Assembly (NCBI GenBank): GCA_958295665.1
Contig: OY282559.1
Span: 260,778,245 to 260,842,244 of the forward strand
Source: Tipula vernalis
Taxonomy: Eukaryota; Arthropoda; Insecta; Diptera; Tipulidae
Length of the DNA: 64,000 bases
Direction: 5' to 3'
Shown: positions 1-64,000 of the stretch, piece by piece
How the letters are laid out: every line of letters starts with the position of its first letter
How positions within the stretch are numbered: position 1 is the stretch's first letter
Notes under the pieces: generated by a model
Told to the model about the DNA's origin: nothing
What the model saw: only the letters and a program-made list of their open reading frames with translations
Databases searched by the model: none
Made by a program: the position numbers and the translations under genes

Positions 1-318
1 CAAGATTTACGGTCTGGAATTTACCAAATTAAATGTTCTAATTGCCAGGACACCTACATCTGCCAGACTTCGAGAGATTTCAGCACCAGGCTTAAAGAAC
101 ATGAAAAAGCCAACTGTAATAAATCTAGTGTTGCATATCATATGTTCCACCATAACAACAAAATAGACACCACTATTTCAAAAATAATAAAAACAGTACA
201 TCAAAAATGGAAACTAGACGCATACGAGTCATACCACATCGCCAACACCACAAATCTCATGAACACAGATGATGCAAAAATTAATTCCCCCTTATTTAAA
301 ATAACTTTTAAAAATTAA
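1..318 (+). pseudogene. Penelope-like element, C-terminal GIY-YIG endonuclease (5' end outside window)
   Basis: Frame 1 is open from the first base to a TAA at 316-318, giving about 105 residues with no start in view. Residues 6-8 are GIY, residues 12 and 15 form a CxxC pair, residues 19-21 are YIC where the family has YIG, and a TSRDFSTRLKEH stretch follows. This is the spacing of the GIY-YIG endonuclease that ends Penelope-like retroelement proteins and nicks target DNA for target-primed reverse transcription. The reverse transcriptase would lie upstream of the window. The Gly-to-Cys change in the second motif suggests a decayed or divergent copy. The family call rests on the motif pair and on the 3' tail that follows. 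Bacterial-type GIY-YIG proteins are unlikely in this setting. Confidence 0.7.
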
Positions 319-600
319 CCATAACAAGCGCAACACCCCTTATTTTTAATTAAATTTGTGGGTTTGTCCGCCTCCGTTTTCTTTTTTTTTATTTTTTTTT
401 TTATTTTTATATATAAGTCCTTTTTTTTTTTACCTGTTAAACAAAATTTTTGTATATATAAGAGTTGTTTTTACTTTCGTTTTTTAATTGCAAAAAATTA
501 CCTGTAGATGATCTTTACAAGATCGAAACTAGTTGTAATTTTAAATAAATAAATTCAAAAATAAAATTTTTTGTTTTTTTTTATTTTTAAGTAAGTGAAA
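319..600 (+). other. Penelope-like element 3' untranslated region
   Basis: AT-rich DNA after the endonuclease stop, with long T runs. At 501-533 it holds a small stem (TCTT/AAGA) flanked by GATGA and CGAAAC, and then AATAAATAAA. Insect Penelope-like elements often end in a GATGAT...GATCGAAAC hairpin, and some carry hammerhead ribozymes. Here only part of the hammerhead core is present, so self-cleavage is not supported. Confidence 0.4.
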
Positions 601-1437
601 ACTGTTGGTGTTTTGTGATTGTACAAAATAATATTAATTATAAAAAGATCACTTACGTCACTCCGCTTCAAAAAATTTTTTTTTTTTTAAATGTTTAATA
701 TGTCAGTCAACTGAAAAATTACAAACATTCAATCAAATTGAATTAAAAATTAATATTTTTTATCACAAGAATAAAATTCAAGACTTATAATAATTGACGA
801 TCCATTAAAACAATTCAATCTCTACCTATTGCCGGAGGATCCGAAATTGGTAAATTCATTAAGTGGTTCATTTGTAGTACAGAATAACATTACATTATGA
901 TAAGTTAAAAGTCCTTGTATATAAGTTATTATTGATTCAATTCACATATAGAAAATTTCAAATAAGTCAATTTTGCTATTGAAAATGAAAATTCTTAAAT
1001 TGCCATAAATGCAATTTCAATTATGAAAATAAGCAAAAGTAACTTAACTTACATATTTGAAAGTAAAGGACTTTATTTGTGCCATAGATAAGGCGTTCAT
1101 GTTTAATATCAAGTAGTTAAGTCGGTGTTACTTCAAATTTGCTATTTTTTTCGATTAGAGCGAAATTTATTTTGTTTAATAATGCATTTATTAAAGTAGA
1201 TTTAATTATATTTATTTATGTAAAATATAAAGGATATTAAAACCTTTTAATTGGCATCAATAACTCAATTTCGCCAAAAATGTAGATCAGTAAAACTTGT
1301 TTAGCACGGCAGTATATTAATGAGATTTAGGTGAAGATGTAATCTTCAATGTCATGCTGATCACTAAATTAAATTTTTGCTGGGCTAGATTAGTAATGAA
1401 ATTTTTCTTTAGATAAGAATTCTGTTACAGTACCGCC
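601..1437. other. AT-rich stretch without recognised gene
   Basis: I see no coding frame, terminal repeat or RNA gene here. The stretch leads into copia integrase coding from about 1440. A copia 5' LTR and gag would be expected here, but I could not recognise either. Confidence 0.4.
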
Positions 1438-1439
1438 TA

Positions 1440-3760
1440 CCATTTCCAAAGGATTCGACCAATAGAGCTACAGAAATTCTCGATCTCGTGCATAGTGATT
1501 TAATTGGGCCGATGCAAAACCAAACCCCAGGCGGAACGAAGTATGTTCTAACATTCATCGATGATTTTCGCCGCTTCAGAACAATTTATTTGCTATCACA
1601 AAAATCAGAAACTTTCGATGCTTTCAAGCAATGCTTCGAAATGACACAAAACCGGTTTAATAAAAAATTGAAAGTGCTCAGAACCGATGGCGCTGGCGAA
1701 TATTTGTTGAATCAATTTCAGCAATTTTTCAAATCACATGGCGTTCAAGTCCAACGCACAGCGCTCTACTCGCCACAGCAAAACGGTGTCGCCAAGAGGA
1801 AAAACAGATCGCTGGTGGAGATGGCAAGATGTCTTCTGTTTGATGCTGACCTTCCCAACAAATTTTGGGACGAAGCAATTACTACTTCAAATTCTTTGCA
1901 AAACCTTTTACCCTGTAAAGGTATTGATCGCACGCCATTTCAATATTGGTACGGTAGAAAGCCGAACTACACAAACCTGCAACGATTTGGAGCTACATAA
2001 TGTTTGGAGCGAAATGTTTCGTTCGCATCCAGGATGTCTATCGAAGAAAATTGGATCCGAAGGCGGAAGAGGGCATTTTTTTCGGTTTTTCCATGGAGGC
2101 GAAAGCTTATAAATGTTACATCATGAGCAAAAATCTTCTTTCAAAAATTGAGTGATGCATCTGAAGTTTCCGAAGCCGAGCTAATCGATGATGGCATTGA
2201 CAACAATGAAGGTGCTTGTGAAATTATGCCACATCAATCTGATAAACAAGCAAATTTAAACAGTGAAGTGCAGGAGCGACGACCCGATCGATGGACAAAA
2301 GCCATTCCGCCGAAAAGATTGATCACAGAAATTGAAATGGTAACACAGTTTGGTTTCCTTGCTTTTAATGGTGAATCAAGATCATTTAAAGAAGCAACGT
2401 CAAGTTTGAACAAAGATAAATGGATCGGAGCGATGACGAATGAAATAACCTCGCTTCATGAAAACGACACTTGGGAACTCGTCAAACTGCCAAGCAACCG
2501 CACAGCTATTGGCCCTAAATGGGTTTACAAAATTAAATCCGATAAGATAGGCGATGTTTACAAAGCACGACTTGTTGCTCAAGGCTTCAGTCAAAAATTC
2601 GGAACTGACTACGACGAATTTTCGCTCCGGTGGCTCGGCAAGCCACACTAAAAATCTTGTTTTGAATCGCAGGACACAGAAATTTACCAATTTATCATCT
2701 AGATGCAAAACCAGCTTTTCTAAATGGTAAATTGGATGAAACTATTTATATGAAGCAACCTCCAGGATTTGCGACTGAAGGCAAGGAAGATCACGTGTGC
2801 TTGTTGAATAAAAGCCTCTACGGTTTGAAACAATCAGGATCGTTTGTTATATATGGTCATTTATGTTGACGACACCTTGATGACATCAGATTCTCAAACA
2901 TTCCTCGAACATATAGGAGCAGAACTCAAAAAGCATTTTGTGATCAACAATTTGGGCATTGTCATAAATTACCTGGGTATTCGTATCCAGAAAAATGGTA
3001 CTTTTTATTTAATCGACCAAGAATAACATACTATTCATATCATTTCAGAATTTGGTTTAAATGATGCAAAAACAAGTCAGACTCAGTAGCGACTTGCTTC
3101 CGGATAATATACGATATCGGAAAGCAATCAGATGTCTTCTCTATGTCGCCATTAACACACGATATATCAGCATCCGTAACAATATTGGCTCAACGTGTTG
3201 CCCAGCCAAGGCAGCGAGACTGGCTCGAAGTGAAGAGAATCATCCGATATCTCAAGGGTACCCCGTCGAATAAATTGAAGCTTGGTTATCTCCAAGAAAC
3301 ACAACTTGTTGGGTTTTCTGATGCTGACTGGGGCGAAGATAGGCAAACACGCAGATCGAACTCTAGTTTTTTTTTTTTTTTTGGTGGTCCAATTAGCTGG
3401 GCAAATAAACAAGCAAACCTGCGTTGCTCAATCATCAACAGAAGCCGAATTCATCGCTCTTGCTGAGGCTTCAAAGGAATGCATGTGGCTACGCAACATT
3501 CTAAGAGATTTCTCTATTCCAATAAGCGGACCAACAACCATAAACGAGGATAATCAAAGTTGCATTCAAATAGTTCACGACGAAAAGTTCAATATGCGCA
3601 CAAAACACATTGACATAAAATCGCATCATATCAAGGACAACATTGAAAAGGGAATTTTGAAGATTGTATTCTGCCCGTCAGGTCAGAATACTGCTGATAT
3701 TTTAACGAAACCATTACAAAAAGCTAAATTTCTTGAGTAAAGTCCAAATTCAATTTGAAC
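1440..3760 (+). pseudogene. Ty1/copia pol, decayed (integrase, RT, RNase H)
   Basis: Fragments of copia polyprotein follow in the family order but in shifting frames. Integrase is at 1488-2000 (HSDLIGPM, FIDDF, LRTDGAGEY, SPQQNGVAKRKN). The RT start is at 2148-2651 (WVYKIK, KARLVAQGFSQ). The RT catalytic YVDD lies near 2862. RNase H follows at about 3282-3740 (SDADWGED, SSTEAEFIA, EDNQS, RTKHIDIK). The integrase third acidic residue, normally the E of NGVAERKN, is Lys. Frames break near 2000, 2650, 3026 and at a long T run near 3366. Gag and protease were not seen. The copy cannot make an active polyprotein. Family identity is secure, and the left end is undefined. Confidence 0.88.
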
Positions 3761-3861
3761 TAAAAGTATATTATCGCCTATCGTATGGATTGAGGAGGAG
3801 ACTTATTAGAAAGTTGATTTAAAAATACTATATAATTTAATATATGTAAATTAAGAAGGAG

Positions 3862-4035
3862 TGTTAGAAGTGTAATTTCCATATTACTATATATCATTCT
3901 ATTGTATTGTTCACTTATCATTCACTCTGTAATCTTACTTTCTACATGTAAAAACTTTTGTATAAAATAAAATAATAATCCTGAATCATCCGAATTATAA
4001 TTAACTAAAATACTTGTTTGTATTCAGATTCCATC
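3862..4035 (+). repeat. Candidate copia 3' LTR
   Basis: A purine-rich tract (AAGAAGGAG) ends just before TGTTAGAAGTG, which is the expected polypurine tract and TG start of a copia LTR. The right end is uncertain. CA occurs at several places near 4026-4035, and the next recognisable DNA is a LINE. No 5' LTR was found for comparison. Confidence 0.4.
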
Positions 4036-6502
4036 AGTATAGTCGGTGGTCTTGGGAATTTGTTTGTTGCATAAAATAGATCAGTGCCCTGTATTGTTGC
4101 AAGTCCATATTAAGATGGATTTTAGCCGTATGGCAGTACAAGCTGCCAACTGTTTCCCCAATATATCTACTGACTACTGCGGTATAAATCTAATGTACGA
4201 TGCGGGGCTCCATCCCCCATCCTTTCCCAATGGCATTTTTGCAAGAGTATAGCGCTACCGAAGCTTTCTTTACCCTTTCCAGAATATTGAGTTTCCAATA
4301 TAATTTGCTATCCAAAACGATACCCAAAAACTTCGCTTCAACTGTAAAAGTCAAGCTGAACCCATTTAAAGTGGGAGAATCGATGTGAGGAAGTTTATAT
4401 TTCTAAGAGAAGAGAACAAATTCGGTTTTGTGTGGGTTCACATTCAACCCACAGCCATTGGCTCATAATGAAAGAGTGCCCAGGGCATTTTGCATAAGCT
4501 CACTAAGGGTGCCGAGATATTTACCACGGACACCAATAGCAACATCATCCGCACAGGCAACCACCTTGAAGCCACCGTCCTCCAGTCTCAGCAACAGGTC
4601 ATTTATGACCAAATTCCAAAGTATGGGGACAGTACGCCACCCTGCGACCTCTGCTTGCAAATTTTCTGACGGAGGATTCCCTAAAAATGGCATCTGATCC
4701 ATCCAGTCCTTGAGTGATTCATCCACTGCCAGATCTGAAAGTGCCCGAGTTATAGCCCCTGGAAGCACATTGTTAAAGGCCCCCTCAATATCCAAGAAGG
4801 TTACCATTACGTACTTAGTCTCTATATTCGAAAGATTTTTCAATGAAAAATACAAGAGAATGAAGAGCAGTCTCTACAGATCTCCCCTTGCAATAGGCAT
4901 GTTGAGATTTAGACAGCTTTTCCGACACAATCGTGCCTCTAATATGAGCTTCTATTTGTCTTTCCAGTGTTTTAAAAAGGAAGGAAGACAAGCTAACCGG
5001 TCTAAGGTCTTTGGGATTGCAGTGTGAGCGTTTTCCCGCCATAGCTATGAAAACAACCTTCACTTCTGTCCATTTACTAGGAATGTGACATAGTTCTAGG
5101 CTGCCTTTGAAAATTGCCTCTAACCAGGAAATTGTTAGATCCTAGTTTGTTGAATATCCGCAGAAATAATACCATCGAGTCCAGGCGACTTATATGATTT
5201 AAAACTGTTTATCGCCCACAGGATCTTTTTTCTGCTAATAAGTTGGCCTATGAGGCTACTTGCTCTTTCACCTACTGATGTGCTAGGTACAGATTCGGAA
5301 CAACCAGGAAAATGAGTCTCCATCAGAAGTTCCAGCGATTCCGCACTATTAGTGATCCATATCCCATCCGGCCGTTGAAGATAACTTTGGATGGAAGGAA
5401 TAGTTACTAGTAGTACTCTGCGTGGCCTAGACATCCCTGAAGACTCCTGAATTTTGCCACAGTATAGTCTCCAAGAGCTGTTCTTGGCACTTCTCAATTG
5501 ATATTTGTAAATTTTGAGGACTTCCTTATAGGAGTCCCAGTCTACAGCAGATTTTGATTTCCGTGCTGTTTTGGCGATCCTTTTGCATTTTCGACGTGTT
5601 TGTTGAATCTCCTTGGACCACCAAGGTGGTCAAGATTTACCCCTAGGCCTGCTAAGGGGACTAGAGCCCAGTATCGCTTCATTAAAAGCGCTGGACAACT
5701 CGTCCACCAAGCCATCGAGCTCTTGCGCAGTTTTTGGACGTTTTGGCACCGGAACTGGTAGTGAATTACCCAGAATAGTTCTAAAGATATCCCAGTTGGT
5801 TTTCCTTCTGTTTGTATAGATTGGACTTTTTGGAGAAGTCAAGTCCATTTCAAATTGAAGATAACAATGATCAGAAAAGAAGTGGTCCTCCGACACTCTC
5901 CAGTTTAATAAACTAATCGCCAGAAAGCTTGAGACAAGAGTAATATCCAATACTTCCTGTCTATTACTAGTTATAAAGGTCGGCTTATTGCCTATGTTAC
6001 ATATATGAAGGTTAGTACTTAAAATGTAATCAAGGAGTAACTCACCTCGTTCATTTGTGTCCGTACTTTCCCAGATCGTGTGATGAGCATTTGCAACACT
6101 TCCAAGGATGACTCCAACCTTGCGCTTTTGAGCCTCCAAGATTAGCTCACCTAGAATGATTGGTGGAGTATCCACTTCATCATAAACCAGGTAAGCTGAT
6201 ACTAGCCAGAGGTTTCGTTTATCGACCTCAATGTTGACCGCTGCTACATCTCCGTTACTGAAATGTGATAACAGAAAACAGCTTATGTTATTTTTAATGA
6301 GAATGCACGACCGAACCTTACCTTCTTTTTTCGCGCGCATTAATCTATAATAGGGAGTCTTGAGCCCAAGTACCCTGTCTTCAGTGACCCAAGGTTCCTG
6401 GATCAAGTCGACATCTGTCACTTCTTTCCCGATTTTTGAAATTAGAGCAGCTGATGCTGCCTTAGAGTGGTGAAGGTTGACTTGCAGAAATGTCAGTGTC
6501 AT
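4036..6502 (-). pseudogene. Non-LTR retrotransposon (I/R1/jockey-like) endonuclease-RT, decayed
   Basis: Read on the minus strand, 6502-5630 is an APE-type endonuclease (MTLTFLQVNLHHSKAAS, IQEPW, later SDHCYLQF). Its catalytic GDFNAHH box reads GSVANAHH, so the Asp is lost. RT follows in broken frames at 5497-5135 (KSPGLDGI), 5063-4815 (LRPVSLSSFLFKTLE, QHAYCKGRSVETAL) and 4855-4463 (FLDIEGAFNN, then CADDVAI in place of the usual YADD box). A thumb-like stretch is at about 4390-4110 (AKFLGIVLDSKL). An internal loss follows, and the copy ends against copia DNA near 4035. RNase H and the C-terminal Cys-His motif are missing here but occur in the fragment at 52797-53452. The element would act by target-primed reverse transcription, but this copy is dead. 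Confidence 0.85.
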
Positions 6503-7229
6503 CTCTACAGCCTCTTCTCCACCACAGTAACATCAGAGTCATCCCCTGATGAGAAGTCTTATGAGAGCCTCTTTAAAGATTCTTATTAAAGTGAAGTTAG
6601 CGGGGTAACATTTGTCAAAAATATCCGGATATTTTCTGTCAAAAGGCCATCAGTGAACATACGGATGAGTGAACAACTTTGGTACTGGTGTTAATTACGA
6701 CTTGATGTTGTTGTTTTACTCGTACACCTTTTTAAGTACGACAGACAACTCGAAATGATTAAAAAGATTCTTTTTAAAGAAAATTTTTCAACATATTTCG
6801 AGTTCTCGAGACTCGTAATACGAGAGATTGAATAAATTTGTTATAGTCTTCATCGGATCGAAACTGAATTGAAAACTATTAATAATTTTACTTCTTGGTA
6901 ATAATCATAATAATAATAAATAATTAATATTTATATTATAATTTAAAAATTAGATTTAAAAGATAAAAGCTAGAGACCAATGCAAGCAAACTTAAACTGT
7001 GGCTTCAAAATTGCGATACGTTTATATAAATATGAGATTTTATTAATGTTAAATATAATAAACCGGTTTTATTAATAAATTTCTGTATTGAATTTTTAAT
7101 TTTGTTTCGTTATAAACGTTTAATTTACCCGCCAAATTTTGCTGACGTTGACACATGCATACCTACACAAAAATGTTCCCGCCCATTTTATTTTTGACAT
7201 TTACACACACATTCATACATTTTTATAAC
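6503..7229. other. Noncoding AT-rich stretch upstream of LINE
   Basis: The first 50 bases may be LINE 5' sequence. The rest is AT-rich, with no frame or terminal repeat that I can support. Confidence 0.35.
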
Positions 7230-7232
7230 ATT

Positions 7233-7402
7233 GGGCGCTTTCAAGTCCGCCAACTGTTGGCAACATGTTGAGTAAAACAATGATGTTATTTCCTGAATGC
7301 AACCGATTTATCGAAAATTTCATGGCAATGTGACAGATCGATTGTCAATTTTTCCATCAGTAAATTTTCAATGACAACATGTTGTGGGAACTGAAAGCGC
7401 CC
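7233..7402. mobile_element. Short MITE with GGGCGCTTTC ends
   Basis: Inverted ends GGGCGCTTTC and GAAAGCGCCC, with CAACATGTTG repeated inside both arms, flank 170 bp of noncoding DNA. ATT sits on both sides (7230-7232 and 7403-7405) as a 3-bp target duplication. It is non-autonomous, and I could not assign the helper transposase. Confidence 0.6.
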
Positions 7403-7653
7403 ATTGATACAGATTTTCCATCGTCAATATTATAATAGCACATTATTATAATACTACATATTATACTATTATTCCTTGTCGGTTTTCCATCGCACGTGAT
7501 GAAGTTAGCACAGAAAAGAAATTGCCGATTTTCACAATGTTAATTTCAAAATAATAACTGTAAATGCCATTATAATATTTAAACAAGCTACGCACGTACC
7601 ACAAAAAAAAATCGAATGCTAATTTTGCGAATTGTCAATATAATACACTCCTA

Positions 7654-8209
7654 GTGTTCAATCGGGCAAAAATGATAAAAAATATCATGATATTTTTTAT
7701 CACTTTTGGCATTAAACGCACTGATTTATCACACAAAAAAACCAACTTTTTTCTTGGTTCCAGCTGTCAATTTTAAATTTATTTTCTTTATGATATTTTC
7801 GGTACTTAAATTAAATTAAATTTGCTTTTTTAAGATATTTATATCATATTTACATAGTCACCTATTTATTTAAACATAAATAATAATTTATATTTCGAAG
7901 TTTTGTCTGAGAACACAAACACAACAAAACTCAAACTAAAATTATTTGTGTCTCCAATATTTGGATAAAAACCAAATAGTTTCAATATCAAAATAATTTA
8001 TAAAAAAAAATAATTAAAAAATATATACATTTGATTAAAAACCTGACGACTACAAAGTGATTTAAAACAAGATGTAACATTTAAAATCAATTTATCATTT
8101 TTTATCAATTTTGGTTGTTCAATCGGGTTTGACGTACAGTATTACGAAATGAAGTTAGGGTGGGATAAAATATCATGATATTTTTTATCATTTTTGGCCG
8201 ATTGAACAC
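7654..8209. mobile_element. MITE with GTGTTCAATCGGGCAAAAAT ends
   Basis: The left end GTGTTCAATCGGGCAAAAAT and right end GCCGATTGAACAC are inverted. Each is followed inward by a TATCATGATATTTT palindrome. A second copy of similar length is at 17896-18480 in the opposite orientation. There is no coding capacity, and no clean target duplication is visible. Confidence 0.65.
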
Positions 8210-8669
8210 GTCCACTGTCAGATAAATTTATTATTACCGATTTTACTTTTAGATAGTATATTACCATAATACATAGTATAATACTATTTTGCTATCCTGT
8301 ATAAAACCGATGTTTTGATAGTATAATAGCAAAAATAAAATATAATATTTTAATTTGATAGCTATCAAATTTTAATACCTATTATATTTTATTTTATTTT
8401 ATTTTATTGTAGAAGGAAAATTTGTGAAAGTGTATTGTTCATAAATTAGTCTAGAAATATTTATGTATATTCGGAAATTATAATTTTTCATTATTTTGTT
8501 TTAATTTTCTGTTTTTTAAATATTCTATGCGGTGAAAAACCGACTATGGCAGATAGTAAAATAGTATTATACTATTTTGCTATTATACTATCTACGGTGT
8601 AAAGCCGGTATATGTTATGCGAGCCTCAGATGATCAATAAGTATTGTCAATATTTCAGTATTGGCAGTA

Positions 8670-9010
8670 CCACAGAAGAAAGATTAACCAGAATAGTCAT
8701 AACGCTGTTTTTGTATGGAAAAATTTGGACTCATTTTTTTGACCTTGATTTGCCGAAGGTAAGAGAAAGTTGGGTTATGTATTCTTTGGTTTACTGGTTT
8801 TTATTTGAAATAATAAAAATTGAGAATCCTTAACAGTATAGTTAGTGAAATTATTTGACAAGTTTTGTTTTGACAGCATAATTTGTATTAAATATTCAAA
8901 AAATTCATAATATTCGAAAATAATTATACTACAATGTCCAAAAAAGAAGGTAAGATGAAAAAAAAATTTGATCCACGCAATGTCTATTCTGGTTAATCTT
9001 TCTTCTGTGG
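8670..9010. mobile_element. MITE with CCACAGAAGAAAGATTAACC ends (intact copy)
   Basis: Terminal repeats CCACAGAAGAAAGATTAACC and its complement close a 341-bp unit. CAGTA lies on both sides (8665-8669 and 9011-9015). The same unit, inverted, is the host of three retroelement insertions at 36601-46795, so this copy serves as the uninterrupted reference. Short open frames inside it are not genes. Confidence 0.75.
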
Positions 9011-9148
9011 CAGTACTATTGAACATGTGAGGACAATAATTGAAGGATTGTCAATAAACAAAATATTGTGGCGATGGTTTGACGAAAACCAAAATAATTT
9101 TAATATTGATAAAATATTTACAATAGTATAATCTTTTGAGATACTTTA

Positions 9149-9352
9149 TTGACAAAATATCAATGCGAAGAGCTGTCAACTTTTGAGTTTGGTGTACAAA
9201 ACCAACCAAGCGAAACAATTACGTATAATATGTATAGCGATAATCAGGAAGCGTTATTTAGCATTATTACCACATATACTAGTAGAGAACTTCCAGTTTT
9301 GTGGGATATTACATCGAAAGAATATACCAACAGAGATAAAATAAATCTTTCA
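9149..9352 (+). pseudogene. MADF-domain fragment
   Basis: The stretch ending in RELPVLWDITSKEYTNRDK resembles the start of a MADF (Myb/SANT-like) DNA-binding domain, where a Trp/Pro-rich LW motif is followed by Y.nR. Downstream bases (9360-9420) hint at further MADF residues in other frames. It sits inside a Harbinger-like unit, which suggests the transposon accessory ORF rather than a host gene. Only a part remains. Confidence 0.4.
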
Positions 9353-9719
9353 TAAGATAAATTATTAAAATTTACAAAACTATAAAAAAAGGATCAAATA
9401 GAGAAGAAATGGGAAATAGAATGCCAAAATAATGGCTTCACAAGCTTTACTTTTGTCTGACATGGTTCAAAGTGGAGTATTAACCTGAAAATAATTTTTT
9501 TTTATTGTTTGAAATTTAAGTGTATTGCCAATAGTATCGGTCGTCTGAGACGATTGCTGTTTGTCAGTAGTTTTTTCCAACATTGACAATATTATATTGG
9601 CAAAACTTATTGATCATCTGAGGCCCGCTTTAAAAACACAATTTCCTACCTATTATATAATATATTTGATAGCTGCATAACGAAAGCTAGCATAACGAAA
9701 TATTATATTTATACTATTA

Positions 9720-10235
9720 AGTATTTTTCATACCAGGCGCCTCGCCTCGAAATATTTAGCTACCACAAATGCGAAGCTGAGACCCTTTCTTACTGGTGGC
9801 GTTGGCTTTGAACATTCGGTTGCTATCAAATATTTTATTTAGGTCTATTTTACACGTGAATTATAGCAAGAACTGATATATTCTAAATTTGTAACGTACA
9901 TATGAGCTAGATTTTTTGGTACATATGAAATATTTGTGCAAAAAATGTGATTTGTAGGTTATGTTGAGAAAGCACTTCGCTTTGTACTTCTTTAAAATGT
10001 CGCAGTCGAGTGTGGAACGCATTGCCTTGGCTTTGTAGATAACTTCATTGTAATATATTTTGTTTTTTTTAAATTACCTATCACTTAAAAATAAATTATT
10101 TTTCAACAAATTGAATTTATTACTATAAAATTAAACGGTATCAATCGAATAAAACTAATTTACATATTTAAAAAACGATATAAAAATTTTTTATTTACGA
10201 AGCTCAAAGCCGAGGCGCCTGGTATGAAAAGTACT
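9720..10235. mobile_element. Harbinger-like MITE, AGTACTTTTCATACCAGGCG family, copy 1
   Basis: The inverted ends (AGTATTTTTCATACC here on the left, GGTATGAAAAGTACT on the right) are followed inward by matching GGCGCC blocks. TTA flanks both sides (9717-9719 and 10236-10238). The interior is 0.5 kb, noncoding. Other copies are at 17800-18631 (partial), 36366-47042 (interrupted) and 48323-48834. The TTA/TAA duplications suggest a PIF/Harbinger transposase mobilised it. Confidence 0.75.
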
Positions 10236-10254
10236 TTATACTATGAACGTCGGC

Positions 10255-10307
10255 TTTCCATCGTCATAGTATAATAGTATAATACTATTATACTATGACG
10301 ATGGAAA
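10255..10307. repeat. Perfect 26-bp-arm palindrome
   Basis: Two 26-bp arms starting TTTCCATCGTCATAGTATAA are exact reverse complements around a single base at 10281. Similar TATAATAG-rich blocks occur near 7425-7490 and 8240-8600. It is probably a tiny fold-back or the two ends of a collapsed MITE. I see no gene or terminator role. Confidence 0.7.
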
Positions 10308-10919
10308 ATCGGTATGAGTTTAGTCCAGTTAAGACTTTTCGCGACAAGTTTCATACGACTTTTTAGAATAACAGTCCAATTCTGACGTTAACACTCTTAA
10401 GACTCTCTTAGCTAAGACCCAGTTTGTAAATTTTTTTTTAAGACGAAAGTCTTAATCGGTATTCTGGCAGTGATAGTCTGTGTAGAGCTGTCAAATGGTA
10501 TTTTTTCTCTTTTTCCTAAAATTATTGAGATATATTTGTGTTTGCTTTTGCTCTTCTTTTTTCTTTTCTCTCTATACGAGAAATTATAAATTATGACGCT
10601 TAAGACCATTAAATATGTCGATGCTACATAAGACTGTGTTTTTAGATCAATGACAGATGTGACTATGTGCAGAATACGAAATAAGTCTTAGTTAAGACCC
10701 GAATACTAAAATAAAGTAAAAGTCTTACATAAGAGTATTTTTTAATCTGTGACTGTGCGTCAGAATAGGCATGTTACTACGATAAAATTGTTTTTGTTTA
10801 ATACGACTATGAGAAACGTTAAAGTTGTGATGCTTATGACCACCTATTTCGAACGTCTGAGCTAAGAGATTTTTTAAGAGAATCTCATAACTAAGAGAAC
10901 GTACAGAATCTCAAAATAG
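10308..10919. other. Noncoding stretch with scattered short repeats
   Basis: It contains repeated CTTAGTTAAGAC / CTTAGCTAAGAC and GTCAGAAT motifs in both orientations, which suggests an old MITE whose borders I cannot fix. No gene was seen. Confidence 0.35.
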
Positions 10920-10925
10920 TCTTAG

Positions 10926-10998
10926 GTAAGAGAAATCTCTTAACTAATAGAAATCTCTTAACTAAGAGAAATCTTTTAACTAAAAGAAATCTCTTACC
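10926..10998. repeat. Short tandem repeat, about 18-bp unit
   Basis: About four imperfect copies of AGAAATCTCTTAACTAAG in direct array. The unit is internally palindromic (AAGAGAAATCTCTT). The repeated peptides it encodes on the minus strand are an artefact of the array. Confidence 0.65.
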
Positions 10999-11000
10999 TC

Positions 11001-11361
11001 TGTGACTGTGCGTCAGAATCGCACTATTACTTCCCCTGTGTATTTGGCTAGCATTGGTTTTAGCTGTCTCAGTCAAGTGGCGCCATTTATTTCTTGGTGT
11101 GGAAATATTAATAACTAAAAATCGCTGTTTATTTAATTAAAAAAACATTAAATCTTCCTTTTCCAAAATTTTCAAACATAATACACAATTGAATAAACAT
11201 TAGTAAATTCCTATTTTAATTTAAAAACAAATTAAATCTTCCTTTTCCAAAATTTGCCATCGTCACCTGTCAAGTGAGACAGCTAAAACCAATCCGTGCC
11301 TATTCCCCAATTGACAGAATCCACTTTTGAAAAATGGGGAATACCTATAAAGTTGGAAATA
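11001..11361. other. Noncoding stretch left of mariner element
   Basis: AT-rich. It contains a direct duplication of AAATCTTCCTTTTCCAAAAT about 80 bases apart (11150 and 11233). No gene was seen. Confidence 0.35.
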
Positions 11362-14014
11362 CAGGGTGTCCCACTGGTACGAGTCCAAACGAGTAGGGCG
11401 TGAAGCTGGATCAATATCATGAAAAAGTCCACTACGCATATGCTCGGAAATGAACCGTTACCCACTTCAATTGCATTTCAAAATTTTTATGTTGGCACAC
11501 TACCTTGAATGATGTAAATGCCAATAACTCTTCTAAAAATTGAGGTAACTCAATTGTTTTTCTATAATTTTAAGGGCACAGAGTGCTTCTTTCTTCTCTG
11601 GAAGTAGGAACACCATGCATCGTATTTTCCATAAAGAAAACATTGGTGGAATTAAAAAAATTGTGCGAGAAATAATAAAAAAATTCATTAAACTTATTTT
11701 TCCTCGAAAAACTCACTTAATCATTTTTGTTTTTTATTTCAAATTTAAATTTAATAGACTATTTAATACAAAATTGCTTCATCGTTTTTTATCTAATCAT
11801 GTATAGTTTTTGAGATATTAACATTTCCATGTAGTACTTAATAATTTATTGTTGAATTTCTAAGTTTCAACTTCACAAACAATTTTCAAAATGATTTCCA
11901 TTTTGTTACAAGCATAAGTTAAATTCTTTCGGGTTACTCGAAATAAAGTAACTTTTTTACCTCCTAAAGAATATGAAAATATTTTTGTAGTTGTGTTGGT
12001 GTAAAAAAAGCAAAATAAAGTGAGGTTATGTTTTACTGTCAGTCAGATCAGTAAAACTTTTTTTATTTTGATAACAAAAAGATGGAACCAATTAATTTTA
12101 TCGCATTAATATTCAATAAACAACAAATGAAATATCAAAATGAAGTTTTATTTTTGTTTCCAATTCACTTTGACATTTCACATTTCTATGTATTTGTAAA
12201 GAGTAAAGCAAATCTATGAAAAAATCTAGAGTAAAGCAAAATGCTCTCGAGCAAAAAATAAAGTGCTTTATTTTCCCAGAAAGAATTTGTAATGTCAAAT
12301 TGTTACCCTTCGAGTAAAATTTTTTACCCCCAGGGTGTTTTTTTTTCCGAAAGAATTTAACAATAGTTGCAGTTGTCTTTTAATGGCAGCAGCCATGTTG
12401 AAATTGCCTAAATTTTCTTTTATGTTGTTGCCGGCATTATTGATTCGATCAACCAACTGCTCCCTAGTCTGAATGTTGGTTTTGTAGACTTCTCCTTTCA
12501 AATATCCCCATCCATAAAAGTCTAATGGTGTTAAATCTGGAGATTTAGCCGGCCAAGCTATAGGTCCGCTGCGACCAATCCATCGCCCTGGATAATTTAT
12601 ATCAAACCAATTTCGAACTTGTCTTCCATGGTGTGCAGGAGCTCCATCTTGTTGATACAAGAAAGTATTTCTCATCATGAGTGGAATTGAATCTAGCATA
12701 GTGGGAGCTGTTTCATTCAAAAATTCAATATAGTTTTGTAAGTTCAATCTTTCAGGTAGTAAAATTGGCCCGATAAAATTATTTCCAAGTATACCACACC
12801 ATACATTAACACTAAAACGTCTTTGAAATGATGATTCTCGCTTAACGTGTGGGTTTTCTGGTTGCCACTCATGAAGATTGTGGAAATTTGTTATTCCATC
12901 GCTCGTAAATTTCGATTCTTCTGTCCATAAAATGGATGGCAAATATGAAGGATTATGTTCCTCGTTGTTTAACAATAAATGGCAGAAATTTGTTCTGTTT
13001 GGTAAATCGACTGGTAATAATTCTTGCACTGGAGTGTAGTGGAATGGGTGTAGATGGTTTCTTCGAAGTACCCTCCAGACTTTATTTTTGCTAATACTAA
13101 GTTGTATCGAAAGACGTCTCGTGCTAATGGTGGGATCTCTTTGTACTGAATTCAAAACTTGTTCGTCGTTATTGACTTCGTATTGAACTCGTCTTACATT
13201 TTCGTGTTCATAGCGGACCAATGTTCCTCGTTCTCGTAATCGTCTGTGAACTGTTTGAAATATTCTATAATCTGGCACCGGCCAACCTGGATAACGGTTT
13301 GCGTATTCACGTTCTACAGCTCGTCCATTTCCGTTACATAAACCATAAATAAAATGGATGTCGGCGAGTTTTTCGAATGTGTAGCGAGGCATTTTATTAT
13401 TTCTGATTACAAACGCCCAAAAAATTATTTTCAAAAGATTACATATGGACGTGCATACTAAATTGTTGTTTTTGTTTAAAACGATTGCTTTGGTTTTTCA
13501 TAATAAATTTTTTACTTCTAACAACTGGTTTTTATAATAATTTTTTTTCAACAAGTACTACATTGAAACGTTAATATCTCAAAAACTATACATGATTAGA
13601 TAAAAAACGATGAAGCAATTTTATATTAAATAGTCTATTAAATTTAAATTTGAAATAAAAAATAAAAATTATCAAGTGAGTTTTTCGAGAAAAAATAAGT
13701 TTAATGAATTTTTTTTATTATTTCTCGCACAATTTTTTTAATTCCACCAATGTTTTCTTTATGGAAAATACGATGCATGATATTCCTACTTCCAGAGAAG
13801 AAAGAAGCACTCTGTGCCTTTAAAATTATAGAAAAACAATTGAGTTATCTTAATTTTTAGAAGAGTTATTGGCATTTACATCATTCAAGGTAGTGTGCCA
13901 ACATAAAAAGTAGGTAACGGTTCATTTCAGGGCATAATCGTAGTGGACTTTTTTCATGATATTGATCCAGCTACACGCCCTACTCGTTTGGACTCGTACC
14001 TGTGGGACACCCTG
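11362..14014 (-). mobile_element. Tc1/mariner-type transposon with about 0.5-kb inverted repeats
   Basis: The unit begins CAGGGTGTCCCACTGGTACG and ends with the near-complement CGTACCTGTGGGACACCCTG. TA lies directly outside each end (11360-11361 and 14015-14016), the insertion site of the Tc1/mariner superfamily. The two ends stay similar for roughly 480-500 bp (11362 to about 11850, and about 13530-14014), with small differences. A single transposase gene on the minus strand fills the centre. Short frames inside the terminal repeats are not genes. Confidence 0.85.
12295..13392 (-). CDS. Tc1/mariner-like transposase
   Basis: This is a 365-residue frame starting at MPRYTFEK. The upstream in-frame Met at 13434 adds 14 residues and is less likely. 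The N-terminal 60 residues (YTFEKLADIHFIYG...NRYP...RRLRERG) form the helix-turn-helix region of insect transposases, DUF4817-like. The DDE domain shows YQQDGAPAHH and KSPDLTPLDF, whose Asp residues are separated by 41 residues (DD41D-type spacing, as in rosa/visitor-type elements). The first catalytic position, usually WTDE, reads WTEES. This Asp-to-Glu change may cripple the enzyme. It would cut and paste the surrounding TIR element at TA sites. There are no internal stops, so the copy is young or still close to active. Confidence 0.82.
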   Translation of the reverse strand: MPRYTFEKLADIHFIYGLCNGNGRAVEREYANRYPGWPVPDYRIFQTVHRRLRERGTLVRYEHENVRRVQYEVNNDEQVLNSVQRDPTISTRRLSIQLSISKNKVWRVLRRNHLHPFHYTPVQELLPVDLPNRTNFCHLLLNNEEHNPSYLPSILWTEESKFTSDGITNFHNLHEWQPENPHVKRESSFQRRFSVNVWCGILGNNFIGPILLPERLNLQNYIEFLNETAPTMLDSIPLMMRNTFLYQQDGAPAHHGRQVRNWFDINYPGRWIGRSGPIAWPAKSPDLTPLDFYGWGYLKGEVYKTNIQTREQLVDRINNAGNNIKENLGNFNMAAAIKRQLQLLLNSFGKKNTLGVKNFTRRVTI

Positions 14015-14189
14015 TATATATCTGGGAATAACTGCTGTAAAAAAAATGATTCCCTGTTCCCCGGGAATTACCAGAATAGGGCCACAGTGTAGACTGCGTG
14101 TCGGAAAACCTGAAGTCTTTTGGTATGGCCTACCTTCACCTAGTGAAAAGTAAAACAAAATTTCATGGTTAATGCTCTGATACATACAA
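14015..14189. other. Fragment of CTGTGGCCC MITE
   Basis: TTCCCCGGGAATTACCAG at about 14055-14075, followed by AATAGGGCCACAG, matches the right end of the MITE at 47232-47661. This is a leftover terminus next to the mariner insertion. No gene was seen. Confidence 0.45.
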
Positions 14190-15635
14190 CCCCAACCCAA
14201 GATATACAGAAAATAAAGGTATATAATATTGCGCATGCTGTTGCTATCTTTTTTTCGCAATTTGACGTCACGTGTGTAGACAAAAATGCTGATATTAATA
14301 AGGAGTTTCGTGATATTTTTATTAATTTTTTAAATAAATGGAAAATAAACGAATATTTTTTTTATTCTTGGCATTAATTGTTTTTCGACTTTATGTTAAA
14401 ATTAAATACATATTTCAATTTTTATTTTAGTTATACTATATACTGCAATACTTTTGGAATTAAATCCCGCAAAGAGGCATGTTTTAATATTAGTGTCTAG
14501 AGCAGACTGTTTGAGCACATTGCATAACAAGTTTCGGAATTTATGAGTAGAATTTTTTTGTTAAATGCAGAGAACGTTTAGATTTTTAATATGTATACTA
14601 AATTTGAATAATTCCTATTGCAACAAGAACACATATAGAACACTAAATAGTGAAGGGGTGTTTTGATTTAGTTGTAGCGAAAACCATTAGACAATAAATG
14701 AAATAAGCCAGAGATTTAATTTTAACCCTTGTGTTTACAACCGAATTTTTATCTTTGTCTTTACAACCAACATACCCGGGTAAGAATGTACGATTTCTAT
14801 TAATTTCATTTAATTCAGAACACGTAATTGTTAAGCTACTGAAGGATTCATGTCGATTAGGTAACTAACCCAATAAAATGTTGGTCATTAAAATTGAAAA
14901 ACATACCCGGGTATGCGGTTGTAAACATAAAGGTTAATTTATACTTTTATTTAATTTCCTATTTTTTAAATTTATATTTTCTATTAAACGGGCGTTTAAT
15001 AACCGAATTTTAAAAAACATTTTACACCTAAAAAACAATTTTTTTATTTTAAAATTTAATCCGACTTCGTTTGAATACGATATTAAATTTTTTATGTAGT
15101 TTCTTCCAACTTTTAATATCGTCGAATTACTTTTGTTGAAGATATCCTCTAACATTTTTAAATTTTGAATAAATTCGTCGCTTAAAAATAGATGGCAAAT
15201 ATTTGAGTATATAACGTAAACAAATAAAAAATTTAATAATTGGTACGGTACATATGTTCAAATAACCAAAAACATTTAATAATTTAATTGTTTTATATTA
15301 TGTACTCATAATTTTCTTTACCATTTTTTCCATTTATCTCTACTCGAGGAATTATTTCTCAAATATTTGGACCATAAAAAAATATAAAGCATAAAAAGGG
15401 TCTCGGTAAACTATCATTATCAATTGTAAATACGGTTTGTTAAAAAAAATTACGATTATTCTTGATTTATTTAAAAAATTAATCAAAAAACCGCCAAACT
15501 TAATATAAATATCTGCTTTTTTGTCTACACGTGACGTGATGTGTAAAGAAAGACGAAAATGAGACACGGGAATATACTACCTCTTTTTTCTGTATACCTT
15601 GACCCCAACGAAAACACCCAACCCATGTACAAATA
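14190..15635. mobile_element. Diverged inverted-repeat element
   Basis: Sequence at 14190-14310 (AAGATATACAGAAAATAAAG, GACGTCACGTGT, AGACAAAAATGCTGATATT) recurs inverted at about 15500-15620 with differences and indels. This suggests a 1.4-kb fold-back or MITE whose exact ends I cannot set. It contains a TTAA-flanked MITE at 14726-14933. Confidence 0.4.
14726..14933. mobile_element. piggyBac-like MITE with TTAA target sites
   Basis: The ends CCCTTGTGTTTACAACCG and CGGTTGTAAACATAAAGG are inverted, with internal ACATACCCGGGTA palindromes. TTAA flanks both sides (14722-14725 and 14934-14937), which is the piggyBac signature. It is 208 bp and noncoding. Confidence 0.65.
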
Positions 15636-15743
15636 ATAGCATAAAATAAGGCGTGGTCTCGCAAAAGTTGTAAACTTCACTTTTAGGTGTCACTATTTTG
15701 CATTTTTTTTTTCAACGCTTGTCAAAATTAAAAGTTTATAAAC

Positions 15744-16933
15744 ATGACAGTCTACACATTAAACCAAAAAATTTTTATAGTAAAACGTTATTATCAATCA
15801 GGAAATTCAACAGATAAAGTTCGAACTGAATTTCCTACCAGATTTGTTACGAAGGATTCACCAACTTATGAAAATATTATTAATTTAATCAATTTATTTG
15901 AAGAATATGGTAGTGTTTGTGAATGTGGATGCGACAGGAAAGGGAGCCTCGACTTGATTGCGGTAAATATTTGTTAAAATTTTACGAAACGCACTTCTGA
16001 ATGTTCCTAATTTTCCAGAATGTTGAGTCATTTGAAACCATAGTTAAAAAGGAAGATTCAGATAATGTTGATGAAATAAAGCTAGAAGATAATAATGAAG
16101 AAGAATTCCCAAATGAGAAAACTGAATATTTATCAGTCCCTCATGAAACAACCGACGCTGAAGAGAACGATGATTCCGTAGAAGACAGTACAAATGATAA
16201 TTCAAGTGACGCAAATTATAACGCCGATTCCGAAAAAGAAACTCGTATTAAACAAAATAAAAAGATACGCCAAGATTTAAGATGTAAACAATGTGACCGC
16301 CAATTTATGCGACGTGATAAATTCCGTGCCCATTTAGAAAAACATGAAAAGGAATGCAAAATATGTGGAAAACGACCTCGAAATCTTGAGCAACATATGC
16401 GTTACCATACAGGTGAAAAAGGGTTTGTTTGCTATGTATGTGGTCTTCAATGTTTCAAACCCGATCAATTATTTTCTCATATGCGATCGCATCAAAAAGA
16501 ACGACCGTTTTCTTGTGCGACTTGTAATAAAGGATTTAAATCAAAACAACACTTGAATCGTCACATTAAAACTCATGTACCATTTGATAAACGACCGATT
16601 CAGTGTGACCAGTGTCAAAAAAGATTCTGTTTCCAACGAGAACTAAATTTACATAAGAAAATCCACACGGGTGAAAAGACTTGTTTCTGTCAAGAATGTG
16701 GTTTGGGTTTTACTAGTAACTGGTCACTAAAAATGCATGCACGAACTCATACTGGTGAAAGACCTTTTACGTGTGATTACTGTGACAAGGCATTCAGTCG
16801 GTCCGGCAGTTTAAATATTCATGTTCGAATTCACACAGGAGAAAAGCCGTATAGCTGCAAGATTTGCAACAAAACATTCTACGATGCTGGTTCACGAGGT
16901 GTACATGAAAATAAACATAAAATTAAAAGCTAA
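15744..16933 (+). CDS. HTH plus C2H2 zinc-finger protein, gene 1 (two exons)
   Basis: Exon 1 is 15744-15962 (73 codons). The intron 15963-16018 is 56 bp, GTAAAT...TTCCAG, phase 0. Exon 2 is 16019-16933, for a total of about 377 residues. Residues 1-60 ([19 protein letters not shown]..., [18 protein letters not shown]) match the layout of the helix-turn-helix of insect transposases such as the one at 12295-13392. An acidic, low-complexity stretch follows (about 75-155). Then come eight C2H2 fingers, the second shortened and several with TGEK/TGER linkers, ending near the C terminus. It is probably a nuclear DNA-binding regulator, but the target is unknown. The same exon plan is seen in the gene at 49477-50823. 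No stops interrupt it. Confidence 0.82.
15963..16018 (+). other. Intron of zinc-finger gene 1
   Basis: GT donor (GCG|GTAAAT) and AG acceptor after a pyrimidine-rich TTTTCC. Removal joins two frames in phase 0. The paralogue has its intron at the same place and phase. Confidence 0.75.
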
Positions 16934-17057
16934 TTTAATCTATCCTTAACTTAGCTTTATAATAAGCAATAAAACCAAATTGAAAAATAGCGTTACTGGT
17001 TATTATTTTGTATCGAAGTAGGGTTGTAGTAAGGTTTGTATCACGGGATCACTACTT

Positions 17058-17547
17058 AGTACGTTTATGATAGGGATTCAATCCGGGTTGAAACTGGATT
17101 AACCACCCCTATTATGACTGTCGAGTCGATAGACAATCGACACGACTCGAGTTAAAAAAAAAAACAACAAAATTAAAGAAAAATTCGTGCACCATTATTA
17201 AAAAATATTCGTTTTAATTTTTTCAATTAAATTTATTATTTTATTTTAAATATCTTATTTATTAAGATTTTAATTAATTAATTTTAATAATAAATTTTTG
17301 TTTTGGTATTTAGTTTTATATTTTTTCGAAAAAATTACTCCAACATTTCGGTGGTCTATCCCGTAATTTTCATGGAGGATTGAAAATTACAATTTTTTAG
17401 TACTTTTTTCGAAAAAATAAAAAGCTAAATACCAAAACAAAAATTTATTATTAAAATTAATTAATTAAAATCTTAATAAATAAGATATTTAAAATAAAAT
17501 AATAAATTTAATTGAAAAAATTAAAACGAATATTTTTTAATATTGGC
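17058..17547. mobile_element. Fold-back element with perfect 117-bp inverted arms
   Basis: The arms at about 17198-17314 and 17424-17541 appear to be exact reverse complements. They enclose a loop of about 110 bp that contains ACATTTCGGTGGTCTATCCC. The left part carries TACGTTTATG and GAGTCGAGT-type motifs shared with 47937-48908. A second copy of one arm and the loop is at about 31446-31974. AT-rich, no coding. Confidence 0.65.
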
Positions 17548-17548
17548 A

Positions 17549-17649
17549 CAGAATACAACCAGAAGAGACATAACGCTGTTATTGTATGGACAAATTTGGA
17601 CTCATTTTTTTGACCTTGATTTGCCGAAGTTAATCTTTTTTCTGTGATA
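17549..17649. mobile_element. Internally deleted copy of the CCACAGAAG MITE
   Basis: CACAGAA...TTCTGTG ends surround about 100 bp that matches part of the 8670-9010 unit (ACTCATTTTTTTGACCTTGA). ATATT occurs on both sides, which may be the target duplication. It lies directly against the fold-back arm. Confidence 0.5.
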
Positions 17650-17799
17650 TTAGCTGTATTTTGTTGAGAAAAAATTAATTCGAATTATTTTGGAGTTATT
17701 TTTTTCTTAACAGAATAAGCCGCGAAATATTTTTTCAATTTAATTTTTATATTCTATGTTGGTATTTCTTCTGTTTTTCATTCAAGTTTTCATTCAATC

Positions 17800-18631
17800 T
17801 ACAAATCACATTTTTTGAACAAATATTTCATACTTACCAAAAAATCTAGCTCGTACGTACGATACAATTTTAGAATATTTCAGTTCTTACTGGGCGTGTT
17901 CAATCGGGCAAAAATGATAAAAAATATCATGATATTTTATCATACCCTAACTTCATTTCGTAATACTGTCCGTCAAACCCGATTGAACAACCAAAATTGA
18001 TAAAAAATGATAAATTGATTTTAAATGTCACATTTTGTTTTAAATCGCTTTGTAAAATTCAATAAACTCGTTTTGTCGTCGGGTTTTTAATTAAATGTTT
18101 ATATTTTTTAATTAGTTTTATTTATAAATTATTTTGATATTGAAATTTTTTGGTTTTTATTCAAATATTGGAGACACAAATAATTTTAGTTTGAGTTTCG
18201 TTGTGTTTGTGTTCTTAGATAAAAAATCGAAATATAAATTATTATTTATATTTATATAAATAGGTGACTTTGTAAATACCATATAAATATCTTAAAAAAT
18301 TAAATTTAATTTAATTTATGCACGGAAAATTGCTCAAAGAAAATTAATCCAAAATTGACAGCCGGAACCCAAAAAACCGAGAAAAAAGTTGATTTTTTGT
18401 TGTGATAAATGAGTGCGTTTAATGCCAAAAGTGATAAAATATATCATGATATTTTTTATCATTTTTGCCCGATTGAACACAAGGACTATAATTCACGTGT
18501 AAAATAGACCTAAATAAAATATTTGATAGCAACCGAATGTTCAAAGCCAACGCCACCGGTATAAAAGGGTCTCAGCTTCGCATTTGTGGTAACTAAATAT
18601 TTCGAGGCGAGGCGCCTGGTATGAAAAGTAC
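17800..18631 (-). mobile_element. Harbinger-like MITE (AGTACTTTTCATACC family), partial and interrupted
   Basis: Inverted relative to the copy at 9720, this one keeps the CGAGGCGAGGCGCC end at 18602-18631 but lacks its other terminus. A second MITE (17896-18480) splits it, and the autonomous gypsy copy at 18632 inserted in its terminal GTAC. Confidence 0.6.
17896..18480 (-). mobile_element. MITE with GTGTTCAATCGGGC ends, second copy
   Basis: Complete inverted ends GTGTTCAATCGGGCAAAAAT and GCCCGATTGAACAC enclose 585 bp. It is related along its length to 7654-8209 in the opposite orientation. It is nested in the Harbinger-like MITE. Confidence 0.65.
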
Positions 18632-19117
18632 TGTTACGTTTTTGCCTTGTCAAACAAGGTTCGTATCACTGGATTGTGAATAATACAAACTCAATTCAAT
18701 TTATCACCAACGAATTTATTTATTTCACAAAATTTATTACAACACAGTTTATCAATAAAAATTCACAAAATCACTTTATATAAATTATTCTTAAATTTTA
18801 CTGATCACTTTTACTTTATTTATCGCACTATAACACTTTTTTAAATCACTTTTTATTTCCTTTTAATCTTTATACTATCGCTTACTAATAATCTTACAAG
18901 TTTACACTATCGCGTTCCAAATACGAATAATCCAATTCGATCTTGTTCGCCTTTTTATATACACAAACCAAGCTTCTCGAAAGTTCACGACTTTTCCAGT
19001 TGGAATAGCGTAGAAACATTACGTAACAATTTTTATCATGGAAAATTCCATTTAGTACATTAAACATTGAGCTATTAGTTTTACTTATTCTATTACACAC
19101 TAGGTGTCACCGTCACA
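18632..19117 (-). repeat. 3' LTR of gypsy copy A
   Basis: 486 bp, TGTGACGGTGACACC...CGTAACA on the minus strand. It appears identical to 24259-24744. Confidence 0.93.
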
Positions 19118-19128
19118 CTACCCCTCAC

Positions 19129-22100
19129 CTAAGCCTGTTCGTCCCGAACAGGACCCAAATCACCTCCTCTGTATAGGGCTAGCCTCTCCAAATGCACCAC
19201 CTTTGGTTTACCTCGATGTCCCTTCCGTATCCGATAAACCACGTCGTTCATCCTTGTGATGACAGTATAAGGTCCTTCCCATGCTGGTTGCAGCTTCGGT
19301 GATAATCCCTTTTTCCGTTGCGGGTTGTGAAGCCATACTAATTGCCCTTCCTGGAAGCCCTGGTTATTTGCTCGTATGTCATATCGAGCCTTCATCCGGT
19401 CACTTGACATCCGTATTTTCTCCCGTACAAATTGATGAATCTCATTAAGTTCCTCTTTCATTCGGTCTACGTAATCTTGTCCACATAAAGCCGATGATGG
19501 TACAGCCCCAAACTTTAGATCTCCAGGTAACCGTAGATTATCTCCAAATAAAGTTTTAGCTGGTGTCATTCCGGTTGTGTCATGTATAGCTGATCGATAG
19601 GCCATCAGAAACATCGGTATATGTCGATCCCAGTTGCGTTGGTTTTTCTCAACGACCTTTGCTAGATATTCCTCCAATGTACCATTGAATCTTTCCACCA
19701 TACCGTCAGACTGTGGATGCAAAGGCGTTGTTCTCGTTTTATTTATACCGAGCATCTGGCATATTTCTTGAAACACCACCGACTCAAAATTCCGTCCTTG
19801 ATCGGTATGAATCTCCATCGGCACTCCAAATCTGCTAATCCAATTGTTTACTACGGCATCAGCTATTGTTGTCGTCTCCTGATTGGGAATGGGGTACACC
19901 TCCGGCCATTTGCTGAAATAATCCATGATTACTAGCACATATTTGTTGCCGCTCTCAGTGGTGGGAAATGGGCCCGCTACATCCATTGCAATTCTTTCGA
20001 ATGGTGCTCCAACGTTATATTGCTTCATGGTTCCACGACTTTTGCGTGCGGGTCCCTTCACCGCCGCACATTGGTCACATTTTTGGCACCATTCTATCAC
20101 AGACTGCCTACATCCTGCCCAGTAGAATCGTTGACGTATCTTTGCTAGAGTTTTATTAATTCCAAGGTGGCCCCCACTTGCTCCTCCATGATACTCATTC
20201 AGAATTTCTGCAATCCGGCACTTTGGTATCACCAGCAACAATTGCTTCACTTTGCCATCCGTGCTTTCCCACAATCGTTTTAAACAGCCATTCTCAAGAC
20301 GGAGGCTATCCCATTGAGCCCAATAAGCCTTGACAATGGGAGTTCTGTCCGCGATTTCGCTCCAAGTTGGCCGGTGTTCCTTTTCCTTCCATTCCATTAT
20401 AACTGATAAATCCGTATCATCCAATTGCTCTTTCCTAACCATTTCGTCGGTCCACTCCTCATCAGGCAGCACTTGCGTAAGCCTAACGTCGATGATGCCT
20501 TCCTTTGCTTCAACATGGCCACAATGTTTACATTCTACTGGACACGGCCGTCTTGATAATGCGTCGGCATTTCTGTGTGCACTTCCCTTCCGATGTTCAA
20601 TTTGGAAATCGTAGCTTTGAAGACGTTCGATCCAGCGTGCTACTTGTCCCTCTGGATTCTTAAATTGTAACAGCCACCGTAAAGCGCCGTGATCTGTCCG
20701 TAAATGGAATTTTTGGCCATAAAGATACTTATGGAAATGCTTGACACACTCCACTATAGCCAACAATTCTTTCCGTGTCACGCAGTAATTACGCTCCGGT
20801 TTTGATAATGTTTTGGAGAAGTACGCAATAACTCTTTCTTGACCATTAATTTTCTGTGATAACACACCTCCTATACCGTCATTACTTGCATCGGTGTCTA
20901 AAATAAATTTCACGTTGGGTATAGGGTACGCGAGGATTGGCGCGACACACAACCGTCTCCTTAGTTCCACGAATGCTTCTTCCTGATCATTCTTCCATTC
21001 GAATGCCTTGTTCTTCCTGGTCAACTCGTGTAAACTCTTGGCGATGTTGGCGAATCCTGGCACGAAGCGTCTATAATAGGTGCACAATCCGAGAAAGCTT
21101 CGTAATTCGTGTAAATTTTTAGGTCTTGGCCAGTTCTTAACCGCTGCGATCTTTTCTTCGTCGGTGTGAATTCCATTAATCGTTACGAGATGACCCAAAT
21201 ATTTGACTTCAGTTCTGAACAGCTTACACTTCTTTGGACTTAACTTCAATCCGGCAGCCTGTATCCGATCCAAAACTTCCGCCAAGTTCTTTAGATGCTC
21301 GTCAAAATCCTTCCCCATAACGATGATGTCGTCCAGATATATTAGGCAAGTCTTCCAATGTAATCCCTTTAACACGCGCTCCATTAATCGTTCAAAAGTC
21401 GCAGGGGCATTACATAATCCGAACGGCATAACATTAAATTGCCAAAGTCCGTTACCCACACTGAACGCTGTTTTCTCGCGATCTTCCTCATGGACTTCCA
21501 CCTGCCAATAGCCGCTTTGTAAATCTAACGTCGAAAATATTTGAGCACCCGATAATGTGTCTAACGTGTCATCGATCCTTGGCAGTGGGTAGCTATCTTT
21601 TTTCGTCACAGCATTGAGTTTTCGGTAATCAACGCAAAATCTCATGCTACCGTCCTTCTTCTCGACCAATACTACCGGTGAACTCCATGGGCTGTTAGAT
21701 GGTTCGATTACTCCTGCTGCCTGCATATCTGTTACCATTCGATTGACTTCTTCTTGTTTTGCCAAAGGTAGCCTCCTGGGTGGTTGACGAATCGGCATCT
21801 CCGTTCCCGTATCAATTCGATGCTTTACCATTGAGGTCCTTCCGTTATTATCCGATGTACTGCAGAATATGGACGTGTACTGTTTGAGTAGTTGATGTGC
21901 AGAATCTTTCTGTGCCTCAGTAAGATCTTCGGTCCATTTCTGCATGAGTTGTTCTACCATTTCTTTCTGCTCTTGCATGTCGGCTTTTTCAACCGGACTT
22001 CTCTGTTCACACTTTACTATAGTTGAAACCTCGTTACATTTTCCGATGACTGTCCCTTTCTTGATGGTTTTCGTCTTATCCGAGAGATTTAGAGTCCTAA

Positions 22101-22752
22101 TTGGTACTCTATAGTCGTTGTCTGGTTTAACTAGGGCTTTCCCGATTATAATTTCCTTGGCTCCGTTCTCCTCTTCGTTAGCTTCCACAACCCACAACCT
22201 GGGTGACCCAGAACCTCCCTCCAATTTTCCCCATAGGATCGTCTCCGAATTCGGTGGCAGCTTCTCCCGATGATCAATAATAATTCGCCTGATAGTTGCT
22301 CCGGCACTGCTAGATTGAAGTGGCAACTCGATGTTATCGTAACTTAAAACTCCTCGTCCAACATCCACCACGAAGCCATTTGCCCTCATGAAGTCCATCC
22401 CCATTATGACTTCATCCACAATATCTGCAATCAGCACTTCGTGTTGGAAAAGAGTTCTCCCGATTTTTATTTTCACGATCTTTTTGCCTTTTATTATTGA
22501 ACTATCTCCAGTTGCTGTTTGTAACTTCAATCCATTAGCTGGTTGTACACCTCCATCGATCAGATCTTTACGGACAATCGTGCGATTTGCTCCCGTATCC
22601 AGAGTGATGATGCAATCCGTGCCATCAATGTCGCCTTTGATTGTTAAGCTGTCACCGCCTCTTGCTACTTTCGAAACGCGGATGGAGGTTATGGGGCAAT
22701 CGGTTGTGGGAGTCAGCTTCTGCCCCTTTAAGCTGACTCGTTGTAGTTTAAC
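19129..22752 (-). CDS. pol: Gypsy Pol (protease, RT, RNase H, integrase), -1 frame
   Basis: This frame has no useful AUG at its start and is entered by -1 shift at 22746-22752. Protease DTGA is at 22588-22599. RT follows (GVIEPSNSPWSSPVVLVEKK, FCVDYRKLN, LDLQSGYWQVEV) with catalytic YLDD at 21328-21339. RNase H shows ILDTDASNDGIGGVL, TRKELLAIV and RTDHGALRWLL. Integrase has an HHCC zinc module (HGGASGGHLG, CQKCDQC), then the DDE core (AMDVAGPF, HTDQGRNFES, SDGMVERFNG) and a GPY/F-type end (WEGPYTVI). It ends RDEQA and overlaps nothing downstream. All catalytic residues that I can check are present. It would process Gag-Pol, copy RNA to DNA and integrate it. It is nearly identical to the copy at 55148-58771. 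Confidence 0.93.
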   Translation of the reverse strand, partial: VKLQRVSLKGQKLTPTTDCPITSIRVSKVARGGDSLTIKGDIDGTDCIITLDTGANRTIVRKDLIDGGVQPANGLKLQTATGDSSIIKGKKIVKIKIGRTLFQHEVLIADIVDEVIMGMDFMRANGFVVDVGRGVLSYDNIELPLQSSSAGATIRRIIIDHREKLPPNSETILWGKLEGGSGSPRLWVVEANEEENGAKEIIIGKALVKPDNDYRVPIRTLNLSDKTKTIKKGTVIGKCNEVSTIVKCEQRSPVEKADMQEQKEMVEQLMQKWTEDLTEAQKDSAHQLLKQYTSIFCSTSDNNGRTSMVKHRIDTGTEMPIRQPPRRLPLAKQEEVNRMVTDMQAAGVIEPSNSPWSSPVVLVEKKDGSMRFCVDYRKLNAVTKKDSYPLPRIDDTLDTLSGAQIFSTLDLQSGYWQVEVHEEDREKTAFSVGNGLWQFNVMPFGLCNAPATFERLMERVLKGLHWKTCLIYLDDIIVMGKDFDEHLKNLAEVLDRIQAAGLKLSPKKCKLFRTEVKYLGHLVTINGIHTDEEKIAAVKNWPRPKNLHELRSFLGLCTYYRRFVPGFANIAKSLHELTRKNKAFEWKNDQEEAFVELRRRLCVAPILAYPIPNVKFILDTDASNDGIGGVLSQKINGQERVIAYFSKTLSKPERNYCVTRKELLAIVECVKHFHKYLYGQKFHLRTDHGALRWLLQFKNPEGQVARWIERLQSYDFQIEHRKGSAHRNADALSRRPCPVECKHCGHVEAKEGIIDVRLTQVLPDEEWTDEMVRKEQLDDTDLSVIMEWKEKEHRPTWSEIADRTPIVKAYWAQWDSLRLENGCLKRLWESTDGKVKQLLLVIPKCRIAEILNEYHGGASGGHLGINKTLAKIRQRFYWAGCRQSVIEWCQKCDQCAAVKGPARKSRGTMKQYNVGAPFERIAMDVAGPFPTTESGNKYVLVIMDYFSKWPEVYPIPNQETTTIADAVVNNWISRFGVPMEIHTDQGRNFESVVFQEICQMLGINKTRTTPLHPQSDGMVERFNGTLEEYLAKVVEKNQRNWDRHIPMFLMAYRSAIHDTTGMTPAKTLFGDNLRLPGDLKFGAVPSSALCGQDYVDRMKEELNEIHQFVREKIRMSSDRMKARYDIRANNQGFQEGQLVWLHNPQRKKGLSPKLQPAWEGPYTVITRMNDVVYRIRKGHRGKPKVVHLERLALYRGGDLGPVRDEQA
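22710..22752 (-). promoter_or_regulatory. -1 ribosomal frameshift signal: GTTAAAC plus hairpin
   Basis: On the minus strand, GTTAAAC (22752-22746) sits in the gag phase as G-TTA-AAC. Six bases follow (TACAAC), then a perfect 10-bp stem GAGTCAGCTT / AAGCTGACTC with a 10-base loop. The gag stop TAA lies at the top of the stem. G-UUA-AAC is a known slippery heptamer in viral frameshift sites. The pol frame is open on both sides of it. Confidence 0.8.
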
Positions 22753-24215
22753 GGCTCCGCCGTCATTTGGCCTTCTTGCCTAGCCAACGCCTGCTCCCCG
22801 CTTGGTCGTCGCTGCATAGGAGATGGTGATCTTCCCCTTTTTCTTCTTAATTCCCAGCAGTCGCGAGAGATGTGACCGACCTTATCACATGCCCAACATT
22901 TGATTTTGCCGCTTCCATCTCGGTATCTTGGTGTTGACCGCTCGTTGTTTATGCTTGTATCGATTTCTACTCGGCGTATTTTCATTGACGGTTTGGTGAT
23001 GGCTTGTGCAGTTTCATTTGTTAACGCACAAGCGATGGTTTCCGCAAAGGTTGCTTTAGGTGACAACATCACCGCCCTGCGTGTCTCTGGATCTCGAATG
23101 CCGTCAATGAATGCGTCAATTTTTAGCCTTTCCATATAATCAGCCGACGTACTGGTATGTGCTAGATGTACTAGTCGCTCGATTGCCGATGAAAATTCCT
23201 GAAGTGATTCTCCTCCCTTTTGGTAGCGGCTTTTCAATTCCATTCGATAGATTTCCCGCTTGTGATCACTGCCGTACTTCCGATCCAGCGCCTTCATAAT
23301 TTCGAGATAGCTGCTGCGCTCTTGTTCCGGGATGGTTTGTAAAGCCTCTGCTGCTTCGCCTTTGAGGGCCACTATTAATGCCGCGACACGATGTTCGTCG
23401 TTCCAATGATTTTGATTGGCTGCCGTCTCAAATTGAAATTTGAAAATGACGAAAGATGTTGTTCCGTCGAATGTTGGTGGCTTTATCTTGATTGATTGGA
23501 CGGTTTGTACCACTTGTGTTGTTGTTCCACTTGCCTTGATATCAGTTAGTTCTTTCTCGAGCCGTTGGCATTTTTCTTCAACCTGCTGAACCTCCGTTTT
23601 GACAAGTTGAACTTCCTTTTGCAGTTTTTGGTCAACCTGTTGAATCTCCATTTGCAGCTTCTCTACTTCGCCGTGTATGTTAGCAGATAATTCGAGAAGT
23701 TTCTCGTCCATTCTCTTATGACCATCAGTAATTTGGCTTTTAATTTCTTCTCCTTGTTTCTCCACCCGGTGTTGAAGTTCTTCGTTTGATTGTTTCATAG
23801 TCTCCAACTGCCGCACATTTTGTTGTTCCATTTCATTCTTAATTTCTTGGTTTGACTGCACTGCTTGTTGCGCCATTTGATTTTTAATTTCTCCTAGCTG
23901 TCGTTCGTTTTGTTGTTTCATTAGACTCATCTGTCCCGTCATCTGGTTCATAGCAGCTATTAACTGCGACAAATCGAAACTTCCAGAATGTTCTTGTGTC
24001 TTTTCGACCAACGGTTGTTTATCTTCTGCTTTCTGCTCTACGGTTGCCGCATCCGTTACTTTCTCTCCAAAATCATGATGTTCCGCGTCCAGCCCTTCTT
24101 TCTCCATGGCATCACGTAGTCGCGCTTGTAAAGCTGCTTTACCCCCATCAGTAGCCAAACCCCGTTTCTCAAGTTCGCTCTTTAATTCTGGAACTTTTAA
24201 TTCGCTGAGAATCAT
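22728..24215 (-). CDS. gag: Gypsy Gag with N-terminal SAP domain
   Basis: I start at the ATG of MILSELKVPELK (495 residues). An in-frame GTG lies 21 bases upstream. Residues 1-36 fit a SAP motif (LKVPELKSELEKRGLATDG, then a second helix). About 85-215 is Gln/Glu/Lys-rich heptad coil. About 235-400 is the retrotransposon capsid region (FKFQFETAANQ, YLEIMKALDRKYG, LKSRYQKGGESLQEF). One zinc knuckle follows (CWACDKVGHISRDC), then an Arg-rich tail. Gag would form the particle and bind RNA. The SAP module could hold it on chromatin. It ends in the frameshift stem, giving Gag alone or Gag-Pol. Confidence 0.88.
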   Translation of the reverse strand: MILSELKVPELKSELEKRGLATDGGKAALQARLRDAMEKEGLDAEHHDFGEKVTDAATVEQKAEDKQPLVEKTQEHSGSFDLSQLIAAMNQMTGQMSLMKQQNERQLGEIKNQMAQQAVQSNQEIKNEMEQQNVRQLETMKQSNEELQHRVEKQGEEIKSQITDGHKRMDEKLLELSANIHGEVEKLQMEIQQVDQKLQKEVQLVKTEVQQVEEKCQRLEKELTDIKASGTTTQVVQTVQSIKIKPPTFDGTTSFVIFKFQFETAANQNHWNDEHRVAALIVALKGEAAEALQTIPEQERSSYLEIMKALDRKYGSDHKREIYRMELKSRYQKGGESLQEFSSAIERLVHLAHTSTSADYMERLKIDAFIDGIRDPETRRAVMLSPKATFAETIACALTNETAQAITKPSMKIRRVEIDTSINNERSTPRYRDGSGKIKCWACDKVGHISRDCWELRRKRGRSPSPMQRRPSGEQALARQEGQMTAEPLNYNESA

Positions 24216-24240
24216 TTTCTTTATCTTTTTATTCACAATC

Positions 24241-24255
24241 CCACCGCTGTCACCA
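24241..24255 (-). other. Candidate primer-binding site
   Basis: TGGTGACAGCGGTGG begins three bases after the 5' LTR on the minus strand, the place and TGG start expected for a tRNA 3' end. The primer tRNA was not identified. Confidence 0.55.
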
Positions 24256-24258
24256 AAT

Positions 24259-24744
24259 TGTTACGTTTTTGCCTTGTCAAACAAGGTTCGTATCACTGGA
24301 TTGTGAATAATACAAACTCAATTCAATTTATCACCAACGAATTTATTTATTTCACAAAATTTATTACAACACAGTTTATCAATAAAAATTCACAAAATCA
24401 CTTTATATAAATTATTCTTAAATTTTACTGATCACTTTTACTTTATTTATCGCACTATAACACTTTTTTAAATCACTTTTTATTTCCTTTTAATCTTTAT
24501 ACTATCGCTTACTAATAATCTTACAAGTTTACACTATCGCGTTCCAAATACGAATAATCCAATTCGATCTTGTTCGCCTTTTTATATACACAAACCAAGC
24601 TTCTCGAAAGTTCACGACTTTTCCAGTTGGAATAGCGTAGAAACATTACGTAACAATTTTTATCATGGAAAATTCCATTTAGTACATTAAACATTGAGCT
24701 ATTAGTTTTACTTATTCTATTACACACTAGGTGTCACCGTCACA
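24259..24744 (-). repeat. 5' LTR of gypsy copy A
   Basis: 486 bp. It carries a TATATAAAAAGG promoter box (minus strand, near 24598-24589) and AATAAA-type signals close to its end. It appears identical to 18632-19117. Confidence 0.93.
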
Positions 24745-24759
24745 GTACTTTAAACATAT

Positions 24760-25258
24760 TGTGACGGTGACACCTAGTATATAATAGAAGAAGTCAAATG
24801 AATAGCTCAATGTTTAACTGTACTAAAATGGGATTTTCCATGATAAAAATTGTTACGTAATGTTTCTACGCTATTCTAACTAGAAAAATCATGAGCTTTC
24901 TAGAAGTTTGGTTTGTGTATATTAAAAGGCGAACAAGATCGAATTGGATGATTAGTATTTGGAACGCGATAGAGTAAAATTTTAAGATTATTAGTAGTAT
25001 TTGGAAAGCGACAGTGTGAAGATTAAAAAGTAAATAAAAAGTGATTTAAAAAGTGTTGTAGTGCGAAATAAAAATTATAAGTGAACAGTAAAATTGTGTG
25101 AAAATTATTTAAAGTGATTTTGTGAATTATCGTTAGTAAATAGTGTTGTTATACTTTTTGTGTGACATAAATAAATTCGTTGGGGATAAATTGAATTGAT
25201 TTTGTTTTATTTACAATCCAGTGATACGAACCTTAATTGACAAGGCAAAAGCATAACA
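24760..25258 (+). repeat. 5' LTR of gypsy B
   Basis: 499 bp with several private changes (GCATAACA end). TGGTGACAGCCGTGGGA follows as a mutated primer-binding site. Confidence 0.88.
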
Positions 25259-25276
25259 ATTGGTGACAGCCGTGGG

Positions 25277-27443
25277 ATGGTGAATAAAAAGATAAAGAAA
25301 ATGATTCTCAACGAATTAAAAGTTTCAGAATTAAAGAGGGAACCTGAGAAACGGGGTTTGGCTACTGATGGTAGTAAAGCAGCTTTACAAGCGCGACTAC
25401 GTGACGCCATGGAGAAAGAAGGGTTGAAAGCTGACCATCATGATTTTGGCGTGGAAGTAACAGATGCGGCAACTTTAGAGAAAGAAGGAGATAAACAACC
25501 GTCAGCCGAAACAACACAACCACCATCTGGAAGTTTCGATTTGTCGCAGTTAATCGCTGCTATGAACCAGATGACGGGACAGATGAGTCTAATGAAACAA
25601 CAAAACGAACGATAGCTAGGAGAAAATAAAAATCAAATGGCACAACAAATAGAGAAAATTGAACAACCAATCCAGGAAAATGCAGAAGGTCAAAAGAGAA
25701 TGGACGAGAAACTTCTCGAATTATCTACTAACATACCCGGCGAAGTGGAGAAGCTGCAAATGTAGATTCAAAAGGTTGACGAAAAATTATAAACGAAGGT
25801 TCAACATGTTGAAGAGAAATTGCAAATGGAGATTCAACAGGTTGAAGGAAAATTAGAAATGAAGGTTCAACAAGTTGTGGAAAAATTTCAACGTCTCGAG
25901 AAAGATCTAACTGATGTCAAGGCAAGTGGAACAACGACGCAAGTGGTACAAACCATTCAATCAGTTAAGTTAAAACCACCAAACTTCAACGGTACAACAT
26001 CTTTCGGCATTTTCAAATTTCAATTTGAAACGGCAGCCAATCAAAACCGTTGGAATGATGAACATCTTGTCGCAGCGTTAATAGTGGCCCTTAAAGGTGA
26101 AGCAGCGGAGGCCTTACAAACAATAGGAAGTACGGCATTGACCACAAGCGTGAAATCTATGGAATGGAATTGAAAAGCCGCTACCAAAAGGGAGGAGAAT
26201 CACTTCAGAAATTTGCATCGGCAATCGAGCGATTAGTACATCTAGCACATACCAGTACATCGGCCGATTATATGGAAAGGCTTAAAATTGACGCATTCAT
26301 TGACGGAATTCGAGATCCAGGAACACGCAAGGCGGTGATGTTATCACCTAAAGCAACGTTCGCGGAAACCGTTGCGTTTGCGTTAATGATCGAGGCTGTA
26401 CAGAACTTCACCAGACCATCATTAAATAGGCACCAAATGAATTTAGACACGAACGGCAGCATGGAGCGAATGGTACCGACAGTCGGAAGAAGTAGGCTTA
26501 GGTGTTGGGAATGTGACAAGTTGGGTCACATCACAATGGACTGTCGGAATGTTATACAGGGAGAGAGAAGATCGCCACCTTTTATGCGGACAAACGCCGA
26601 ACGGTCGGAACAAAGGTCTAGAAGTAGCATGCTAAGATGTTTGGTATGTAACAGGATTGGTCACATCTCGCGAGATTGTTTGGAAGCAAGAGGAAAACGG
26701 CACGGATCACCAACTTCTGTGAAAAGAGCACTAAGAGGAGAACGGGAATCGGATGAACGGATGGCAACAGTCGGTATAGTGGAAAGGTTAGAAGTGAGTT
26801 TGAAGGAACCGAAGCTGGCTTCGCTGTCTGGTTGCCCCATAACATTCATCCATGTTACGCGTGTAGCACGAGGTGAAAGCAGCGTAACAATCAAGGGCGA
26901 TATGTTGATGGGAGGAAGTGTATCATTACGCTGGATACCGGAGCAACCCACACAATTGTTCGGAACGACTTGATCGAAGGAGCTGTGCAGCTGGTTGATG
27001 GGTTGAAATTAATAATGGCAAATGGAAAGAGTACAATAATAAAAGGCAAAAACTTCGTGAAAATAAAGATCGCGAGAACTCTTTTCGAACACGAAGTTCT
27101 GATTGCCGACATTGTGGACGAAGTCATTTTGGGAACGGACTTCATGAAGATGAATGGCTTTGTGTTGGATTTTGGACGAGGATTATTGAGTAACGTTAAC
27201 ATCGAGCTGAAACTTAAATTTTACTGTATGGATGCGACAGTAAGGCGAGTAACAATCAGCCATTGCGAGGAGCTGCCATCGAAATCTGAAACAATTATTG
27301 AGGAAATCAATGAGCACCAGGTTAAGAAGACATTGGATAAGAAGGGCCGAGTTGTGCGAAGTGGAGTGCTAGTGTCCGGTGGCTGGATGAGGATCATTAT
27401 GGCAAACAAGCCAACGGCGGAAGATTTGACGAAAAGCGGCTGA
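25277..27443 (+). pseudogene. Gag-protease of gypsy B, broken
   Basis: SAP domain (25298 onward), coil, capsid and two zinc knuckles (CWECDKLGHITMDC, CLVCNRIGHISRDC) are recognisable. Stops interrupt them near 25613, 25763 and 25790, a deletion removes part of the capsid near 26130, and the frame shifts near 26920. Protease LDTGATHTIV is at about 26934. It ends in a short tail at 27443. The stop at 25790-25792 is shared with copy D. Confidence 0.85.
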
Positions 27444-27541
27444 AACGGAGCCGCGTTCTACAGTGGAAGAAGCATTCGTCGTCGAAAGTTCAGCCTACAT
27501 GGACGGCACCCAACAGGACGAACAGGCTTAGGTGGGGGTAG

Positions 27542-28016
27542 TGTGACGGTGACACCTAGTGTGTAATAGAATAAGTTAAAATTAATAGGTCAATGTTAAA
27601 CTGTACTAAAATGGAATTTTCCATGATAAAATTGTTCTACACTATTCTAACTAGAAAAATCATGAGCTTTCTAGATGTTTGGTTTGTGTATATAAAAAGG
27701 CGAACGAAGTCGAATTAGAGTAGTATTTGAAACGCGATAGAGTAAACTTGTAAGATTATTATTAGTATTTGGAAAGCGACAGTGTGAAGATTAAAAAGTA
27801 ATTAAAAAGTAATTTAAAAAGTGTTGTAGTGCGAAATAAAAATTATAAGTGAACAGTAAAATTATGTGAAAATTATTTAAAGTGATATCGTTAATAAATA
27901 GTGTTGCTATAATTTTTGTGTGACATAAATAAATTCGTTGGGGATAAATTGAATTGATTTTGTATTATTCACAATCCAGTGATACGAACCATGAGTGACA
28001 AGGCAAAAACATAACA
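27542..28016 (+). repeat. 3' LTR of gypsy B
   Basis: 475 bp with deletions relative to its partner. It is followed by GTAA and then directly by the next LTR. Confidence 0.85.
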
Positions 28017-28020
28017 GTAA

Positions 28021-28501
28021 GGTGACGGTGACACCTAGTGTGTAATAGAATAAGTAAAACTAATAGCTCAATGTTTACTGTACTAAATGGAATTTTCCAC
28101 GATAAAAATTGTTACGTAATGTTTCTACGCTATTCCAACTGAAAAAGTGAACTTTCGAGAAGCTTGGTTTGTGTATATAAAAAGGCGAACAAGATCGAAT
28201 TGGATTATTCGTATTTGGAACGCGATAGTGTAAACTTGTAAGATTACCAGTAATAATTGGTAAGCGATAGTATAAAGATTAAAAAGGAATTAAAAAGTGA
28301 TTTAAAAAGTGTTTTTGTGCGAAATAAAAAGTGAAAGTGATCAGTAAAATTTGAGAATAATCTATATAAAGTGATTTTGTGAATTTTGATTGATAAACTG
28401 TGTTGTAATAAATTTTGTGAAATAAATAAATTCGTTGGAGATAAATTAAATTGATTTTGTATTATTCACAATCCAGTGATACGAACCTTGAGTGACAAGG
28501 C
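28021..28501 (+). repeat. 5' LTR of gypsy C, 3' end deleted
   Basis: It begins GGTGACGGTGACACC (first T changed to G) and runs into gag at AAGGCAAAATG, missing CGTAACA, the primer-binding site and the leader. Confidence 0.85.
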
Positions 28502-28504
28502 AAA

Positions 28505-30826
28505 ATGATTCTCAACGAACTAAAAGTTCCAGAATTAAAGAGGGAACTTGAGAAACGGGGTTTGGCCACTGATGGCACTAAAGCAGCTTTACAAGCGCGA
28601 CTACGTGAGGCCATGCAAAACGAAGGGCTGGACGCGGAACATCATGATTTTGGAGAGAAAGTAACGGATGCGACAACCGTAGAGCAGAAAGCGGAAGATA
28701 AACAACCGTTGGTCGAAAAGACACAAGAACATTCTGGAAGTTACGATTTGTCGCAGTTAATAGCTGCTATGAACCAGATGACAAGACAGATGAGTCTAAT
28801 GAAACAACAAAACGAACGACAAATGGTGAAAATTGATCAGTCAAACCAAGAAATTAAAAATGAAATGGAACAACAAAATGTGCGACAGTTGGAACAACAA
28901 AATCAGTCTAACCAGGAAATAAAACACGAAATGAAACAACAGTTGGGCGAAATTAAGGAGTCAAACCAAATTATAGAGCGTCAGATGGGGGAAATTGCCG
29001 AAGGTCAAAAGAAAATGGACGAGAAAACTATAGAACTATCTACAAATGTTCATGGTGAAATAGAGAAATTGCAGACGGATTTACAATCAGAAATTCAACA
29101 TGTTAGAACTGAATTTAAGACGGAGATTCAACAGGTTGAAGAAAAGTTTCAACGTCTAGAGAAAGAGCTGATTGATGTCAGAGCAAGTGAAACAACGATG
29201 CAAGTGGTACAAACCGTCCAATCAATCAAGTTAAAACCATCAAACTTCGACGGTACAACATCTTTCGGCATTTTCAAATTTCAATTTGAAACGGCAGCCA
29301 ATCAAAATCGTTGGAATGATGAACATCTTGTCGCAGCGTTAATAGTGGCCCTTAAAGGTGAAGCTGCAGAGGCCTTACAGACAATTCCGGAAAAAGATCG
29401 CAACAGTTATCTCGAAATTATGAAGGCGCTGGATAGGAAGTACGGCAGTGATAACAAGCGGGAAATCTATCGAATGGAATTGAAAAGCCGCTACCAAAAG
29501 GGAGGAGAATCACTTCAGGAATTTTCATCGGCAATCGAGCGATTAGTACATCTAGCACATACCAGTACATCGGCCGATTATACGGAAAGGCTAAAAATTG
29601 ACGCATTCATTGACGGCATTCGAGATCCAGAAACACGCAGGGCGGTGATGTTGTCACCTAAAGCGACGTTCGCGGAAACCGTTGCGTTTGCGTTAACGAT
29701 CGAGGCTGTGCAGAACTTCACCAGACCGTCATTATTTAGGCACCAAATGAATTTAGACGCTAAAGGGTACATAGAGCGGGCAGTACCAAAATTTAGAAGC
29801 GGCAGGCTTAGGTGTTGGAAATGTGACAAGTTGGGTCACATTTCAATGGACTGTCGGAAAGTAATACATGGAGAGAGAAGATCGCCACCTTTTATGCGGG
29901 TAAAAACGGAACGGTCGCAACAAAGGTCTAGAAGCAGCGAGCGAAGATGTTGGGTATGTAACAGGATTGGTCACATCTCGCGAGATTGTTTGGAAACAAG
30001 AGGAAAGCGGCACGGATCACCAACTTCTGTGGAAAGAACACTAAGAAGAGAGCAGGGATCGGATGTACGGATGGCCACAGTCGGTAAAGTGGAAAGGTTA
30101 GAAGTCAGTTTGAAGGAACCGAAGCTGGCGTCTTCGTCTGGTTGCCCCATAACATTCATCCCTGTTACGAATGAAGCACGAGGCGGAAGCAGCGTCACAG
30201 TTATGGGCGGTGTTGATGGAAGGAGGTGTATTATTACGCTGGATACCGGAGCAACCCACACAATTGTTCGGAAAGATTTGATCGCAGGAGCAGTGCAGCT
30301 GGTTGATGGGTTAAAATTAAGAATGGCAAATGGGGAGAGTGCAATGATTAAAGGGAAAAAGATCGTGAGCATAAGAATCGGCGAAACTCTTTTCCCACAC
30401 GAAGTTCTGGTCGCCGACATTGTGGATGAGGTTATTTTGGGAACGGACTTCATGAGGATGAATGGCTTTGTGTTAGATTTTGGACAAGGAATATTGATTA
30501 GCGATAACATCGAGCTGAAACTTAAATTTAACGGATTGGATGCGACAGTAAGGCGAGAAACAATCAGTCATTGCGAGGAGCTGCCATCGAAATCTGAAAC
30601 AATTGTTGAGGAAACGAATGAACCCCAGGTTAAACAGATATTGGATAAAAAGGGCCGAGTTGTGCGAAGAGGAGTGCTAGTTTCGGGCGACTGGATGAGA
30701 ACTCGATGTGCCATACGGGCAAATGGCCAGGGATTACACGAGGGGCAATTGGTGTGGCTTCACAACTCGCAACAAAAGAAGGGGGATTTATCGGCGAAAG
30801 TGCAGCCTATATGGACGGCACCCTAA
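28505..30826 (+). CDS. Gag-protease fusion of non-autonomous gypsy C
   Basis: 773 residues in one frame. SAP domain (MILNELKVPELK, residues 1-36). Long Gln-rich coil (about 90-225). Capsid region (about 245-410). Two zinc knuckles (CWKCDKLGHISMDC, CWVCNRIGHISRDC). Protease with LDTGATHTIVRKDL near residue 580. After about residue 730 the frame joins a fragment of the integrase C-terminal tail (GQLVWLHNSQQKK) and stops at a TAA where copy D has TAC. RT, RNase H and the integrase core are absent. No frameshift is needed, so every molecule would carry protease. It may package its own RNA with helper Pol. Whether it is expressed is unknown, because the primer-binding site is gone. Confidence 0.8.
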   Translation: MILNELKVPELKRELEKRGLATDGTKAALQARLREAMQNEGLDAEHHDFGEKVTDATTVEQKAEDKQPLVEKTQEHSGSYDLSQLIAAMNQMTRQMSLMKQQNERQMVKIDQSNQEIKNEMEQQNVRQLEQQNQSNQEIKHEMKQQLGEIKESNQIIERQMGEIAEGQKKMDEKTIELSTNVHGEIEKLQTDLQSEIQHVRTEFKTEIQQVEEKFQRLEKELIDVRASETTMQVVQTVQSIKLKPSNFDGTTSFGIFKFQFETAANQNRWNDEHLVAALIVALKGEAAEALQTIPEKDRNSYLEIMKALDRKYGSDNKREIYRMELKSRYQKGGESLQEFSSAIERLVHLAHTSTSADYTERLKIDAFIDGIRDPETRRAVMLSPKATFAETVAFALTIEAVQNFTRPSLFRHQMNLDAKGYIERAVPKFRSGRLRCWKCDKLGHISMDCRKVIHGERRSPPFMRVKTERSQQRSRSSERRCWVCNRIGHISRDCLETRGKRHGSPTSVERTLRREQGSDVRMATVGKVERLEVSLKEPKLASSSGCPITFIPVTNEARGGSSVTVMGGVDGRRCIITLDTGATHTIVRKDLIAGAVQLVDGLKLRMANGESAMIKGKKIVSIRIGETLFPHEVLVADIVDEVILGTDFMRMNGFVLDFGQGILISDNIELKLKFNGLDATVRRETISHCEELPSKSETIVEETNEPQVKQILDKKGRVVRRGVLVSGDWMRTRCAIRANGQGLHEGQLVWLHNSQQKKGDLSAKVQPIWTAP

Positions 30827-30942
30827 AGGACAAGAAAAGGACAAGGAGGTAAACCAATGGCGGTACATTTAGAGAGGCTGGCCCTCTACAGAGGAGGTAA
30901 TTTCGGTCCTGTTCGGGACGAACAGGCTTAGGTGAGGGGTAG

Positions 30943-31441
30943 TGTGACGGTGACACCTAGTGTGTAATAGAATAAGTAAAACTAATAGCTCAATGCTTTA
31001 CTGTACTAAATGGAATTTTTCATGATAAAAATTGTTACGTAATGTTTCTACGCTATTCCAACTGAAAAAGTCGTGAACTTTCGAGAAGCTTGGTTTGTGT
31101 ATATAAAAAGGCGAACAAGATGGAATTGGATTATTCGTATTTGGAACGCGATAGAGTAAACTTGTAAGATTATTAGTAATAATTGGTAAGCGATAGTGTG
31201 AAGATTAAAAGGAATTAAAAAGTGATTTGAAAATTACACTAAAAGTGTAAAATAAAAAGTAAAAGTGATCAGTAAAATTTGAGAATAATTTATATAAAGT
31301 GATTTTGTGAATTTTTATTGATAAACTGTGTTGTTATAAATTTTGTGAAATAAATAAAGTCGTTGGTGATAAATTAAATTGATTTTGTATTATTCACAAT
31401 TCAGTGATACGATCCTTAATTGACAAGGCAAAAACGTAACA
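30943..31441 (+). repeat. 3' LTR of gypsy C
   Basis: 499 bp, complete, ending CGTAACA. It differs at many sites from the left LTR. Confidence 0.9.
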
Positions 31442-31445
31442 ATAT

Positions 31446-31974
31446 GCAGAGTTCAAATAGGATTGGAACCGAGTTAAAAAAAAAATGGTACAAAATATCA
31501 TTTCGAATGACCATAAGGTTGATTATTCATTTTGTTGATCGCCATATATGTTATTGTCATTTTTCCAGCGATATTATGTCTAAAAAATTGTAATTTTCAA
31601 TCAAACTCCATGAAAATTACGGGATAGATCACCGAAATGTCGGAATTTTCGAACAAATAACCAACAACACACAAAAATTTATTATTAAAATTAATTAATT
31701 AAAATCTTAATAAATAAGATATTTAAAATAAAATAATAAATTTAATTGAAAAAATTAAAACGAATATTTTTTAATATTGGTGCAAGAATTTTCCTTTAAT
31801 TTGTTGTTGTTTTTTTAACTCTACTCTATGCGTATATACATAGTGCATTTTTTAGATTAGAATAACTCGACTCTACAAATTATTATGTCGAGTCGAGTTT
31901 AACTCGACTCCGTATATAGTTAGAGTTAAACTCGGATTAAACTCGACTCGACTCGCAGCATACAAAGTATATTT
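31446..31974. mobile_element. Fold-back element, second copy (one arm plus loop)
   Basis: The loop (TACGGGATAGATCACCGAAA) and the right arm to about 31790 match 17340-17547. GAGTCGAGT repeats then follow up to GCATACAAAGTA. Its left end appears split from AAACATAT at 24753-24759 by elements B and C, and element D inserted at its right edge. Confidence 0.55.
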
Positions 31975-32471
31975 TGTTACGTTTTTGCCTTGTCAATCAA
32001 GGTTCGTATCACTGGATTGTGAATAATACAAACTCAATTCAATTTATCACCCACGAATTTATTTATTTCACAAAATTTATTACAACACAGTTTATCAATC
32101 AAAATTCACAAAATCACTTTATATAAATTATTCTCAAATTTTACTAATCACTTTTACTTTTTATTTCGCACAAAAACACTTTTTAAATCACTTTTTAATT
32201 CCTTTTTAATCTTTATACTATCGCTTTCCAAATATTACTTATAATCTTACAAGTTTACTCTATCGCGTTCCAAATACTAATAATCCAATTCGATCTTGTT
32301 CGCCTTTTTATATACACAAACCAAGCTTCTCGAAAGTTCACGACTTTTCCAGTTGGAATAGCGTAGAAACATTACGTAACAATTTTTATCATGGAAAATT
32401 CCATTTAGTACAGTAAAGCATTGAGCTATTAGTTTTACTTATTCTATTACACACTAGGTGTCACCGTCACA
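31975..32471 (-). repeat. 3' LTR of gypsy D
   Basis: 497 bp. By eye identical to 34920-35416, including the private CCCACGAATT and AGTAAAGCATTG variants. Confidence 0.92.
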
Positions 32472-32482
32472 CTACCCCTCAC

Positions 32483-34876
32483 CTAAGCCTGTTCGTCCCG
32501 AACAGGACCGAAATTACCTCCTCGGTAGAGGGCCAGCCTCTCTAAATGTACCGCCATTGGTTTACCTCCTTGTCCTTTTCTTGTCCTGTAGGGTGCAGTC
32601 CATATAGGCTGCACTTTCGCCGATAAATCCCCCTTCTTTTGTTGCGAGTTGTGAAGCCACACCAATTGCCCCTCGTGTAATCCCTGGCCATTTACCCGTA
32701 TGGCACATCGAGTTCTCATCCAGTCGCCCGACACTCGCACTCTACCTCGCACAACTCGGCCCTTCTTATCCAATGTCTGCTTAACCTGGTGTTCTTTGGT
32801 TTCCTCAACAATTGTTTCAGATTTCGATGGCAGCTCCTCGCAATGACTGATTGTTACTCGCCTTACTGTCACATCCGTACCGTTAAATTTAAGATTCAGC
32901 TCGATGTTATCGCTGCTCAATATTCCTCGTCCAAAATCCAACACAAAGCCATTCATCCTCATGAAGTCCGTTCCCAAAATAACCTCATCCACAATGTCTG
33001 CGACCAGAACTTCGTGTGGGAAAAGCGTTTCGCCGATCCTTATGCTCACGATCTTTTTCCCTTTAATCATTGCACTCTCCCCATTTGCCATTCTTAATTT
33101 TAACCCATCAACTAGCTGCACTGCTCCTGCGATCAAATCTTTCCGAACAATTGTGTGGGTTGCTCCGGTATCCAGCGTAATAATACACCTCCCCCCATCA
33201 ACACCGCCCATAACTGTGACGCTGCTTCCGCCTCGTGCTTCACTCGTAACAGGGATGGATGTTATGGGGCAACCAGACGGCGAAGCCAGCTTCGGTTCCT
33301 TCAAACTGACTTCTATCCTTTCCACTTTAGCGACTGTTGCCATCCGTTCATCCGATCCCTGCTCTCCTCTTAGTGCTCTTTTCATAGAAGTTGGTGATCC
33401 GTGCCGCTTTCCCCTTGCTTCCAAACAATCTCGCGAGATGTGGCCAATCCTGTTACATACCCAACATCTTCGCTCGCTGCTTCTAGACCTTTGTTCCGAC
33501 CGTTCCGTTTTTACCCGCATAAAAGGTGGCGATCTTCTCTCTCCATGTATTACTTTCCGACAGTCCATTGAGATGTGACCCAACTTGTCACATTTCCAAC
33601 ACCTAAGCCTGCCTCTTCCGACTGTCGGTACCATTCGCTCCATGCTGCCGTTCTTGTCTGAGTTCATTTGGCGCCTAACTAATGACGGTCTGGTGAAGTT
33701 CTGCACGGCCTCGATCGTTAACGCAAACGCAACGGTTTCCGCGAACGTCGCTTTAGGTGACAACATCACCGCCCTGCGTGTCTCTGGATCTCGAATGCCG
33801 TCAATGAATGCGTCAATTTTAAGCCTTTCCATATAATCGGCCGACGTACTGGTATGTGCTAGATGTACTAATCGCTCGATTGCCGATGAAAATTCCTGAA
33901 GTGATTCTCCTCCCTTTTGGTAGCGGCTTTTCAATTCCATTCGATAGATTTCCCGCTTGTGATCACTGCCGTACTTCCTATCCAGCGCCTTCATAATTTC
34001 GAGATAACTGTTGCGATCTTTTTCCGGAATTGTTTGTAAGGCCTCCGCTGCTTCACCTTTAAGGCCCACTATTAACGCTGCGACAAGATGTTCATCATTC
34101 CAACGGTTTTGATTGGCTGCCGTTTCAAATTGAAATTTGAAAATGCCGAAAGATGTTGTACCGTCGAATGTTGGTGGCTTTAATTTAATCGATTGAACGG
34201 TTTGAACCACTTGCGTCGTTGTTCCACTTGCCTTGACATCAGTTAGATCTTTCTCGAGGCGTTGAAATTTTTCCACAACTTGTTGAACCTTCATTTCTAA
34301 TTTTCCTTCAACCTGTTGAATCTCCGTTTGCAATTTCTCTTCAACATGTTGAACCTTCGTTTATAATTTTTCGTCAACCTTTTGAATCTCCATTTGCAGC
34401 TTCTCCACTTCGCCGTGTATGTTAGTAGATAATTCTTGAATTTTCTCGTCCATATTCTTTTGACCTTCGGCGATTTCCCCCATCTGACGCTCTATAATTT
34501 AGTTTGACTGTCTAATTTCGCCCATCTGTTCTTTCATTTCGTATTTAATTTCTCCTAGCTGTCGTTCGTTTTGTTGTTTCATTAGACTCATCTGTCCCGT
34601 CATCTGGTTCATAGCAGCTACTAACTGCGACAAATCGAAACTTCCAGAATGTTCTTGTGTCTTTTCGACCAACGGTTGTTTATCTTCTGCTTTCTGCTCT
34701 ACGGTTGCCGCATCCGTTACTTTCTCTCCGAAATCATGATGTTCCTCGTCCAGCCCTTCGTTCTGCATGGCCTCACGTAGTCGCGCTTGTAAAGCTGCTT
34801 TAGTACCATCAGTAGCCAAACCCCGTTTCTCTAGTTCTCTTTTTAATTCTGGAACTTTTAATTCGTTGAGAATCAT
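32483..34876 (-). pseudogene. Gag-protease of gypsy D, two stops
   Basis: MILNELKVPELK starts at 34876 with an intact SAP region. Stops occur at about 34501 (CAA to TAA relative to copy C) and at 34361-34363. The rest (34333-32483) is open: capsid, two zinc knuckles, protease (LDTGATHTIV), then a jump to the integrase tail that ends RDEQA, as in Pol of copy A. The second stop is shared with copy B. Confidence 0.85.
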
Positions 34877-34919
34877 TTTCTTTTTCTTTTTATTCACAAT
34901 CCCACCGCTGTCACCAAAT

Positions 34920-35416
34920 TGTTACGTTTTTGCCTTGTCAATCAAGGTTCGTATCACTGGATTGTGAATAATACAAACTCAATTCAATTTATCACCCACG
35001 AATTTATTTATTTCACAAAATTTATTACAACACAGTTTATCAATCAAAATTCACAAAATCACTTTATATAAATTATTCTCAAATTTTACTAATCACTTTT
35101 ACTTTTTATTTCGCACAAAAACACTTTTTAAATCACTTTTTAATTCCTTTTTAATCTTTATACTATCGCTTTCCAAATATTACTTATAATCTTACAAGTT
35201 TACTCTATCGCGTTCCAAATACTAATAATCCAATTCGATCTTGTTCGCCTTTTTATATACACAAACCAAGCTTCTCGAAAGTTCACGACTTTTCCAGTTG
35301 GAATAGCGTAGAAACATTACGTAACAATTTTTATCATGGAAAATTCCATTTAGTACAGTAAAGCATTGAGCTATTAGTTTTACTTATTCTATTACACACT
35401 AGGTGTCACCGTCACA
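34920..35416 (-). repeat. 5' LTR of gypsy D
   Basis: 497 bp, TATA box on the minus strand near 35252-35261. A TGGTGACAGCGGTGG primer-binding site follows at 34902-34916. Confidence 0.92.
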
Positions 35417-35583
35417 ATATTATAAACGGGATCGAGTTGAAAAACAACAACAGAAAATCAACAAGCAAGAAAATTAAAACAAAACGCCATTTCTTTGTCT
35501 GCCGCATCGATACAGCAGCAAAAAATAATTATTTTGAATACCCCAAGCACATAAGCGGCGCTCTACGCCTGACTTCACCACTA

Positions 35584-36003
35584 CTAAAGATACATGTTAA
35601 ACCGAAATTGATCTGACTGAGTTTTATCTGAAAGTGATCTGACTGAAAATTTGAGTTGGTGTTTACATGGGACATTTTTATTTGATCTGAGCTGACAGTT
35701 CAAATGTCACTTTGTTCTAAAATTACATTTAAATTATAAAAAAATTATTTAAAATTATTTGAAAACCACTTCGAAAATGTATAAAAACTTTTTGCCTTTT
35801 TCATAGTATGAAAAAATCTGTCAATTCAACTAAATTAAAGTTTATATGTTTAACTCAATACACAAAGTGATTCAACCAACCAAATTTAAGTTGACCGAAC
35901 TCAGACTACTTTCAGATAACTTTCAGTCAAGTCACCGTTTACATGTTGAATTTATCTCGGACGTTTTCAGTCAGATCACTTTCGGTTTAACATGTATCTT
36001 TAG
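35584..36003. mobile_element. MITE with CTAAAGATACATG ends and TA target
   Basis: CTAAAGATACATGTTAAACC and its complement close 420 bp. TA is on both sides (35582-35583 and 36004-36005). The inner TCTGACTGA/TCAGTCAGA repeats extend the pairing. It is noncoding, and the TA duplication suggests a Tc1/mariner-type helper. Confidence 0.7.
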
Positions 36004-36031
36004 TAATAGACGCCGCTAATTTGACATTTAA

Positions 36032-36363
36032 GGCCCTTTCCGAAAGTTATATTTATTTATTTAGCCATACTTATTTGCCGCCATCTTAAATAAGTATGTA
36101 AAATCATCCGAATTGATTTCACATACTTATTTTTTATTTTGACTATTTTGTAACTATAAAATAATTTTTTTAATTAAATTTTTTATAAAACTTAATTACT
36201 ATGTACATAATATCACAATATGTATGCAATGAAATTAACAGAATTTTGGTTTTCGTTTAAGATTTTTTTTTTTGTAAGAACATACTTATTATAAGTTACC
36301 TCGCCAACATACTTATTTAAATAAGTAGGTCTAAATAAATAAGTATAACTTTCGAAAAGGGCC
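36032..36363. mobile_element. Harbinger-like MITE with GGCCCTTTCCGAAAG ends
   Basis: GGCCCTTTCCGAAAGTTATA and CTTTCGAAAAGGGCC form the termini, with ATACTTATTT repeats inside both arms. TAA flanks both sides (36029-36031 and 36364-36366). A related left end occurs near 53621 (GGGCCCTATTTCCGAAAACG). 332 bp, noncoding. Confidence 0.65.
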
Positions 36364-36701
36364 TAAGAACTTTTCATACCAGGCGCCTCGCCTCGAATTA
36401 TTTAGTTACCACAAATGCGAAGCTGAGAACCTTTCATACCGGTGGCGTTGGCTTTGAACATTCGGTTGCTATCAAATATTTTATTTAGGTCTATTTTACA
36501 CGTGAACGTACATATGAGCTAGATTTTTTGGTAAGTATGAAATATTTGTTCAAAAAATGTGATTTGTAGGTTATGTTGAGAAAGCACTTCGCTTTGTGTA
36601 CCACAGAAGAAAGATTAACCAGAATAGACATTGCGTGGACCAAATTTTTTTTTCATCTTACCCTCTTTTTTGGACATTGAAGTATAATTATTTTTGAATA
36701 T

Positions 36702-37145
36702 TGTTACGTTTTTGCCTTGTCAATCAAGGTTCGTATCACTGGATTGTGAATAATACAAACTCAATTCAATTTATCACCAACGAATTTATTTATTTCACAA
36801 AATTTATTACAACACAGTTTATTAATAAAAATTCACAAAATCACTTTATATAAATTATTCTTAAATTTTACTGATCACTTTTACTTTATTTATCGCACTA
36901 CAACACTTTTTAAATCACTTTTTTAATTCCTTTTAATCTTTATACTATCGCTTACCAAATATTACTAATCCAATTCGATTTCGTTCGCCTTTTTATATAC
37001 ACAAACCAAACTTCTAGAAAGCTCATGATTTTTCTAGTTAGAATAGTGTAGAACAATTTTATCATGGAAAATTCCATTTAGAACAGTTTAACATTGAGCT
37101 ATTAATTTTAACTTATTCTATTACACACTAGGTGTCACCGTCACA
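36702..37145 (-). repeat. Solo LTR of the gypsy family
   Basis: 444-bp LTR with internal deletions, no partner, flanked by ATAT (36698-36701 and 37146-37149). It was left behind by LTR-LTR recombination of an older insertion. Confidence 0.88.
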
Positions 37146-37174
37146 ATATTATGAATATTTTGAATATTTAATAC

Positions 37175-37690
37175 TGTGACGGTGACACCTAGTGTGTAAT
37201 AGAATAAGTAAAACTAATAGCTCAATGTTTACTGTACTAAATGCAATTTTCCATGATAAAAATTGTTACGTAATGTTTCTACGCTATTCCAACTGGAAAA
37301 GTCGTGAACTTTCGAGAAGCTTGGTTTGTGTATATAAAAAGGCGAACAAGATCGAATTGGATTATTAGTATTTGGAACGCGATAGAGTAAACTTGTAAGA
37401 TTATGAGTATAATTTGGAACGCGATAGAGTAATATTTGGAAAGCGATAGTATAAAGATTAAAAAGGAATTAAAAAGTGATTTAAAAAGTGTTTTTGTGGA
37501 AATAAAAATTATAAGTGATCAGTAAAATTTGAGAATAATTTATATAAAGTGATTTTGTGAATTTTGATTGATAAACTGTGTTGTAATAAATTTTGTGAAA
37601 TAAATAAATTCGTTGGAGATAAATTAAATTGATTTTGTATTATTCACAATCCAGTGATCGAACCTTGATTGACAAGGCAAAAACGTAACA
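37175..37690 (+). repeat. 5' LTR of gypsy E
   Basis: 516 bp. Promoter-like TATATAAAAA at 37331-37340. It is followed by TGGTGACAGCGGTGG at 37694-37708. Confidence 0.92.
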
Positions 37691-37733
37691 ATTTGGTGAC
37701 AGCGGTGGGATTGTGAATAAAAAGAAAAAGAAA

Positions 37734-39230
37734 ATGATTCTCAACGAATTAAAAGTTCCAGAATTAAAAAGAGAACTTGAGAAACGGGGTTTGGCTACTG
37801 ATGGTGGTAAAGCAGCTTTACAAGCGCGACTACGTGATGCCATGGAGAAGGAAGGGTTAGACGCAGATCAACATGATTTTGGAGAAAAAGTAACGGATGC
37901 GGCAACTATAGAGAAGACAGGAGATAAACAGCCGTCAGTCGAAACAACACAACTACCATCTGGAAGTTTCGATTTGTCGCAGTTAATAGCTGCTATGAAC
38001 CAGATGACAGGACAGATGAGTCTAATGAAACAACAAAATGAGCGACAGTTGGAGACTATAAACCAGTCAAACCTAAAAATGGAACAACAAATAGAGAAAA
38101 TTGAACAACCAATCCAGGAAATTGCAGATGGGCAAAAGAGAATGGACGAGAAACTTCTCGAATTATCTACTAACATACACGGCGAAGTAGAGAAGCTACA
38201 AATGGAGATTCAAAAGGTTGACGAAAAATTAGAAACGAAGGTTCAACATGTTGAAGAGAAATTGCAAACGGAGATTCAACAAGTTATGGAAAAATGTCAA
38301 CGTCTCGAGAAAGATCTAACTGATGTCAAGGCAAGTGGAACAACGACGCAAGTGGTTCAAACCGTTCAATCAGTTAAGTTAAAACCACCAAACTTCGACG
38401 GTACATCATCTTTCGGCATTTTCAAATTTCAATTTGAAACGGCAGCCAATCAAAACCGTTGGAATGATGAACATCTTGTCGCAGCGTTAATAGTGGCCCT
38501 TAAAGGTGAAGCAGCGGAGGCCTTACAAACAATTCCGGAAAAAGATCGCAACAGTTATCTCGAAATTATGAAGGTGCTGGATAGGAAGTACGGCAGTGAC
38601 CACAAGCGTGAAATCTATCGAATGGAATTGAAAAGCCGCTATCAAAAGGGAGGAGAATCACTTCAGGAATTTTCATCGGCAATCGAGCGATTAGTACATC
38701 TAGCACATACCAGTACGTCGGCCGATTATATGGAAAGGCTTAAAATTGACGCATTCATTGACGGCATTCGAGATCCAGAGACACGCAGGGCAGTGATGTT
38801 GTCACCTAAAGCAACCTTCGCGGAAACCGTTGCGTTTGCGTTGACGATCGAGGTTGTGCAGAGCTTTACAAGACCGTCATTATTTAGGCGCCAAATGAAC
38901 TCAGACAAGAACGGCAGCAGGGAGCGAATGGTACCGAAAGGCGGAAGAGGCAGGCTTAGGTGTTGGAAATGTGACAAGTTGGGTCACATTTCAATGGACT
39001 GTCGGAAAGTAATACATGGAGAGAGAAGATCGCCACCTTTTATACGAGCAAACACGGAACGGCCGGGACAGAGGTCTAGCGGCAGCGAGCGAAGATGTTG
39101 GGTGTGTAACAGGATTGGCCACATCTCGCGAGATTGTTTGGAAGCAGGAGGAAAGCGGCACGGATTACCATCTTCCGTGGAAAGAGCACGAAGAGGGGAG
39201 CGGGAATCGGATGAACGGATGGCAAAGTGA
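37734..39230 (+). CDS. gag: Gag of gypsy E, two-knuckle type, C-terminally truncated
   Basis: It starts at the ATG of MILNELKVPELK (an in-frame GTG lies 21 bases upstream), about 498 residues. SAP domain (1-36), shorter coil (about 95-200), capsid region (about 215-385), then two zinc knuckles (CWKCDKLGHISMDC, CWVCNRIGHISRDC). It stops four bases into integrase-derived DNA, with ERESDERMAK as its end. The spacer and protease that follow in copies C and D are gone. It could still assemble particles. Confidence 0.8.
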   Translation: MILNELKVPELKRELEKRGLATDGGKAALQARLRDAMEKEGLDADQHDFGEKVTDAATIEKTGDKQPSVETTQLPSGSFDLSQLIAAMNQMTGQMSLMKQQNERQLETINQSNLKMEQQIEKIEQPIQEIADGQKRMDEKLLELSTNIHGEVEKLQMEIQKVDEKLETKVQHVEEKLQTEIQQVMEKCQRLEKDLTDVKASGTTTQVVQTVQSVKLKPPNFDGTSSFGIFKFQFETAANQNRWNDEHLVAALIVALKGEAAEALQTIPEKDRNSYLEIMKVLDRKYGSDHKREIYRMELKSRYQKGGESLQEFSSAIERLVHLAHTSTSADYMERLKIDAFIDGIRDPETRRAVMLSPKATFAETVAFALTIEVVQSFTRPSLFRRQMNSDKNGSRERMVPKGGRGRLRCWKCDKLGHISMDCRKVIHGERRSPPFIRANTERPGQRSSGSERRCWVCNRIGHISRDCLEAGGKRHGLPSSVERARRGERESDERMAK

Positions 39231-40348
39231 AGCAATTGTTGCTGGTGATACCAAAGTGCCGGATTGTAGAAATTCTGAATGAGTATCATGGAGGAGCAAG
39301 TGGGGGCCACCTTGGAATTAATAAAACTCTAGCAAAGATACGTCAACGATTCTACTGGGCAGGATGTAGGCAGTCTGTGATAGAATGGTGCCAAAAATGT
39401 AACCAATGTGCGGCGGTGAAGGGACCCGCACGCAAAAGTCGTGGAACCATGAAGCAATATAACGTTGGAGCACCATTCGAAAGAATTGCAATGGATGTAG
39501 CGGGCCCATTTCCCACCACTGAGAGCGGCAACAAATATGTGCTAGTAATCATGGATTATTTCAGCAAATGGCCGGAGGTGTACCCCATTCCCAATCAGGA
39601 GACGACAACAATAGCTGATGCCGTGGTAAACAATTGGATTAGCAGATTTGGAGTGCCGATGGAGATTCATACCGATCAAGGACGGAATTTCGAATCGGTG
39701 GTGTTTCAAGAAATATGCCAGATGCTCGGTATAAATAAAACGAGAACAACGCCTTTGCATCCACAGTCTGACGGTATGGTGGAAAGATTCAATGGTACAT
39801 TGGAGGAATATCTAGCAAAGGTCGTTGAGAAAAACCAACGCAACTGGGATCGACATATACCGATGTTTCTGATGGCCTATCGATCAGCTATACATGACAC
39901 AACCGGAATGACACCAGCTAAAACGTTATTTGGAGATAATCTACGGTTACCTGGAGATCTAAAGTTTGGGGCTGTACCATCATCGGCTTTATGTGGACAA
40001 GATTACGTAGACCGAATGAAAGAGGAACTTAATGAGATTCATCAATTTGTACGGGAGAAAATACGGATGTCAAGTGACCGGATGAAGGCTCGATATGACA
40101 TACGAGCAAATAACCAGGGCTTCCAGGAAGGGCAATTAGTATGGCTTCACAACCCGCAACGGAAAAAGGGATTATCACCGAAGCTGCAACCAGCATGGGA
40201 AGGACCTTATACTGTCATCACAAGGATGAACGACGTGGTTTATCGGATACGGAAGGGACATCGAGGTAAACCAAAGGTGGTGCATTTGGAGAGGCTGGCC
40301 CTATACAGAGGAGGTGATTTGGGTCCTGTTCGGGACGAACAGGCTTAG
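39228..40348 (+). pseudogene. Integrase part of Pol in gypsy E
   Basis: An open frame from KQLLLVIPKCRI to RDEQA holds the HHCC zinc module, the DDE core (AMDVAGPF, HTDQGRNFES, GMVERFNG) and the GPY/F end, nearly identical to copies A and G. It overlaps the gag end in another frame and has no initiation signal or frameshift site of its own, so it is probably not translated. Confidence 0.8.
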
Positions 40349-40359
40349 GTGAGGGGTAG

Positions 40360-40875
40360 TGTGACGGTGACACCTAGTGTGTAATAGAATAAGTAAAACT
40401 AATAGCTCAATGTTTACTGTACTAAATGCAATTTTCCATGATAAAAATTGTTACGTAATGTTTCTACGCTATTCCAACTGGAAAAGTCGTGAACTTTCGA
40501 GAAGCTTGGTTTGTGTATATAAAAAGGCGAACAAGATCGAATTGGATTATTAGTATTTGGAACGCGATAGAGTAAACTTGTAAGATTATGAGTATAATTT
40601 GGAACGCGATAGAGTAATATTTGGAAAGCGATAGTATAAAGATTAAAAAGGAATTAAAAAGTGATTTAAAAAGTGTTTTTGTGGAAATAAAAATTATAAG
40701 TGATCAGTAAAATTTGAGAATAATTTATATAAAGTGATTTTGTGAATTTTGATTGATAAACTGTGTTGTAATAAATTTTGTGAAATAAATAAATTCGTTG
40801 GAGATAAATTAAATTGATTTTGTATTATTCACAATCCAGTGATCGAACCTTGATTGACAAGGCAAAAACGTAACA
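40360..40875 (+). repeat. 3' LTR of gypsy E
   Basis: 516 bp, preceded by polypurine GGTGAGGGGTAG. It appears identical to 37175-37690. Confidence 0.92.
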
Positions 40876-40935
40876 ATACAAATTATGCTGTCAAAACAAA
40901 ACTTGATAAATAATTTCACTAACTATACTCTTAAG

Positions 40936-41127
40936 TGTTGTGATCCTGGAGATGGTTCTATTCGGATAAATGATACACCAAGGATTACTGACAGTATATA
41001 CTTTATTTTTAGTTTGTGTGTAGCTTGTCGTGGTGAAAACCTTTCTGCTGTTTTTCCATATGATATCGGCCAGGCGGGGTATATCCCGGCTTGCTAGGAT
41101 AAGGTCGTTCAGACTGTCATCGTAACA
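40936..41127 (-). repeat. 3' LTR of K02A2.6-like element
   Basis: 192 bp, TGTTACGATGACAG...GGATCACAACA on the minus strand. Confidence 0.92.
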
Positions 41128-41320
41128 CTTCTCCCCGCTTTAAGATGCTGTTTATAAACAGTTGAAATTCTTATTTGAATAATTGCGATATGAATGATTA
41201 TAATGATTACAATTGTTTCGGATGTGAATGAAAATAAATGGAAATGGGAAAATGCCTTGTTTAGCACACGTAGTCTCCGAGATAGGCGGTTGGAACTCCA
41301 GCTATAGCTCGTTGAGTTCT

Positions 41321-42841
41321 TCATGGAACTTGCTCCTGGAGCGCTGGCAAGTCTTCTTGTTGATCGTCCAGTAAGTCTTGCAATGAGTCATCTTCTTGTA
41401 CTTCCTCTTTCTCCTCCTCGGGTTCTGGGATGATTTCGAGCTCAATCTCTTGCTTTCCTGAGACCTGGATATCAAAACTGTCCAGAAGAACGTTGTGGCC
41501 ATCGTCGAGATACGGGTAGCGTTTTTTTAGCTGATTTGCATGAGCAACGATCTCTCGTATATCGGTTTGCACCTTGTAATTGACCGTTCCCATTTTACAC
41601 ACGACTTCTCCTGAAACCCAGCGCCACTGGTTGTTGCTTAAGTGGGTTTTAACGAAAACCTTGTCGCCGATCTCAAACGTCTTTTTCTTATCACCGTGGT
41701 GAGTGTTGAACTGCTGTTCCATCTTGTGGTTTCGTTCTACTATAGCTTTCGTAGTTGGCATGAGCAAGTCGAGCTTCGATCTTGCTTGTCGTCCCGTCAT
41801 CAGCTCATGCGGCGATTTCGATCCAAGGTTGTATGACGGTGTGAAACGGTAGTGCTTAAGGAACTTTCGCAAGACTTCATTAGCGTTTCCATCCTTCTCC
41901 AGCTTCTTGAGTCCCTGTTTCAGCGTCTGCACGAACCGTTCTGCCTGACCGTTCCATTGCGGATGATAAGGCGCTGTGGTGATATGCTCGATTCCTCTTT
42001 CTGCGCAGAATTGCTTAAATTGTTCCGATTTGAATTGCGGTCCGTTGTCAGAACGATTGTTTTGCAATCGCCGTGTCTTGCGAAGGCTTCTTCGAGCTTA
42101 TCTGTTGTCTGCTGGGACGTTGTGCTCTGCATCTTGTAGACTTCTGGCCATTTTGAAAAGGCATCGATGATGACAAAATGCCAGAAGCTGTTGATTGGAC
42201 CAGCGAAGTCGACGTGCAATCGCGACCACGGCGCTTCTGGAATCGGCCACGACTGCAGTTTAGCTTTGATCGGTGAAAACGCATTCGTTGCGTAATTCAC
42301 ACAGGTTCGAACTGTTTTTTCGATGTCGTTGTCGAGCGATGGCCAGGAGACTTTCTGTCGAGCTAATAGCTTCATGCGCTCAATGCCAGGATGACCTTGA
42401 TGCAGTTCTTTCAGTATTTCACTGCGGTAGCGCTTCGGAATTATGATGCGATCACCGAAAAAAATGCAACCGTTGATGACTGTGAGCGAATCTCGTCTTG
42501 CGAAGTAGTCTGCAGCCTCAACGTCAGGAATTTGCTCTCGTTTGCGTGGCCAACCCTTCTCAATGCAACTTGTCATTACCTTCAACGTCTTGTCTCGACT
42601 TGTTTCGTACTGAATAGCTTCGAAGGTTACTGGTAGCTTCTTGGCGGTGTCGATAGCGAAGCAACCTAGTGAGTCTTCTGCAATGATCTTTCCAATGACG
42701 ACGTCTTCCTCAGGCTTCTCATGTTGACTAATGAGTCGAGAGATGAAATCTACGTATGCGAAGCTGTTCGTGTCGACGTATTTGATTTCGAAGTCGTATG
42801 CGAGCAAACGTGATATCATCTTGAAGAAGCTCGTCTAATCG
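41321..42841 (-). pseudogene. RNase H tail and integrase, K02A2.6-like
   Basis: From 42819 the frame shows the end of RNase H (AYDFEIKYVDTN, FISRL). The integrase zinc region follows (HQGHPGIERMK, with Tyr replacing the first Cys of the CxxC), then WSRLHVDFAGP and DAFSKWPEVY. A frameshift near 42050 moves the rest to 42067-41321 (SDNGPQF, YHPQWNGQAERFVQ, GDKVFVK), ending in an acidic tail. The RNase H core is missing between 42841 and RT, which suggests an in-element deletion. Confidence 0.85.
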
Positions 42842-42885
42842 GCCGCGATGTTTCTTTATACCAGGAATGAATTTTCCGTACCAAG

Positions 42886-44215
42886 TGTTGTGAAGTAAAT
42901 TCACCAAAACCCCAAAATATCATTACGATCAACCTAAACACTAAATTATTACCCAGTTAAAATCCGAAAAGTTAATCATTCACAGAGAAGAATGACCTTA
43001 AACGTAAACATAAACAGAAAAATTCCAAACATGAATACACAACACAAGAAATAATTAGCAATGACCTAGAAATACACACATAACAAAATTATACATAAAA
43101 TACATTTTATCGAAATTAGAAACCTCAAAACAATAAGATAATAACTTTATGAAATAAAATTATGTACATATGAATGACATTTAGTCAATGATAAAGCTTT
43201 CTCAATTATATAAATTCAAGCAAATAATTTACATATAATTAGCATGACATTTAGGCGTTAAGAAAACTCCATATGAAAATATTAATGGTATAATTCACAT
43301 AACTGTAGGAGTTAGAAAACAAATTTATCGAAAAACACAAAATGCTTAGTAATGATAAAAAGTAGTTTAACACAATATATCAAATAACTTTAAACAACGG
43401 AAATTTGCAAATTTATGAAAAGTGCAAACTTCGAAAATTATAATATGCATGCTGAAATAAGAGTAAATGTCTTGAAAAGTGCAAACTTCGGTAATTGTAA
43501 TCAGCACATTGAAATAAGAATTATAATGACTTTTGTAGTATTACAACAAAAGTTATATGTAGCAATATTGTTGTTAGTGTAAAACATTACACACCTTTTT
43601 AGTATATAAGTTAATGGAATTTTAACAAAATCATGAATTGTATTTTCTTAGCTCGTCAAGCAAACACTGTATATTTTAAGTGAATTGTATTTTCTAAGCT
43701 CGTGAAGCAAACTTATCCAGAAACATTAAAATAATTGTAATTGTAGTCTTCAACTTGTAAACCTAAATAATATAGAAAAGAATAATAAACTCAAATCACA
43801 AAAAGTAAAACCCAGCGTTTCCACAATATACATCCAGGGAATAATCCAGCAACAAGATCCAGTCGAATTGTAAGTATTCCTGCTACTAACCATTACGCCC
43901 AGGCCTTGATTCAAAGCCGACAAAAGAACATATAAGTGCTACGCACACGTTTCATTTGTTGGTTATTGTCCAAGGTATCCGATTCGCTCGACTAATAACG
44001 TGCCTTATAGGCATTCTCCATCGAAACTAAAAGATTCATAATTCCGGTAATAGCCCCCACCAGTGGTAAGCTCGGGATTGTTGAATCGATTAGTGATTAT
44101 TCAGTTCAATTCTGCAACTTAATGCAGACAATTCTAAGTTTGAATGATATATTAGTGTAATATTAGGTTAAGAGATATAAATTATAACACAAACGTGTTT
44201 ATAAGATATATAACA
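42886..44215. mobile_element. 1330-bp LTR-like insertion inside RT
   Basis: TGTTGTGAAGTAAATTC...AGATATATAACA is bounded by CAAG on both sides (42882-42885 and 44216-44219). RT coding continues in frame across the two flanks once one CAAG is counted. No coding frame lies inside. TATATAA (about 43602) and AATAAA (about 43786) fit a U3-R-U5 layout, so a solo LTR is most likely. No relative is in the window. Confidence 0.65.
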
Positions 44216-44219
44216 CAAG

Positions 44220-44921
44220 TGACTGCTCTTAGAAATGCCTGAAGTTGCTTGACGTCTGTTGGGGCCGGAATGTTCTGAATCGTCTTGATCTTTTCTGGGC
44301 TCGGTTTAATGCCGTTAGTGTCGAGTATGTGGCCAAGAAATTCAAGTTCTTTCTGACGGAACCAACACTTGTCGATTTTGAGGTGGAAGCCGTTCTACTG
44401 AATGCGGCTTAAAACTTCGTACAGATTCTTGTCTTGGTTGTTTTGATCTGTTCCTCCCACAATGAAGTCGTCGATGAACGGAAGGCGCCCTTTGCTCCGC
44501 TCATCATGCTGCTCACAAGTCTTTGGAAGATTCCCGGTGCTGGCTTGACTCCTGGCTGCAACCGATTGACTTTGAAAAGTCCGCAGTGAGTGTTGATGGT
44601 CATCAGCTTCTTTGAGTCGTCGTCGAGCTCGACTTGAAGGAACGCGTCTGAGAGGTCGATTTTGCTAAAGAGTTTGAATGGCGATAGCTGAGCAAAAATC
44701 TCGTCAGGCGTTGGCAGTGGAAATTGTTCCGGTTCAAGCGAATCATTTAAGCCAGTTGAGTAGTCGGCGCAGATTCTAACCCGTCCATCCTTCTTCTTTT
44801 CGCACGGGGCTAATCACATTTAAGAGCTGCAACCTTTTGATTTCGTTCTCGATAGGCTCCATAGCGGCAAACGGAACTGGACGGCTGTTGCGGAAAATTG
44901 GTTTTGCACTTGGTTTGAGCG
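44220..44921 (-). pseudogene. RT domain of K02A2.6-like element
   Basis: Motifs in order on the minus strand: RPVPFAAMEPIENEI, CADYSTGLN, LFSKIDLSDAFLQV, NRLQPGVKPAPGIFQ, a FIDDF box in a shifted frame near 44475, and a connection region that runs into the CAAG insertion site. It has at least one frameshift and one stop (near 44398). Confidence 0.85.
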
Positions 44922-46347
44922 TCATATCAGCGATGCCTTTTGGGTGCAAAGGCCGAGCGAATCGCTGAAAAGGGCTGGAAATTTGATCCTCAATTCGCTT
45001 GAAAACTGCTGTGAAGCGTCGAGTCGGACGTTGTTGCAGACGCTGGCGATGGGAATATTCCATAGGTCGAGAGCTTCCATCCAGTCGCTGCCGAGGACGT
45101 TCAAGCTTGAATTTGCGACATAGCATGGGCCGATTTCTTCTCGTCCGTGGAGCTTCAATCGTGCGGTGAATTTTCCGAGCATCGACACCTTATCGCCTGA
45201 AGCGCTGATTGCTTGCTCTTCGCATGGCGGCAACGACGGTTCACCAATCTTTTTCCAATTTTTCTCGGATATAATTGTCCAGTCGGAGCCAGAATCCAGT
45301 TGCAGGCGAAGCTTGTGATCATCGATGGCTGGTTCAACAAACTTGCGGGTAGAGATCGATGCTGTTGTGACTGCCAGACTTTGACGACGTTCTGATCTGT
45401 GGCTAGGTCTGCTTGGTCTTGATCGGAATCTGCGCAGGAATTCGGTCGCCGAGGTACAATGGCCAGCTTTGTGACCCTTTACCTTGCAAGTATCGCAGAT
45501 TTTATTCTTGTACGAGCAATCCTTATGCCAGTGGCAGTCACCGCAGAAGTAGCAGTTGTTAGGAGGCGTGTCCAATTTTTCTGTTGATTTGTGTGTGGAT
45601 TTCTGCCGACCTTGCTGTTGCTGTCCTTCTTTCTTTCTGAACATCTGCATCACTTCGCTTCTCAGTGCTGAGTTGGAGTGTTGGACCATCAATTTCTCGT
45701 CTTTGAGACAAGACAACCGCTTTGCTAGCTCGCAGACACCGTTCAGCTTCAACCTGATCACTGTGTCTGGATTGGCTGCTGCTGCACGGGTTATTTCGAC
45801 TTCCTCGAGCTTTATAAGAAGTTTTTCGAGAACGAGTGAGTCTTCAGCTCCCGTGAGCGCTTTGACGAACATGAGAACCTTAAAATCGTCGGCTGTGCAC
45901 GTGGCAATCTCGGATTTTTCGCACTTCCTGTTGACTTGGCTTGCGAAATCGTCCCAATTTTCTCCTGAACCTTTAGCGATGCTCAAACACTTGTAGCGGA
46001 ATGTGAAGACCGATTCTTTCCGTCCGAAAATCTTTTTCAGCTCCTCGACTGCTCTCTCGAAAGTTATGGTTTGTATGGTCTCTGGCAGGATGCGGTCAGC
46101 GAAACGTCGGTACTCCGAGGTTGACAACTTCTCAGTGAGCAAACTCACTCACTGGCGGACCGTCAATGTCTGTGCTTCCTCTGTGAAGATGTGCTCGTTT
46201 CGAGCGTACCAGCGGTCGAACGTTTCACCGTCCTCCGGGCAGTAGCCGAATTTTTCCATTCTGCTGAACCATTTGTTCCATGATTGCTGCCATTTGTCGT
46301 TGGTTTTCAGTCTGAGCTTCCATCAACCGTTTGATGAGTTCTTCCAT
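44922..46347 (-). pseudogene. Gag-protease of K02A2.6-like element
   Basis: The likely start is the ATG at 46347 (MEELIKRLMEAQTENQRQM). A frameshift near 46260 and a stop at about 46150 interrupt it. The open stretch 46148-44922 holds the capsid region (FTFRYKCLSIAKG, WDDFASQVNRKC), two Cys-His motifs (CYFCGDCHWHKDC, CDTCKVKGHKAGHC) and protease LDSGSDWTII with a later VLGSDWM. Its DSGS form differs from the DTGA of the abundant family. Confidence 0.85.
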
Positions 46348-46444
46348 GATGCCGAGGTTATACTCACTTGTCAAAAAAAAAATTCAAATTTTCACTTTTT
46401 CCCGAAAGTAATATGCGTAAAATTCGCTTTATCCTCGTCGCCAC

Positions 46445-46636
46445 TGTTGTGATCCTGGAGATGGTTCTATTCGGATAAATGATACACCAAGGATTACTGA
46501 CAGTATATACTTTATTTTTAGTTTGTGTGTAGCTTGTCGTGGTGAAAATCCTTCTGCTGTTTTTCCATATGACATCGGCCAGGCGGGGTATATCCCGGCT
46601 TGCTAGGATAAGGTCGTTCAGACTGTCATCGTAACA
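46445..46636 (-). repeat. 5' LTR of K02A2.6-like element
   Basis: 192 bp. It differs from 40936-41127 at about three positions. Confidence 0.92.
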
Positions 46637-47231
46637 TTAAGGATCCTCAATTTTTATTATTTCAAATCAAAACCGGTAAACCAAAGAATACATAACCCAA
46701 CTTTCTCTTACCTTCGGCAAATCAAGGTCAAAAAAATGAGTCCAAATTTTTCCATACAAAAACAGCGTTATGTCTCTTCTGGTTGTATTCTGTGGTACTA
46801 CTTTAAAATGTCGCAGTCGAGTGTGGAACGCATTGCATTGGCTTTGTAGATAACTTCATTGTAATATATTTTGTTTTTTTTAAATTATCACTTAAAAATA
46901 AATTATTTTTCAAGAAATTGAATTTATTACAATAAAATTAAACGGTATCAATCGAATAAAACTAATTTACATATTTAAAAAACGAAATAAAAAATTTTTA
47001 TTTACGAAGCTCAAAGCCGAGGCGCCTGGTATGAAAAGTACTTAATTATATGAAAAATGTTGTTTGGGGTTTTACAACAAAACATTTTCAAATTTAGATT
47101 TTTTTTTACAATGATCTTTCTCAAATGCCCATTTCAAGCTGCGTACATACTATACTTTTCTGGTGAAAAAATGTACACCACGAAGTTAGCTGTATGAGTT
47201 GAATTATTTCCAACTAGAACAAAAAGTTCAT

Positions 47232-47661
47232 CAGTGGCCCTATTCTAGCTATTCCCTGGGAATTGGGAAAAATTTTGCTATATTTCCAAACTTCAATAAT
47301 TCCCAATTTTTTATTACCTATTCTGGCGTAATTGGGAATTATCCAATGGGAAAAACACTATTTCAAATTCTGCACCCGCCATTTAAAAATTTTATTTTCT
47401 ACATATAAAATAAAAACTTTACCGATACTACGTTGTGAATAAAATAATAACAAACCAACCAGTTTCTTCTAATTCCCAAAAAAAAAAAAAATTGGGAAAA
47501 ATAAACGTCAAAACTTACATAAAATGGAAATATTTTTTCCCTAAATTAAAAATTCCCAACCGCCAGAATACACTTTTGGTAAAAATAATTCCAAACTTCT
47601 AGAATACTGTCAAAATAGTTCAATTCCCAATTCCCAGGGAATAGCCAGAATAGGGCCACAG
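47232..47661. mobile_element. MITE with CTGTGGCCCTATTCT ends
   Basis: GTGGCCCTATTCTAGCTATT and the GAATAGCC...GGGCCAC right end are inverted, each followed inward by CCCAATTCCC-type repeats. A lone terminus occurs at 14055-14091. It sits between inverted TGTACACCACGAAGTTAG blocks (47171-47190 and 47696-47716), so it probably inserted into yet another short inverted-repeat element. Confidence 0.65.
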
Positions 47662-47936
47662 GGTAACCAATTTTAATTAAAAATTTTACTATTTTACTAA
47701 CTTCGTGGTGTACACTATTTCACCAGAATTAGAGCATGTACCTTAAATGTAAATTTCAGCTAAAATTAGAAATTTCCAAGAATTTACTATTAAAACAACA
47801 ACAGTAAAAATAAATGGCATTCATCGCTTCAAAAAATACAAACTTTGCTAGTTTGACGCCGTGCTATGTGTTCGCTCTTATGGAACTACATACATGTATT
47901 CTAATTTAGCGCCACTGTTCGCTCCGTCAATGAGTA

Positions 47937-48908
47937 CGTTTATGCTTAGTGTTCAACCTGGTTTGAACCTAGGTTAACTTTTACTATAAACGGAGTCGAG
48001 TAATCTTGTAGTTAACTCGACTCGACCTAAAAAATTTCTATTTCTCTTAACTCTAAAAACAGCCACTATAAACGGAGTCGAGTCGAAAAATAAAAACAAC
48101 AAAAAAATAGTAATAAAAAGACACCATTTTGATTTCTTAATTCGTGTGCGAATCTTCGATTTTTGTGTGGCAATAAAACTTTGTTATTTTATTTTTATAA
48201 AATTCAGAAAATAATACAAGAAAAACATATAAACATACGATAGTAAATGATTTTTTTTTTGACGTTTGTGACTCGGTTTCAACCTAGTTTCGACTCGACT
48301 ACGATTTGACTCTGCAGTATAAAGTACTTTTCATACCAGGCGCCTCGCCTCGAAATATTTAGTTACCACAAATGCGAAGCTGAGACCCTTTCATACCGGT
48401 GGCGTTGGCTTTGAACATTCGGTTGCTATCAAATATTTTATTTAGGTCTATTTTACACGTGAATTAAAGCAAGAACTGAGATATTCTAAATTTGTAACGT
48501 AAATATGATCTAGAATTTTTAGTAAGTATGAAATATTTGTGCAAAAAATGTGATTTGTAGGTTATATTGAGAAAGCACCTCGCTTTGTACTACTTTAAAA
48601 TTTCGCAGTCGAGTGTGGAACGCATTGCCATGGCTTTGTAGATAACTTCATTGCAATATATTTTGTTTTTTTTTAATTATCACTTAAAAATAAATTATTT
48701 TTCAACAAATTGAATTTATTACTATAAAATTAAACAGTATCAATCGAATAAAACTAATTTATATAATAAAAAAACGAAATAAACAATTTTTATTTACGAA
48801 GCTCAAAGCCGAGGCGCCTGGTATGAAAAGTACTTAAACGCTAAAAAAGATAACTACAAGATGATCCAAAGTTAACTAAAAGATGACTCGACTCTGAGCA
48901 TAAACGTA
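47937..48908. mobile_element. TACGTTTATG inverted-repeat element with GAGTCGAGT motifs
   Basis: TACGTTTATGCTTAG at the left and CTGAGCATAAACGTA at the right are complementary. Between them are repeated ACGGAGTCGAGT motifs and an inserted MITE at 48323-48834. It shares ends with the fold-back at 17058. Confidence 0.5.
48323..48834. mobile_element. Harbinger-like MITE, AGTACTTTTCATACCAGGCG family, intact copy 2
   Basis: 512 bp with both ends and TAA on each side (48320-48322 and 48835-48837). It is the same unit as 9720-10235. Confidence 0.78.
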
Positions 48909-48929
48909 TTCAATGTTTCCAAAAATTTT

Positions 48930-49475
48930 GTCCGAGCGACGAATGACAGCTGCTGTCACTTGGTTTTCGCTCAGAATCGGTTTTTTGTGTCGGCAAGAAA
49001 ACCACTTAATTAAAATACACATAAAAAAAATACTCATGGGACTCAATTGTGGTTTTCCTGTTGCAACAAAAAACAGATTCGGAGTCGAATCCGAGTTGAA
49101 AAATGACAGTTTTTTGACGTTTTAACTGGAACAGCCAAAAATCCGGATTCTGCGATTTTTTGTTTTTTATATGGTTGTGTGAATATACGTATTAATTGTC
49201 AAATTCTATTTTTATAATTAGATTGTTAATACTGATGAATTTTTCCGTAAATTAATAAATAATTTAATGAATTCATGTTATTTGTTGTATTATTTGTTAA
49301 TTATTTTACTGTTTTTTAAATATTTTTTTCCGCATATTTATTTTGATGTTTGAATGACATTTAAATGTAATCGTGTTAGTAATCGCTCCGAAAAATTTTA
49401 CCGAGCGACGAATGACAGCTACTGTCACTTGAGTTTCGCTCCGAATCTGTTTTTTGTTGCAACAGGAAAACGACA
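48930..49475. repeat. Repeated block upstream of zinc-finger gene 2
   Basis: CCGAGCGACGAATGACAGCT occurs at 48934 and again at about 49400. Each is followed by a TGTCACTTG and TTTCGCTC stretch. An inverted CAACAAAAAACAGATTCGGA block lies near 49066. It reads as a MITE duplicated around or inserted in the promoter region of the gene. Confidence 0.45.
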
Positions 49476-49476
49476 A

Positions 49477-50823
49477 ATGACTTTCTCCACATTAAAACAA
49501 CGAATATTTATTGTAAAAATGTTTTATTTGTCAGGAAGGTCAACAGAAAATGTGCAAAAAGAGTTCATGAGGGAATTTCATGAATTCCAAACCTTACCAA
49601 GTGCTAACATTATAATTGGATTAGTTAATTTATTCGAGGAATACGGAAACGTTATAGAAGTTGACGCTAAGTGTAAAAGTGAACTATCAAATAATTTGGT
49701 AAATCTATTAAACTATAAATTAATTAAATATTATTTTTTTAGAACCTATAATTTTTATTTCAAGTCAATCATAAATAAACAAGTTTGACGTTTAATAACA
49801 ACAAACCAACATTGTTTTTTATTTCAGAATGAGCAAGATGAATCTGAAATACCGGTTAATATTGATATTAAAATACCGTTTGAAAATGAACTTATAAGCC
49901 AAGAAACACGAACGATTATTGAAAAGTTAAACGAGACTGGTAGTAGCGAAATCGAAGAGGAAAGCGGCGGTTCCGGACAATATCAACATTTACAGAACAT
50001 TACTAGCGCTGAAGAACACGAAATTCTTCAATTTAATAAAAAAACTACAAAAGATTGTAAAGTAAAGCTTTCTTTAAAGTGCGAAGTATGTGATAAAATG
50101 TTTAATCGTCATGCTCGCTACGATCGGCACATGAATGCCCATAAAAACACATGCCCAATATGTCGTAAACGAGTGCGTGACATCGAAGTTCATATGCGAC
50201 GACATACGAGTGAAAAGTCCTTTCAGTGTTCACAGTGTGGCAAACAATTTCATCGATATGATCGTTTACGTTGCCACATGGTATCGCATTCCGAAGAAAG
50301 ACCATTCTCTTGTGAAACATGTAGTAAATCTTTTAAAACGCGCAAACACTTGCAAGAACATACAAAGACACATTTGTCTATAGAAGATAGACCTATTTTC
50401 TGTAAAGTGTGCGGAAAACGGTTTTTATATAATGTTGATTTGAAAAAGCACAATAGAATACATACGGGTGAAAAACCATCCCTGTGTATAGTATGCGGTA
50501 AACATTTTGCTTCAAATGATATTTTAAAGATACACAAGAGGATTCATACAGGTGAGAAACCATACCAATGTCCATACTGCGATCGACAATTCAGCCGGTG
50601 CGGTTCCTTTCACTCTCACAAACGCATTCATACTGGTGAAAAACCTTTCAAATGTAGCTTTTGTGAAAAGACATTTTACGACTCGGGTTCTTGTCGTTCT
50701 CACGAACATGTGCATATCGCCGATTATCCATATAAATGTTTACAATGCGTTAAAGCTTACAATCATTTAAGTAGCCTTAAATCTCACATAAAATACACGC
50801 ATCGAGAAGCACAGAGTTCTTAA
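49477..50823 (+). CDS. HTH plus C2H2 zinc-finger protein, gene 2 (two exons)
   Basis: Exon 1 is 49477-49698 (74 codons, MTFSTLKQRIFIVKMFYLSG...LVNLFEEYGN). The intron 49699-49827 is 129 bp (GTAAAT...TTTCAG), phase 0. Exon 2 is 49828-50823, for a total of about 405 residues. The N-terminal helix-turn-helix matches gene 1 and the transposase at 12295-13392. A serine/glutamate-rich linker precedes nine C2H2 fingers, the second short as in gene 1, most with HTGEKP-type linkers, and one extra finger at the end (YKCLQCVKAYNHLSSLKSHI). It is probably a nuclear DNA-binding protein. It is dispersed rather than tandem with gene 1 (33 kb apart, same strand). No stops. Confidence 0.82.
49699..49827 (+). 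other. Intron of zinc-finger gene 2
   Basis: GTAAAT donor, pyrimidine-rich TTTTTTATTTCAG acceptor, phase 0, same position as in gene 1 but 73 bp longer. Confidence 0.72.
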
Positions 50824-51556
50824 TTTTAAACCACTCGCTAGTACGATAAAAACTACAATAGCTGCATTTCTTGACGCATAGTAATCCGGATCAGATCAAA
50901 ATTTACATGCGAATCAACAACAACATTTGATCCAACATTCATTTTGGATCACAAACGGTGATCTAAAAATAGTTGAACAATATATTTTGTAGTTGAACAA
51001 TATTTTGTAAAGCGACAAAGAATATCTATGGTCACAAGGCAAAACCGTTTAAGTCGACGTAAAAAAAAAAATTAGTTATGACTGCAACTGTATTCAAAAT
51101 AAAACGTTTTTTCTCTCAGCAATATTTGGTGCATTTTTGACTATTTTTGATAAAGTTATAAAAAAAAATATTCGCCTAAGTCATTTTTAATATTAATGAT
51201 TTTGGAATAACCGATTAAGTCTCAAAAAACGACCTAAGTTCCAATAATAGTACATAGTTTGTTTTTTATCGTTTTTTTCGTCTCGCATTTAATAACTTTT
51301 TAAATAAGGCATAAAACGATTTTCCGAGGATGCCACACTAAACTATGATATTTAATTATTATATTAGACAAAAAAAAATAAATTTTTATCAAGATTTGGC
51401 CTATTTGCAATCAATTTTGTTTACCTAGTTTCTTAAATTTTTATCTTTCATTTTAAAATTTTTTTATAACATAAAAAAATAACATAAAATTACAAATTGG
51501 CAGAATCGGGCCCAATATTCCATTCCTTTCTTCGGAATGAATAAAAAAAACACTCT
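50824..51556. other. Noncoding AT-rich stretch
   Basis: 3' flank of zinc-finger gene 2. I see no gene, terminal repeat or array. Confidence 0.4.
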
Positions 51557-52774
51557 TACATTCCTGTTACGACTGTAGGACGATGTGAAACCAGCGTAAC
51601 AATTAAGGGTAATGTTGATGGGAGGAAGTGTATCATTACGCTGGATACCGGAGCAACCCATACAATTGTCCGGAAAGACTTAATCGCAGGAGCTGTGCAG
51701 CTGGCTGATGGGTTGAAATTAAGAATGGCAAATGGGGAGAGTGCAATGATAAAAGGGAAAAAGATCGTGAACATAAGGATCGGCGAAACTCTTTTCCCAC
51801 ACGAAGTTCTGGTCGCAGACATTGTGGACGAGGTCATTTTGGGAACGGACTTCATGAGGATGAATGGCTTTGTGTTGGATTTTGGACGAGGAATATTGAG
51901 CAGCGATAACCTCGATCTGAAACTTAAATTTAACGGTATGGATGCGACAGTAAGGCGAGTAACAATCAGCCATTGCGAGGAGCTGCCATCGAAATCTTAA
52001 ACAATTGTTGAGGAAATCAATGAGCATCAGGTAAAACTTATATTGGGTAAGAAGTGTCGGGTTGTGCGAAGAGGATTGCTAGTGGCCGGTGACTGGATAA
52101 GGGATCGTTATGGCAAACAAGCCAACGGCGGAAGATTTAACGAAAAGCGGCTGAAACGGAACCGCGTACATTTGAAGAAGGATTCGTCGTCGAAAGCGCA
52201 GTCTACATGGACGGCACCCTTCAGGACAAGAAGGTAAACCAAAGGTGGTGCATTTGGAGAGGCTGGCCCTATATAAAGGATTTGGTTTGGGTCCTGTTCG
52301 GGACGAACAGGTGACGGTGACATCTAGGGTGTGATAGAATAAGTTAAATTAATAGCTCAATGTTTTACTGTACTAAAATATAATTTTCCATGATTGTTCT
52401 AAATGTTTCTACACTATTCTTACTGGAAAAGTCATGAACTTTCTAGAAGCTTGGTTTGTGTGTATAAAAAGGCGAACAAGATCGAATTGGAACGCGATAG
52501 TGTAAACTTGTAAGATTATTATTAGTATTTGGTAAGCGATAGTGTAAATATTAAAAAGAAATTAAAAAGTGTTGTAGTGCGAAATAAAATTTAAAAGCTA
52601 TCAGTAAAATTGTGCAAAAAGTATAATAAGTGATTTTGTAAATTTTTATTAATAAATTGTGTTGTAATAATTTTTGTGTGAAATAAATAAATTCGTTGCT
52701 GATAAATTGAATTGATTTTGTTTTATTCACAATCCAGTGATACGAACCTTAATTGACAAGGCAAAAAAGTAACA
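51557..52774 (+). mobile_element. Gypsy fragment F (protease to 3' LTR)
   Basis: 5'-truncated. It starts within the spacer before protease, continues through LDTGATHTIVRKDL and the short tail type seen in copy B, then meets an LTR at 52311-52774 whose upstream polypurine tract is partly deleted (AACAGGTGACGG). A stop lies near 51998. There is no left partner. Confidence 0.82.
52311..52774 (+). repeat. 3' LTR of gypsy F
   Basis: 464 bp, diverged from the other LTRs (CATCTAGGGTGTGATAG), so it is an old copy. Confidence 0.85.
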
Positions 52775-52796
52775 ATATTTATATACAGGTGCACAT

Positions 52797-53452
52797 TTTG
52801 TTTATTTTTTTACAGGGTGGGTGTATGTAGCCCAGACCACTGCGACCATTGAGGCCTATTGTGCATCCCTAGAGATTCCTACGTGAAATGTAGATCTATA
52901 TCCTTGATAAACGCCGTTACCTGATGCATATCCAGTGGGTCGGCGTTAGGCCACTGGATTATGTACGCATTGAGGAACTTTAATCTTTTTAGGATGATAG
53001 CATCGCATGTGAATAGTAGGTGTTCCGATGTCTCCTTGCCGCAGTTGCAGAATCTGCATTGATCCGTAAGGAACCTTCTCATTTTATGTAGATGGCCGTT
53101 AAAAGGGCCGTGCCCTGTTAAAAACCTGATAAGGGATCTTAGGGATTGGCGGTCCATCATCGGTGCCTCTCCCAGACGTATAATATTATAACTGAATAAT
53201 TTCTTGGCCTGTCTCATCCCAATGGAGGACTCCCAGACTAATTTCCTATAGTTCTGCTCCCAGTCCCTTATACCATCTGCCAAATGGGTTTTGGAAAAAG
53301 CCATACTAGGACTGGCACCAAGGAAATCTAGGCGTGCTCCCATTTTTGCACATCGGTCTGCTGCCTCATTTCCTCTAATGGTGCCAGGAGGCCACAAAAG
53401 GGTGATTTTATTTGCTTTACCCGGTTCTAATAAATTACAGTAGCAGCTCCAG
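52797..53452 (-). pseudogene. LINE 3' end, 5'-truncated insertion
   Basis: On the minus strand the piece encodes the end of RNase H (WPPGTIRGNEAADRCAKMGA) and the C-terminal Cys-His motif (CRFCNCGKETSEHLLFTC) of an I/R1-like LINE. It ends in an A-rich tail (TAAAAAAATAAACAAAA). ACAGGTGCACAT flanks both sides (52785-52796 and 53453-53464), a 12-bp target duplication. It supplies the region missing from the LINE at 4036-6502, and may be the same family. Confidence 0.85.
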
Positions 53453-53464
53453 ACAGGTGCACAT

Positions 53465-53815
53465 AAAAAAAAAATCAATATTTTTAATTTTTAGTTATTA
53501 TTTTATATTACAATTTTGCATTCTACAGGAGTCATCTCATTATATATGATCTTTGCTTGAACTTATCTCAGTCGTTCGTAAATGGATAAGTTTGATGATC
53601 GAAAGTTAGCCTGTTATTCAGGGCCCTATTTCCGAAAACGCCTATTATAAATACTGTAGGCGAAATAATTTTACGATGCCTGTACCTACTTAACTCGAGT
53701 TATGATTTTGGGGTTATTTCCGCAGAAATAATGATTATATATCTACTTATAAAATACTTATTATATATAGTATTTTAATATATATAAAGTTCAATATGTA
53801 TAACAATACATTGCT
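53465..53815. other. Noncoding stretch with Harbinger-like terminus
   Basis: GGGCCCTATTTCCGAAAACG at about 53621 resembles the end of the MITE at 36032. No matching right end was found, and no gene. Confidence 0.35.
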
Positions 53816-54440
<625 letters not shown>

Positions 54441-54536
54441 GAACAAGTATAGATATTTTACGTCAACGAAATGACATTGCCGCCAAATTGAATATAGCGG
54501 AAATGATGGGAAAACATGCAAAATGGTTTGAGTAAT
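54441..54536 (+). pseudogene. Unrecognised C-terminal coding fragment
   Basis: An open frame ending KLNIAEMMGKHAKWFE and a stop looks like the end of a real protein by composition. I do not recognise the family. A duplicated ATAAATAAAAGGAATAT follows, which could be a polyadenylation region. Confidence 0.25.
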
Positions 54537-54640
54537 TGCTAAATTTGGACACAATATGTACTAAAATGGTTCAACTCTTTGATAATTGTATCCATAAATA
54601 AAAGGAATATAGCCCTTATCCATAAATAAAAGGAATATAT

Positions 54641-55136
54641 TGTTACGTTTTTGCCTTGTCAATCAAGGTTCGTATCACTGGATTGTGAATAATACAAAAT
54701 CAATTTAATTTATCTCCAACGAATTTATTAATTTCACAAAATTTATTACAACACAGTTTATCAATCAAAATTCACAAAATCACTTTATATAAATTATTCT
54801 CAAATTTTACTAATCACTATTACTTTTTATTTCGCACAAAAACACTTTTTAAATCACTTATTAATTCCTTTTTAATCTTTATACTATCGCTTTCCAAATA
54901 TTACTTATAATCTTACAAGTTTACTCTATCGCGTTCCAAATACTAATAATCCAATTCGATCTTGTTCGCCTTTTTATATACAAAAACCAAGCTTCTCGAA
55001 AGTTCACGACTTTTCCAGTTGGAATAGCGTAGAAACATTACGTAACAATTTTTATCATGGAAAATTCCATTTAGTACAGTAAACATTGAGCTATTAGTTT
55101 TACTTATTCTATTACACACTAGGTGTCACCGTCACA
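54641..55136 (-). repeat. 3' LTR of gypsy G
   Basis: 496 bp. It appears identical to 60341-60836. Confidence 0.93.
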
Positions 55137-55147
55137 CTACCCCTCAC

Positions 55148-58100
55148 CTAAGCCTGTTCGTCCCGAACAGAACCCAAATCACCTCCTCTGTATAGGGCCA
55201 GCCTCTCCAAATGCACCACCTTTGGTTTACCTCGATGTCCCTTCCGTATCCGATAAACCACGTCGTTCATCCTTGTGATGACAGTATAAGGTCCTTCCCA
55301 TGCTGGTTGCAGCTTCGGTGATAATCCCTTTTTCCGTTGCGGGTTGTGAAGCCATACTAATTGCCCTTCCTGGAAGCCCTGGTTATTTGCTCGTATGTCA
55401 TATCGAGCCTTCATCCGGTCACTTGACATCCGTATTTTCTCCCGTACAAATTGATGAATCTCATTAAGTTCCTCTTTCATTCGGTCTACGTAATCTTGTC
55501 CACATAAAGCCGATGATGGTACAGCCCCAAACTTTAGATCTCCAGGTAACCGTAGATTATCTCCAAATAACGTTTTAGCTGGTGTCATTCCGGTTGTGTC
55601 ATGTATAGCTGATCGATAGGCCATCAGAAACATCGGTATATGTCGATCCCAGTTGCGTTGGTTTTTCTCAACGACCTTTGCTAGATATTCCTCCAATGTA
55701 CCATTGAATCTTTCCACCATACCGTCAGACTGTGGATGCAAAGGCGTTGTTCTCGTTTTATTTATACCGAGCATCTGGCATATTTCTTGAAACACCACCG
55801 ATTCGAAATTCCGTCCTTGATCGGTATGAATCTCCATCGGCACTCCAAATCTGCTAATCCAATTGTTTACCACGGCATCAGCTATTGTTGTCGTCTCCTG
55901 ATTGGGAATGGGGTACACCTCCGGCCATTTGCTGAAATAATCCATGATTACTAGCACATATTTGTTGCCGCTCTCAGTGGTGGGAAATGGGCCCGCTACA
56001 TCCATTGCAATTCTTTCGAATGGTGCTCCAACGTTATATTGCTTCATGGTTCCACGACTTTTGCGTGCGGGTCCCTTCACCGCCGCACATTGGTCACATT
56101 TTTGGCACCATTCTATCACAGACTGCCTACATCCTGCCCAGTAGAATCGTTGACGTATCTTTGCTAGAGTTTTATTAATTCCAAGGTGGCCCCCACTTGC
56201 TCCTCCATGATACTCATTCAGAATTTCTGCAATCCGGCACTTTGGTATCACCAGCAACAATTGCTTCACTTTGCCATCCTTGCTTTCCCACAATCGTTTT
56301 AAACAGCCATTCTCAAGACGGAGGCTATCCCATTGAGCCCAATAAGCCTTGACAATGGGAGTTTTGTCCGCGATCTCGCTCCAAGTTGGCCGGTGTTCCT
56401 TTTCCTTCCATTCCATTATAACTGATAAATCCGTATCATCCAATTGCTCTTTCCTGATCATTTCGTCGGTCCACTCCTCATCAGGCAGCACTTGCGTAAG
56501 CCTAACGTCGATGATGCCTTCCTTTGCTTCAACATGGCCACAATGTTTACATTCTACTGGACACGGCCGTCTTGATAATGCGTCGGCATTTCTGTGTGCA
56601 CTTCCCTTCCGATGTTCAATTTGGAAATCGTAGCTTTGAAGACGTTCGATCCAGCGTGCTACTTGTCCCTCTGGATTCTTAAATTGTAACAGCCACCGTA
56701 AAGCGCCGTGATCTGTCCGTAAATGGAATTTTTGGCCATAAAGATACTTATGGAAATGCTTGACACACTCCACTATAGCCAACAATTCTTTCCGTGTCAC
56801 GCAGTAATTACGCTCCGGTTTTGATAATGTTTTGGAGAAGTACGCAATAACTCTTTCTTGACCATTAATTTCCTGTGATAACACACCTCCTATACCGTCA
56901 TTACTTGCATCGGTGTCCAAAATAAATTTCACGTTGGGTATAGGGTACGCGAGGATTGGCGCAACACACAACCGTCTCCTTAGTTCCACGAATGCTTCTT
57001 CCTGGTCATTCTTCCATTCGAATGCCTTGTTCTTCCTGGTCAACTCGTGTAAACTTTTGGCGATGTTGGCGAATCCTGGCACGAAGCGTCTATAATAGGT
57101 GCACAATCCGAGAAAGCTTCGTAATTCGTGTAAATTTTTAGGTCTTGGCCAGTTCTTTACCGCTGCGATCTTTTCTTCGTCGGTGTGAATTCCATTAATC
57201 GTTACGAGATGACCCAAATATTTGACTTCAGTTCTGAACAGCTTACACTTCTTTGGACTTAACTTCAATCCGGCAGCCTGTATCCGATCCAAAACTTCCG
57301 CCAAGTTCTTTAGATGCTCGTCAAAATCCTTCCCCATAACGATGATGTCGTCCAGATATATTAGGCAAGTCTTCCAATGTAATCCCTTTAACACGCGTTC
57401 CATTAATCGTTCAAAAGTCGCAGGGGCATTACATAATCCGAACGGCATAACATTAAATTGCCAAAGTCCGTTACCCACACTGAACGCTGTTTTCTCGCGA
57501 TCTTCCTCATGGACTTCCACCTGCCAATAGCCGCTTTGTAGATCTAATGTCGAAAATATTTGAGCACCCGATAATGTGTCTAACGTGTCATCGATCCTTG
57601 GCAGTGGGTAGCTATCTTTTTTCGTCACAGCATTGAGTTTTCGGTAATCAACGCAAAATCTCATGCTACCGTCCTTCTTCTCGACCAATACTACCGGTGA
57701 GCTCCATGAGCTATTAGATGGTTCAATTACTCCTGCTGCCTGCATATCTGTTACCATTCGATTGACTTCTTCTTGTTTTGCTAAAGGTAGCCTCCTGGGT
57801 GGTTGACGAATTGGCATCTCTGCTCCCGTATCAATGCGGTGCTTTACCATTGAGGTCCTTCCGTTATTATCCGATGTACTGCAGAATATGGACGTGTACC
57901 GTTTGAGTAGATGATGTGCAGAATTTTTCTGTGCCTCGGTAAGATCTTCGGTCCATTTCTGCATAAGTTGTTCTACCATTTCTTTCTGCCATTGCATGTC
58001 GGCTTTTTCAACCGGACTTCTCTGTTCACACTTTACTATAGTTGAAACCTCGTTACATTTGCCGATGACTGTCCCTTTCTTGATGGTTTTCGTCTTATCC

Positions 58101-58771
58101 GAGAGATTTAGAGTCCTAATTGGCACTCTATAGTCGTTGTCTGGTTTAACTAGGGATTTTCCGATTATAATTTCCTTGGCTCCGTTCTCCTCTTCGTTAG
58201 CTTCCACAACCCACAACCTGGGTGACCCAGAACCTCCCTCCAATTTTCCCCATAGGATCGTCTCCGAATTCGGTGGCAGCTTCTCCCGATGATCAATAAT
58301 AATTCGCCTGATAGTTGCTCCGGCACTGCTAGATTGAAGTGGCAACTCGATGTTATCGTAACTTAAAACTCCTCGTCCAACATCCACCACGAAGCCATTT
58401 GCCCTCATGAAGTCCATCCCCATTATGACTTCATCCACAATATCTGCAATCAGCACTTCGTGTTGGAAAAGAGTTCTCCCGATTTTTATTTTCACGATCT
58501 TTTTGCCTTTTATTATTGAACTATCTCCAGTTGCTGTTTGTAACTTCAATCCATTAGCTGGTTGTACACCTCCATCGATCAGATCTTTACGGACAATCGT
58601 GCGATTTGCTCCCGTATCCAGAGTGATGATGCAATCCTTGCCATCAATGTCGCCTTTGATTGTTAAGCTGTCACCGCCTCTTGCTACTTTCGAAACGCGG
58701 ATGGAGGTTATGGGGCAATCGGTTGTGGGAGTCAGCTTCTGCCCCTTTAAGCTGACCCGTTGTAGTTTAAC
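55148..58771 (-). CDS. pol: Gypsy Pol of copy G, -1 frame
   Basis: Entered by frameshift at 58765-58771. Protease DTGA at 58607-58618, RT YLDD at 57347-57358, then RNase H (ILDTDASNDGIGGVL), the integrase HHCC module, DDE core and GPY/F end, finishing RDEQA. It differs from copy A by a small number of substitutions (for example EQK/WQK and DRT/DKT) and has no stops. The N-terminal spacer between protease and RT is about 180 residues. Both copies probably give functional enzyme. Confidence 0.93.
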   Translation of the reverse strand, partial: VKLQRVSLKGQKLTPTTDCPITSIRVSKVARGGDSLTIKGDIDGKDCIITLDTGANRTIVRKDLIDGGVQPANGLKLQTATGDSSIIKGKKIVKIKIGRTLFQHEVLIADIVDEVIMGMDFMRANGFVVDVGRGVLSYDNIELPLQSSSAGATIRRIIIDHREKLPPNSETILWGKLEGGSGSPRLWVVEANEEENGAKEIIIGKSLVKPDNDYRVPIRTLNLSDKTKTIKKGTVIGKCNEVSTIVKCEQRSPVEKADMQWQKEMVEQLMQKWTEDLTEAQKNSAHHLLKRYTSIFCSTSDNNGRTSMVKHRIDTGAEMPIRQPPRRLPLAKQEEVNRMVTDMQAAGVIEPSNSSWSSPVVLVEKKDGSMRFCVDYRKLNAVTKKDSYPLPRIDDTLDTLSGAQIFSTLDLQSGYWQVEVHEEDREKTAFSVGNGLWQFNVMPFGLCNAPATFERLMERVLKGLHWKTCLIYLDDIIVMGKDFDEHLKNLAEVLDRIQAAGLKLSPKKCKLFRTEVKYLGHLVTINGIHTDEEKIAAVKNWPRPKNLHELRSFLGLCTYYRRFVPGFANIAKSLHELTRKNKAFEWKNDQEEAFVELRRRLCVAPILAYPIPNVKFILDTDASNDGIGGVLSQEINGQERVIAYFSKTLSKPERNYCVTRKELLAIVECVKHFHKYLYGQKFHLRTDHGALRWLLQFKNPEGQVARWIERLQSYDFQIEHRKGSAHRNADALSRRPCPVECKHCGHVEAKEGIIDVRLTQVLPDEEWTDEMIRKEQLDDTDLSVIMEWKEKEHRPTWSEIADKTPIVKAYWAQWDSLRLENGCLKRLWESKDGKVKQLLLVIPKCRIAEILNEYHGGASGGHLGINKTLAKIRQRFYWAGCRQSVIEWCQKCDQCAAVKGPARKSRGTMKQYNVGAPFERIAMDVAGPFPTTESGNKYVLVIMDYFSKWPEVYPIPNQETTTIADAVVNNWISRFGVPMEIHTDQGRNFESVVFQEICQMLGINKTRTTPLHPQSDGMVERFNGTLEEYLAKVVEKNQRNWDRHIPMFLMAYRSAIHDTTGMTPAKTLFGDNLRLPGDLKFGAVPSSALCGQDYVDRMKEELNEIHQFVREKIRMSSDRMKARYDIRANNQGFQEGQLVWLHNPQRKKGLSPKLQPAWEGPYTVITRMNDVVYRIRKGHRGKPKVVHLERLALYRGGDLGSVRDEQA
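58729..58771 (-). promoter_or_regulatory. -1 frameshift signal of copy G
   Basis: GTTAAAC, six-base spacer, then stem GGGTCAGCTT / AAGCTGACTC. The one substitution relative to copy A turns an A-U pair into a G-U wobble, so pairing is kept. Confidence 0.78.
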
Positions 58772-60297
58772 GGCTCCGCCGTCATTTGGCCTTCTTGCCT
58801 AGCCAACGCCTGCTCCCCGCTTGGTCGTCGCTGCATAGGAGATGGTGATCTTCCCCTTTTTCTTCTTAATTCCCAGCAGTCGCGAGAGATGTGACCGACC
58901 TTATCACATGCCCAACATCTGATTTTGCCGCTTCCATCTCGGTATCTTGGTGTTGCCCGCTCGTTGTTTATGCTTGTATCGATTTCTACTCGGCGTATTT
59001 TCATTGACGGTTTGGTGATGGCTTGTGCAGTTTCATTTGTTAACGCACAAGCGATGGTTTCCGCAAAGGTTGCTTTAGGTGACAACATCACCGCCCTGCG
59101 TGTCTCTGGATCTCGAATGCCGTCAATGAATGCGTCAATTTTTAGTCTTTCCATATAATCGGCCGATGTACTGGTATGTGCTAGATGTACTAGCCGCTCG
59201 ATTGCCGATGAAAATTCCTGAAGTGATTCTCCTCCCTTTTGGTAGCGGCTTTTCAATTCCATTCGATAAATTTCTCGCTTGTGATCACTGCCGTACTTCC
59301 TATCCAGCGCCTTCATAATTTCGAGATAACTGTTGCGATCTTTTTCCGGAATTGTTTGTAAGGCCTCCGCTGCTTCACCTTTAAGGGCCACTATTAACGC
59401 TGCGACAAGATGTTCATCATTCCAACGGTTTTGATTAGCTGCCGTTTCAAATTGAAATTTGAAAATGCCGAAAGATGTCGTACCGTCGAAGTTTGGTGGT
59501 TTTAACTTAACTGATTGAATGGTTTGTACCACTTGTGTTGTTGTTCCACTTGCCTTGATATCAGTTAGCTCTTTCCCGAGACGTTGAACCTCTGCTTGTA
59601 ATTTTTCTTCGACCTGCTGAACCTTCGTTTCAAATTTTTCGTCAACCTTTTGAATCTCCATTTGCAGCTTCTCCACTTCGCCGTGAATGTTAGTAGATAA
59701 TTCGAGAAGTTTCTCGTCCATTCTCTTTTGACCATCTATAATTTGGTCTTTAATTTCCTCTCCTTGTTGTTTCATTTCTTGGTTTGACTGATTTATAGTC
59801 TCCATTTGTTGTTTCATTTCTTGGTTAGACTGATTTTGTTGTTCCAACTGTCGTTTTATTTCTTCGTTTGACTGGTTTATAGTCTCCAACTGCCGCACAT
59901 TTTGTTGTTCCATTTCATTCTTAATTTCTTGGTTTGACTGCACTGCTTGTTGCGCCATTTGTTTTTTAATTTCTCCTAGCTGTCGTTCGTTTTGTTGTTT
60001 CATTAGACTCATCTGTCCCGTCATCTGGTTCATAGCAGCTATTAACTGCGACAAATCGAAACTTCCAGAATGTTCTTGTGTCTTTTCGACCAACGGTTGT
60101 TTATCTTCTGCTTTCTGCTCTACGGTTGCCGCATCCGTTACTTTCTCTCCAAAATCATGATGTTCCGCGTCCAGCCCTTCTTTCTCCATGGCATCACGTA
60201 GTCGCGCTTGTAAAGCTGCTTTACCACCATCAGTAGCCAAACCCCGTTTCTCAAGTTCGCTCTTTAATTCTGGAACTTTTAATTCGCTGAGAATCAT
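58747..60297 (-). CDS. gag: Gypsy Gag of copy G
   Basis: About 516 residues from the ATG of MILSELKVPELK. It has the same plan as copy A: SAP domain, coil, capsid, one zinc knuckle (CWACDKVGHISRDC), basic tail. The coil is longer, with additional QSNQEMKQQ / QSNEEIKRQ-type repeats, and its capsid segment (NQNRWNDEHLVAAL, PEKDRNSYLEIM) matches the deleted copies C-E rather than copy A. This indicates exchange between lineages. Confidence 0.88.
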   Translation of the reverse strand: MILSELKVPELKSELEKRGLATDGGKAALQARLRDAMEKEGLDAEHHDFGEKVTDAATVEQKAEDKQPLVEKTQEHSGSFDLSQLIAAMNQMTGQMSLMKQQNERQLGEIKKQMAQQAVQSNQEIKNEMEQQNVRQLETINQSNEEIKRQLEQQNQSNQEMKQQMETINQSNQEMKQQGEEIKDQIIDGQKRMDEKLLELSTNIHGEVEKLQMEIQKVDEKFETKVQQVEEKLQAEVQRLGKELTDIKASGTTTQVVQTIQSVKLKPPNFDGTTSFGIFKFQFETAANQNRWNDEHLVAALIVALKGEAAEALQTIPEKDRNSYLEIMKALDRKYGSDHKREIYRMELKSRYQKGGESLQEFSSAIERLVHLAHTSTSADYMERLKIDAFIDGIRDPETRRAVMLSPKATFAETIACALTNETAQAITKPSMKIRRVEIDTSINNERATPRYRDGSGKIRCWACDKVGHISRDCWELRRKRGRSPSPMQRRPSGEQALARQEGQMTAEPLNYNGSA

Positions 60298-60340
60298 TTT
60301 CTTTATCTTTTTATTCACAATCCCACCGCTGTCACCAATT

Positions 60341-60836
60341 TGTTACGTTTTTGCCTTGTCAATCAAGGTTCGTATCACTGGATTGTGAATAATACAAAAT
60401 CAATTTAATTTATCTCCAACGAATTTATTAATTTCACAAAATTTATTACAACACAGTTTATCAATCAAAATTCACAAAATCACTTTATATAAATTATTCT
60501 CAAATTTTACTAATCACTATTACTTTTTATTTCGCACAAAAACACTTTTTAAATCACTTATTAATTCCTTTTTAATCTTTATACTATCGCTTTCCAAATA
60601 TTACTTATAATCTTACAAGTTTACTCTATCGCGTTCCAAATACTAATAATCCAATTCGATCTTGTTCGCCTTTTTATATACAAAAACCAAGCTTCTCGAA
60701 AGTTCACGACTTTTCCAGTTGGAATAGCGTAGAAACATTACGTAACAATTTTTATCATGGAAAATTCCATTTAGTACAGTAAACATTGAGCTATTAGTTT
60801 TACTTATTCTATTACACACTAGGTGTCACCGTCACA
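60341..60836 (-). repeat. 5' LTR of gypsy G
   Basis: 496 bp. Minus-strand TATATAAAAA box at 60671-60680. Confidence 0.93.
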
Positions 60837-60948
60837 ATATATATTGTGACGGTGACACCTAGTGTGTAATAGAATAAGTAAAACTAATAGCTCAATGTTT
60901 ACTGTACTAAATGGAATTTTCCATGATAAAAATTGTTACGTAATGTTT

Positions 60949-61250
60949 TGTTGTTTCATTAGACTCATCTGTCCTGTCATCTGGTTCATAGCAGCTATTA
61001 ACTGCGACAAATCGAAACTTCCAGAATGTTCTTGTGTCTTTTCGACCAACGGTTGTTTATCTTCTGCTTTCTCTACAGTTGCCGCATCCGTTACTTCCAC
61101 GCCAAAATCATAATGGTCAGCGTTCAGCCCTTCGTTCTGCATGGCCTCACGTAGTCGCGCTTGTAAAGCTGCTTTAGCACCATCAGTGGCCAAACCCCGT
61201 TTCTCAAGTTCCCTCTTTAATTCTGGAACTTTTAATTCGTTGAAAATCAT
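60949..61250 (-). pseudogene. Gag fragment in snap-back product H
   Basis: SAP domain and start of the coil (MIFNELKVPELK to SLMKQQN), cut off at the junction with the inverted LTR. Nearly identical to residues 1-102 of the Gag at 62333. Confidence 0.8.
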
Positions 61251-61293
61251 TTTCTTGATCTTTTTATTCACAATCCCACCGCTGTCACCAAAT

Positions 61294-61787
61294 TGTTACG
61301 TTTTTGCCTTGTCAATCAAGGTTCGTATCACTGGATTGTGAATAATACAAACTCAATTCAATTTATCACCAACGAATTTATTTATTTCACAAAATTTATT
61401 ACAACACAGTTTATCAATCAAAATTCACAAAATCACTTTATATAAATTATTCTCAAATTTTACTAATCACTTTTACTTTTTATTTCGCACAAAAACACTT
61501 TTTAAATCACTTTTTAATTCCTTTTTAATCTTTATACTATCGCTTTCCAAATATTACTTATTCTTACACCTTTACACTATCGCGTTCCAAATACTAATAA
61601 TCCAATTCGATCTTGTTCGCCTTTTTATATACACAAACCAAGCTTCTCGAAAGTTCACGACTTTTCCAGTTGGAATAGCGTAGAAACATTACGTAACAAT
61701 TTTTATCATGGAAAATTCCATTTAGAACAGTAAACATTGAGCTATTAGTTTTACTTATTCTATTACACACTAGGTGTCACCGTCACA
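61294..61787 (-). repeat. LTR of snap-back product H
   Basis: 494 bp. It carries the variant GTAAAGGTGTAAGAATAAG (minus strand) found otherwise only in the LTR at 61796. Confidence 0.9.
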
Positions 61788-61795
61788 ATATATAT

Positions 61796-62289
61796 TGTGA
61801 CGGTGACACCTAGTGTGTAATAGAATAAGTAAAACTAATAGCTCAATGTTTACTGTACTAAATGGAATTTTCCATGATAAAAATTGTTACGTAATGTTTC
61901 TACGCTATTCCAACTGGAAAAGTCGTGAACTTTCGAGAAGCTTGGTTTGTGTATATAAAAAGGCGAACAAGATCGAATTGGATTATTAGTATTTGGAACG
62001 CGATAGTGTAAAGGTGTAAGAATAAGTAATATTTGGAAAGCGATAGTATAAAGATTAAAAAGGAATTAAAAAGTGATTTAAAAAGTGTTTTTGTGCGAAA
62101 TAAAAAGTAAAAGTGATTAGTAAAATTTGAGAATAATTTATATAAAGTGATTTTGTGAATTTTGATTGATAAACTGTGTTGTAATAAATTTTGTGAAATA
62201 AATAAATTCGTTGGTGATAAATTGAATTGAGTTTGTATTATTCACAATCCAGTGATACGAACCTTGATTGACAAGGCAAAAACGTAACA
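61796..62289 (+). repeat. 5' LTR of gypsy I
   Basis: 494 bp. TATATAAAAA at 61952-61961. TGGTGACAGCGGTGG at 62293-62307 is the primer-binding site. Confidence 0.92.
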
Positions 62290-62332
62290 ATTTGGTGACA
62301 GCGGTGGGATTGTGAATAAAAAGATCAAGAAA

Positions 62333-63727
62333 ATGATTTTCAACGAATTAAAAGTTCCAGAATTAAAGAGGGAACTTGAGAAACGGGGTTTGGCCACTGA
62401 TGGTGCTAAAGCAGCTTTACAAGCGCGACTACGTGAGGCCATGCAGAACGAAGGGCTGAACGCTGACCATTATGATTTTGGCGTGGAAGTAACGGATGCG
62501 GAAACTGTAGAGAAAACAGAAGATAAACAACCGTTGGTCGAAAAGACACAAGAACATTCTGGAAGTTTCGATTTGTCGCAGTTAATAGCTGCTATGAACC
62601 AGATGACAGGACAGATGAGTCTAATGAAACAACAAAACGAACGACAGCTAGGAGAAATTAAAAATCAAATGGAACAACAAATAGGGAAAATTGAACAACC
62701 AATCCAGGAAATTGCAGATGGGCAAAAGAGAATGGACGAGAAACTTCTCGAATTATCTACTAACATACACGGCGAAGTAGAGAAGCTACAAATGGAAATT
62801 CAAAAGGTTGACGAAAAATTAGAAACGAAGGTTCAACATGTTGAAGAGAAATTGCAAACGGAGATTCAACAAGTTGTGGAAAAATGTCAACGTCTCGAGA
62901 AAGATCTAATTGATGTCAAGGCAAGTGGAACAACGACGCAAGTGGTACAGACCGTTCAATCAGTTAAGTTAAAACCACCAAACTTCGACGGTACATCATC
63001 TTTCGGCATTTTCAAATTTCAATTTGAAACGGCAGCTAATCAAAACCGTTGGAATGATGAACATCTTGTCGCAGCGTTAATAGTGGCCCTTAAAGGTGAA
63101 GCAGCGCAGGCCTTACAAACAATTCCGGAAAAAGATCGCAACAGTTATCTCGAAATTATGAAGGCGCTGGATAGGAAGTACGGCAGTGACCACAAGCGTG
63201 AAATCTATCGAATGGAATTGAAAAGCCGCTACCAAAAGGGAGGAGAATCACTTCAGGAATTTTCATCGGCAATTGAGCGATTAGTACATCTAGCACATAC
63301 CAGTACGTCGGCCGATTATATGGAAAGGCTTAAAATTGACGCATTCATTGACGGCATTCGAGATCCAGAAACACGCAGAGCGGTGATGTTGTCACCTAAA
63401 GCAACCTTTGCGGAAACCATCGCTTGTGCGTTAACAAATGAAACTGCACAAGCCATCACCAAACCGTCAATGAAAATACGCCGAGTAGAAATCGATACAA
63501 GCATAAACAACGAGCGGTCAACACCAAGATACCGAGATGGAAGCGGCAAAATCAAATGTTGGGCATGTGATAAGGTCGGTCACATCTCTCGCGACTGCTG
63601 GGAATTAAGAAGAAAAAGGGGAAGATCACCATCTCCTATGCAGCGACGACCAAGCGGGGAGCAGGCGTTGGCTAGGCAAGAAGGCCAAATGACGGCGGAG
63701 CCGTTAAACTACAACGAGTCAGCTTAA
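62333..63727 (+). CDS. gag: Gypsy Gag of copy I
   Basis: 464 residues from the ATG of MIFNELKVPELK. SAP domain (1-36), short coil (about 95-175, including EKIEQPIQEIADGQKRMDEK-type units shared with copy E), capsid (about 190-355), one zinc knuckle (CWACDKVGHISRDC), basic tail. The N-terminal two-thirds follow the deleted lineage, and from about FAETIACALTNET on the sequence is that of autonomous copies A and G. It is therefore a mosaic. Confidence 0.88.
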   Translation: MIFNELKVPELKRELEKRGLATDGAKAALQARLREAMQNEGLNADHYDFGVEVTDAETVEKTEDKQPLVEKTQEHSGSFDLSQLIAAMNQMTGQMSLMKQQNERQLGEIKNQMEQQIGKIEQPIQEIADGQKRMDEKLLELSTNIHGEVEKLQMEIQKVDEKLETKVQHVEEKLQTEIQQVVEKCQRLEKDLIDVKASGTTTQVVQTVQSVKLKPPNFDGTSSFGIFKFQFETAANQNRWNDEHLVAALIVALKGEAAQALQTIPEKDRNSYLEIMKALDRKYGSDHKREIYRMELKSRYQKGGESLQEFSSAIERLVHLAHTSTSADYMERLKIDAFIDGIRDPETRRAVMLSPKATFAETIACALTNETAQAITKPSMKIRRVEIDTSINNERSTPRYRDGSGKIKCWACDKVGHISRDCWELRRKRGRSPSPMQRRPSGEQALARQEGQMTAEPLNYNESA

Positions 63728-63745
63728 AGGGGCAGAAGCTGACTC
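63703..63745 (+). promoter_or_regulatory. -1 frameshift signal of copy I
   Basis: GTTAAAC at 63703-63709, spacer TACAAC, perfect stem 63716-63725 / 63736-63745 with a 10-base loop. The gag stop is at 63725-63727. Confidence 0.8.
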
Positions 63746-64000
63746 CCACAACCGATTGCCCCATAACCTCCATCCGCGTTTCGAAAGTAGCAAGAGGCGG
63801 TGACAGCTTAACAATCAAAGGCGACATTGATGGCACGGGTTGCATCATCACTCTGGATACGGGAGCAAATCGCACGATTGTCCGTAAAGATCTGATCGAT
63901 GGAGATGTACAACCAGCTAATGGATTGAAGTTACAAACAGCAACTGGGGATAGTTCAATAATAAAAGGCAAAAAGATCGTGAAAATAAAAATCGGGAGAA
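63703..64000 (+). CDS. pol: Gypsy Pol of copy I, start (truncated by window)
   Basis: The -1 frame is open from the slippery site to the window end. It includes DCPITSIRV-like spacer sequence and the protease active site (LDTGANRTIV), and ends in KIVKIKIG. The remainder lies beyond 64000. Confidence 0.85.

Follow-up and report, generated by a model that had tools for sequence, protein, structure and literature searches.

A minus-strand cassette at positions 22752–22710 of the window (the whole stretch of 64,000 nt of Tipula vernalis DNA that was analyzed) is very probably a −1 programmed ribosomal frameshift signal, as predicted from its sequence. It is located between gag and pol of an element that is classified by its sequence features as a Ty3/gypsy-type LTR retrotransposon. 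The layout of heptamer, spacer and stem recurs within the window and across the genome, no variant of heptamer or stem that is shared among copies breaks it, and the pol frame contains no AUG from which an active protease could be made. Such a cassette had been proposed by the first-pass annotation, and the reading frames, the phase of the heptamer, the spacer, the stem and the position of the first pol AUG point to a −1 frameshift signal as the best explanation.

Structure of the element and layout of the cassette

The element that carries the cassette (copy A) is encoded on the minus strand and is flanked by a 5′ LTR at 24259..24748 and a 3′ LTR at 18632..19121. The LTR pairs are 490 nt long in copy A and 500 nt in a second element, copy B, with an identity of 99.8%. 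The gag ORF of copy A (22728..24260, minus strand, from stop to stop) encodes a SAP domain, a PNMA/gag-like region scoring below the Pfam cut-off and a CCHC knuckle, and the Gag protein ends with ...PLNYNESA. The pol ORF (19129..22779, minus strand, from stop to stop) lies in the −1 frame relative to gag, and a Pfam search with three 400-aa pieces of pol revealed the domain order protease (PR), reverse transcriptase (RT), RNase H and integrase (IN). Among the named relatives of the pol piece searched, the one with the best score is from a fly, and lower scores were obtained for further flies, a beetle, numerous spiders and several non-arthropods, which weakly suggests a fly or another arthropod as the host; matches to a zinc-finger ORF were spread over animals in general and added nothing to this. 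In copy B, the two ORFs have the same arrangement on the minus strand, with gag at 58747..60342 and pol, again in −1 to gag, at 55148..58798 (both from stop to stop). Of a third element, copy C, the gag ORF (62288..63727, plus strand, from stop to stop) is contained in the window, and its pol frame is cut by the window end.

The gag and pol frames of copies A and B overlap by 52 nt, and the third frame is closed across this overlap, which holds the heptamer, the spacer and the 5′ arm of the stem. Read 5′ to 3′ on the minus strand, the cassette of copy A is GCC GTTAAAC TACAAC GAGTCAGCTT AAAGGGGCAG AAGCTGACTC. The slippery heptamer G-TTA-AAC (22746..22752) is followed by the 6-nt spacer TACAAC (22740..22745), which differs among copies, the 5′ arm of stem 1, GAGTCAGCTT (22730..22739), the 10-nt loop AAAGGGGCAG (22720..22729) and the 3′ arm AAGCTGACTC (22710..22719), all on the minus strand. 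According to the ORF coordinates, the heptamer is read as G-TTA-AAC in the gag frame and as GTT-AAA in the pol frame; it is of the X-XXY-YYZ type in the 0 frame, though without strict identity of X. Spacers of −1 frameshift signals have a length of about 5–9 nt, a range that includes the 6 nt found here, and a stable structure comes next. Folding with ViennaRNA yielded a stem of 10 bp with a 10-nt loop and a free energy of −14.0 kcal/mol (copies A and C) or −13.1 kcal/mol (copy B).

These features, i.e., the phase of the heptamer, the spacer, the perfect stem with its loop and the −1 position of pol, agree in full with the earlier description. The same layout had been reported for 58729..58771 and 63703..63745 and could be found at both positions, on the minus strand in copy B and on the plus strand in copy C. 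The stem change said to preserve pairing was traced to copy B, where A→G at stem position 2 turns an A-U into a G-U pair. The gag stop codon, supposed to lie inside the stem, in fact straddles the stem-loop border, since the TAA of copy A (22728..22730, minus strand) is formed by the last base of the 5′ arm and two bases of the loop.

The peptide encoded in the −1 frame just past the heptamer is VSLKGQKL, and its counterpart in a sister lineage, in which Gag and protease are encoded in one frame, is VSLKEPKL. As the pattern VSLKxxKL recurs in the one-frame lineage, the stretch after the heptamer appears to be real coding sequence that is translated as part of pol. Pol codons were indexed from the start of the open frame (index zero, position 22779 in copy A). 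In copies A and B, the protease motif DTG has the index 60, and the pol frame has its first AUG at index 125. Since AUG codons are present only beyond the DTG, internal initiation at an AUG cannot yield an active protease.

According to the model proposed here, ribosomes translating gag would reach G-UUA-AAC and be slowed there by the downstream RNA structure. During a fraction of these passages, the tRNAs in the P- and A-site would slip back by one base onto GUU-AAA, and the shifted ribosome would continue with CUA-CAA-CGA... into protease, RT, RNase H and integrase. Ribosomes that do not shift would terminate at the UAA of gag, located 15 nt downstream of the heptamer. The expected outcome is much Gag and little Gag-Pol. 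We infer slippage, a rate at which it takes place and the function of the hairpin as a stimulator, possibly extended to an H-type pseudoknot, from this arrangement.

Occurrence and conservation of the cassette in the genome

A 23-mer consisting of heptamer, spacer and 5′ arm had 932 matches in the genome with up to 3 mismatches, in comparison to 2 matches for the reversed pattern. With a query of 301 nt, all 40 places that were scored from 1459 candidates, including the copy in the window, were 100% identical, which suggests that the family was probably active recently.

For the analysis of the junction, loci were selected by similarity to gag and not by the junction itself. In a first set of 90 loci, the junction could be located in all 90 (89 distinct places, as L142 repeats L084), and 51 of these junctions are identical across 79 nt. 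In a second set of 40 loci, 25 carry an in-frame heptamer with the usual distance to the stop codon of gag. Seven belong to the fused lineage (L157, L158, L160, L167, L169, L175, and L187), four have an earlier gag stop (L153, L159, L170, and L180), two a changed heptamer (L162 and L172) and one an interrupted junction (L184); in L168, gag and pol are joined in a single frame of 1685 aa by an upstream deletion. Without the seven fused loci and the interrupted one, the second set comprises 32 junctions of the autonomous type, 30 of which have an intact heptamer.

From the 129 distinct loci, 118 copies were kept for counting variants per site. Left out were the seven fused loci, L159, L165, and L184, in which the junction could not be found at up to 14 mismatches, and L168 because of an indel. 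Variants occurring in at least 3 of the 118 copies were found at none of the 7 sites of the heptamer and none of the 20 sites of stem 1, at 3 of the 6 spacer sites, 9 of the 75 upstream and 5 of the 90 downstream sites, and at 1 of 11 sites in the last loop and 1 of 12 sites in stem 2 of the possible pseudoknot described below. The comparison of heptamer plus stem 1 with flanks plus spacer was not significant for such shared variants (Fisher p = 0.14 for at least 3 copies, 0.09 for at least 2). When all variant alleles in the 118 copies were counted, stem 1 was depleted (5 at 20 sites compared to 104 at 165 flank sites, Poisson p = 0.014), and no depletion was found for the heptamer (3 at 7 sites, p = 0.36). 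Among 30 longer loci, there is no sharp conservation dip at the junction, and diversity is low over most of the region from −370 to +150.

An alignment of the family had been suggested as a check of the cassette and was carried out on part of the copies: the sole stem-1 variant present in at least 2 of the 118 copies is an A→G change that keeps the pairing as G-U. Stem changes that break pairing without compensation, named beforehand as an observation against the cassette, do occur in single copies. In L182, which is part of the 118, two stem-1 pairs are broken, one of them by a C→A change in the 3′ arm; the same change is present in L049, which was kept outside the 118 because it was found through a search by the cassette itself. 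These copies have presumably decayed after their insertion.

Expectation for heptamer and stem by chance

The heptamer GTTAAAC is not enriched in the window, with 18 occurrences compared to a mean of 15.46 in shuffled sequences. When the 113 nt downstream were shuffled 10,000 times with their dinucleotides preserved, a stem of at least 10 bp that starts 4–10 nt past the heptamer, G-U pairs being allowed, was obtained 23 times. Applied to window positions every 7 nt on both strands, the same definition was matched at 478 of 18,250 positions, more commonly than in the shuffles, and for this reason the stem alone says little. What counts is that the stem fits a phased heptamer within the 52-nt overlap. 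Chance was rejected as an explanation of phase, overlap and stem occurring together; the number of heptamers by itself is compatible with chance.

A lineage with Gag and protease in one frame

The window also contains two members of the sister lineage, which is abundant and non-autonomous. D28 (28496..30826, plus strand) encodes SAP domain, Gag, CCHC knuckles and protease in one ORF of 776 aa and has neither the heptamer nor the gag stop. In E32 (32483..34360, minus strand), Gag, CCHC knuckles and protease likewise share one frame, and a perfect 11-bp hairpin is present, which has one mismatch in D28. RT, RNase H, and the integrase core could not be detected in the ORFs of D28 and E32 by Pfam. 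By eye, the ends of both ORFs resemble an integrase tail. The LTRs are 99.8% identical in E32 and 92.9% in D28, which implies that the fused lineage moved recently, presumably in trans.

Fused and autonomous lineages are 71% identical over 589 nt. At the site homologous to GTTAAAC, the fused sequences have GGTAAAG or GCTAAAG (GGTATAG in W26) and no gag stop follows. Ten fused sequences were folded, the eleventh stretch, W51, not containing the site. Seven of the ten form the perfect 11-bp hairpin GAAGTCAGTTT/AAGCTGGCTTC with the same 10-nt loop as the autonomous elements, and altered pairs or folds were found in L175, D28, and W26. Compared to the autonomous stem, the main fused stem shows one compensatory change from G-C to A-U, one new pair, two wobbles and no broken pair. 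Thus, the search for compensatory changes by alignment, as the first-pass annotation had advised, yielded one such pair between the two lineages. It represents a single event, present in 4 of the 15 alignment rows, i.e., in all four fused rows.

In a shuffle control, 0 of 500 shuffles reached the observed number of paired cells, the number of cells with changes on both sides or the covariation score, whereas 396 of 500 reached the number of pairs altered in both partners and 494 of 500 the number of pair types. No slid version of the alignment A2 reached the observed pairing. Among synonymous variants encoding the fused peptide, 33 of 5000 had a stem of at least 11 bp and 8 of 5000 a minimum free energy (MFE) as low as the observed one. 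Furthermore, the fused hairpin had 782 matches in the genome with up to 3 mismatches, compared to 0 for the reversed pattern. Given its rarity under the synonymous null and its recurrence in the genome, the hairpin seems to be maintained to a greater extent than coding requires, although this lineage has no need to shift; it may have a second role there or be a relic of a shifting ancestor.

A role outside frameshifting, for example in RNA packaging, dimerization or ribosome pausing, which the hairpin would fulfill in addition to frameshifting in the autonomous elements, is conceivable but on balance unlikely. It would account for the 11-bp stem that is perfect in most fused sequences, which have no heptamer and encode Gag and protease in one frame, for its compensatory change without any broken pair, for its rarity among synonymous variants, for the result with the slid alignments and for the genomic matches. 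Against it, the compensatory pair is just one, inherited by all four fused rows, and pairs changed on both sides and pair types are matched by most shuffles. Mismatches or a different fold occur in L175, D28, and W26, the VSLKxxKL peptide constrains much of the hairpin core, and a relic of a frameshifting ancestor could look the same. Rather less probable still is the more specific proposal of a hairpin with double duty, which would stimulate frameshifting in the autonomous elements and at the same time act in cis, in packaging or in some other step, so that the parasitic Gag-protease lineage would have been forced to retain it once frameshifting was no longer required.

Alternative explanations for pol expression, stem and loop

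Internal initiation, termination-reinitiation and splicing are known as routes to pol in other retroelements, and if one of them were used here, the heptamer would be incidental. Frameshifting at the cassette is preferred by far, and this alternative is regarded as very improbable, because the protease active site precedes any AUG in the pol frame, the phase of the heptamer, the spacer and the stem all fit a −1 slippage, and the heptamer is intact in nearly all junctions of the autonomous type in the second set (30 of 32). A slightly better, still low probability is given to the stem being a side effect of two overlapping frames that both encode protein. The recurrence of VSLKxxKL in the fused lineage indicates a constrained peptide, and 10-bp stems arose in 124 of 5000 synonymous variants encoding the pol peptide and in 229 of 5000 when the gag-coding 5′ arm was fixed. 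Energies as low as the observed MFE are rarer, with 17 of 5000 variants (92 of 5000 with the 5′ arm fixed) for the autonomous and, as given above, 8 of 5000 for the fused peptide, and the outer pairs have changed between the lineages with the pairing kept. Both observations argue against a mere by-product.

The simple hairpin assumed initially holds with respect to the 10-bp stem, which may at the same time be stem 1 of a pseudoknot. A putative 5′ arm of stem 2, GGGGCA (22721..22726, minus strand), lies inside the loop and matches TGCCCC (22693..22698, minus strand), the putative 3′ arm, 11 nt past stem 1. If formed, the H-type structure would consist of a stem 1 of 10 bp, a loop 1 of 3 nt, a stem 2 of 6 bp (7 bp with a G-U pair) and a loop 3 of 11 nt; the duplex GGGGCAG/UUGCCCC amounts to −11.8 kcal/mol. 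The evidence is mixed, and the chances that the hairpin extends to such a pseudoknot are judged to be about even. That the stimulator is instead a plain 10-bp hairpin, the match of GGGGCA and TGCCCC being a coincidence because TGCCCC encodes a conserved CPIT peptide, comes slightly short of an even chance. In agreement with a coincidence, TGCCCC is also kept in the fused lineage, where it encodes CPIT as well. The stem-2 match in the fused lineage is a bulged one of 6 bp and not significant (1762 of 5000 synonymous variants). Variant alleles are depleted in stem 1 and not in stem 2 (9 at 12 sites compared to the 104 at 165 flank sites in the 118 copies), and a stem-2 pair is broken in five single copies, by changes in the 5′ arm of L063, L069, L088, and L154 and in the 3′ arm of L108. 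When the 30 nt downstream were shuffled 10,000 times, a stem 2 with at least 7 pairs including G-U arose in 504 cases. On the other hand, a pairing of the loop with downstream sequence as strong as the observed one was reached by just 64 of 5000 synonymous variants, the variants of the stem-2 3′ arm present in at least 2 copies are all C→T and keep G-U pairs, and the geometry is near the one tabulated for equine arteritis virus, save for the long last loop there (PMC3835772, Table 1).

Gag relatives and searches in other collections

Twelve relatives of Gag were found and 11 of them read; these are predicted proteins, many of them on short contigs. P0002 (57% identical) ends with ...SLNINESA, matching the ...PLNYNESA of copy A, with differing residues before it. 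P0004, P0006, and P0005 end with ...LNLN, ...PLN, and ...PKN, respectively, which would fit TTA-AAC or AAA-AAC shortly ahead of the stop codon. No such C-terminal motif is present in the remaining 7 of the 11 (P0003, P0007, P0008, P0009, P0010, P0011, and P0013), among which P0009 combines Gag and protease in a single frame. P0002 as a query resulted in one weak match in viral contigs, which was set aside, the gag alignment as a query in no match in other collections, and the cassette pattern in no match in viral contigs and genome contigs. As DNA of other species carrying the cassette was not found in the collections searched, the covariation is based on a single genome with its two lineages.

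Comparison with known systems

The element offers a clean probable frameshift signal in high copy number, with many near-identical copies, and the fused lineage is a natural comparison, in which a related peptide is encoded, the slip site is gone and the hairpin is mostly kept. With this comparison, it could be examined if the stimulator of a frameshift has a further function in retrotransposition, and in which way non-autonomous elements manage when the ratio of Gag to protease is fixed. A literature search, covering titles and abstract openings among the matches listed and leaving most subscription papers aside, revealed nothing that points to the frameshift signal of this element. The same search, to which little weight is given, revealed nothing on a SAP domain in a Gag of this kind or on the fused sister lineage.

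Gag-pol −1 frameshifting as such is already common in LTR elements of animals, as described in the review PMC5009743, according to which a survey from 2003 found pol in the −1 frame in 28 of 51 animal elements, many of them with classical heptamers. The cassette shares with these elements the direction of the shift, its position at the gag-pol border and a heptamer of the classical type, and is distinguished by the use of GUUAAAC, the long perfect stem and the possible pseudoknot. The domesticated gene PEG10 and those of the PNMA family, which are derived from Ty3/gypsy elements, also frameshift; the stimulator in PEG10 is a pseudoknot, and one of the H type is described for Ma3 (PMC5009743). 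These are host genes, whereas the signal described here is part of a high-copy element with open pol ORFs. In layout, the element can be likened to the Ty3/gypsy Mag lineage of mosquitoes, whose members are about 4–10 kb long and have one ORF or, beside these, two; the main text on the mosquito Mag elements uses neither of the words frameshift and slippery (PMC3286476).

A similar geometry is that of equine arteritis virus, for which Table 1 of PMC3835772 lists GUUAAAC, a spacer of 5 nt, a stem 1 of 10 bp, a stem 2 of 7 bp and loops 1, 2, and 3 of 2, 58, and 0 nt. The initial statement that GUUAAAC is a known slippery heptamer is borne out by this entry. According to the table, heptamer and stem 1 length are shared with the cassette, and the spacer (5 nt in the virus, 6 nt here), loop 1 (2 and 3 nt) and the possible stem 2 (7 bp, and 6 bp or 7 bp with G-U) are nearly equal; the long loop comprises 58 nt in the virus and 11 nt here. 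Since the virus is unrelated to the retrotransposon, the resemblance concerns the mechanism and does not imply membership.

Non-autonomous lineage and natural bypass of the proposed frameshift

In the fused lineage, a sister lineage of the autonomous Ty3/gypsy-type copies, Gag and protease are held in one frame, as seen in D28 (28496-30826, +) and E32 (32483-34360, -). In these two ORFs, the domain search detected neither RT nor RNase H, nor the core of an integrase. The lineage is abundant, with 782 matches to its hairpin pattern across the Tipula vernalis genome, allowing up to 3 mismatches. The fused lineage is non-autonomous and has transposed recently, the latter because the LTRs of E32 are 99.8% identical.

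A single frame spanning gag and pol was found in a copy of the autonomous family. In L168 (G000:C4:11270920-11271300), a junction locus selected by gag similarity, this frame comprises 1685 aa and a small upstream deletion bypasses the proposed frameshift. Another gag match is contained in a 1354-aa frame at G000:C1:39327467.

Other elements and ORFs in the window

A deletion derivative (37172-40877, +) carries gag followed by an integrase-only ORF in the -1 frame, and its LTRs are 99.8% identical across 521 nt. Remnants of a Ty1/copia-type element with rve and RVT_2 domains are located at 1413-2651 (+). Two C2H2 zinc-finger ORFs (16001-16933 and 49789-50823, both +) were detected by domain search and are possibly host genes. 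Close to the head-to-head site of the autonomous copies B and C lies an 847-bp perfect inverted repeat without spacer (60945-62638). Nested insertion and misassembly are possible origins of this repeat.

SAP domain in Gag

According to the domain search, Gag opens with a SAP domain at 24260-22728 (-, copy A; E 3.5e-11), 37689-39230 (+; E 9.4e-11) and in D28 (E 4.7e-12), and this domain is likewise annotated in five of the 12 similar Gag-like proteins. A literature search on SAP domains in Gag returned nothing apparently relevant. To our knowledge, a SAP domain at this position is uncommon for Gag proteins.
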